A DNA stretch of 64,000 nt. Source: Cinnamomum chago (Eukaryota > Streptophyta > Magnoliopsida > Laurales > Lauraceae). Every line of letters starts with the position of its first letter. Within the stretch, counting starts at the first letter, position 1. The notes below the pieces were generated by a model, which was not told the DNA's origin, made no database searches, and was given only the letters and a program-made list of their open reading frames with translations. Of the stretch, positions 1 to 64,000 are shown one piece after another. Location: NCBI GenBank assembly GCA_038049695.1, contig CP142452.1:94805501-94869500 (forward strand), written 5' to 3'. The position numbers and the translations under genes were made by a program.

Positions 1-1661
1 AATTCTCACTCTTGTATGCTAGGGCTTAAGTTGAGTATTTTTTTTAATGAAAATCTTATTTTATTTTGATAATTTGAATTTTTTAAAGTAGAGTCAACTG
101 ATTAATTTTGTATGACTTGAATATTGACCAGGCCATTTTTGAATGTCTGGCATTAGACTAGTAAGATCCGTTACAATCTACGTGTCATTTCATTTCTGTT
201 GTCTCATACGAAAATCCAAATAGACCGCGTTCATGTGATTCATTCATGCTTATCAAATGGTCGAGGATGACATGGCATTGCCGGCAAGACTTGGACTAAA
301 TTTAAAGAAAGATGCCCATCTTCCTCGTCCTTTTCAATATTAACAAAAGGAAGGGAATGCATCGCATGTTGGTCTGTCCCGCTATGTAGGTGGATCCAAG
401 AGAGAAATGGATTAATCCGTGATTGTATCTATGGATAGGAAGATGCACATGGGTGAACATACATATAGAGGCTTGGTGCCGAAGCGTCCTCCTAATTGGT
501 AAAATGTCCATGAGGTTCCTAAAGCCCAACTAGTCCAGCCCCCACTTAAAAAACTTATCCAACCCCCATTTGTTTTCTCAAACTCTCTCTCTCTAAAAAA
601 ATCTGTAAAATGATTAACACATTTCTTTGAGCCATTTTCTTTTTTCTTTTTATTTAGTTATATACAATGGCCAACAAGAGGAGGCCAATGGTTGTCTTGG
701 GTTCATTCATTTCAAAAGAAGAGCCTTATTTTAGAAGGATAGAAGAACGAGAATATAAAACTTAACATACTATTGGCTCTTTATATTGTATGGTGTTATA
801 AAAAATTAGTATGATTTTTATAATAGCTTTTCAAAATCAGGTAACATGTATCCGTCACTAAAACTCACCTTTCAAGTTATCGTTTTGAATAATTTGTTTT
901 TCAAGCCTCCCTCAAACGAAAATCCTAGGTCCGCCACTAGAGATGCATGGATTGACTATCCCTAGCAAAAAAGAAAGAGTACAAAAGTACATCATATGAG
1001 AGGAAGATATTAGCACAAAAACATTGACTAATCAAAATTAGGTTGAGTGGTGTTATCACCCTTAGTTTCACACAAATACCCATAGATTGAGCCTTGAGTG
1101 CTAAGTTAAAATATTCATCCTTGACCAATAGCCCAATGCAGGGGAAGGATCCCTAAGATAAGTGTATTATATTCATCCTAGGATAGAGCAAGAACACGAA
1201 ATTAGAGCTTTTACACATTACGGCTTGCTTTTTTGGCAAGCACAACAGCCCATACCTTTTTACGTTATATTTACAAATAACTACCTCTTCAAATTTGAGA
1301 ACTAAATGCATACGTTGATCACACCAGCCACATTGATAGCTTAGACGCATTTGTATCTTAGAGTCTGTTTCTTTCCAAGAATTATTGGTAAAAATTTGAG
1401 GTGTTCATGGTTTTTTTCAATATGATAAGATGACTTGTCTCATAATATTTGCAAATGTTATATTTCTTCACAAGAATTCTAAAATCTTATCAACCTAAAA
1501 AGTTTGAAATGCCCTGTAAATATTTTGAAACCTCAGCCCCTTTGATTTTTGGTAGAATTTTTTTATGCTCAAGCACAAAGGAACATTTAGGGATTCCTAT
1601 GTTTGAGAATTCACAAATTCATCATGCAGACATACCCTAGATTCTAACCAAAAACACACTC
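1..1661. other. Intergenic, no gene recognised
   Basis: AT-rich sequence with only short chance reading frames on both strands and no recognisable protein domain or RNA gene. It contains CT-rich and homopolymer runs but no repeat with clear ends. Confidence 0.6.
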
Positions 1662-1664
1662 TTA

Positions 1665-1954
1665 AGGGCTTGTTTCTTTTATGGAATTCAAGGAATTCCT
1701 ATATGAAAATTTTCTGAATTCTCAGATATAGTGGAATTCATAAATGCTCCATTGGATTTTTCCACCAAAATGCAAAGAGGGTGAAATTCTTGAATTCTCA
1801 AAATTCATTTGGGACCTTTCATGTGGCTAGAATTTAGAATTGCTAGTAAAGAAACATGGCACTTGGAGATTCTAGGAGATAAAATATCAAATCATGTCTA
1901 CAAATTTTCAACAGGATGAATCTCTGGCAGAAATTCCACAAAAGAAATAGAGTC
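1665..1954. mobile_element. MITE candidate, Tourist/PIF-Harbinger-like
   Basis: A 290-bp segment starts AGGGCTTGTTTCTTTTATGG and ends with a diverged inverted copy (the reverse complement starts GACTCTATTTCTTTTGTGG). It is flanked by TTA on both sides (1662-1664 and 1955-1957), the 3-bp target typical of PIF/Harbinger-derived MITEs. It has no coding capacity. The terminal match is imperfect and the 3-bp duplication could be chance, so the family call is tentative. Confidence 0.42.
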
Positions 1955-1957
1955 TTA

Positions 1958-3749
1958 TTAGTTTCATTGAAATGCTAATGCCCAATCCCGCGCTCTATGT
2001 ACTGTTCAACCTCCCCCAATAGTGTAATTTGGAAAAAAAAAGAGAAAAATAACTTTACTGAGGGTCCTGAGACCACTTCTCCAATGTTCAAAGGAAGTGG
2101 AACGGAATAGCCACATGATCCTAGACAACATTTTTAATGCCAACAAGCCTCATCTTAATCTCATCACTAGAGAGAGTTAGACAAGAGCCGCTAGAATTTC
2201 ATCACTTTAAGAGTGGGGAACCTAGTGACCGAGCAACTTACAGAGGTGGGCACCACATGATCCATTATCAGTTGACTAGGTCCACCAATATTCCGTCATA
2301 TCTGTGGATGTGTGTAGCCTCGTGCATTTGTTTATCTCGTGCCGGTGACCTATACAAACACATGCATTTTCACATATAGGAAGAAATATAAATCCAAAGG
2401 CAATATCACAAATAAAAAATAACAGTCCTTTACTAACTGCCCAGAGTTCAAACGCAGGCAACTTCCATTACTTGAGGGTTGTACTACTACTATCTCACCT
2501 AACGTATACTCCCCTCACTAAAGTGCTCTGGGGAACTAGCCCCTCTAAGCTGAGATACAATCAATATATATATATATATATTATTTTTCTGGTACCCCAG
2601 CCAAGGGAGTTGAAACCTAAAAGAGAGCCCCATACACACGGAAAGATAGCCTATTTAAGTGGGAAAAAGACCTTCACAAGCAAAAAGTAAGCCCACAAAA
2701 CTGGGAAAATAGTCCGCACAAGTAGAAAAATATGACATACCATAGCTATCTTTTATTCTCAAAATACTAGCGATTATTATGCAGCAAAACGGTTAATTTA
2801 GGTGGATGTATGTGGAAGTCTATAACAAATTCTATATATCCTGCATAATATACAATAATAAATTTTGAAGGCATAAAGATTGTGAACTACCTAACTCATG
2901 ATTCATGCATATGGTTTCCATTAAATCAAGAGTACCGGATGTAATGGAAAGAAAGCTGCGTATGGAATAAGATTATATTATTTTTTGGAATTTGGTGGGA
3001 ACGGTGATTGGTTGTGTTTTTGTTAAGTCTAGCTTGGGTTGACTTAATAAAGAATGCAATATTAAAAAACGAACAACCAAGTGAATATTGTAGCCCCGAG
3101 GGGTAGATCAGTTGGCATAAAACTATGATTCGTTATAAATAAAAAAAAACCCCAATTGATTGCAGGTAGTTTGATGGAGCTGTGTGATGACTTTTCTAGG
3201 GCCCATGAGATTGTGACAATTCGAATGTATGACTGAGACTCCAGTGGACCAATTGACAGAGAATGGGTGAAATTTACCACAAAAAAAAAAAAAAAAGACA
3301 CAGAATGGGTGAAGTTCTCACCCCAATCTAAACTCTTCCACGGCTCGCGAACCCATTGATGTATCAGTGGATAACCAGGGAATGGTCACTGATAGTCTGC
3401 AAGTATGGGAGCTCTGACAGTGAGTCTATCTTAAATAAAATAAAATAAAATAAAAAACAATATTTCCCATACATTCCTTTGTGATATTTCATGGTCATGC
3501 AATATCGAAATATCGCAAATATCATACGGTGCAATATCCTATAACTTACGATATTACAAAGTCTTTGTATGAATGATCTTATAGAAAATAGTTAAATTTC
3601 AACTGTTTTAGAGCAAGTGACAGATTTAAGAGCACATATCACCCCGTGCGATATCACATGCGTGAATAACTCTACAACAAACTTCGACTGATTTCAGACA
3701 AATATTAAGTCTAAAGATAGAGGAATGCTGTTTGTCATCAATGAGAAAT
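1958..3749. other. Intergenic, simple repeats only
   Basis: No gene is recognised. A short (AT)n run lies near 2563-2581, a poly(A) tract near 3281-3296 and a (TAAAA)n run near 3433-3455. A short stretch near 3090-3118 (GGGGTAGATCAGTTGGCA) resembles a tRNA A-box and may be a decayed SINE head, but no matching B-box follows at the right distance. Confidence 0.5.
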
Positions 3750-3954
3750 CACTACACCAAAAATCGGAAATTGGAACGGAAAAGCGTTCCTAATCCTTCC
3801 GTTCCTAATCCGTTAAAGTGTTCCAATTTCCGTTCCAATTTGGATTAGGAACGGTTGGTACCAAATTGGAACGGAAATTGGAACACTTTAACGGATTAGG
3901 AACGGAAGGATTAGGAACGCTTTTCCGTTCCAATTTCCGATTTTTGGTGTAGTG
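3750..3954. mobile_element. CACTA-type foldback MITE
   Basis: This 205-bp element begins CACTACACCAAAAATCGG and ends with the inverted copy of the same sequence (CGATTTTTGGTGTAGTG). It is flanked by a perfect 3-bp duplication AAT (3747-3749 and 3955-3957). CACTA at the tip and a 3-bp target duplication are hallmarks of CACTA (En/Spm) elements. The two arms match base for base for about 94 bp around a loop of about 17 bp, so nearly the whole element is one hairpin. It carries no transposase and would need an autonomous relative to move. The perfect arms suggest a recent insertion. Confidence 0.9.
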
Positions 3955-3957
3955 AAT

Positions 3958-6900
3958 GTGAAGTTATTATAAACACGAGCACAAAGTCACTCCATGCTTG
4001 TATCATTTAGGTAAGTGGAGCCTCCACCATTTCCTCAATTTAGTGGTGGGGGCGCCATGTGAATTTGACCATAAGGACCGGCACGCAAATATTACATCAT
4101 ATCGTGTGGTTGAGGCTCAACTCAATTATAATTTTATTTATTACCATGCGGATGGCGTTCACGGCCTATTTCGTTCATTTGGATACATGAGCACAAAGTA
4201 ATAAATACCATTTGATTTGGATAGGCCTACGAACACAACATTGTTGTTCTTCGTAAGAAAATAAATCAATAGCCTCCAATTAGAAAGGTTCGTTAAATGG
4301 GTGGATTCATTTGTGTCTTTTTGGAAACTTTATATGTAAAATAAAGTGGAGTAAAGTATCAAAATAATAAAGAATAAAATATAAGTGAGTTATGATAATA
4401 TTTTATCTTTAGTTGTTTGATAAAAAATCTTTTCAACTTTTTTTTAAAAAGTGGGTATTTTTTTTGTCTTTTAGTGGAAAAAAGATATTGTTTTTTAACT
4501 TTTTTTTTTTTTAAAAAAGAGGAGATTTTGAAAATGTTTAATTTTAATTTGACCATTTGTCTAAAAATTGGAGGCTTTACTTCACTCCACTCTACTAGTG
4601 AAGTTCCCAAACAATGGCAGAGCATATAGAAATTATCTGGTACATACCTTTTTTTTCTTTCTCTCTCTTTCAATGAACATCTCATAATGGGGTCCAATTA
4701 ATCACCCATCCAATTGGCCCCCTTGAATTACATGCATCCTTATTTTTATGCCCATCTAAATAGATTGCATCGTTGGATTGAGGGTTAAACTTTTTAAGTG
4801 ATGAAACATAGTGGGCCACTGATCAAGGTTCAGAAGATCAGGTAGGCTCATAATTCAAAGTATCATTTTTAAAACCTATCGTGAATTTTTCACTAGTTCA
4901 TTTTTTATTTGGTAGAAAATTCTCACTATATATTTAACTAATGAATGTATTAGAACCAACGAGTTCAATTATATGGAAACAACTTTGATAAATTATATAG
5001 AATTTTTAAAAAAATCTTTAAACACTGATTAGACAAATTAATTATGAAAAACACATAATTGACTGGTAAGGTGCAATACTTATTTTTTAACAGAATTACT
5101 CTTGTAGCGATATTAGTAGCCACGTAACACCCATTTTGCATATATTCTGATCTTTTTGTTTTTTCCGTCTCTTTTTTCAATGGACTCTCTAAAGTCTAAA
5201 CATCGAAGGCTAAGAGAGGGAAATGTTTGGAAGATATGAATTGCACCAAGATAATGTTTTTATGTGATAGTTCAGTCCTTGGCCGTTATGGGTCCAGATT
5301 CTAGAACCATTTTCTGTATCTACTTCTCATATTTTGATCATCTTTCTCAGGGACTATCTGTAAAGTTGGGGGACTGGCAGTCTTGCATTTAGGATGTCCT
5401 CTATATTTAGTGATGGCTAGTGCCCATGTGGACAAACCCATCCCTTGACTCCTGTGGAGGATAACCAAGCTAGCTAGAACCTTCCACATTGACACTTTTG
5501 AGTGTTGATATATGATCATGGTTTGTCCAAGACAGAATCACAGTGGCCCCACTTGTATTAGCTGACTAGTAGATATCCAGGAACAAAGGTCCTAATTATT
5601 AATCCTAATTAAAATAGATCTTGCAACTCAAGAGAACTACCCCCATGCTTCACACCCCCTAACCACCTAGCCGCACGCACATAAACACTAACTTATTGGA
5701 GACAATTACCCAAATGACAGATTCGATGCGTATATATCCCTTCCAAACATGCTTTCCTTCTCTTAATCTTTGATATTTAGAGATTCCTTCATTGAGAAAG
5801 TAGACGGAGAAACAATAAGATTGGTTTTGTTGGTTGGGAAGGATATTTGCAAAATGGGTGTCATGTGGCTAATGATATCGCTATGCAGTTAAAGTTATCA
5901 TTACGAGGGTAATTCTGTATAAAAAAAAAGTATTGCACCCTAATCCATCAATTCTGCATTTTCATTATCAATTTATCTAATTAGTATTTACGGTTAATTT
6001 TTCTGTAAGAATCCCAATTATATATAATTACAAAATATAATATTAGATTTCAAAGGCATCCAAATTATGTAACTATATAAATGTTTCATGTCCATGGTTC
6101 CTATTAGATAAATGAATTTAAGACTTTTGACTTGGAGTTGGAATAGTGAAATGTTTGGATCGAAGTTGGAAAAGGTCGTTGGGATTGCATTTCTTCAGAC
6201 TTAAGTTAGCTAATTGAGACTGCATAGATGAAGAATGGTTACGTATAGTTTCGAACCAAGTGTATTCTTAATTTCTTATTCTCTCTCTCACACACACATT
6301 ATCATTTTTTAAAATAAATTTTTAGCCGCTATTTTTAATTTTGACCATCTCATTATAATTGAAATAAAAATATTAATAGTTTAATTTTTTTTATAAGTTT
6401 AAAATTATGAATTAGACGGGCATGTTTTGCATTTAAAATTATTTTAAGCAGTTTAGATTCAAGAACGTGGGTGCCACTAATTGATTTAAAGGGATGTGAA
6501 TGTTAGGTCCCAACAAGTGGGCTGCACTGTAAGTTAGTGAGCCAAGCATTGACCAATCACAAGTACACCTTAATTGCGTGTGGGAATGCCCTGAGCCCAA
6601 GCCCGGATGAAACCTGAATTTCCAGGTCCTTAATTACCTGCACCCTAATTAAAAATCTGAGCCTTGACCCTTGACCCTTGACCCATGACCCAAGACCAAG
6701 TCTGATTTGAAGAGTTTTGGTAATATATGGATATTTGGCTTGTTACATTGTTACATCCAAGCTCAATTTGGATACCTCAGGCTGAAGTCTGAGAACCAGC
6801 TGAACTCCAATTGGGCTTCAAAACCCAGCATAGGCCCAAATACGGCCAGGCCTAATAGCGTTCTGATGCTAGCAGGAGCATCTAAGCACAAGCTTGGTCA

Positions 6901-7709
6901 TGAAGGGATTGCACACTAGTTACAGAATTTCAAGAATCAATGCATTCCAATAATTTCACGTAAGTTTAATTTTGTAAGAGGAACTCTTCTCACTTTTTAC
7001 ATAGAGACATTTCAAGTTCAAACTAATTCTTATCCTAATTATAACAATTCTCTGACAATCCTCTAACGGCTCAATATTCTCTAACACCGAGGGGGTCACC
7101 ACTCACCTGTAAAATTACTTCACTTTTACTTTAATAGTAAATTCCAAATTGGCTGCACAGGGGATGGTACATGATCAAACTACCCGGTCCGTCCATACAA
7201 CTTATCAACTTATGCTAAACCCATGAGTTGAATCTCTGGCCTTAATTTATTGCATCTTAGCTAAAAGTTGGGATTTTAATGATATAGTTTGAATTTAGTG
7301 ATGTAGGTAGACTCCTCAAACCCACTTGATAAAAGTAAAATGATGATCATGAAGACGACCACAAAGACTCCAAGAATCAATAAAAGAAGCTTGATTTTAC
7401 TAGGGATTCCAGCTAGAGAACCCATCAACCATCCATTTAATTTTTTCACTATACCCAAAGCTAAACAACAAACAAAAAAAAAAAAGTACAACTGAAAACA
7501 CCGAGGAGATTCAAAGAAGCAGTGTCTCATTCTCATGATGGATGCTCTCTCTGTCTTCCCAACAGGCATTTCGAACTATGACAGCTTCTATCCATACACA
7601 ATCATCCATTCAAATGTACATGGCTCGGTTGACTGGTACCTAATATCAGTAACCAGCACGAAATACATCTGAATGATGCTAGAGGTTCTAAAACCAAGGA
7701 AGGGGTGCG
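3958..7709. other. Intergenic region downstream of the CKX gene
   Basis: No gene is recognised. It contains a short tandem run of the heptamer TTGACCC (about 6662-6690) and AT-rich low-complexity DNA. The part nearest the CKX stop codon (about 7580-7709) probably holds that gene's 3-prime UTR, because CKX is on the minus strand. No certain poly(A) signal could be picked. Confidence 0.5.
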
Positions 7710-13134
<5,425 letters not shown>

Positions 13135-16100
13135 CTAAAAAGAAATTCGGACTCATAGACAAATTCGTGGGGATTTTGTTTTCCTTTCATTAGAGCTTTG
13201 GTAAATAATTAGTGAGATTTGGACTTTGAGGAAAATGATACCCTAGTGTTTGGACCAAAAAGGGGTTACCACATGGGAAAGAGATGTGAAATCGATAATA
13301 TCTCAACTCCTCGAAAAGAAATTTTTTTTATTTACCATGTGGCACCCCTGGTTGGTCCAAACAGTTGATAAATGGACAAGCTAGAGAGTGGGGTCCATTT
13401 ATTTAACTTAAACCCCTTAAGACAAGCTTTTCCTCGAGACCTTGCGTGATTCCAAAGAAAATCAATTCCTAAGAAAGACTTGTATTTCGAATGAAATTTG
13501 ACTCGAGTATGACCAGGGCACATACGAGATCGCTGGGGAAATTTATTAAATGGGATCCACTGAGATCCCGAAATTCTCATGAGTCAGCGTGAGAGGATCC
13601 GAGCTCGATTGTGCATGACAACGAGGGAGAAATCTTGAGCTGCAGAGAAGAGATCCGGGTTCTGTAGATGATGGCGTCGTCGTGTGCAGCCAAACTTTGT
13701 ATGCTTTTTCAAAGATACGAAGGACGACGCTCTGGATTCTCTCTTCCTTTCACGTTCATGCAGTTAAAAAACACATGAAGGGTTTTTTCCTCGACATTTC
13801 GGTCCATCCTGGAGAACTCAGGGCCCAGGAGGATCTACATGACCCCGCCAACATCTCCACCGTCCCATTTCACACCGCCTACGACCTTGGACGGCTAAGA
13901 ATTTTTGCAAAGTCTATTACAAGATCTCTCCTCTTGTCTGTAAGTTATTATGACGAGATATGGTCAAAGTTTGGTAATGAAAACGGTCTGGTTCATACAG
14001 AATTTTCCACAGCACATTAATTTGTCTCTCTCATCTCCAATGTAGAACAGTAAAGTCACGTTTACGTCAATAACGATTCACGACACACCCACATGAGTTT
14101 ATATGAGGGCTATAAGAGTGTCCAAAGACTTTGAAAAAATGAGGTCAATTTGGTATATCCTTTTGATATCCAATTTTTCCTTTTTTTTAAAGGACTTGTC
14201 ATGTAAAAATAATTTAAATTTTAAAAACATGATGGGACAGCCCAAACACTTCATAACAACTTTAGAGGGACTCTATTCCACTATATCACGAAATAATCAA
14301 ACATTAAGTGATAATCGTGGAATAATTTGGCAAGAAAGTTTTCCAAAAAAAAAAGAAAGAGGATGATCCACGATATCACAAAATAACTCGACATTTAATG
14401 ATAATTGTGGAATGGGACAAGTTTGTTTAAAAAAACAAAACAAATAATGGGCGTGGGGTGGGGGTGAATTTTTTGGGCTTCCTGTTGTTTTTCTTTAAAA
14501 AAGGTTTTTTTCCTGTAGAAATTATTAAAAAAAAAATAGCAATTCATTTCTTAAGACTTGATCAATGCTTAATAAATATCAATATATATATTTATATTTA
14601 GATGGTAAATCCATAATAACCATGTGTTTGATGGTAAAGATCGAGTTGGCCCCACAAACTGTGAACTCTGCTAAAGTATCCTTTGTAATTAACTGGCACA
14701 TATTATTAGCTCCCAGTGCTGCAGCTGTATGTAGAGAATCTGGATCCGTTGCTTTACACGTTTGAAACCGCGAGAGTAAAAGCGTAGGCCATCCATCATG
14801 AAGCTGTGTTCCAACCTGTATTCGACTGGATCTCCGACCTCAAATGGGTCCCACTAATCGGCCATAAATTTCATGTGGGCCCCATTATAGACCACCTTGT
14901 CTGTTGCATAACAAGCTGCCCACGTGATGGATGTCACGTTGCAGGTCTGCATTGGATAATAAGAAGTTAGCTTTAGCCCAAAAACCTAATTAAAGTTGAC
15001 AAAATGAGCAGTTCAAAGCTGATGTTTTCCTACCAGAAACCTAAGAACTCTGCAATGAAATCCTCCACAGGAAAAGAAGTCAGATTAAAATTATCAAGAT
15101 CTGCTCCCCTCACAAAAGACAGTAAAGGAAGTTTCAACTTTACATAATTCCTTCTGTCTGAGAAATCTTAGTAGTCGTAATTGCATTGATTAATGAACAT
15201 TCCTTTCATTTCATTGGCTCTCTCCAGTGCAATGTGTTCCAATCAAATCATCATCTTTTTAATACACACGGGGACCACGCGTGCACAAATGAAAAGCTAA
15301 AAAGAATAAGACACCACATCGCTCACACAGATCTATCTACACACCCCCACTCTCTACAGCCATTGTACTTGATGGATGAACTCTGTGGCTGTGGCGCACC
15401 CAATTCGAGTGAGGCCCCACACTCTAGACTTATAGTGCCATGCCTATTCAGTTATTTCCCTAACATGGGGTGTCCAAATGCTTTGAACATGGGCAAGTGT
15501 ACAGAGATGATGAGTCGCTGGTGAATGATATATAATTGAGTTTTTGAATTTGGTGAGGTTGCTGCTTGGCACTTGCTATTGTGTTGTTTTAATCAAAGAA
15601 AAAGGAGGGGTGGAAACGTTAATCACGAAGATAGCACTGAAGATTTCTTTCCAGAAATACTCCCATGAAACGACAATGTATAAGCATCAGCTTCTATCTT
15701 TTGTCAAGACAAAATATACATGGTTGTTTTCATGTAGATTTGGTAGTTGAATCTCAAGGCTAGTAAGGCGACCTTTCTCACAAGAGCATCAACTCTCATT
15801 TGAATGGCTCTGCTCAACATATAATAAATACATACGAAAGAGAGAGAGAGAGAAAGAGCAGTTACGTGGAGGGTGGGTGCAGAAGGACTGTTTAATGGGT
15901 CCAGGACACCGTGCAATTGGGCATGGGAAGAAGGGCCGGAGAAGATACGGGAGATCTTGGAGAGATCCGGGTCCACACTCATCACGTGGTCCATGGAAAA
16001 TACAGCATTGGGTTCCTTTCACGAGGAAGCCCGTTTTCATACGAGAGAGGAAATTGGCACTGTGGATTGAGTAGGATGGATCATGCAATCATCTTCTTGT

Positions 16101-19100
16101 GGACCCCACCTCGGATGATGTGCAACCACACATTGGATGACTCCAAAACCCATCCATCAACCCTTTTTCAATTAGGGAGTTCATTGGATGTCAGAAATGT
16201 ACTGTTTATTATATACTCGGTTTTGGAGGGCTGAAATACATGCCATTGCTATACTAACATACTCTATGGAATTTATCTACAGTAGCAGAGTGACATGTCG
16301 CCATCTTCAGAAATCTAAGAAAACATACAGGAGAAAGCTTACTTACCATGTTACCAGTCAAGCTCTGGCTCCTGGAACTAACATATCGGTACTTTGAAAT
16401 CTTGGCCTCGCCCATAGAAATTTTTGTACTTTTAGTGATCGGTGCATTGTCCGTGTGGTAATATTTCTCTAACTTGTGTAAAACTGGAATATATATGTAT
16501 ATAAGATTTGATGAAGATAATTTAGATATGATTATTATCTTCCTAGATGAGACCAGATCTCCATTATAGATTCTTTGTTCTTTTCATTGTTTTCTATATC
16601 TACCCCTTTATCTCTCTTGACGGCATACTTTGATTTTGTGGAATTTCTCTCTCTCTCTGTGCATATCTTTCTCTTATCCTTTTCCTTTTGTGCGTCAGTG
16701 TTGACATCTTGCAGCCATGTATGTTCACATACAGATCACAATCCATATTCCAACCCAAGATCTCCTTTCTAAATTTTTAATTAAAACAAGGGCCTTCTTC
16801 ATTTGGATCGTCCATTTGAGGGCCGCAAAAGGCCACCGATCCAATGGCTACAAAGTAGCACGTAATGGATGGAGTGGTCCATCAAGGCGTCCATTGCATG
16901 TACTTGCACTTGCAAGCAAAACAGATTGTTAATAATCTGTAAACGTGAGTCATGTGACAATGTGAGTGTCTGATCCTCCTCGGGTTTGGACAACATCTGT
17001 TTTGCATATTTTTTTTATGATGATGAGCTCATAACATGATTTTATTTGGCAGCTTGTGGGATTAGATGGTGGGACAGATTCCTCTCCCCTTCCTAGGTTT
17101 TTGTTCTTTTGTTTTGATTACTTTGCTCAGTGTTTGCTGCTGCTTTAGCGTACAAATGAGGATCTTGTAAGCTAAAGCTCAAGATTCATCAATCAATGTG
17201 CGGGGTACTATGTCTACAAATTGCACTGGGCCTGTCATTGATACGGTCATTTTTCTAAATATTTCAAAACGTCCTTACCTTATCCCTGTCTCCACTTGTG
17301 TACTTAAATCTCTGCTCGCATCTTCTTGTTTCGAGACTTGCAGCCAGTGACATAAGCATCTGGATCTTGTTAAATTATAACAGTTGGTGATTAAGGAACA
17401 TAATAATGAGGCCACCTTAATGGGTGGGCATATTTGCTCATATGGGCACCTAAGCATGTATTAATCATCAGCCGCTTTGCTCTCCTGTCTTATGCCTTTA
17501 ATGGGCCATGGACCTAGTCTACTTGTTTGTAGGGTATGGAGTAAAGTAGAAATTAAATGTGGGTCAAATCAAGAAGAAGAAAGAGTAAAGGGACTAGCGA
17601 GAAAAACCACAATTTTTTTGTCATTTGGTGAGTTTCAAGAGGATATTTTTTTGTCATTTTGTGCATCTAAAAAGTTTTTTTTTTTTTTTTTTTTGCTTTT
17701 ACAATTAAATCCGTCTAAATTTTTTTATTTAACACTTTATTTTACTGTACCTTACAAACAAACAGGCCAGACTACTCTGTAAGGTGGTGGATTTTAAAAG
17801 ATTTTTAGAAATACATGCACAAACAAATCTTTTACAATTGGTGCAACTTTTTTTTTTCTTTTTATGAAAAGGATGGAAATTTTGAACTCGTCTTTTAAAT
17901 TCCACATAAAACCCTTTCTTACAAAGGGATCATGGCTAAACATAGTAAGAATATTACATAAAGAAGTGTTGAGTTGGGTAATCAATCATGTTCACAAAGG
18001 CTCGAAAATGAAATAATTCCTTAGACACATTTGATCCATTATTGAACTTAAATATAAATGCAATTGAAAACACTAAAAAGTAGTTTTGGTAGTGGAGGAA
18101 GTACCGGCAGAAGTAATAATTATAATATATTTTTTAATTATTATTATAAACACCCAAACAATATATGCACCCCTCGCGGAAAATGAGTGTGCTGTCCCCT
18201 TCAAGCATTCCCTCACTTTCATCCATCGAAATCCAGAATACAACTTGGGTGGGTAAGAATCCCAAGCTTGACTCAGGTTGTATTTAGGTAAACTAAATTC
18301 AAGCATAATACAAAGAAATGTTAACATGCCTCACCCGAAATGAGCCGAGTTATAAGTGCCGAATCCAAGTGCAACACGGTTTCAGCTGAGTTGACTCGAG
18401 TTGGATAAGATATCTAAATTTCAAGGTTTGGTTTGCCTTTTAAATGTTACAAAACTAAGAAATGTTATATACTTCATATATAGAATATGGGTAATCTTTC
18501 CTACGGACGTTCCACATACAGCTATTTAATGTGAGAATACTTCTCTACATATAGTATATAATGCATATATGTAATACATAATACAAAAACAAAACCCAAA
18601 ATCAAACTCAAGTATTAGCCCATAGTGGTCCTAACCCATATTGCATGTTGATTTCAAAAAGGCAAGTGAGAGCCTAACCTGAACTTAAATAAGCCCTTGG
18701 TTGGGTTAGGCCATGCAAGTACTGGTTCAACATGACTCAAGTTATATCTCCAATATAAACTGCTCAAGATCATGGGTTATTGGTGTGTCGCCCACCAGTG
18801 GACTGAATCTCACTCTAAATAGTTTTGTGCTCACCATCCATTAAACACATGAGCTACTCCCTTTTCTTTTCTTGTTTTAATCATGTATTGTACACAAAAT
18901 TTGACTACTAGTATCTTTCAACTTCAATTAGAAGGAAATCTTGGTTGATTGATAATAATGCAAAGAGCCCATTTATAAGGTTGGAGGACCTTACTCTTAA
19001 AAACTTGTAAAGAGCAAAGGTTGCCCAGAAAAGACCACAGGGTCAGGGTCAGGGACGGGTCATATTTGATTCCTCAAACTTGTAAAGGGACTGAGATCCC

Positions 19101-19768
19101 AAGGACATCTTTCCTCTAGCTGTCTGATTTATAATTTCCACATGAGTAGGGCCAAGCCACGTCCTCAAAAACTGCAATTGGATTGCTAGTGAGATTATAA
19201 AGAGAAGGAATCATGCAAGCTGTTCCCTACCCTACCCGTTTTAGATGATGCTCACTATAGTATAGAGCCTACCCAGACCACCCTTTTTTTATTTGTAGGC
19301 TTGATGAAAACTGTCGAACTGCACCCCTTTGCTTTGGACCATGATGCCTCTTCCTCGTCAGCTTGGCCCACCCCAAATTGATAATGACATGGCCTTTTTG
19401 GTTCTTGGGCACCCACTACACCACTAGCCTACAACTAAGGCTATTCGAATCTTGACTAATATTGACCCAAACGGGAATAACAACAACTCAAGAGAGCCAG
19501 ATTTGGCGTCCCACCGAATTATAGTCCAAGCGGAATATGGTACCCTTTTACCAGCTTAAAATGGGTCCCATCAAAAAAGCACATCAGACCGAATAGCCTT
19601 TTTCATGGGGCCCTTTGTCCTCTCTCTTTGTTATCTTTAGATCTTACCTGCTGCCAATCTGTTTCCCATCCATGGCATCAGTGACTCGCTCGTTTTTAAA
19701 ACTTAGGCACAAGGCCGTGTTGTGTTGTTACCCATGGTTCTGTAACTCGGCTTTCCTAATTTGTAGTT

Positions 19769-19846
19769 TGAAAGGGCATTGAGTAAGTTGTATCACTGAC
19801 ACTCAGGTGAAAGGGCATTGAGTAAGTTGTATCACTGACACTCAGG
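19769..19846. repeat. Exact 39-bp tandem duplication
   Basis: The unit beginning TGAAAGGGCATTGAGTAAGT occurs twice head to tail (19769-19807 and 19808-19846) with no difference, so it is a recent local duplication in intergenic DNA. Confidence 0.9.
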
Positions 19847-20417
19847 TGAGTTTTTTACCAAGTTATTTCCAGGCTTAATCAGATTGAAAACTATTCGGTG
19901 TGCATTGAGTTTAGTTGACTCAGCTCATGAGTTAGCTAGGATGGGCCGAGTTGAGTTTTACAACAGTAAGCTTATTCTTTCCTTGATTGGTCCGGTTAGA
20001 TGATTATTAAAGAAGAAGTGATGGGCGGATAATACACTGTGCAGATGTAATTAAGACTTCTTGACTTCATTAAAATTTGAATTACTAGGGAGATACTGTC
20101 ATAGTTGGGTATTCATGGCCAATCTTTCTTTTCTTGCTTCGTTTTTCATTGGTGGGAGGTTATTTTTTTGGTTATTTTAGGATGTTCACTTCTGATTCTT
20201 TATTTTTCAACCACTTTTACAAACACAATCCTAGATATTTAATTATATGAAACAATTACATCATATCTCTCACTCATTAATTTTTTATGCCCAACTTATC
20301 CTCAAACTTGAAAGGATGTGGGTCAAATAGTGGTGAAGCCCGGCCCTATGTGTCGCGCCCTTGCATATATAATTAACTTTTCTAAAATATTTTTAAATTA
20401 GGAAAAAAAAATAAAAA

Positions 20418-20495
20418 AGGTTATAACCTGAAGCTCAATGGATGGAGTCTGTTTTCTGAGCAGAAAGTCATAGGTTCGACCCTTACCTGGCATGA
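20418..20495 (+). repeat. tRNA-like sequence, possible SINE head
   Basis: A stretch with an A-box-like segment (AGCTCAATGGATGGAG) and a B-box-like segment (AGGTTCGACCC) about 35 bases later matches the layout of a tRNA promoter. The acceptor and T stems do not pair well and no clear poly(A) tail with target duplication follows. A decayed tRNA-derived SINE or tRNA relic is more likely than a working tRNA gene. Confidence 0.3.
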
Positions 20496-22033
20496 TAATA
20501 CTAAAGAAAACTATGAACAACATGCTAAAATCACATAATATTTAAGATCATTGACATGAGGACTTTTTTTTTAATAATATTAGTTTTACTTAATGCATAT
20601 TCTATTAGTTATAAAAGATACAAATATTTAAGAACATTTAACATACTTATTTACTTTTTTTGTTATTAAATACTTAATAAAAATACACACGATCCGCGAG
20701 GCTTTTAATAATAACTTGCTATTATTTAATGTATCCATTATCTTTCTTTACATATATGATCATATCTTTGTTAGTTAAGATAATGACAACATACAAAGAG
20801 CAAACTGTTAATATAAATATAAATATATATATATACACGATGCACGATGACTTAAATATTTTTTTATTATTTAGTAGTGTATCCATTCTAATCTTTGAAT
20901 GGATGATCATCACTTAGTTTAGATGTGTTTGACATCTTGACAATCTAATCCTATACTAAATCATAGATGATAAAAACAATAATTTTAGGCACATTTGAGG
21001 ATTCTTCTAATAAACTAAAGGCAAATTGGACAACAATCCCAGTAGAATTTGCTAGCTAGGACCAGAAAGTAGAGTTCTTTTCAGTTTAAACTCCCATTGA
21101 CGTTTTAACAATCTGATCTTTAACCACGTTACGAGTGATAAAAAAAATAAAAATATTAAACGATGATGATATTCTTATTCTAACTTAATTGGTTAGAATT
21201 TGCTAAACTCTGCTAAGAGCAATTTTCTTTTCAGCTTGAGCATGGGACTGATAAGGAGCCTCATAACGTCAAGACTCAAGTAGGGTGTGATTTCCATGTC
21301 ATTTAAATAACTCAGTGCAGAAAAAATATAAGTACTGAAAACTTTCTTTTCTATCATTCTAGTTTCCACGTTTGGATGTGATGAAGCAGTTTCAAAGTGG
21401 AATATATATGTTTCTAGCTTTTGAGTTGGATTCTGAAAAATGGTTTTCTAATTCTTGGGTCTCTTTATACTTTCTACCCAAAAAATGCAAAAGATATTTT
21501 TACCTTAAGAGAATAAATAAATAAATAAATAAAAACAATGAAAACTTATTCACCTTGGAGTTTATCTTCATTTTCTTCCAGTAATTCTCAACACAAACAT
21601 GCACACAATTCCAAGCACTCATGAAAGGAAACTGCTGACAGTATAAGCGAATATACGCTTGAAAGGATGCAGATATGCCTATTGCCTAGGGTCTGTATCA
21701 CCAACACATTGGTTCCACATGTGTGCCGGCCACCCTCCTTTTACCTGTTTAGATTGCCAAATTTGCATGTAACTTTTCAAACACGCGTGAGATTGAGAAA
21801 GATGGGACTCTGAAAAAGGCTACAACTAAACCCACCCAGGAAATTTGCATCACACCGAGCCAATTATTGACCTAGCCCAACCCCAAACATACTTTTGATT
21901 TCCGAGAAAGGGAATATATATGTTCATGATTTTTACTCAAAAGTTGCCTCTCACAGTTTTATGCAAGTGCAGTGCAAGTCGTACCTCTCTTAAAATGGCG
22001 TCTCCTGTATAGACATACATGAGCTATGGAGGC

Positions 22034-22158
22034 TGTGGGTTCGAAACTCCGCTACCACACTAGGGCTACAGGGGATTTACCCGACTTCCCTCTGGGCCCG
22101 GAGGGATTAGTCCAGCCCAAAGGGTTGGGAACCCTCCGACAGCAAAAAAAAAAAAAAA
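22034..22158 (+). mobile_element. SINE, Au-like, 5-prime truncated
   Basis: The element starts next to a tRNA B-box (GGTTCGAAACTCC) and continues through GGGATTTACCCG and GGATTAGTCCAGCCC. It ends in a run of about 15 A. Both ends are flanked by the perfect 12-bp duplication AGCTATGGAGGC (22022-22033 and 22159-22170). It lacks the A-box half, so it was truncated at insertion. Its 3-prime half matches the minus-strand SINE at 28261-28389. Target duplication, poly(A) and B-box together make the call firm. Confidence 0.8.
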
Positions 22159-22170
22159 AGCTATGGAGGC

Positions 22171-25100
22171 GGAACCAGGAATTTTATTTAGGGGCGCCAA
22201 TAGAAAAAAAATAAAAAGACTACAAACAAAATTGCAATGTAAAATAATTTATAAAAGAGAAAGTGGATTTGTCATTCTTCTTCTTTATTCATGTCTTAAT
22301 TAGATTTGTTGGGTAAACACCGTGGAAGAGACATACATGCATATAGACTGGGGCGGACCTAGAAAATGGAACTTAGGAGGGCCAAATGAAAATTATTAAA
22401 AGAAAGTTTTAACATTTTAGGGGGAAAAACAAAAAAATATAAAAAATTTAGTGCTAAAAAATAACATTTTGAAAACTTAATGGGGGCCATGGCCCCCCCG
22501 GCCTACATGTAGGTCCGCACTTGTGTATAGATATATGGATAGAGACAGTGTTGTTTTAGATGAGAGTCCAGTGAGTAGGGTTGTGCAAATGGGTATCAAT
22601 TATTTGTGTATCCAAAGTCTTCGATTATAAATAAAACAAGCATGTAATTTATTTTTTTGATTCGAGTGAGATTTGTATCTGGATTTTTAATCCATACATA
22701 TAAGATTCGGAACATTTAGAATCGGAATGAGATCCTTGAATGTTCCGATCCGATGATCCTCCAGATCTAAAACGATATTCACAATAAATATATATATATA
22801 TATAGGTTTTAAGGGCCTAAGTAGCTTGAGTTATGTTCATATTTGAGAGTCCACATAGCTTTAATCATATAACATTTTATAATCCTACATATGTATTAAT
22901 TATTTTATAAGCTCTTTCACCCAATTAAACTAATGCACTCTACATCTTATTTCAAATTTGGATCGAGAGCTAGGGGTGCCTGGGTTCATCTTGCTTTTAG
23001 CTAGGTTATGGCCTAGTGTTTTAAGTACCTGGGTCAGACTTGGATCTAACTTTTTTGGCCCATTTAATATATGGGTCGGCTTAGATTAGGTGATAGAGAG
23101 CCCAAAGCTCAAACCAGCCCGAAAAGTAATTCATTTAGTTTTGTGACTCTTTTTAACTAAACCAGTGATTAGAAGGCCCAGAAGACTGATAGAAAGCCTA
23201 GCTTGGCCAGCCCAATTGATTAAACTGGCAGACTGGGCCCGGCCACGCACTTAAGGCCCGTGTTGGCTTGGGCCGTACATGGGTTTGTGTTTCTAAAGAT
23301 GGGCCAGGCCTAGATAGCCACAGCGCGGCCATGAACACCCCTATTGAGAATTGGTTCCATTTTCTTAAGTTGATGTCGGATCTGAATATAGAATTGGATC
23401 GAAAATCGATCGAATCTATAAAGACAGGTTCGAGTCCAAATCCACAGTGGTCGGGCCCCATAGATGACTTGTTTGCATATCTACCAGAGAGGTCCATCTA
23501 GAAAAGGGGACGTCGGTGGATGAAAATGACTGGTTTGACAAAATCTCTAATCATTTGGATTTGAGGAGATATAGCCCCTCCAATATCAACGACAAAATTA
23601 GTTGGATTCGTCAAATCTAATGTAGATTTCAAATTGAGTCTGGTGGCAATTTAATCCAAAGAGAGGTAGCTAGAGTGGGATTGAGATGAAAGTGGGCCCA
23701 CATGGCCTCTGGTCTATGGGTGTCGACTAGGGTAAATGGGAGGCACAATATATTAGGAGTGTTCACATAAGGAAGATCAGCTCACACGCATTGTGGACAA
23801 TCAAGCCCAACTAGGAGTAGGGTGCTTGGATTAAGGGATCCAATCCAACCAACCTAATTAAGTACCAACTGGCCGAGGATCGATTATTGGGTTCCTTCCT
23901 ATATGAGCCGGTGTCACTCTCTATGATTGGGGTTGCACTTAGGTTCTTTCAAATCTAAATCTATAAGGTTGGCCAATTCCAACTCTTCTCAACTCATCAA
24001 ATTCTTTACTTCAAAAGAAAATCATCAAATTAGAAGTTATTCTACTAATATTAGGCTATCTTTGTGAATAACCATGCCATTCAAGTTCAAACATTGCTAA
24101 TGTTCTTCTAAACTAGGGTTGTAAATGGGTTGGTTTCGGTTTGGAGCCATGGTGGACCCGGAACCGAAGGAAAAGGTGGACCCGAACCGTTTCGGAACCG
24201 ATTTCTTGGCTCCGGAATCGGAATCAAAACCATATATGGGAAGGGTCTGGATCCGGGTTCGGGTCTAGGTAGAGAATGATATTTAAAAAATATGATTTGT
24301 ATGAGAGATTTTCGAAAATCGAGGTAATATGTCGGGTCTCGAGTCCACGGGTCTGAACCAAGGTGGAACCGGACTCATTTACTTATTGGGGCCTAAATAA
24401 GGACCCAGTCCCGGTTTTTAATGGGTCAGAACCTCCGGACAATTAGGGACCCATTTACATCCCAATTCTATACCCTTGTCTAATTTAATTTTTTACGTGA
24501 TTACTAACTCTAAGATTAGGCTGAAGAACTTAGCCGAATTTTGTATGGGATTGCTAGGGAAAGCAAGTGCACTTATTCCCTTGTGAAGACTGAAGACCCA
24601 GAATACTTGTTTCATTGGGTGTAAACTATATTGGCTATCAGATATGATCAGATATTTAGTTGTGAAGACCTAGTACATTACATATTGGCTATCAGATATT
24701 ATCAGACTTCATCTGTGTGTACATTTTATAACTTAAAATTCTAGAGAAGAATATCAAGAAAATCTAAAATATGGAGTGTTGTTAGATTTTAAAGTATTGT
24801 TGCATTAACACTTAAGATATGATTATGTGTGACCTGAAAATGCTTAAGTCATGAAGGTGATATTATCAGTCATATCAGCTAATGAGTACAATTTTAATAA
24901 TTTCTACAACTGCTGCATAATTAGTCATTGGTTCATTATATACTAGTACTTGATATGCATTGGTAACAAAGTATTGACTGATATTTTGAACCATGTTCTT
25001 CAAATGAGTCTAAATCCTCTGATTTGTGGGATCATAGTAAATTTCATGATGATCTTCAATGAGCCCTATTTATTGACATCTGAACTGTTTAATGTCCCTC

Positions 25101-26338
25101 CCTTGTATGGGTTTTCGGCTGCCCGCCAAATTTTATTCCAATAAGAGTTACGCTCATTATCAAATTAATTATGAATAAAGCACATGAATCAAATATTGTA
25201 AGAATAACTATGTATTTTACGCATAATCAATTTGACGGTGGGCTCAACCCTTTTTGGAGTGAAATTTGGGAAGTCCCCACTATTATAGTTTCTTTCTACT
25301 TTTTTTTTATTATTGGTGCAACACTTTTCCGTATGGGAATATGAAAATTGAGATTTTCCTTTTCAGTTTCATGAAAAATTCTTCTGTGAAGGGATCAGAA
25401 CTGCTTCTTTTCGCCTGAATAGGAAATAATTTTTTGCATTAAACTATATCATAGAGTTGGCAAACAAGCATTAAATAGGTAGATCAAGTGCAACTTCAAT
25501 TTTCAAAAGAGAGAGAAAAAAAAGTAGAAGACCTTTTTTCAATTGCCACAGTTGTTAACCATGAGCAACACAATCCTTCTCACTTCTCAGTTCTCAAAAA
25601 AGAAGCATAGTTTTTATTCAAGACATTGTTTGAATGCAACTGGATCTACTTAATCAGAAGAACCAATAATCATCTGCTCCATCATTTCTTCTTGCTATTA
25701 TTGCTCCTCAGGTCAATATTTGGATTTTTTTTAGCTAGAATCACTTTCTATGTAGATTTGGTTTGAAACTAATTTCTTTATAAAACTCCCTTTTTTATTT
25801 ATAGTGTTATGATCCAAATCTCAACTTGAATTAGACCCTGTGATTATACAAGTAATTTTTCCAATCACTGGACTCTTGTGGACTTTTGATAAACACCTAT
25901 AATGACTTAACTATGCCTTTCTTTTTATTTCAATGGCCCCTAGCCATCCTCCTCCATTGCATAGCTCATGGATCATTATTACAAGTTTGAACTGCTTGAT
26001 TGGCTGATTTCATTCATGATGGTAGTAGGCACCATATGAGACCAACTGTGACATAGTCGAAAATAAGATAAAACAAACATTAATAAAGAATGAAACAAAT
26101 AAAACTCTGATCGAGTTGTAGCTAGGTACACCGAGTTCATTTGGTTAAACTCACTTAGAGACCTCACCTCCATATGGAAAAGGCAAAAAATGAAAAAAAA
26201 AAAAAAAAAAAAAAGAGAGATTTTTTTTTACCAAATGTATAAATATTTTTTAACAGAGCGAATTGTCAAAAAACCAGTTTATAACAAACCGATACTGATC
26301 GAGCTATCTAATCTAATTTATTTAACCCTTAGTGCATA
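22171..26338. other. Intergenic region, no gene recognised
   Basis: No gene is recognised. It contains a (TA)n run near 22786-22802 and GGCC-rich patches (about 23090-23300 and 24120-24460) that look like decayed repeats. The second patch is bounded by a weak inverted pair (GGGTTGTAAATGGGT near 24117 and ACCCATTTACATCCC near 24450) without a matching target duplication. A poly(A) tract lies near 26196-26214. Confidence 0.45.
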
Positions 26339-26356
26339 GATTACTACAACTATGGA

Positions 26357-26450
26357 GGTCGGTCTAGAACCGCCGCTCAACTGGTTAGAGATAAGGGATA
26401 GAACATGGGTGTGAGGGTTCCAATCTCATGTAGAGGGGAAAAAAACCCTG
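26357..26450 (+). repeat. tRNA-like sequence, probable SINE relic
   Basis: CCGCTCAACTGGTTAGAG fits a tRNA A-box and GTGAGGGTTCCAATCTCA fits a B-box at a tRNA-like spacing, followed by a short A-run. The stems are imperfect and no target duplication was found. A decayed tRNA-derived SINE is the simplest reading. Confidence 0.4.
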
Positions 26451-26718
26451 GGAAAATGCAGTAGTTCTAAGGAGTCTTTACAAAGGGTCATTTGGATGCG
26501 GGTAAAAGGTGTTGCAATCATATGTTCAAAAAATGATTTTCAAAAATGTATTTTAATGTCATGCAATTTAGAAAAATATTATGATAAAGTACAATGAAAG
26601 GATTTAGCTAAAAAGTGATCTAGATTCAAGAGGGCATAACTGCATAATAGAAGTGGGCTAGAACAATTAAGGAAAAGTGGAAGGGTCTAGCTTAAAAAAA
26701 AAAAAACAGAGAATATTA

Positions 26719-28036
26719 AGGGCCCGTTTGGATATGCATAGAATAAAATATTTATAAATTTAAATACTTCAAGAATAAGATATTGTAGAATAAAATAATA
26801 TAAGATTATAATATTACAATATTGTTGCAGTCACCAAAGAAGTTAATAGATTTTGAATTGGGTTGTTTAGCAATTACTGTAAATTATTGTATATACTAAA
26901 ATAATATTTATAATAGTAATTTAATAAATCAAAGTGATCTGCAACACTTTTGTTTCAAGTAAGCTATAATTCGAAGAAATCAACTATAATGTTGATGTGG
27001 GTAGAACACAAGTACCGATTTGCAATTGTTTGGATGGATAGATATGGGAAAAATCATTGATCAAATGTCAATATGAGATAGCTGTGTTCATCCTCCTATT
27101 TGTTTGAAGGAATTATTATTCCAACAATATTTCTTGGAACTCTCTCTATCCAAATTATTTTTTGAGAATTTCTTAACAGATAGAGCCCTTTTAGGGAATA
27201 ACCCCCATCACTCTGTTCTTAATTTTAAATAAATTAAAAATAAAACTAAATGAAAATGGTAAAATGGGCAGCAATGTTCCCACTAGTATGAATATGGTAT
27301 ATCAAAATCCTGCATTGAAGACAACCGTTTAAGCCTAAAAGAGTGTGCTCGATCAATAACCTTAGCATTGGTCGATTAAAACCCTCGTTTGAACTAATTT
27401 CTTATATCCAGGAAGAGAAATATCAAACCCTACTTTGATGTGGGTCTGAGTTCTTATCTTGCCATGAAAAAGAGAATAGAATGATGGCAAAAAAGCATCT
27501 AAAATGGGAGAGGGGAAGAGTGAATAAAAGTAGTTCTAGGAGAAAGAAAGGAATGGAGAAGAGAAGAGGGAGAGGGTGAGCGCCAGGGGTGAGGGAGATA
27601 GGGTGCATGGCCAGAGACAAGAGAAAGGGAGAGGAAAGATAAAAGATATAAAGATTTAGGAGAGGATGAGAGAACAAAATAGGACCAGGACAAATGAAGA
27701 TAAGGAGGATGAAAGAGAAGAGGATAAGAGAAAAGAGAAGAGGGGGAGGAAGAAATTGAGACGAAGAAGAGGAGAAGAGAACACAGGAGAGACATGAGTG
27801 CTTTCACAGTTATTTGCCCGGAAAGAGTGAGGCCCGTGAAATGAAAGAAGTTAATCTTATGGATTTTTTTCTACAAGGTTAGGGCGTAGGAAAGAATCTG
27901 TGCTTTTTGCTAGAAAATAAAAGAACATTTTTCTTTCTTTTTTTTAAGTTAACCAAACAGCTCAAAGTGAGAGGGCAAGAAAACTTTCTTAAAAATAAAG
28001 AAATCTTATGATTTATTGTGTATCCAAACAGGCCCT
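26719..28036. mobile_element. Possible non-autonomous TIR element (1.3 kb)
   Basis: AGGGCCCGTTTGGATA at 26719 faces an inverted near-copy, TATCCAAACAGGCCCT, ending at 28036. Such GGGCC(C/T)GTTTGG tips are common on plant MITEs. The flanks show no convincing target duplication and the interior holds no transposase. The interior does contain the purine-rich tract at 27477-27800. This could be an old element or two unrelated tips. Confidence 0.3.
27477..27800. repeat. Purine-rich strand of about 320 bp
   Basis: The plus strand here is strongly biased to A and G with few pyrimidines, for example runs such as GAGAAGAGAAGAGGGAGAGG. The opposite strand gives long Ser/Leu/Pro/Phe-rich open frames, which are a by-product of composition and not evidence of a gene. 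Confidence 0.75.
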
Positions 28037-28260
28037 ATAGAAATGACTTTCTTGGAGGAGAAACTAAAACCATCATAGAAGAACTAGGAGAATATAAAAC
28101 CAGCCATATGAGAAGAACTGGATATGCATACATAATATGTATGAGCGCTGTGTAAAACAAATATTCTTGTAAATGAGGGATATAATTCATTGTTATCAGC
28201 ATCAACAAAGAATCATCCCATCAATCCAAGGTAAGCTGTAACTTTATTTCGTGTAGACTA

Positions 28261-28389
28261 GGGTTTTTTTTTTCTTTTTTAGCTATCGGAAGGGTTGGAC
28301 TAATCTCTCCAGAGTTCAGGCGCAAAGAAAAGCCGGATAAACTTCCCTGTAGCCTAGGCCAACTGAGTTATCCCTTGGAGTTAATTACT
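28261..28389 (-). mobile_element. SINE, Au-like, minus strand, with A-box
   Basis: Read on the minus strand, it carries GGATAACTCAGTTGGCC (A-box), then GGCTACAGGGAAG, then GAGATTAGTCCAACCC, and ends in an A-rich tail. Flanks share the 9-bp duplication TGTAGACTA (28252-28260 and 28390-28398). It shares its 3-prime module with the SINE at 22034-22158 and keeps the tRNA-derived head that copy lost. Confidence 0.75.
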
Positions 28390-28398
28390 TGTAGACTA

Positions 28399-29530
28399 TT
28401 CAAATGCATAAACTATCGTTACTAGGAAACCTGATTATTTATATTATCTTCATAAATATTGAAGTAGACGCAGAAGCATATGATGCTTTGAATGAGACTA
28501 ATCCAACAAAACCGTATTCATTGATCCTAACCCTTCCATTTTTTGCATGAGAAAGTTTGGATTGTTCTATTACTTTTAGCTACTAACCATCAACAGGGTT
28601 TGGTACAGTTGAGCTAAACTCGAACCCAATCTGACTACAGCTAGCCTCTCACTGTGTAGTGTGAACTGTGAAGGGTACGGCCGGGCCGGGCTTGAAATAT
28701 ATATAGAGAAACTAAATTATATGTTTTTTTCTATCTAATGGGAAAGCCCATTTAAGATTTCAAAAGCTTAATTTCTTCCTCGTCTTCCCCCACCATCCTT
28801 TTAATTATCATTAGCAAGAAGGGTAAAAACTTTATCACTTGTAGATTGTAATTGGTCATGGAACATAAGAGAATAATGATAACTTAAAAGGTTATCCAAA
28901 AGAGTAGACAAAATTACCCATGCTCTCTGTATAAACATAGAAGATATAAACATGAAAAATTACCCGTGCTCTCTATATAAACATGAAAATAGAACTAAAT
29001 GATATATATTTTTTGAAAATTGAATACATAAAATTCATATCATTATTAGTTAAAAATAAAAATAAAAGAAAATATATCGAAAGAAGATTAAAAAATGAAC
29101 TACCAGCCATCACCCAATAGTTCGTTTTCCTTCTGTTTTTTTTTTAGTTTTCTTAAAAAAATTGAAAATTCATATTAGATGTTCATTTTTAATCACTTAT
29201 GATATAAATTATCTGTATTCATTTCTATATATTATAATGCAAACAATCAGCCGTTGACTGTATAAAACCTGAGTCATTTTAGGATAAGGCTAATCCAAAA
29301 TTAACATATCAATCCCTATGATTTTGAAAGGAAGTTGCAATAACCATTTATTTTAGGGGCATTTGGCGACAAGTCCCTCGACATTACGTTTTATAGCCTA
29401 AGATACATCATACTTTCTCGTAGCGGCGGTAGTCCTCATTTAAAATTGAGACAGACAAAAAGACAAAAATGCCCCTTTATACGTTAGCAAAAGCGCTATG
29501 CTCAAAACCACTTCAAAACATACAGGGCGT
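28399..29530. other. Intergenic, AT-rich, nothing recognised
   Basis: No gene, RNA or bounded repeat is recognised. A near-duplicate phrase (ACCCATGCTCTCTGTATAAAC and ACCCGTGCTCTCTATATAAAC), about 47 bases apart near 28917-28983, suggests a small local duplication. Confidence 0.5.
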
Positions 29531-29539
29531 CATTCAATC

Positions 29540-29935
29540 CTCAAATAATTCAGTTAAGTTTATTTCAAAACACGGAAATAAATTTGAGTAGACACAAATA
29601 AATTTAAAAATACACAAATAAAATAAAAAATCACAAATAGATTTCATAAAACGCAAAGAAATTTGCCAAACAACTCAGACAAATTTATTCAAAAACTCAA
29701 TTAAAAATTTCAAAACAGAGATAAATTTGTCATAAACTTAGATTGATTTTTCAGAAACTCAAATAAAGATAAATTTACCAAAACTCAGATAAAAATAAAT
29801 TTGCTAAAAACTCAAATAAATTTGTCAAAAACTCAGATAAATTATCTGAGTTTTTATCTAGGTTATCAGAGTTTTTGTGAAATTTGTCTGAATTCTTGGC
29901 AAATTTATTTGAGTTCTTGGACAATCATCTGAACA
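29540..29935. repeat. Inverted array 1 of a ~21-bp unit
   Basis: Degenerate copies of a unit close to AACTCAGATAAATTTGCCAAA run in one direction, then flip to the reverse complement at a palindromic centre near 29850 (ACTCAGATAAATTATCTGAGT). The whole could fold into an imperfect hairpin. The same unit recurs in the array at 30497-30690. Confidence 0.75.
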
Positions 29936-30496
29936 TTACTCACTGTGCTTTTTTCACAACAAATCTACTTCATATATAGCCATTGAATTTTGAGTCATGA
30001 GATTAAAGGCTATGATCATTTGATTGGGACTGAAATGGGACATGGATACAATCCAAATCCGAATCTATTCATCTCTTACACATTTTAATAAAAAGGAACA
30101 AAACTGTAGGTTGACCTCGTCTATCTTTCACATTGAACTTTTAACTTTTAGGTGGCCTTGCAGTTAATTGTCTATTTCTAGTATACAATTCATCACAAAA
30201 ATGCAGACTTTCCGTTCTACTTTGCACCTACCACTTGGTATTCCTCACCTTTTTGGTGGGTATATAGCTGATCATTAATCATCAGATGGCCCCATAGACA
30301 TACGAGGTAGTTGGACGGTTATTAGAAAACCAAAATAAAATTAATGGCTCTGATTAAACCTGCATCTTCAATTCATCTACAAATTGTTGCCCATTATTTA
30401 TGGGATTTGGATTTGGTAAGGATGAAACTCTGTGCCAAGACCAGTGGCTGAATATAGCAAGAGTAGTTTCCGGTTTCCCTCAATCCTTACCATTCA

Positions 30497-30690
30497 CTTG
30501 CCAAAACTCAAATAAAGATAAATTTGCCAAAAACTCAGATAAATTGAGTTTTTGGCAAATTTATCAGAGTTTCTGTAAAATTTGTCTGAGTTATTGGCAA
30601 ATTTATCAGAGTTTCTGTAAAATTTGTCTGAGTTATTGGCAAATTTATTTGAGTTTCTTAAAAACTCTGATAAATTATCTAAACTCATAT
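30497..30690. repeat. Inverted array 2 of the same unit, with exact 42-bp repeats
   Basis: Two forward units precede a centre near 30540. The reversed units after it form an exact 42-bp double unit starting at 30552 and 30594, with a third partial copy at 30636. The sequence matches array 1 about 600 bp to the left, and a short forward remnant occurs near 30800-30830. Open frames with repeated Asn-Ser-Asp-Lys-Phe come from the repeat and are probably not coding. Confidence 0.8.
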
Positions 30691-30839
30691 AACTTTTTAG
30701 AAGAAGAAAGCAGTTGCTATGTGCTAGGCTTTTGCTAACAGGCAGAACAAAACAACCCAAAAAATGAAACAGAAAAATCTCCATCCAAACTACTTATTTA
30801 CAAAACTCAGATAAATTTTCAAAACTCAAATAGCAACAG

Positions 30840-31642
30840 TTTTCTTGCAAGAAAGAGACAGAGACCCCATTTTCTGTTGCTATAATTGCAAGAGATAGAC
30901 TTACACGAAATAGAAAAAGGAAAGAAAAGGCAACACAGCAACGGGTTTTTGTGTTATGTAGGCCGGGACTTGTCACGTTTCCATCGCCGGGCCGTCGCCG
31001 TCGTGGCTGGTGTAGTCAGAAATGACCGACTTTGATTTGCAGAGCTCTCTAGTGAAGTCCCTCGTTCCTGGAGAAGAAGACAGAAGGGGTTCTCCGAGAC
31101 AACAGAAAATGAGAAAGAACTTGGCCTAAAAATGTAGGAGAATGGAATATTTGAACTTTTAAAATTTAAAGTTTTATGCTCAAACTGTTGAAAGGGGTAA
31201 ATTAGTCATAAAAATATATGATGTGGTATATTAGGGACCTCTCATCCAAATATCTTCATCACTAGACTATGTTGTTGAATCGGATGTCTTAGAAGACCAT
31301 GCTTAAGGACTTGTGACTAATTTACCCATTATTTTATGGTGATTAGTGGTCTCATCAAATCAAATTGAGTTTATGTGATCCAAACCATTGATTTAAGGGC
31401 CCAACTGAAATCAGCCATGGCCCAAAGAATCAACGGATAAGATCATTAACCTTTTAGTCAGATCAACGGTTATGGCTTCATTCACACAAACTATCATTTC
31501 CAAACACTCGGGAAAGAGAAGAAACGGAAATGGGAATCGCTTTTCTTCTCTTCAGCATCTCCTGAATTCCAATGCCATTGCCTTTAAAGAGAAATCAAAA
31601 TCAAAACCGAATCAAATCAAATCCCAAAAGAGGAAGAAGGAG
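30840..31642. promoter_or_regulatory. Upstream region and 5-prime leader of the CREST-like gene
   Basis: This stretch precedes the start codon of the downstream membrane-protein gene. A frame is open upstream of the chosen ATG from another in-frame ATG at 31472. That extension is basic, low in complexity and unlike the family N-terminus, so it is treated here as leader. No clear TATA box or start site was identified. Confidence 0.4.
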
Positions 31643-34600
31643 ATGGTGTTTGGATCGCATCATCATCAACTGCTGCTCAAGGCAAACAGAGCTCGTATAT
31701 GGTCTGGGGCCTTCCTCCTCTGCATCTTCTTCTTCTTTGCCACCCCAAAAATTCCTCACTCTCCCAAACACCATCTTTTCGCTGATATGCGCAATTTCTT
31801 CGGTATCTCTCTCTTTCTCTCTCCCCCTTTTCCTTGTTTTGTTTTTCTTCTTCTACCGATGATGATGATGATAATGATGATTCTTCTTATTCTCTCAGGT
31901 GTGCCCAATACCTTGAATGTGATCACGAATTTTCCTCTTCTAGTTGTTGGGGTTCTGGGTCTTGTACTCTGCCTTCATGGAAACCATTTCGGCATCAGGT
32001 GTGTTTGCATTTTCATCTTTTGTAATATTTGTGGCATCTGGGTTTGCTCTTTTTTCGTTTATTTTTATGGGTGTTGCTGTTTGTAATATTCACTGCAGTC
32101 TACGAGGAGAGATTTGGGGTTGGGTTTTATTTTATGCTGCAATGGCTGGGGCAGCTTTTGGGTCTGCTTATTACCATTTGAAGCCAGATGATGCTCGGGT
32201 TCTCTGGGACCGATTGCCGGTGAATTTTTCTTTTTACTACCATCTATTCAATTTATATAGTTTTTGTTTCATGTTATTTGATTGGTTTTGCATGGTTGAG
32301 TGAGGTTGGTGTGCCAAAGTTTTTGATATGGTTGGAGATTCTGTGGATTAGATGATTTTAATCAGTTGTTTGTACTGTAGGTTTGGAATGTGTGGAAATT
32401 ATTATTAGGAAATTAAAATATATGTTGGATGCTGTATTTATTTATTTATTTATTTGTAAACTTAACTGCCTCCATTTCCAGGGTTGTGATTTGGAGTGGT
32501 AACTCATTAAACTTTTGTACCGAGAGAGAGAGAGAGACAGAAAAATAATGTGGTTTTACGTTTTTATTCCATAAAAATCCAAAATGAGTTGCTGACAATG
32601 AGTCCTTCCAAAAATTCCAAATGGCAGCAAATTTGGATTTGTGGTACATTGTGATTTTTCCTGCACAATGGACACCTTTAAGTGACTGTTTGTTTGCATT
32701 AGAATACATAGGAATTCATGGTTAAATGAGCACCACGTTAGGATTATTAAAGAGGTGAAGTTTGAATGATATGAGTTGAGGGGTGAAGGATGTAAGGTAG
32801 CAATGTAGACACCGCCTGGACTCAAAGCCACATTTATTGAGGTGTCATGTTATATTTGAAGTGTCATAAATTTGTTGTGGTGAGACAAACCCACATTTAT
32901 GCATGATTTACATTACTATATAAAATACACCTCTTTAATAGAATTCAAATTATAATTAGGATACAGTCACATTAGCCACATTGTGATTTGAATTCACACA
33001 AATATTAGGATACAGGTTATTATTTTGTTTTTCATAGAAATTTTGACATTGTCTAATAATCATGGGTTTTTTTTTTTTTTGTTGTCATCTATCTTTATTA
33101 TGTTGGGTAGTTTTGATGTGATGTTGTTGCCCAATTGATGATAATCAAGATATTACGACTTTTTACCTTTTGCTTCAAGTAGAGAAATAGATTATGATGA
33201 ATCGAGATGTTACTTCTGTAGTTTTGGTGATGAGTTATTAGCAATATACCTAGATCTTATGGTTAGTAGTTATTCTTATTAAAAAATATATAATAATTTT
33301 AATCTTTTTAGATTAAAGAAAATATTATGTGAAGGTTTAAAAATTAACCAAAATTTAATTTAATCTTAAAAGATATAGGAAAATAGTTTAAAATTTTAAA
33401 ACTGGGAGGAAAGTGGTTAATTGAATTGAAAACTTCCACTACCATAATATTTAATAACTAGCTCGACCGCTATGCTTTAAGCACGGGCCGGCATATGCAT
33501 GAATATATATAGTTATAGTAGTAATGAACTAATGATAGGGGTTAAACTTATAAAAACATAATTAGTTCTATAAATTGATTATGATTAAAATTTATTGGTG
33601 TCAATGTTAACAAATTAGAAACTAAAATGTATTAAAACAATGTAAAATCTTATGTAAAATAAGAAATTACAGATAAGGGAGTAAAGAGAAACTATTGAGT
33701 GATTTTTCATTCACCTTTCTTGTGATGCCACACTTGATGGCATAATCTAGCAACAACCGATAACATAAACAAAGAAACCAATACATATCTTTATAATATT
33801 TCTCGTATTTTCACAAAATTCATGTTATTAGAGAAACCCATTTAAGATGGTGTGGGCATGTCCAATGCAAGCTGGTGCCGGTAAGGAAAGGTTAGCTATG
33901 AAGGTTGATCCAAGTGGAAGGGGTGGTCTAAAGAGGACGCGGATGAGGTAGTAAAAATAGATATGAAGAAGTTCAACTTATCTGAGGATTTGTCTTAAGA
34001 GAGATCTAGAATTGAAAAACAGAATTCGTGTAGCCGACCCTAACATAGTTGGAACAAGGCTTTGATGATGATGATGATGATATTTTCACAAAAAAAAATT
34101 CATCGTATTTTTTGTATATTAGATTTCAATAAAAAAACAATCTCAATGAAATAAATTTTATTTGTGTGAATTCAAATTATAAATTCTTACTTGATATATG
34201 AGAATTTGTAGCTGAATTCGATTATGTTAGGTACAAACTAGAGTGCCATGATAGTGTTCTAATTCTGTTTAAAATAAATTAAGAAGGACAAATCAAAAGG
34301 ATTAACTAACATCAGCCAGTCTCACTCACTTTCCGGACTCTGTAAGAGAAAATCACTACCAATTTTGCAATCAAATTGCCCTTGCTTAATTTATATTAAT
34401 AGTTCCAAATAAGGTAGTCAAGGCACAGGGCACGAAGGCCAGATGGAGCTGGAGCTGCAATGCGCATACCTAATTACGTTAAACATGTGCTTAAGAAAAA
34501 TGTAAAAACCTAGTTTTAAAACCCCATATAAGATAAAAACATTGTTGATTTGGTCCATTGCGAACTACAAGGGCCTCTTCACAATTACATGCGTAAAAAA

Positions 34601-36763
34601 TAAACTAACATGCAAATCTATGACGGTCATCAACCATCAACCTTCAAACATGTAAATGCATTATAGCTACAGAAGGAGTGATGCAATTCATTTTTCGAAG
34701 TGATCACTTAATTGCAAGAGGAACCTTTGCAAGCAATGTTGGGAATGAGATGATTTTCAAAAAGGTTTATGAATGTTTGGATAACCTCAGCTATTTATAG
34801 AATTTTCGAACAAGATGTTACATGCTATCCTTTCTGGTGATAGAACCTAACCTAAAGGTATTACCCATCTTTTGGAGATACAATCTGATCTGAGTATATA
34901 TACAAGGATGGCTATTCTAGGACTACAAAATAGTATGATACACTAATGTTTCAATAATCCTCATGAGAATACATACAAGGATGTAAATAATACCCTATTT
35001 AGGCTTTGTCCCTCTTTTAGTTTTCTTTTGTTTTTTTAGATGTCATAGTTTACTTTTTTCATGTCCATTTCTAATGAAATATAAACGCTTTTGTCTATAG
35101 GTTTAGCAGTTTTCATCTAATTGGCATTGCTTGATACAGATAATGATTGCTGTCAATTCACTTTTTTCTTGCCTCATTATTGAAAGAGTGAATGAGAGGA
35201 TTGGAGTAACTTGTTTGGTTTTTCTCCTTATTTTTGTTCTTGTCAGCATCGCATATGAAGGGTTAGCATGCTACCTCCTTTTTATTTCAATTAGTTTTTT
35301 TGTGCCAACCCAAAAGGCTTGGAAAAAGCCTAACTTGATTCTTTGTTGAATATGTTATATTAGCTGGTTGCAGGATTTTCAATGATCTTCGCTTGTGCAT
35401 GATGCTCTACTTTATTCCTTGTGTAGCAATTCCTGTAATGGCGTTTATACTACCACCTAAGTATACTCATTCGACATATTGGTTTTTGGCATCAGGTATT
35501 CTCTCTAAACACCAAATTTAATGGATGTCTCTTTACCAGCAAAAAAAATTATATAAACCCATGAAAAATTCTAAAAAAATTCCTTGGCCTTTATGTTTTG
35601 CTTTGTTTCTATTTGCATTGATACAAGGGATAAAGCTTTTTTAGATGATGATTAGCCAAGGATTTACACATTTTAGCCTATCAATTTTATGCAATTAACA
35701 CACGAGAACTAGTCTCCTAAAACAAGATTTTGAAACCTTATTGATATTATTATTTTCATATTTGAGAAATACGAAACATAAATGCGAAATGTTAATGATT
35801 TCTATGCATGAATTTATGATGTAGATCAAAGTTCAACAAGTGTTGCTTTTGGAATGATCTTCTATTAAGTCTTATTGACCAAAACCTTCCAAAAGGTTTG
35901 GATAACCCTTTTTTATTTGGTTAAGTATATTAGCTATTAATTTCGCTCTTGAGTATATCTTTGACGAGATTTGGTCCAACCTTGTGCATTAGCAAATTGC
36001 ACGGTAAAAAGACAACATGAAGGCTGCTTTATATCTTAATTAATCATTTCCATTTGGAATGGAATTTGTCTTTCCTATAGTTTCAGAAAAGATGTGAGAA
36101 TAAAGAAAAAAAATTTAAGATTAAGAAAAGAGTAAAATTAATATAAAGCCAAAACAAAACTTGTAAAGTGTATTTATATAATTTGCATAAATTACATTAC
36201 GAAAAGCTACTACTTCTACATATCAATGATGTCAATGTCATCTAACCAGGTTACAAATTAATTGTATTTAATAATACAATTATGAAAGATCCTGAAGATA
36301 ATATTGTTGTAGTCCTTTTTTTACTGTTACTGTCTCATTGTCTGAAAACCATATTGTGCTGCAGGGTTCTACCTTTTGGCAAAATTTGAAGCCCTTGCTG
36401 ATAAGAAAATTTATGTTGTAAACCATTACATTATTAGTGGGCATTCCTTGGAGCATTTGTGTTTAGTGATGGTACCTGTGATGTTAACTATAATGCTCTG
36501 GTACAGAAATATCAGAATTCCAAGGTATTTGTACATTTCATTTCAGTACGGTAAAATGAATCTATATTTATTTTGTTTATGTCTTATAGGTGCTTAAGAT
36601 TTGTAGTTTTAGGACTAACAGTGATGTCTCTGCCATGAGAATTACATGTCTAATTGAATGCTAGGCAACATATTATTCATTTCTATTTCTCCCAATCAGA
36701 TGCAACTGCAGATCTGGGGAGCCAATGAATAATGTGGTGAGCTTATATCACAAAGAATATTAA
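31643..36763 (+). CDS. CREST-superfamily membrane protein, alkaline phytoceramidase-like
   Basis: Exons are 31643-31802, 31899-31998, 32099-32219, 35140-35261, 35374-35495 and 36365-36524, all in frame with GT-AG introns. A last exon, 36700-36763, is probable. The six firm exons give 261 residues. The protein resembles the Arabidopsis group annotated as alkaline phytoceramidase (At5g11870 type). CREST hallmarks are visible: FGSAYYHLKPDD (Ser109, His113, Asp117/118), LPPKYTHSTYW, and SGHSLEH with His235 and His239 spaced as HxxxH. These residues are expected to bind the metal in CREST hydrolases. Hydrophobic stretches fit about six or seven membrane helices. Family members hydrolyse lipid amides in ER/Golgi membranes, but activity for this subgroup is inferred only. 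If the last intron is retained, the frame ends at 36597. Intron 3 (2.9 kb) contains an RTE LINE fragment. Confidence 0.82.
32220..35139 (+). other. Intron 3 of the CREST-like gene, repeat-bearing
   Basis: A 2.9-kb intron with donor GTGAAT and acceptor GATACAG. It holds an AG-repeat near 32521, a (TTTA)n run near 32437, a weakly matching inverted pair around 32745 and 32930 (ATTAAAGAGGTG and CACCTCTTTAAT) that may be a decayed MITE, and an RTE LINE 3-prime fragment at 33824-34080. Confidence 0.75.
33824..34080 (+). mobile_element. RTE LINE, 5-prime-truncated 3-prime end
   Basis: About 257 bp of RTE-type LINE tail ends in the (GAT)n-type microsatellite tail typical of plant RTE elements. The phrase GTGTAGCCGACCC just before the tail also occurs in slightly different form at the end of the large LINE at 49120-61977. 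It is flanked by a long target duplication, TATTTTCACAAAATTCAT at 33806-33823, repeated at 34081-34103 with a longer A-run. It is non-coding and cannot move by itself. Confidence 0.8.
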
Positions 36764-39700
36764 ATGAGGGGCCCGATGGACAAGTTGATGCAATTCTCCT
36801 AAAATGAAATCAAGGCTAAATGAGTTAGAAACTTACAGAGATGATTGTTGCCATCATACACATTTTGGTGTCATGCTTGTTTAACCATTCTCTTTGTGGA
36901 CATCAGTTATGTCTCAACTTGTTCCTTGGTATAGTATTGGTTGTGATTCCATAAAAATATTCTTTTTGTAGATCTTGGGAAATGTCTGGTCATATCCCTG
37001 CTCTATCATACCATCATGGGAAATCAGCCTGGGGTTAGAAGGAGCGATTGCCTGGTCCAAATTGTAAAAATATCGTTCCATGTAGCTGTGGGAAGAATCA
37101 CCATATAAAATATTATGTCCTAAACTTTTTTGGGAAACAGTCAACAATCTTCGATGAGTTATGAGGGCTGAAACTAAGCTCCGGCTGTTATTAACCTTGC
37201 TATATCTTTCCTTCCCAAAAGACCATAAAACAACTGCCAGTTGAGTTGTTCAAATGGTTTATCATAACAATCTAACAGAAGTTCAACTTGAAGGTGTTAT
37301 CCCATTCACACCTTTGAAAAAGGAGCAATACTCTCAATACGAGGCTAGGTCAGAACTCAGCACACACCAAAAATAATAAGAATAGAAAATCTAATGTGAA
37401 TAAAAAAAAAAAAAATTCCACGGATGGATCCATTTCCATATTCTTTTATCCTTCAAGTTACTACAATTAAATACATGATTGAGAATAGAAGATGGATGCA
37501 TATATTCTTTCAATTCTACTTCTGTAAGAACTCTTCTAATCTCCAATCAAAGCGTTTAGCTATTCTTTATTACTAATATTTATGCCCTTAAAATGTATTA
37601 TCCTTCGAAATGCCCAATCTGACCAAACAGTCAGGCAAAGTGTTTGCTACTCTGGGAACAGCTGAAGTTAAGAAAGAGACTAAACATTCTTCATATCTCA
37701 TTGAAAATGAAAAAGACTTCATGGAGGCTTAGCTTGTCTTCACCCCCAAGCAATGCTTTCTAGTCCCATCCCCTTTCTTAGGATTACCTTCTGTTTATCA
37801 TATCTGATAGAACTGTGTTGTGCTGAAGGCCCTTAGTTACCTGATGAGCTGTTTTAAAACTTTATCTTCTTTTTCACGAGCAACCAAGATCTGTTGAGTG
37901 TGGACCTCATTATGCCAGATCACCTCAGTAACTTTGTCACTAATTTTTCAAGTTCAAGTTTGTCATTCCACAAGGATCTTTAAAATCTTTCTCCAAGTTA
38001 AGTCTGATTATGATGAACAAAATGAAAATTTTATTGGCAAAACTTAGCATAGAGCAATACAGTATATTTTCAATGTACCATATGCTTTCCTATATAACTG
38101 AAGCTCCTTTAAAATCCATGTCACTCAAAATTGAACAAGAAGACCTGAACATGACATTGGGTCCAGTAGAGTACAGCCTACCCTGTCCACGTGGTATTTC
38201 TGTCTACCCTTTGTTCTTGTCTTATGTTGCAGGGATTTTTGACAGGAGGAGCAGAGAGCTGAAAGAATGCAAGGGAAGATGATGAGAGATTAGGGCATCG
38301 GTAGTATATGTGGTCAACTATTGCTGAAGGATTAAAAAAGAAGAAGAGGTTGGTAGTATATGGTGCCCTTTCTTGCTGAAGGAAAAAAAAAAGGTGGACA
38401 AAGACATTATTTGTTCTCAATTCTTGGTAGAATGGTACACTCAAAGTAGTCGGAAACCAATACATCACAATCCTTGAATCAATTTTAAGACCTCACCATT
38501 AAGAGAATGGATCCATCACGTCCCCTGCCCCAGGGAATGGGGAAGAGTTCATTTTATCAAATACGTTTCAATCATTGTAGTCCCTTTTTTTTTTTTTTTC
38601 GTTCATTTCCATATTATCTCGATTATGTTATTGAACCTGACATGTTAATTGGGATTTACACTGGAGCTTCCTTCTGCTTTTCTGATTTTATTCTGTTTTA
38701 CATAGCACGGTGTTTCCAACTATGCGGGTTACAACAAAAACAAAAACAAAGAGTCAAGGCTCCACTATTTTTATTTAAGTTGTAGTCCATAGAGTTGGTA
38801 TTTCAGCCATCTGATATATATACTCTTCTATTCTGCTTATTTTATGAAAACCATGAATCAAATGTGCAACTGAGATAGGCCATAGCCCATCGGTTTGAAC
38901 CACCACCAGCTAATGACCTGATAGCAGGCCAAACTATGTAGTTTGGACTTAACAGGCTAGTCTATAGGCAAGTGAATAAATGCAATAGAAATTTGGTTAC
39001 TATCCAAAAACTCAAGCCAGGAAGGTAGGCTGAAACTAAGAACCGGTATGGATGTAAAGAAAATGATTAGCCGAGAATCACTAACTGTATGGAGAAATGA
39101 AATGTAGGGGTAAGTAATTGCCTTGTATAGAAATATTGTTTTTCATACACACACAATCACTGTTGGTGATTCTTTTTCTTTTTTTTTAACTGTTCTCTGA
39201 ATTTGAATGGAGAAATTTGTTTTAAAAATTTTCTTCAATACTCGCAGTCTAAGAGTATAAAATCAACAGTCCATATTTGCATCTCCTTCAAAACTCTCTT
39301 GCAGTCCACTAACCTGGAGAATATTTTCAATATTTAATATTTTATCCTCTACCAGACTACTTTTTTGAAAATTTTAAGATAAATGTATTCTTTAATATGC
39401 AGCCATGAAACTGCATTTCAAGCATGCTGAACTGCGTATATCTAAGCCCTGAAAACAGTGTTTTCTTTTTTTGGGTAGCCGAGCCAAGGGGTACCAAGAG
39501 AGCCCACAACTGGGCAACCCCCTAAGCTTGGTTTGTTACAAACTTCTCTGAAACCACACCAAACCCTGGAAACTCAAGTCAGGTGTGCACTCCAAAGATG
39601 ACCCATTTGGTGACTATCGCTATCAATGGTTCAGTTCAACCTGCTAGCCCGTCCCAGACTCCCACCAGTCCCAATGCAGGTTCTGGACTAATTTTTGGGG

Positions 39701-40890
39701 CCCAATTGATTGATATTTTAGAATCCATTTTGCAATCAATTGGGATGGGGCATTATCAAACAGCCCTGAACCCACTCCGAAATCCATCACCCTCTCAATT
39801 TCACCATGCTTAGATTGGATCCCTTGATTGTAATTGCATTCTCAACATCAAAATAGGCACTCTGAACCTAACATTTAGCCTGATCTTTCATTTTTGGGCT
39901 GTTCCTTAAGAAAGTAAAAATAAAAAACTTGTACGTTCCATGGTGTACAAACCCTTGCAAGAAATTTACACTGAAACTGGGTAGAGGTAAAGTTGACCAG
40001 ACCTTGTCCCTCATCTAAGTCTAGTATAGCGACAGTAAAGTTGTGCATGGGGCAACCTAGATTCTCCAGAGGTGGAGCTCGCTAAGCCCTTGCAGGAGGC
40101 AGGACCCCAGACAATTGTTTTAGAGCTCTACACACCCATCAAGCCGTCCACTCAAGTGAGGTGGTTCCAAGTCAGACTTAATATGCCATCAGAGTTGGAC
40201 CGACCAACCGATCTAATATGATTTCTATTCTTTTAAGTTCAAGTTTCAGGGTCTAAAGCTTTCTCTGATTCACCGTCATGTTCCCCAAGTAAGAAAAGAT
40301 GGAAGGCTGGATGCCTACCACAGCTTTATATGCAACACAATTTAGTGGTCATTACTGAATTTTAATCAAACGAGTACGGATTATTATGATTATTAAAAAG
40401 CGAAATAATACAGACTACAAATCAGTGCTCTTTGCATCTTTTGTTTATAAAATTCGATAATTCTCTTGCTGTGCCACCATAAAGGCCTTTGGACTGAGAA
40501 AGGATGGCAAGATGAGTTCTCCCAAGTTCTGTTTTCAAACGTTGGGGAGGGGAAAAAGAGGCCTCCCAACTTCCGCGGTTTTATCCTATTTGAGACGAAG
40601 GAAACCGTTCCAATAACGAGCAAAAGGAAAAAAAAAATTTGCCATTTCCTTTCAGAGGAAAGACATTCTAGTTACTCCACTTGGTGAGAATTCCCCTATT
40701 TTCCTTCGCCCTCACTTTCTACTCCGTCAAACACCACCTAAATCTGTTGACATGCAAGTAATAGCCGCACAAGGATGATTCATGCATTCTTATGCACAAG
40801 CAAATCAAGTTCACAACGAGCACGACTGCCCAATGTAACTGCAACATCGAGGTCAACTTTCAATGCTTGCCTGAGTCACCATAACGCAAA
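36764..40890. other. Intergenic region between two convergent genes
   Basis: The CREST-like gene ends on the left and the beta-galactosidase gene, on the minus strand, ends on the right, so the two converge here. No gene is recognised in between. It contains poly(T) near 38587-38600 and a stretch near 39476-39540 with repeat-like composition, but no bounded element. The 3-prime UTRs of both genes must lie at its edges. Confidence 0.5.
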
Positions 40891-43800
40891 TTACTCTTTA
40901 AGCGATCCTCGATGGTCTCCATTTTGATGAGATTTTACGGGACATGTAAAGTCTGGCCCATCAACGAAATTAACAAGAAGATCAGGATTCGAAGCCTCTA
41001 GCTCTAATATCACCTATTAGGACAGTAGGAAAAGAGAAACAGTTAATTCAACAAAACAAAGATACTTCAATAAAATTTGGGTGCAACAAGTTAGATATGC
41101 TGAAAATTTGTAACAGAGAGCAGATTTCAATTGTTCCAACTCCTAACAAAATTCCACTACACATCAAATGGGACTATAAACATGCTGGCATTAAGATCTT
41201 AGAAAAATTATGTAAGACATCCATAATAAATAGTTATAAAAAGCGTTCTATATTAAAGGAAAATCACAAAATATTAAAGAATATATCTTCAAAGAAAAAG
41301 ACGCATGCATTCCAAAAGTACATAAATCATACCAAACGACCAAATGATTAGATCATTATTTTCTTTCTGACTGCTCTGTTGGTGACTAGCACAGCACCTT
41401 CTAAAGAGTGGAGTGTATTCTCAGACACGAAAGAAGAGCGAACAAATTCCCAATTCAAAGAAAACATACTCAAAACTTTCGTTGCTACCCTTTCTACATG
41501 CATGATCAAAGAAAATCCTTTGCCCAGTCACCAAGTCCAGTCACCTTGGAAAGAGTAAACAATTGACACTCCAAGGTTCATAATGTTAAAAGGGAAGTGT
41601 CAAAATAATATACAGGTAAACCAACAGGTATACGGCATTGTAGTAATCAAGGTCAGTGGTCAACGGTCAGCACTCAACAGAAAAACATGCAACTTTATAC
41701 GGTGAATAGACCACCATTTCAGCAGACACGATAGTTTGTATTATTAATTTGCAATCCAATTATTAAGATTTATTTATTTTCTTTTTTCCTTTTCTTTCTC
41801 TCTTTTTTTTTTATGAAAACTTTTATTGCACTAGAAAAACAAACAAAACAAGCACAAATGATTCTGGAAAATTGCTTACCAGAAAACAAACCCCAACAGC
41901 AGAACCTAAGACAAAACACATACCAAAGACAGAAAAATCACATTTGACTAAAGGAGCACCTGCCTCCTTAACCACCAATGGGCTATCATAAATTATCTTA
42001 CTTCGAAGGTTCTGAAGTTCCCTCAGCCCTTACCTTTTTGCCTTCTTTTCAATATTTCTCAGCATCATGTTCTTTTATTAAGAAATTCCTCCGCAAACAA
42101 CAGCAAACCAGTCATTATTTTTTATACTCCCACCTCATTACCCATCTTAATCAGCTGCTCCTCTATCCTGTCTTAATCAGATGCCACATCACTTAGAACC
42201 TCATCAACATTATCATTAGTATCCTGATTAACATCTCAACAGAAACTTGGATCTGCCACCTTACCTTCTCATTGTGTTTAGTATTCACTTCCAACCATTA
42301 AAAATTAGCATATCCATCAGATTTGTCCATGGCAGACCATCAGTATGTTCACCTGCTCAGTCTGTACATATACCAGATTAAGGAACACACCATTTCCTTA
42401 CCAGCCACAGAAAAACCCCAAAACTTAGCAATATAAGAAATCTTCTTGACACTACAAAAAGCTGCCTGATTTTTTGCATGATTCTCATCAGATAAGCCCC
42501 TAACTGCTGAAGTAGTAGATGTATTAGTAGCTTTCCCAGTTGCAACATCATCCACATCATTTAAATTTGACTAACATCTGCCCCCGTCAGGTTTCAAAAC
42601 AGTAAATTGATTCAAATTGGAAACAGATAATGAGAGAGCACTGCAAACATCAATTTGACAGATAGGTTGGCCCTTCTCATTGGGCAGAAAGACCATCATG
42701 AACGCCTATTGCAGGTGGGCCCTGATCATTAGCACTCGATAGAGTACCGTAATCACCATTTAAAGCAACTGATGGGCTCCAATGAAATTCATCAAAATTG
42801 GCCCACTATTTGTATGCAACAAAGGGTAAAATATCATTAAGAGGAATGTAAGACTAGAGTCATTTGTACCAGCACCACTTCTACAGTAGGCCCAAATGTT
42901 AGGGCAACTAAAAGAGCCCCAATGAGCTCGGTTTCTGCATTCAAACCTAACAGAAGCACATCACAAATACGAACATCTTAGTATGCTGAAGCCCATTCAT
43001 ACCATCCTCATAGGCATCATATGAAAACTAAGTGAAGGAGATTCATCCACATCAAGATTTGAATTCAAAATGGCACCACTATCTGACTGAATGGAATCAC
43101 TGGCTACCAGAAAACTCACTAGATTTCTGATGATGACCCTCTGTGCCTGCAGTCTTATTTGGCTTACTTCTGCAAACCTCCACCATCTTCAGTCTTCTCT
43201 TGCATCTCAAACAAAATAACATCAATCTGTACAAGCAATGCACATGTGACAGGACAACTTATGTAATGAAACACAAAAGAAATTTCAGTGTGTTTAAGAA
43301 TGGAGAGGAATACCCTCCAATCTCAACCAAACCGGCAGGAAAGGCCTGAATATCTGTCCACAGATCAATATGCTGAATGGGGGCAAGATCAAATCAAACC
43401 ATCATTTGCAATAGCCTGAGCTTCTCTCTGTGCGAGGATTCAGCTGCATCTGTAAATAAATTAGAAGCTTAATTTCCACCCAAAAATCAGAACTACACCT
43501 CTCTAATCCAGTGCTGATGCTGCTTTTAGAAACAGTGCTAGAAAAAGTATTTTATATTAGTCTCTTCAAATCACTTGCGTTGGGCGACTCTACCTTCACT
43601 ATCCTACCATTACCAACTATCTCCACCCAAGACTCCTCTTCACAGCAAAGTCTCCACCCAAGCACTCCACTTCACAGCAAAGTCTCCCATTCTCCAAAAT
43701 CATAACCCGGTGTATTTCTTGCACCACTTACTCTAGCCCCATATTCGTCTGCCTATACAAGTTCGAAGGACCATACCAAGCCAAGCCATCTGAACCTTAA

Positions 43801-46800
43801 TCATCCAGTCACCAACTGGATACTCTATTTACCTAACTTCAGTCTTCTAAAGTACAAAGGGGAAACCTCTTATCTGGCCAGAAATATGATCAAGAGGAAG
43901 AAAACTATTGAAAACCACACTAGGTTGCAAGAAAAGAGAAGCCAACTCATTTGCAGAGATGTCTGCAGGCAGATTCTCTAGAAAGAAAGAAATTGAATCA
44001 CACCCCACAATCTACAATACCAAGTTCCACGTTTTCAAATCACTTCATCCCTTCTTCCTCCACCTTGCTAACTATTTGTTTAACTGTTGAATTTGACCAT
44101 GGTTGCAGAGATAAGCGAGGAAATGACAAGAAATTGACAGACAACAGCATAAGAAGAATGTTATGCCTACCAAATTTAATTTTAGTGGTTGCCTGTAAGC
44201 TAAAAGAAATCAGGAAGCGCATGAATGACTACTAAATTATTGAATATCTAGTCATAAATAATTGCAGCACGCCAGTTGTGAAAGACATATATAACATTAA
44301 TAAAACAGGAGGCAGTTTACTCATACCACAACATTTTCTCCATGTTGAAGGATTGGTGCTGGAACATAAAGGTTACATTGTGGTCCACGTGACTGCAAAT
44401 ATTCATCCAATGAATAGAAAAGGCAATGAAAGATTAACAATGAGTTGAGACTTGAGAGAAGCATAAATAATAACATGACTAATTAAATTTAACAAGCTGT
44501 TAGTTGTACCGGCCAAAATCTTCCAATATTAAAATTGTTCACAAAAGCAATCCCTTTATTCCAGCCACTGAACGAAATGAATGTATCCTTGACCTGGTCT
44601 ATTGAGTCAATGTTGAAATGACCTTCATATAATCCTGGTTCCCGGAAGCTAGTCTCTGTAAGTTAAAATCAGACATCAATGTCATCATCATCATAATTCA
44701 TGCCTCCATGCAAGCATGTCGCATGAGATACCCACAAGCAATCCTCCTTGCATATATGGCCAACAAAAAAACCCCAAAGTTGGAATCAACAATTCCCCTC
44801 TCTTGCACAACATATGAAAATTGAGAGAGGACAGATGCAAGAGAGGAAATTTATTTGGAGTGCAATGAAAATTGAATTGGACAACTCACTCTGGTAGCCA
44901 GGATTTTCTAATACACATCTTCAAGCAAAATGGCCAAAGCTTTGCCCCTCCCAAATGTCTCATTCATAATTTAACTTGTCCTTGACCACATATGGGAAGC
45001 TATAAGAGTCCCGAGTTCAAACTTTAATTAGCAAATCCAAATCACTCTACTTCAGGGGGCAGGAACAGAGGGGCAGTCCAAAATTCAAATTCCACAGATG
45101 TGGAAAGGCATGACTTATAGGCAGGTCATATAGTCAATAGACATGACAGAGATTTGATTGACTTGATCTTGACTTCGCTTTCAAAAGTTTCTAATCTTTT
45201 GAGAAATTTTATGACTGCTCTGCTCACTAGTAAGCAGACTCAACTTGTTTTAATGGTTACATGAATACCACGAATTATCTACAAGGAACAATTTTTATTT
45301 TTTTTTGGGGGGGTTTTGAATGGTATAGTGTGATTATTATTTTCATTCGTGTGTTAATGAAAATCCTGGCAAAAGCTTTAATAACTAAAGCCAATGCTCC
45401 AGATTACCAAACCCCACGCATGCAGAACCTTCAGCAATGAGTGCAGGCCATGAAAAGATGACAAATGTAACCAACACCATTTCATGTGCATGTAAGGCAA
45501 ATGAAAATAGAAAAGGGGGATGGCAGTCCCTATGAAGAGCAATGCCATGGTCACTATCTTAAATTCGCACCTTAGCATCTCCAATTTTCCTACAGGAGAG
45601 TTTTTGACTTCTTATGCATACATCATTGATAACAAATGTAAACCAACAGCCGTAGAATGTACATGTGAGGCAAAAAGAAAATGGAAGAGTGACTACAATC
45701 CCTATGAATAGCAATGTCATGGTCACTATCTTAAATTCTCACCTTAGCCTTCTCCTACGGGAGAGTTTTTGACTTCTTACGCATGAATTATTGAGACTAG
45801 AAAATATTTCCCTTACATTTTTTGACCTTTTCTGCTCCATATGTTTGTCTGCTGTAACATAAATGGTTTTGTTCATCTGAAACTGGGAAATGCGATGGTT
45901 CCTGCTGCTATGGAATATAATGACACAAAGTTTGTGGTGGCATAAGTTGCCCTCAATGACTAGGGTTTTCAAGGTCACAAAGACAAGTCAGGTCATATGC
46001 TAAAAAGTAGAACACAACTCGGCCACTAGTTTCATTTTATTTTACACAAACCATGCATCAAAATTTTAATATTTGAAAGAAGCAATTAATAAACAAAAAG
46101 GAAAAAGTTAAAGATGCATTGGGAATGTAGAGTCCATGGAAGTTTTGAAAGAAGTCTTCGCACCTATGGAGTCCTCAACTTGAACGACTGGTTTGGCTTT
46201 CACCAGCTTGCTCAGATTGTGAAAGGAAACAGGAAACATCTTCCACTGATGAAGAATGGTGCCATCCAGGATAACAGAAGACAAAATACCCTGAACATAA
46301 AACCACAACAACCAATCAGAAACATATATGAAGACAATTTCCCAATCTCAATTTGGTTGGTGATGCACTTCCACACAAAGAGGCTAGTATTAATTTCTGA
46401 CAAGAAAACATGATCATTGAAATTATTTTCTACAATCAACCTAAGCAGAAGCTCATCAAAGGAAAACATCCATAAAACCATGATCGAACAATTTGAATGG
46501 CAAAGAGATTGCATGTCCTGCACATATAGGGAAAGGATAGCAAAGAACACGGTATGATATACGAACCCTGGGGTGGGGGTTGAAGAGGTTGGGCTGGTAC
46601 GACAAAAGGAAATACAATAAAAGAAAAGACAATTCTATATTTCTTTTCCCATGTTGCATTTTTTCCCGGATTCGAGTTAGATCTTCTTCTACACAAAATT
46701 GTAAAAAAGAAAAGAAAAGGAAAGAAAAGAGTTGCATTGAGACAATGCCGAAAAACAGGCAAGGCATAGTCACAGAGGGTCATCATCAATTGTTAAAGTT

Positions 46801-49800
46801 ACAAAATTAGTCAAATCACGTGAAAGAATGAGGAGAGAAGAGAAGGAAGAAGAGAATCATGAAAGGATAGTCAAATATGTATTTCGACCAAACCTATACT
46901 TTATTCATATACCAATAAGAACTTGAAAAGGGAAAAGACTAAAACCTATACTTCATTCATATACCAATAAGAATTGCCACTTGATTATCATCAATTCACC
47001 ATGCAATTGCACAATAAGCCCAACAGCGACTCCAAAATTGTAAACATTGTCTTAATCCAAGGAGCTCACAGGCCCCAACTCAGCTTTTGCGGCAAAAAGA
47101 GCTACAACATTTTGCTTCAACCTATTAAATTTAAACCCACAAACACGAAGTAACCTATGGAGCAGAATATTGGCCAATCAAGAAGCAACACATGCACAAA
47201 ATGGGCACAACAGAGATGAGAACGATGAGATGTGTTGTAAAACTATGAAAAATAGAATTAGAAATGAGTGCTTTAGGGAGAATTTAGGGTGGCATCAATA
47301 AATGATAAATTAAGAGAGACTCACTGGAGATGGTTTCGACCTATCCAATGCAGGCCAACAACTGCGCAGTTGAGGAAAAGTTTGCCTACGTAAGTTGACC
47401 TCACCAAGGGAAACAAGTAAGCCACGGGACATGGATGGAGTTGTCAGGTTAGATCTGAATAAGTGCCTATCCAAGAATTTGGCTCGGAATAGATTGAAAT
47501 GAAGAAGTAGAATCCATGTAGCCAACCCAACAGAAATGATCGCTTCAGGGAGAATTTAGGGTAGCATCAATTAAGTGATAAATTAAGAGAGATTCATTGG
47601 TGATGGATTGGACTTATCTAACGCAGGTCAACAATTGCGCAATGGATGAAAAGTTTGTCTATGTAGGTTGATGACTCACCAAGGGAAATAAGTAAGCCAG
47701 GGGACATGGATGAAGTAGTGAGATTAGAGTTGAAGAAGTGCAACCTATCCAAGAATTTGGCTCAAAATAGATTGAAATGAAGAAGTAGCACCCATGTAGC
47801 CAACCCAACACATTTGAGCCAAGGCTTTGATGATGATGATGATGAAAAAACACAAAGTAGCCTGAAATCAAACTCCAATTACTGACAACCTGTGCAATCC
47901 ATCAGTGAACAATTCAACATCAGCAAGCCTATCTTAGAATATTTAAGTCCTTTTCCTAGAGATGAATTCAAATACCTCAGAATTCCTTTGTATGGAGCAC
48001 AAAAAGAATGCATAAGCTGGCTTACCACTCCTACTGCATAAGAAATGCCGGTGTAGTAGCAGCAAAGTATGTAATACGCCAACAATCTCTAAAACCTTCA
48101 TACATCTTATAGGAGCCCTCCTTCCATCATATGTGGCAAATGATTAGCCTTAATGGATGAATCTGTGGGCTCTTTTAAGAGAACCGGTCCATTTCTTGAA
48201 TGACTGCAGATTGGAGTCTAATAATTAAATATATATCTCGATATTCTGTTCATGCTGGCAGCTTTTTTTTTAAAGAAACGATGATATATATTAAAAAGAG
48301 AAAGATGCAGGCTATTACAATAAACTGAACAAAAAGATAGATGGTACAAGAGAGATATACCACACTCCAAACAAGCTACATAACAAAAGCATTAAGATTA
48401 CATAAGTGATCAACCCCTTGCTTTGCTAGAATATCTGCTAGACCATTGGCGGACCTACCCACAAGTTGAAATGAAACCTGAGTCAAAGAAGCTAAGTATT
48501 TGATCTCCTTTAGAAGAAACTGCATTTTTCGAAAGGACTTCACCCAAAATACTGCATTGAAAGAATCACACTCCACTAATTGGTTTTGTTGAAATGAATG
48601 ACAATAAACACAAAGAACTTCCAAAATAACCAACACTTTCGCCTCATTAAGATATTTAACCCCCGCCTTTTCAGAAAACATATGCAACACCTCTCTCCTT
48701 TGTGATTTCTAAGAATGCCACCAATGCCCGCTGACCTCGACTTACCACGAGCTACTCCAACCACATTAAACTTTAAAACTCCATATGAAGGGAAACACCA
48801 AGTTTACTTCTTTTCCTCTTTTTTAAGCTCCCAATGTCAAACATGCTCCCCAATTATGCAAAATGTTATCTATCTTGATATCATTAAACTCCTTCCTTAC
48901 ACTAGCCCATTTGCAATCTCAAAGACACCATAGAAAGAAGGGCTTCCCATAGTAGATCCTTCCCATTAAACATTATAAATAGTTTTTTCAAAGCTGTTGC
49001 TTTTCGAATTGACTGGTTTTCAGATGAGATGAGATCACCTAATGTCATCTTGACCAGATGAGCAACACCACTTACTGAGAAACCTGAATCACTCATGATT
49101 TTGCGTCAACAATAAGGGTATCCTTGACATAGCTGGTCCCAAGCCCGGACAAAGGAGGAGGGTTGTGCGTTAGGTAGCCGACAGCCAGCACAATACTCAG
49201 TCGGATTTCTTTATGGATTTGAGACCTAATGAAATTTCGTGGGGGCATCCCCTACTTAGCGACACGCTGTATGGTCCGAGTACAGTGATAAGTGAGCAAG
49301 GACCGCTGCATCGGCGCCTGGGTGCAGTGCTAAATAGGAAAGGGTCCTCACACTTTGGACGAGTGTGGGGGGTAAGGAAGCTAGTCCAAAATAGAAGGTT
49401 GAGATTAGGTACTTGGAACATTGGGAGCTTAACTGGGAAACTTATGGAAGTGGTGGATGTAATAATATGTAAACAAGGGAGAGGAAGAAGAAAAATCACA
49501 GTGGGAGAAGGTCGTGCCAACACAGAGCATCGACTATCATATTTATATTGATATGATGCCTTAATCAAGGCTCTAATTAAGTAAAGATTACAAAATAGAT
49601 ACAAATCAGAATAACAAAAGAATGGAAAGAATCAATTATATCCTATACATAGAAGGAGAGAAATTAGGGACTAAATCTAATCATGTACATATTTGTGTAT
49701 ATCCCATGAGTGGGCTTGGGACATGGGCTGGGCCTGCTGGGCCTGTTATCTTCTACACTCCCCCTCAAATTGATGTGGTAAGTTTGAAAACATCAATTTG

Positions 49801-52800
49801 CAAGTTAGATCATGATGACGCTGTCTGGGAAGTGCTTTGGTGAAGATATCCGCCAACTGGTTGAAAGAAGATACATGAGGCAGAGTTATCTTCTCGGTAA
49901 CAACATGTTGACGGATGAAGTGACAGTCAATCTCGATGTGCTTTGTTCTTTCATGGAAGACCGGGTTGTTGGCAATTCTGGTAGCACTGGTATTGTCCCC
50001 ATGGAGAGGTGTGGAACTACCAACAAGAATACCCAATTCACACAGAAGGCGGCGGAGCCAGATAATTTCAGCACTGGCGGAGGACATCGCCCGATATTCT
50101 GCCTCAGCAGAAGACTTTGAGACAGTGGTTTGCTTCTTGCACTTCCATGAAATCAGAGATTTTCCAAGAAACATACACCAGCCAGTGGTAGACCTCCGAG
50201 AGTCCGGACAGCCAGCCCAGTCAGCATCCGCATAAGCTGATAAGTGCAGAGAAGTATCAGAAGGGAAAAAGAGACCATGATGAAGAGTTCCTTTAACATA
50301 GCGGAGGATGCGTAAAGCAGCAGCAAGGTGTGGTTTGTGGGGATTGCTAACAAACTGACTTACGGTGTGAACTGCATGAGAAATATCCGGCCGAGTCATA
50401 GTTAAGTAGAGCAAACTACCAACTATCCGCCGGAAAACAGATGGATCATCCAGGAGAGTGCCATCATTGGAACTGAGTTTGCTGTTCAATTCCAGAGGCG
50501 TATCGAAAGTGTGAGCATCATCAAGCCTGGCTGACGTGATCAAATCTTGCGCATATTTGCGTTGAAGGACCCTAATGCCGGATTTGTTACACACAAACTC
50601 AAGCCCCAGAAAGTAGGTAAGAGGACCAAGATCCTTCATTCTGAAGTGGCGAGTAAGGTGGTGTTTGAGATCTGTAATGCCGGCAGTATCATTTCCACTG
50701 ATAATCATATCATCAACATAGACCAAGAGGAATGTGTAGCCCTTTGATGTCCTTCTTATGAAGAGGGAACTATCAGAGTGACTCTGACGAAATCCGGCTT
50801 GAAGGATTGCGGCCCGGAACTTATCGAACCAAGCCCTGGGAGCTTGTTTAAGCCCATAGAGAGCTTTCCTCAATTTGCACACATGCTTTAGAGGACAAGC
50901 ATATCCTGGGGGAGGTTTTAAATAAACAGTCTCGCGCAAGTCCCCATGTAGAAAAGCATTTTTGACGTCCATTTGCCATAGAGGCCAATTGCGGGCTGCT
51001 GCGACACAAAGAAGAGTACGAACGGTTGTCATTTTGGCCACCGGTGCAAATGTTTCCTCATAGTCAATTCCATATTCCTGTTTATATCCCTGTGCAACCA
51101 ATCTGGCTTTGTAACGATCAAGGCTCCCATCAGAGTGGACTTTGATAGAGTATATCCATTTGCTGCCAATCACAGAGGCTCCATCCGGGGCCGGTACCAA
51201 TTCCCATGTTCGGTTTGCTTCAAGAGCCACTAATTCCTCGGTCATAGCATCCTGCCAGTAAGCAATCTTTGAGGCCTGTGAATATGAAGTGGGTATGGGA
51301 GTACTATCTAAGGAAGTAAGAAGAGCAGGAAAACCATAGCGGTTAGGGGCAACAGAAGGACGACTAGAGCGTCGGAGAGAAATGGTGCTATCAGAAGGAG
51401 TGTCATTACCTGAAGATGCAGAAGGCGGCGCTGGGAAAGAATCAGGAGAGGGAGTCGCCAGAGGAGGGACTTTGTTCCGCCGGACATAGACTTTGGGAAG
51501 AGGTGATGGAGACTCAAACTCCGAGAATTGTGGCAAATAAGATACAGCAATAGGATGACTATCCAAATGTAAAGAAAAGAAGGGAATATGTTCCAAGAAA
51601 ATTACATTACGAGAGATGCGCATGCATTTTTCTAATGGATCATAACACAAAAATCCTTTATGCTCATTACTGTAACCCAAAAAGATGCATTTAGCAGCCT
51701 GTGGAGATAACTTTGTGCGCTCAGTTGGAGGAAGATGAACAAAACACAAGCAACCAAAAACACGTAAGTGAGAGTATGAAGGGGTTTGACCAAAGAGAAC
51801 TTCATAAGGAGTAGTCTTTCCTAGAACAGTGCTAGGAAGACGGTTGATAAGATACACAGCGGTCTGTGCAGCATCACACCAAAATTTGGGAGGGACTAAG
51901 GATGCAATCAACAGAGTCCGAACAGTTTCAAGAATATGTCTGTTCTTTCTTTCCGCAATCCCATTTTGCTGAGGAGTATGCGGACAAGATTTTTGGTGAA
52001 GAATTCCTTTATCAGAAAGAAAGGTAGAGAATTCATGAGACATGTACTCTCCACCGGAATCTGATCTAAGAATTTTGATTTCTGTCTGAAATTGGGTGTG
52101 GACCATGTTATAAAATTTTTGAAAGATAGAGAAGACTTCAGATTTCATGCGCATAAAGTAAATCCAAGTATGACGAGAATGGTCATCAATAAAAGTCACA
52201 TAGTATTTAAATCCTGTCCTACTCAAGGTAGGAGCAATGCCCCAAACATCTGAGTGAATAATGTCAAATGATGCCAAAGCACGAGCATGATGAACAGGAA
52301 AAGGCAAAATATGACTTTTACTTAGGCAACAAGTTTCACACTTCAATTGAGATAAAGAAGACATCATTTTATTATCAATAGTAGAATCCAAACAACCAAA
52401 TTTAAACAATGAAAGCAAAAACGCATTATTCAAATGACCAAGACGTTTATGCCAAACAGTCCACAATGTATTGAAATTAGAAGAAGAAGCAAGGAAAGAA
52501 TGATGTCCAATGTCCAGCAAGAACAGGCGCCCATGTTTACTCCCCGTCGCGATCACCTTCCCAGTTTGCCGCTCCTGTATAACACAACCAAAGGAAGAAA
52601 AGTGAACAAGATAGCCATCATCTATAAGTTGTCCTACAGAAAGTAGATTGGCTGATAATCTGGGAACAAAGTAAATATTGGGAAGGGTGATGGACTGGCC
52701 AGAAACACAAGATAAAGTAATGGTACCAACTCCCGAAATGAGTAGTTGATCCCCATTAGCAGTGGTTATTTTCTCTTTTCCAAGGTAACGGTGGGAATCT

Positions 52801-55800
52801 GTAAAGCTATGTTCTACAGATGTCATGTGATTGGAGGCTCCTGAATCTAAAAACCATGTGGAAGAGGTAACAGGAGAGGAAAAAGAAGCAGAGGAATGAA
52901 AACAGGATATGCTATATGAGAATGAGAGTGATACCGACCGCCAGAAAAGCCCATTGACGCATATGCAGAGGTAACCGTGCTCTGGATCAATTCTTGAATT
53001 TGAGCAGGAGTCATGGATACAGCCCCAGATGAAGTGTTTCCTGCATCAGATGACGGTACTTGAGCCTGGAATGCAGAAGGAAGATTCTGTCTTGGCAGAT
53101 TGGAGGGGAGCTTTTTAGGCTGCGTCTCATTCCTTCGCTGGAGGCTGCGACAGTCATCAATAAGATGACCAGACCTCTTGCAGTAACGACAAACCAACTT
53201 CTTGCGGCAATTCTTGGCAATATGTCCAAAGCCTTTGCATTCATAGCATTGAGTGAGCTTCTGATTTGGGGTTGATAGAAGAGCAGAGTCAGCCGGAAGG
53301 GGTGCAAGGAAGGCCTTTGGTTCTTCAAGAATAGCCCGTTGGGAGGTGAGACGAAGTTCTTCGCGAAGTACTTCTTGAAAGCAGGTATCAAGATTAGCCG
53401 ACAGTTCGCGGTTCATGAGGGCAGACCGAACTGATTCAAATTCTGGTCGGAGATTCATAAGGAACTGGCTAATGTGAGTTTCCTCTTGGAGTTTAAGAGC
53501 CTCGGAGAGAAAGCCAGGAGAGACTGTCTGAATCAACATGGAATCCCGTTCGGTCCATAAGGTGAGGAAGCCATTAAAGTATTCCTGCACAGATCGATCC
53601 CCTTGAGTAAATTTAGCAATTTCACTATCCAAGTGAAATTTCCGGGCTTTGTTGGTTTGATGGTAGACCTTCTTGAGGTGAGCCCACATATCTGCTGCTG
53701 TATTATATGCTTGAAGAGCTACGGCAAGGGAGGAATCAATGGAGTTCAGAATCCAAGTAATCACCTTGGCATTTTCCTTGGACCAGGTGGCTATGGCTTT
53801 GGAGTCTGTGGTGCTTGGAGTAGGAGGTTTTGTAACCGTTCCATCCAGATAGCCAAATAACCCCTGTCCTTCGACGAAATTCTTCAGATGGAAGGACCAG
53901 GCCATATAATTTTGCCCATTAAACTTAACGGGAATAACATCATACTTTTCCATGTTCTCAAAAGACAGTAAAAATGTATCACAGAGAAGATGTCCAACCA
54001 AAAACCCTTCGACAGATAGGGATGAAGATGACTAGACAGCAATAATCAGCAAGAGAGGCTGAATGACCGGTTCAGATGATTAATTGGAGCAATCTGATGA
54101 ACTCCAAACAAGAAAATAACCCGAGAGTGCCAAAATTAGTGCCAGACGACCACTATTTTGGTGCTGGAGTGGTCACGTGGGGCCCACAATGGGATCAAAC
54201 CAATGATCAGAGAGTACAGTCTTTTGTGGGAGACTTTTTCGTAACTTCCAGATCAGGTTGCAAGGCAAACTGATGAAAATCCGCAAAATTGAACGGATCT
54301 GATAACAATTATCTTGTAAAACTGGGAAAATACAAGTGGCAGTATATGGCCTACCTCTAATGTGCTAAAAATCCTGAAAAAATGCCCATAAATCTTGGAG
54401 AAAAGGGGTGACCACTGTGGTGGTGAGTAGTTTTGATTTCTGGATGATCGGAAGATGGCCCACCTTGGATGGTCACCTTGCAGAATGACGACAGAGATTC
54501 TACTGAGAGAGAGAGAGTCTTCAATTGCATGAGAAGAGATGGAACTAATATGGAGGGATCCCACAGTGCTCTGATACCATGTAATAATATGTAAACAAGG
54601 GAGAGGAAGAAGAAGAATCACAGTGGGAGAAGGTCGTGCCAACACAGAGCATCGACTATCATATTTATATTGATATGATGCCTTAATCAAGGCTCTAATT
54701 AAGTAAAGATTACAAAATAGATACAAATCAGAATAACAAAAGAATGGAAAGAATCAATTATATCCTATACATAGAAGGAGAGAAATTAGGGACTAAATCT
54801 AATCATGTACAAATTTGTGTATATCCCATGAGTGGGCTTGGGACATGGGCTGGGCCTGCTGGGCCTGTTATCTTCTACAGTGGATACAATGGAAAGGAGA
54901 CGAATCGCAATTGCTTGCTTGCAAGAGACAAGGTGAGTGGGACATAAAGCTAAAGAGATTGAGAGGACTGGGTATAAGTTATGGTATACGGGACTTAATA
55001 GATCGAGGAATGGGGTCGGCATAGTGCTAAGCAAGGACTTAAAGGAAGATATAGTTAGTGTAAAGCGCTGTGGAGATAGGATTATTGCAATTAAGTTAGT
55101 GTTAGGAGAAGAGATAGTGAAAGTAATTAGTGCTTATGCCCCCCAGGTGGGCTTAGGAGATGGACATAAGGAGAAGTTTTGGGAAGACTTAGAAGGAGTG
55201 CTACTAGAGATACCCAAGGCGAGATGGTCTTCATAGGAGGAGATTTGAACGGTCATGTAGGACGCAACGTAGATGGATATATAGGAGTACACGGGGGACA
55301 TAGATACGATAATAGAAATGAAGAAGGGAAGGATATTTTGGAGTTTTCAGTGGCTTATGATCTCATGGTAACTAACACCTTTTTTAGGAATAGAGAAGAG
55401 CATTTGGTGACTTATAAGAGTGGCTCCTCAAGGACACAGATTGACTTCTTCTTAACTAGGAAAAGAGACCGCTTAGCTTGGAAAGATTGCAAGGTTATAC
55501 CGGGGGAGAGCTTGACTTCCCAACATAGGTTGTTGATCATAGATGTGCAGCTACAAAGGTGGACTAAAAAAAAGAAGTCGTATTCATGCTCAAGGACTAA
55601 ATGGTGGAACTTGAAAGGTGATAAGCAACTAGCATTAAGGGAAAGAGTACTAGAGGAAGACGTTTGGGCGGTAAATAAGAGTGCAAATAATATGTGGGAT
55701 AAGGTGGCAGAGTGTATTAGGAGGGTAGGGAAAGAAGTCTTAGGAGAATCCAAAGGGGGTGCTCCGGCACAGAAAGAGGTATGGTGGTGAAGCGAGGCCA

Positions 55801-58800
55801 TCCAAGACAAGATAAGAGTTAAAAGAGAGTACTTTAAAACTTGGCAAAAGGATCGAAATGATGCGAACTTGGAGAGGTATAAAGAAGCAAAAAGAGAAAC
55901 CAAAAAGGCAGTGAGGCCAAGGCAAAGGCATTTGAGGAGCTATATAGGCGACTCGACACTAAAGAAGGCGAAAGTGAGAGATTCAAGCTTGCCAAAGCCA
56001 GAGATAGGTGGACCAAGGACTTAAACCAAGTTAAATCATAGTTGTCAAGTTCGTTTCGGACGCCGTTTCGGTTTGGTTCCAAAATGAAACATCTCGGGTT
56101 ATTCGGTCATTTCGCTTTCTAATTCGGAAATTTGTTTCGGAAAATATAAGAAAATTACATATATATATTAAAAATATATAGAAAATTTCATTCTACCAAG
56201 CATCAAAATTTTAATTTGCAAAAGATAAGGTTCAAATACATCCCCTCAAATATCACAAAATAAAGCAAAAAGTCAGCTAACTATGCATCACTGTAATAAT
56301 GATTATCACCTTCATTTGCTCCCAATTCCTCTCCTATAGGGCCACCTATTTCATCACCCCCATCAAAATCAGGGAGACCCTCTTGCACTTGTGCCGGTTG
56401 CTCCATAGTCGTCCAACCGTCGACATCCTCTATGGTCAAGAGAGGTGCTTCTTCAGCAACCCAATCCGCCAAAATATTAATATTCTCCAAACTTATTGGG
56501 TCAGAAGCAGCATTCCCAGTCCTTTTGAGCATATCCCTACAATTTACATAAGTTAATATTTTGGTATGACAATTAATATTTTGCAAAAGAATCACGTACG
56601 ATTAACATTTGATATACCTTTCACGGAGCTTCAAATTATAATGCACAAAAACTAGATCATTCAGCCTCTGATGTTCTAGCCTATTTCTCTTAGGAGAACG
56701 AATATGTTCGAAGATACTCCAATTTCTTTCACAACCACTAGCACTGATGCATTGGCTCAAAATTCGAATTGCCAATTTTTTTAACTCAGGGGTACCACTT
56801 CCAAACCGATCCCACCATTTTATTTGTAAAAAATTATATAAAATATTAAATTATATTTTATAAACTGCAGTCATATAATAAGTTAATGAAAAATAAAAGA
56901 ACTTCATTTACGTGGAGACATTTTCGCTCGATTTCGTATTGCTACTGCAGAACCGAAGTCAAAACGTGAATCTTTATAGGCATCACATTGTTTGAAAATC
57001 ATGTCCTGAGTATCAAAATCATGAACTAATTTCTCTATGACATTATTCAGACCCCTCATGACTTCACTATGCTTAGAAAAAGTAGGACTAAAGAAAAATG
57101 TTGGATTCAGATAGTATGTTGCAGCGTGTAGTGCACTGTGAAGTTGATTTTCCCACCTGCAATCGATAATCTTCCAATATAGCTGGTAGTCCTTCTTATT
57201 TTTTAACGTCTTTTGAATCACCTCTTTTGCTCGGTCCATTGCCTCGTACACATAACCCATTGCAGGCTTCTCTTCACTGTCCGCTAGACGTAGAACTACC
57301 ACCAAAGCTTCACTAACCTTCAATATATGCTCAACATCCTTCCAAAATGTGTTATTGAGTATGATTTCAGTGATCTCCATGCCAACAGGTGTACTCGAAG
57401 CATTAGATTCAACCCAAGCGGTACTTGTAAACATTTGCCTAAGCTCTTTTCTGTATTTAAAAAGGCACTGCAAGCTAATAAAATTGGTAGCAAATCTTGT
57501 GATGGCTGGTCGGATTAATTCTCTCCCATTTGTATATTCTCTTCTCATTAAATTCAATACTGATAAATGATTGTAAATGAACTTTGTGATTTTCCTTGCT
57601 GTCTCAATTGTGGATGCATTAACTGGAAACAAGTGTGGCTTTGCCATGTCCTCTAACATCAAATCTATGCAATGGGCTGCACAAGCTGTCCAATAAAAAG
57701 TCCCATATTTTTCAGCCACTCTTTTTCCCGCTGCTTTGTAAGTGGCATCATTGTCAGTTATAAATTGGACAATATTGTTAGGCCCAACAAGTAAGACAAT
57801 TTCATCAAAAATTTTAAATAGTGCATCTGAATTTTTTATAATTGGACTTGTATCAACCGACTTCAGGAACATTACCCCTTTTGGGCAATACACAAGAAAG
57901 TTAATCAATGTTCTTTGCCTTTCATCTGTCCACCCATCAGCCATGACAGAGCACCCAGTTTCACTCCAACATGATTTATAATGCTCCATGAAAGCATTAA
58001 CTTTCAGTACAATTTTTCCCAAAATCTTTCCACGAAGGTCATGATATGATGGCATCTTGTAACCTGGCCCCACTGCTGGGATTCCATCAGCCATTGCTTG
58101 ACAAAATTTTGATCTTACTACATTAAATGGGAGATTTGCATCAAACCAAAAACGGCCAACAGCCAAATCAGTTGCATCCTTCAGTTCCTTTGTTGCCAAT
58201 GTTGATTTGATGCCTAGCTGAGATCCAGGACTTGTTCGTGGCGCAAAGAAATTCGACATTGGAGGTTGGGAAGTATTTGACACACCCCTCCTTTTGTTTT
58301 GGGTAGATATTTGAGAGACCTTCTCTTTACCCTTTCCACTTGTTGTGGTGGGGGTAATTGGATTTGTAAATGGACCTACTTCTTCTACCTCAACATCATC
58401 TTCATTTGCATCACCCCTTGGAGTTCCATAAGGGTTTCCAATCTCCTCATTTAATTGCCTTTTCTTTCCTCTATCCTTTTTACCTTCTAAAACAAGTCTT
58501 TCCATTTGCCATTTGACATCACCTGGCACATTTTTACAAGGTGCAATATCTACCCCCCCAAAGGTGTTCTTTAAGTCTAGTGATCCTACCACCTTTTATG
58601 ACTTTTTTACAAAAACGACAAATTACATATTTGTTGTTGGTTGGATCCACATAACCATAAGCCCATGCAAGGTCATCAGATCTAATACTGGCAGCAGCAG
58701 ATGATATGGGTGTGCTATCACTCATTTTCAAATTAAAAAATCAATCTTCCAAATCTAATGCAATAGCAACACACAAATGATAGACAAGTACAATAGTAAG

Positions 58801-61800
58801 TTTAATGTTTCAGCTAGTAATAGGAAATATTTTAAAATTATATAAGTTATAAAAATAATCACTGCACATTTTATTCACTCAAATGGTTTCAGCGAATAAA
58901 AAAAATGATCACTGCACATTTCAGTGATCAAATGGGTGTGCAGATTAAGATTTTTATAAATTTAAAACTGGTGGTGAGGAATTGCAATATTAAAAAATGA
59001 TCACTTCACATATCAGTGATCAAATGGTTCCAACGAATAAAAGGGATGGTGGGCCTCACTTCCCGTGGTCAAATAAAATGAGTTTCAGTGAATAAAAGGG
59101 GTGGGCCTCACTTCCTGTAACTCATGAGGACCATCATTTGATTCAACTGTTCACCATAAAAAGCATCCCAAAAATAAAATGAGTTTCAATGAATAAAAGG
59201 GGTGGGCCTCACTTACTGTAACTCATGAGGACCATCAATCGATTCAACCGTTCACCATAAAAAGCATCCCAAAAATAAAATGAGTTTCAATGAATAAAAG
59301 GGGTGGGCCTCACTTCCTGTAACTCATCAGGACCATCAATTGATTCAACTGTTCACCATAAAAAGCATCCCAAAAATAAAATGAGTTTCAATGAATAAAA
59401 GGGGTGGGCCTCACTTACTGTAACTCATGAAGACCATCAATCGATTCAACCGTTCACCATAAAAAGCATCCCAAAAATAAAATGAGTTTCAATGAATAAA
59501 AGGGGTGGGCCTCACTTCATGTAACCCATCAGGACCATCAATTGATTCAACTGTTCACCATAAAAGGCATCCCTGACTTGCCCCTTTTTCGTAATACCCT
59601 TTATAAACAGAAACTCCCAAAGTCCCAAATGGAACCCTATCGATAGGAAGTGTAAATGGCGACGCTGAAATGGAAAGAGAGGGAAAGATCAATGAATACT
59701 TGTGGATCTGCGATATTTTCTTGCAAAGAAATCAGGCAAAGCTCGCGAGGGAGATCAGGCAAAGCTCTTCGCAAAGAAATCCAATCGACAGCCTTGGCGA
59801 GGAGAAATCCAATCGACGGCTCGGTGAGGGAGAAATCCAATATTTGAGCCTTCAATGGAGAGATATTCTGAGGAGATTGAAAGGGGAATAGGGAAGATCT
59901 TGTGGCTGATACCAATTTATAGATCCTTACATGCATATTTGAGCCCAATTTATAGATCGAAGGGGATTTTGCATGCTGCATGCCGGTGAACAAGAGGAAA
60001 ACGAGGCGTTTCTGCTTGATAACAGGTATTTCGAATTTATTTCGCTTGGATTCGCTCAAATGCTCAACTACATTGATTTTAATTTTTTTTCTGTAACGGT
60101 CTTCCCCTGATTCGCCCGAATCTGTTGATTCGGGTAATGTTCGTCCGAATTTAAGGGTCTTCTCCACGAAACACTATATTTCGGCGACTATTAACGAAAT
60201 ATGAACCGAATATTTTAAGGCGAGACTTTCGATTCGGTTATGGTTTTGAAACGAAAGAAATCGGATGTTTCATCCGAATCGAAACGAATTTGACAACTAT
60301 GAGTTAAATGCATTAAGGATGAGGATGAAAAGGTATTAGTAAAGGAAGAGGAGATAAAGGGGCGTTGGAAGAGCTACTTCTACAAGTTATTTAACGAAAG
60401 CAGTAGTAGTGACATACAATTGGGGCAGCTTACCATTTCTACGGAAGAATCGAATCATATGTTTTATAGGAGAATCAATAGGGAAGAAATTAAAGAAGTA
60501 TTGAAAAGGATGAAGAATGGGAAAGCAGTTGGGTCAGATGGTATCCCTATTGAGGTTTGGAGGTGCTTGGGGTAGGATGGCATAAGTTGGTTGACAAAGC
60601 TTTTTAATGTAGTGCTAAAGAGCAAGAAGATGCCTAATGCATGGAGAAAAAAGTATTCTTATACCCATATACAAGAACAAAGGAGATATTCAGAACTGTG
60701 CGAACTATCGCAGGATTAAATTGATGAGTCATACGATGAAATTATGGGGGAGAGTTATTGAGAGAAGACTAAGAAGAACAACAAACGTTTCAAAGAATCA
60801 ATTTGGTTTCATGCTTGGAAGATCAACCATGAAGGCTATCTTTCTCTTGAGAAGGTTAATGGAACAGTATAGAAAAAGTCAGAGAGATTTACATATGATG
60901 TTCATTGACTTGAAGAAGGCCTATGACCGGGTTCCTAGGGAGATTCTATGGAGAGTACTGGAAAAAAAAAGAGTGTGTGTCGCATATATTGAGGCGATAA
61001 AGAATATGTATGATAGAGTCGTAACATCTATAAGAACGACTGGCGAAGAGACTACAGAGTTTCTTATCACGATTGGTCTACACCAAGGCTCAGCGTTAAG
61101 CCCGTACTTGTTTGCCCTAGTTATGGATGAGATTACAAGACATTCAGGATGAGGTGCCGTGGTGTATGCTATTTGCAGATGACATTGTTTTAGTGGATGA
61201 GACAAGAGAATGAGTGAATGCTAAGCTAGAATTATGACGGAAAACGTTAGAGACAAAAGGGTTTAGGCTAAGTCGATGCAAGACGGAATATATGGAATGC
61301 AAGTTTAGTCAAAGTAAGACACCTGGTAACATAGAAGTAAGTTTGGGCACACAAAAGATTGCAGAAAAAGAAAACTTTAGGTACCTTGGATCTATGGTGC
61401 AACAGGATGGAGAGATTGATACTGATGTAAGTCACAGGATTCAGGCCGGGTGGACCAAATGGAGGAGTGCTTAGGGAGTCTTGTGTGATTGGAAAGTCCC
61501 CCTCAAGGTTAAAGGAAAGTATTATAAGGTGGCGGTATGTCCAGCGTTGTTATATGGATCAGAGTGTTGGGCAGTAAAGCATAATCATGTTAAGAAGATG
61601 GAAGTTGCGGAGATGAGAATGCTAAGATGGATGTGCGGGATCACAAGGAGAGATAGGATTAGGAATAAGGAAATTAGGAGCAGAGTAGGAATAGCACCGA
61701 TTGAAGATAAAATGAGAGAAAATCGACTGAGATGGTTCGACTATGTTAGAAGGCGCCCAACGGAGGCACCTGTTAAAAGGTGTGAAAGCATGGAGATTGC

Positions 61801-63135
61801 CAAGAGTAGGAGAGGGCAAGGGAGACCCAAGAGAAGTTGGAAAGAAACTATTATACATGACCTTGCCTACACGGATCTAACGGAGGACATGGTCCTAAAC
61901 AGATTTGATTAGCGTCGTCAAATCCATATAGCCGACCCCACCTAGTGGGAAAATGCTTGGTTTGGTGGTTTGGTTTTAATAAGGGTTCAATCAACACAAA
62001 TATTAACAAGAAACAAATCAAACAGGTCACATGACCCCTTCAATTACTTAAACAGGTCACACAATCTTCCCGCAGCCTCGAGGAAGTCACATGACCTTCC
62101 TACACAAATAAAACAGGTCATGTGGCCCTTGAGTGTCTAATAGGAAGCTTACTTTTAACATACATCCCGCCATCAGTAACAAATACAGGAGAAACAACTC
62201 AGAATAACTCACCAGGCAGATAAATGCATATAGAATCAGTTATAAGGTCTGAGAGACACAGAAAGAAAGAAACATCAAAATTCACTAAATTTGGTTCTTT
62301 AGAAGCAAAATGAGAAGCAGGGTTGCTCCAAAAGTCGGACAAATCTATTCTAGTGGAAAATCAAAAAATCAAACTGGATTGTTACGGTTTTCTTTGGTGC
62401 TGATATTTCATCCTCAGATGTCAGACCATCTAAAAATTGAACAAAAATTGCCAAGCAGATTGATGTCAAGCAAACCATGTACCTTTCTTGTGAAATCTCT
62501 AGCACAGGATGTATGAAAGTTTTGTACTATTACTGACATCAAACCTGGGTTAGGGAGAAGATCATCCTATGACTGAAGCACTGAGACGAAGTTATAAATG
62601 TAGTAAATTAAATCATCAGATATATATGAAGAAAGAGATAATAAGAAGAGGAGAGAAGAAACGGAAAGGGAAGGAAAAAAAAAAAAAAACAAAACAAAAC
62701 AAAACAAAAACAGAAAGAGAAAGAGAGTCCTGAAAGCGGAAGTCAAATATGAGTTTCAGCTAAACCCTATATTTTATTAACATGCTCCTTGGAAAAACAA
62801 GAATTGTAGAGAGTAAAATACCCTTGCACACCCACTATACCTATAAAATAAAAAGAATATAGACGTTATACTAATTTCTACATTTATTGCAGCATTTTGA
62901 TATCTAAAAGCTAATGGCACCAAGGAAAAAAGAAAAGCAATTTCCAGGGTTCTGAGAATTGCATGTGGAAGTAACAATAATTAGGAGTGATTCAGAAAAG
63001 TAAAGTATTTTTTAAGTTCTGAGCATTGACCACTAGTAACAGAACTCCAATGTCATCAAAATTAGTGCTGATATGGCAAATTACCTTCCTGTCAAATATA
63101 TACTGCCCATAATTAACACGGCCCAAGTTTTCTAC
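40891..63135 (-). CDS. BGAL17: Beta-galactosidase 17-like (GH35), 3-prime part, gene continues off the window
   Basis: Five C-terminal exons on the minus strand: 63085-63135 (VENLGRVNYGQYIFDRK), 46164-46290 (GILSSVILDGTILHQWKMFP), 44510-44655 (EPGLYEGHFNIDS, FISFSGWNKGIAFVNNFNIG), 44328-44393 (SRGPQCNLYVPAPILQHG) and 40891-41013 (ELEASNPDLLVNFVDGPDF to stop). They match the order and phase expected for the non-catalytic C-terminal part of plant BGAL17, a GH35 enzyme acting on terminal beta-galactosyl residues. The catalytic TIM barrel lies beyond the right edge. The first intron seen is 16.8 kb and holds a nested transposon stack. The 44328-44393 exon carries one extra base (GGGAGAAAATG where the family frame needs GGAGAAAATG). 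That shifts the frame unless an acceptor 10 bases downstream is used in the last exon. The donor of the 46290 exon (G|GTGCGA) fits the frame but makes that loop shorter than usual. Confidence 0.82.
41800..44080 (-). mobile_element. L1-type LINE remnant (ORF1-like) in a beta-galactosidase intron
   Basis: Lies in the intron between the exons ending at 44328 and starting at 41013. Read on the minus strand, the right part encodes an RRM-like segment (ENLPADISANELASLF, then ISGQIRGF), as in the first ORF of plant L1 LINEs. The left end reads GTGCAATAAAAGTTTTCAT followed by an A-run, a typical L1 tail. Frames between are short and broken and no reverse transcriptase is seen, so it looks internally deleted and old. 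The ends are approximate. Confidence 0.42.
45461..45796. repeat. Diverged 171-bp tandem duplication
   Basis: Two head-to-tail copies, 45461-45631 and 45632-45796, both start ACAAATGTA and share CATGGTCACTATCTTAAATT and GGAGAGTTTTTGACTTCTTA. They differ at many positions and by small gaps, so the duplication is not recent. It lies in the intron between beta-galactosidase exons. Confidence 0.8.
46840..46975. repeat. Small tandem duplication, also related to 62700-62800
   Basis: The phrase AAACCTATACTT(T/C)ATTCATATACC followed by AATAAGAA occurs twice about 51 bases apart. The left part (GTCAAATATG then TTTCG and ACCAAACCTATACTTTATT) is clearly related to a stretch at about 62700-62800 on the far side of the nested insertion, in the same orientation. 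Confidence 0.6.
47262..47846 (+). mobile_element. Two tandem RTE LINE 3-prime ends
   Basis: Two diverged copies of an RTE-type LINE tail, about 47262-47530 and 47533-47846, lie head to tail. Each contains GGGAGAATTTAGGGT, then CCTATCCAAGAATTTGGCTC, then CCATGTAGCCAACCCAACA. Only the second ends in the (GAT)n tail (near 47829-47846). The sequence codes, in decayed form, for the end of the LINE protein where related elements carry an RWFGHV-like motif. Both are truncated and inactive. Confidence 0.75.
48265..49105 (-). mobile_element. L1-type LINE fragment with RNase H domain
   Basis: Minus-strand frames encode the RNase H-like domain found at the end of ORF2 in plant L1 LINEs: AGIGGILRNHKGE near 48720, then VECDSFNAVFWV, and SFQLVGRSANGLADILAKQG near 48440. 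It is broken into at least two frames. The 3-prime end carries an A-rich tail near 48265-48275. Sequence toward 49105 fits the linker upstream of RNase H. The fragment stops about where the RTE LINE's target duplication begins (49111). Confidence 0.75.
49458..49757 (-). repeat. Copia LTR, 3-prime copy
   Basis: A 300-bp LTR starting TGTAATAATATG on the plus strand and ending TTATCTTCTACA. It adjoins the polypurine tract at about 49758-49770 (GGGGGAG on the minus strand), which marks it as the downstream LTR of a minus-strand element. Confidence 0.95.
49746..52826 (-). other. Copia pol region (integrase, reverse transcriptase, RNase H)
   Basis: A long open region of about 1,026 codons. In order it shows a GAG-pre-integrase zinc motif, an integrase core (HSDVWG, FIDDHSR, SDSGGEY), reverse transcriptase (ARLVAQGYKQ, YVDDMIISG) and RNase H (ADADWAGCPDSRRSTTG, SSAEAEYRAM). 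The protease signature (DSGAS) lies just upstream, near the boundary with the gag region. Domain order with integrase before reverse transcriptase is diagnostic of copia rather than gypsy. Confidence 0.92.
52847..54001 (-). other. Copia gag region
   Basis: A fossil gag-type region of about 380 codons. It begins with the usual copia gag core (KFNGQNYMAWS, then a UBN2-like helical part) and ends with two zinc knuckles of the CCHC type (CYECKGFGHIAKNC and CRYCKRSGHLIDDC). In live relatives this product forms the nucleocapsid of virus-like particles. Confidence 0.9.
54567..54579 (-). other. Copia primer-binding site (initiator-Met tRNA)
   Basis: On the minus strand the sequence directly after the 5-prime LTR is TGGTATCAGAGCA, the standard plant copia primer site complementary to the 3-prime end of initiator-Met tRNA. 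Confidence 0.93.
54580..54879 (-). repeat. Copia LTR, 5-prime copy
   Basis: A 300-bp LTR identical to 49458-49757 except at two positions. It adjoins the primer-binding site at 54567-54579, so it is the upstream LTR and would carry the element's promoter. Confidence 0.95.
54885..56028 (+). pseudogene. RTE LINE endonuclease segment (decayed)
   Basis: The part of the LINE between the two inserts encodes most of the AP-type endonuclease and the linker to reverse transcriptase. Visible pieces are IAIACLQETR, VVKVISAYAP-like text split across frames, GGDLNGHVGRNVDGY near 55240, SGSSRTQIDFFLT near 55430 and SLTSQHRLLIIDV near 55520. These are the expected endonuclease catalytic blocks (GGDLN, D and SQHR-type). 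The longest clean frame runs 55179-55790 and ends at a stop inside the linker. A frame change is needed upstream, so no working protein is made. Confidence 0.8.
56281..58731 (-). CDS. hAT transposase (BED zinc finger, DUF659, dimerisation domain)
   Basis: Pieces on the minus strand run in this order. The BED-type zinc finger at about 58534-58731 reads ICRFCKKVIKGGRITRLKEH. The main body at 56904-58592 is DUF659 with GCSVMADGWTDERQRTLINF, ITDNDATYKAAGKRV and WTACAAHCIDLMLEDM. The hAT dimerisation domain at about 56618-56817 reads GTPELKKLAIRILS and SGCERNWSIFEHIRSPKRNR. An acidic tail exon at 56281-56536 starts DMLKRTGNAASDPISLENIN. The junction from dimerisation exon to tail is a clean GT-AG intron. 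The BED piece and main body are offset by one base at a run of seven G near 58553-58559. The acceptor before the WWDRFG exon is not clear. The gene is therefore probably damaged, but only lightly. The enzyme would cut and paste elements with matching ends. Confidence 0.88.
59071..59573. repeat. 101-bp tandem array, five units, two alternating variants
   Basis: Units start at about 59071, 59170, 59271, 59372 and 59473, each beginning AAATAAAATGAGTTTCA and ending AAAAAGCATCCC. Units 1, 3 and 5 read TGATTCAACTG, while units 2 and 4 read CACTTACTG and CGATTCAACCG. This ABABA order implies a 202-bp higher-order unit. Looser relatives occur at about 58870-59065. The array sits upstream of the transposase start, inside the hAT. 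Confidence 0.9.
59574..60301. other. hAT subterminal region with TTCGG/CGAAT motifs
   Basis: Between the tandem array and the right terminus, motifs such as ATTCGG, TTTCGG, CGAAT and TTCGC recur in both orientations, densest in the last 250 bp. A frame on the minus strand (59637-60167) encodes no known domain and is probably chance. Confidence 0.6.
60310..61912 (+). pseudogene. RTE LINE reverse transcriptase and C-terminal segment (decayed)
   Basis: The LINE resumes directly after the hAT target duplication. Open stretches 60637-61152 and 61481-61912 carry NYRRIKLMSHTMKLWGRVIE, FGFMLGRSTMKAIFLLRRLM, MMFIDLKKAYDRVPRE (domain A Asp), LHQGSALSPYLFALVMDEI, then FADDIVLVDE (domain C, two Asp) in a shifted frame. 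Further along are RYLGSMVQQDGEIDTDVSHR, LLYGSECWAVK, MLRWMCG and RENRLRWFDYVRRRPTEAPV, the usual C-terminal end of this group. At least three interruptions are visible. Confidence 0.85.
61987..63084. other. Beta-galactosidase intron sequence right of the LINE
   Basis: Intronic DNA with several degenerate copies of AACAGGTCACATGACC (about 62021-62130), a poly(A)/(AAAAC)n run near 62675-62709, and a segment at about 62700-62800 related to 46840-46930. No gene of its own is recognised. Confidence 0.55.
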
Positions 63136-64000
63136 CTGTAAGAATAGAAAACGAAAACACTTCAAGATTTGCCTTCATTATGTAGTGATAATAAATTTTT
63201 TGAATTTTCACATGATATATGTTTTGAGCTGATGATCCTAGTTAATTCTTTCTTGTTCCCTATTTTCTTTTCATATCCCAAAAAACAAAATACAAAAATA
63301 ACATCATCGCTATTATGTTGTTTCTTTCCTTTACCAGGTTCCCACAAACTAAACACAAGACTAAAGTATATATCATTTTTTCCATACCAATGATGGGATT
63401 TATAATTTTATTAATGAACTAAGAAGATATTAAGTCACTTTTGTGTAACGCCGAAGTTTTCATGATCCTGTGGGAAAGTTTCCAATTTTCTATGATTTGG
63501 TGTGGGGATGGGCGGTGGTGGTTGTGGTTCAAAATTGCTCTGTTTCTGCAGAGCGCGGAATCGCAGCATTACACAAACTAGCCCTAAAGATGATGAGAAA
63601 TATTCATGAGTGCAGCATTTTTTTTTAGTTTCAACCAAGATGTACAGTGCATTACAACTTCTCTTCCTAGTACAAGGGTCTAGATGAGGTTTTGGAAAGG
63701 TTCTTATTTCTAGGTGTTTTCAACATTAGAGGTAGAACCCCATTTCTCCAAATATTGAAGCAAACCTGAAACCTTTTTTAATCACTATTCCATCGGTCAG
63801 CAAACTCTTCACCTTATGAAAGATTTTTGTTCGCTACTAAAGTGCTAAAATAAGGAATTATCATTCCAACTATCAGTCTCACTGCTATTTGATGGGATAA
63901 GGCTAGGATGATGGTGATGATTTTCAACCTGCGACTTTCATTTAATAACATTAGCCATTCAAGCTCTTCTCATGTAGAGGTACCTCAATACAAGCACTGA
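63136..64000. other. Upstream beta-galactosidase intron, no exon recognised
   Basis: This is taken as intron because the first visible exon begins at 63135 after a clear acceptor (TTCTTACAG on the minus strand). I looked for the preceding GH35 exon and saw no matching coding text before the window edge. Confidence 0.5.

Follow-up and report, generated by a model that had tools for sequence, protein, structure and literature searches.

Within the window, as we call the whole stretch of 64,000 nt analysed here (C2:94805501–94869500), a single LINE (49120–61977) is split in three by two complete elements, one a Ty1/copia retrotransposon and the other a hAT transposon. The assembly searched comprises 1.06 Gb in 14 contigs. 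The boundaries of the three elements are read from the sequence, and the 9-bp target duplication AATAAGGGT brackets the entire stack on the plus strand at 49111–49119 and 61978–61986. All six duplication arms (AATAAGGGT, GTGGA and AGTTAAAT) lie to the base where the preliminary description had placed them, and removal of the two inserts leaves, as also claimed there, a contiguous LINE of about 3.16 kb (338 + 1152 + 1668 = 3158 bp). That description spoke of a three-level stack. Three elements are indeed nested, but the levels are two, with one LINE hosting two separate inserts side by side. We regard the stack as almost certainly the product of three independent, ordinary transposition events. 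The nesting is unusually clean; its mechanism is ordinary and the event is of an already known kind.

The host LINE lies on the plus strand. Piece 1, the 5' part (49120–49457, 338 bp), falls short of the family 5' end by about 16 nt and closes with GTGGA. Piece 2 (54885–56036, 1152 bp) corresponds to the endonuclease domain region of the family copy L014 and closes with AGTTAAAT. Piece 3 (60310–61977, 1668 bp) contains the reverse transcriptase, found by Pfam as RVT_1, and the 3' tail. The endonuclease of the window copy is weak (Exo_endo_phos_2, E = 0.024, below the Pfam cut-off), and L014 gives Exo_endo_phos with E = 7.7e-8. Two further family copies, L036 and L030, match RVT_1, and one, L027, has no Pfam match. 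Both the AP-type endonuclease and the reverse transcriptase of an RTE LINE are found, the former via the family copy L014. Domains, termini and duplications support the element identities proposed earlier (RTE LINE, copia and hAT); for the LINE the name RTE-like is based on domains, size and tail and is meant in this qualified sense. An older LINE 3' tail, akin to that of the stack's LINE (63.6% over 236 aligned positions), is seen at 47156–47817, where it overlaps a 273-bp unit present in two tandem copies.

The Ty1/copia element (49458–54879, 5422 bp) is complete and lies on the minus strand. Elements of this type are characterized by LTRs of the form TG...CA, a tRNA primer site, a polypurine tract and a 5-bp duplication, and all four are present here. 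Its 3' LTR (49458–49757) and 5' LTR (54580–54879) are 300 bp each and differ by 2 mismatches. The sequence GAGGGGGAG adjoins the 3' LTR (49758–49766) and is taken by us as the polypurine tract, and TGGTATCAGAGC adjoins the 5' LTR (54568–54579) and presumably acts as the primer binding site. The gag open frame (52847–54031) encodes Retrotran_gag_2 and a zinc knuckle, and the pol open frame (49746–53045) encodes GAG-pre-integrase, rve, SH3 and RVT_2. With rve at residues 261–358 and RVT_2 at 611–851 of the same frame, the integrase precedes the reverse transcriptase, as in Ty1/copia. The target duplication GTGGA is found on the plus strand at 49453–49457 and 54880–54884. Nine other copies of the family were attempted and both ends were found for seven, six of which have an exact 5-bp duplication; the remaining one (L071/L072) shows no matching 5-bp duplication. 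The LTR pairs of six other complete copies carry 0, 0, 0, 1, 1 and 1 mismatches, from which it follows that the family moved recently. A relative of the stack's copia is itself host to a copy of the same LINE family on C9 (L010 with L112, about 29494480–29499008). The flanks of L010 match copia bases 1888–3035 (85.7% over 1155 bp) and 3019–3098 (92.5% over 80 bp). Thus, nesting between the two families goes both ways.

The hAT transposon (56037–60301, 4265 bp) is also on the minus strand. Terminal inverted repeats and an 8-bp duplication are features of hAT elements, and both are found in the stack's element. Its terminal inverted repeat CATAGTTGTCAA is exact over 12 bp, with 17 of the first 18 bases alike, and the duplication AGTTAAAT occupies 56029–56036 and 60302–60309 on the plus strand. 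Pfam identifies a hAT transposase with its C-terminal dimerisation region, namely a BED zinc finger frame (zf-BED, 58534–58740), an open frame with DUF659 (56904–58595) and Dimer_Tnp_hAT (56602–56850), all on the minus strand. A tandem repeat with five copies of a 101-bp unit is located at 59071–59573. Among the other hAT copies examined at both ends an 8-bp duplication is present in 15 of 17 (6/7 and 9/10), and the other two have no matching duplications; L099 and L110, represented by right ends only, are left out of this count. The BED frame is not in phase with that of DUF659. The two are joined in three of seven other copies and unjoined in the stack's copy, which is therefore probably inactive, as judged from its reading frames.

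Uninterrupted paralogous copies of the LINE demonstrate that the LINE arrived first, in agreement with the preliminary description. A genome search with the LINE, copia and hAT sequences, the check proposed there, found other copies, uninterrupted LINE sites and family-typical duplications. In particular, the LINE flanks of each insert were joined and searched genome-wide, with 278 first-look candidates for the copia joint and 500 for the hAT joint; of the 40 matches scored per joint, the best 20 were fetched. At the copia joint all 20 fetched LINE copies are unbroken and contain the target once, with GTGGA exact in every one. The hAT joint is likewise unbroken with a single target in 20 of 20; AGTTAAAT is exact in 18 and altered by a single substitution in 2. 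The two sets have one LINE copy in common, located on C7 (L025, L046). Since LINE copies run through both joints with the target present once, both inserts landed in a pre-existing LINE.

The joined outer flanks of the stack match the assembly only at their own two places and reveal no other copy of the LINE empty site. The stack is unique in the assembly at the sensitivity of this search, and the idea that the whole stack occurs again as a segmental duplication was rejected on the same result. The left LINE–copia junction is crossed by none of the other 42 matches listed (scoring covered 40 of the 2687 candidates). Each of the three elements is repetitive, so it is conceivable that mis-joined repeats in the assembly make them merely look nested. 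However, exact duplications of 5, 8 and 9 bp at exact element ends are not expected from a mis-join, all 20 LINE copies at each joint show the pieces continuing one another to the base, and the window is free of N with outer flanks that match nowhere else. An assembly artefact is thus exceedingly improbable, and the stack is treated below as a genuine product of transposition.

The 5' junction of the LINE deserves a closer description. The common family 5' end is reached by 17 of the 20 LINE copies, which begin about 16 nt farther upstream than the window copy; in the other three the match begins farther in. This family 5' end runs into GGGTATCC, or into GTATCC in one copy, and L019, among the 17, has GGGTATTC. 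The left AATAAGGGT ends in GGGT (49116–49119), four bases that also belong to the family 5' end, while the bases preceding them in the window differ from the family. These four bases are therefore both target and LINE. One could accordingly let the LINE begin at GGGT and reduce the target duplication to AATAA (5 bp), a reading for which the match of GGGT with the LINE family speaks. But the right flank also reads AATAAGGGT, all nine bases were in the pre-insertion site either way, and the choice between these readings is one of naming; we consider the shorter duplication quite unlikely. The 9-bp duplication can be compared with four copies that have the family 5' end and for which the 3' end was also fetched, where the longest flank common to both ends measures 21, 20, 19 and 10 bp. 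For L010, the copy with 20 bp, the copia matches of the two flanks have 17 bp in common (copia bases 3019–3035), which is the true duplication, and the other 3 bases are those in common with the LINE start. As the untruncated copies L010 and L026 likewise have 2–3 bases common to the target and the LINE 5' end, microhomology by itself is not diagnostic. According to the introduction of PMC4245944, 5'-truncated human L1 copies often display microhomology at the 5' junction, and short duplications (1–9 bp) are commoner among them. By analogy, the window LINE, as one copy, appears to fit this pattern of truncation, microhomology and short duplication, and its junction would add one more case to the described link between the three.

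The preliminary description treated only the position of the LINE in the order of events as fixed, and it was right not to decide between copia and hAT as the earlier insert. Nesting proves that the LINE came first, and the divergences agree with it. To compare the elements, we counted private substitutions, those of the window copy only, against copies covering at least 90% of the stretch (at least 50% for the right part of hAT); such counts are upper bounds and depend on the copies sampled. Pooled values are 43/2790 (1.5%) for the LINE, 38/3261 (1.2%) for hAT and 10/2300 (0.4%) for copia. Within the LINE, 2/338 sites are private in the left part (19 of 20 copies usable), 19/1152 in the middle (10 of 20 usable; 17/1001 with another set, 20 of 20) and 22/1300 in the right part (15 of 20). 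For hAT the left part gives 20/1988 (all 19 copies usable) and the right part 18/1273, where only four of eight copies are usable, the dropped four being the subfamily B described below. The copia count is based on 6 of 7 copies. By number of private substitutions the window copia ranks first of 7 and the window hAT, in its left part, second of 20. The copia LTR pair has 2 mismatches over 300 sites, i.e. 2/600, with a 95% interval of 0.04–1.2% per site. LINE and hAT do not differ significantly (Fisher, p = 0.22).

On divergence, the only basis for ordering the two inserts, the evidence leans weakly towards hAT having inserted before copia. Private substitutions are more frequent in hAT than in copia, both for the left part (20/1988 vs 10/2300, Fisher, p = 0.028) and for the pooled parts (38/3261, p = 0.003), the latter value being inflated, as are the private counts of the right part, by comparison with 4 copies only. 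The low mismatch numbers of the other complete LTR pairs (0 or 1 in six of six) also speak against an earlier copia insertion. The opposite order, copia before hAT, is unlikely but has several observations in its favour. With only two LTR differences the age interval of copia is wide. It takes in the hAT value, and a Fisher test between the left part of hAT and the LTR pair yields p = 0.13. The private divergence of hAT is an upper bound on its age. Furthermore, the window copia has the most private substitutions of the 7 copies compared, and its 2 LTR differences exceed those of the six other complete pairs. We retain hAT before copia as the weakly favoured order.

The least ordinary feature of the locus is the split of the hAT family into two subfamilies. 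Its family loci are L052–L054, L059, L060, L062 and L068 with L091 and L093–L098, and the comparison includes four A copies, the window copy among them, and four B copies. In the transposase half (56037–58595) A copies diverge from one another by 2.3% and B copies by 1.4%, and the two subfamilies are 2.6% apart. In the other half (58787–60301), where the alignment is gappy, the divergence amounts to 3.7% within A, 2.3% within B and 28.0% between them. The tandem units differ as well, with about 100 bp in A (86–112 bp as called by the program) and 74 or 81 bp in B. A shared transposase half next to another half that is about 28% different suggests a module swap. In the DUF659 frame, A and B differ by 3.4% at third, 2.6% at first and 2.3% at second codon positions. 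As third positions are hardly more diverged than first and second ones, protein constraint by itself cannot explain the likeness, and an exchange of the coding half can explain the pattern. To be noted, the divergence between A and B is already raised at 58587–58786 (5–14% per 50 bases) and exceeds 25% from 58787 onwards, so the break is not perfectly sharp. We think it somewhat probable that the transposase half (56037 to about 58780) was exchanged between the subfamilies by recombination or gene conversion. If so, a transposase module moving between backbones could restore mobility to old hAT ends, and the nested stack would date such a copy relatively, after the LINE and probably before copia. 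The left end of the stack's hAT is 99% like one B copy and its right end 96% like A, and a mosaic peculiar to this copy was considered. It was rejected because A and B are about equally close over nearly the whole transposase half, and the split is family-wide.

Several other features are observed in the window. A cytokinin dehydrogenase-like gene is represented by exon-like frames on the minus strand at 9170–9550 and 12106–13134 (Pfam: Cytokin-bind, E = 1.8e-23; FAD_binding_4, E = 1e-12). Inverted repeats with short loops at 3729–3975 (115-nt arms, 92%) and 11836–11962 (62-nt arms, 95%) are possibly MITE-like or foldback elements. Two tandem clusters of units of about 21 bp (29576–29920 and 30545–30663), roughly 0.7 kb apart, have one repeat family in common in direct orientation. 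A position of the stack in an intron of a Serinc-like gene was also considered, and it was dropped: the Pfam match at 46436–46792 is weak, below the cut-off, and absent from the 18 Serinc matches of the genome.

The history of the stack may be reconstructed from established knowledge of these families, which is the basis for the enzymes proposed here and for a junction made through microhomology. Target-primed reverse transcription of LINE RNA would place a copy at a site that read AATAAGGGT. This copy would stop about 16 nt before the 5' end of the element and be joined via the four matching bases GGGT, giving the 9-bp duplication. Later, the hAT transposase would paste the 4.27-kb DNA transposon into the LINE with an 8-bp duplication, and the copia integrase would put the 5.4-kb LTR element elsewhere in it with a 5-bp duplication. 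At this locus three mechanisms of integration have each left a footprint, and the record is tidy. It can be used for teaching, for benchmarking nested-repeat annotation and for relative dating. Knowledge of transposition is left unchanged by it, and only the apparently half-swapped hAT family is possibly of interest to the transposon specialist.

Compared with known systems, the LINE resembles RTE-type elements in its length of 3.2 kb, the endonuclease and reverse transcriptase domains of its family, a short 3' repeat tail and a duplication of the type left by target-primed reverse transcription. It differs in that the window copy is slightly 5'-truncated, with 9 bp duplicated where three of the four untruncated copies have common flanks of 19–21 bp. 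The copia element agrees with Ty1/copia in its TG...CA LTRs, primer site, purine tract, gag, integrase before reverse transcriptase and 5-bp duplication; in the stack's copy the gag and pol open frames overlap (within 49746–54031) but the frames differ. The hAT element has the inverted repeats, 8-bp duplication, BED finger, DUF659 and hAT dimerisation region of the Ac/hobo/Tam3 superfamily, whereas its family consists of two subfamilies with one half only in common. PMC6911290 describes nested LTR retrotransposons as common in plants and gives 1491 such LTR pairs for 12 plant genomes. As in those pairs, a younger element lies within an older one and the host element resumes on both sides. LTR elements within LTR elements were counted there, whereas in the present stack a LINE hosts inserts of two classes; the mechanism is no different.
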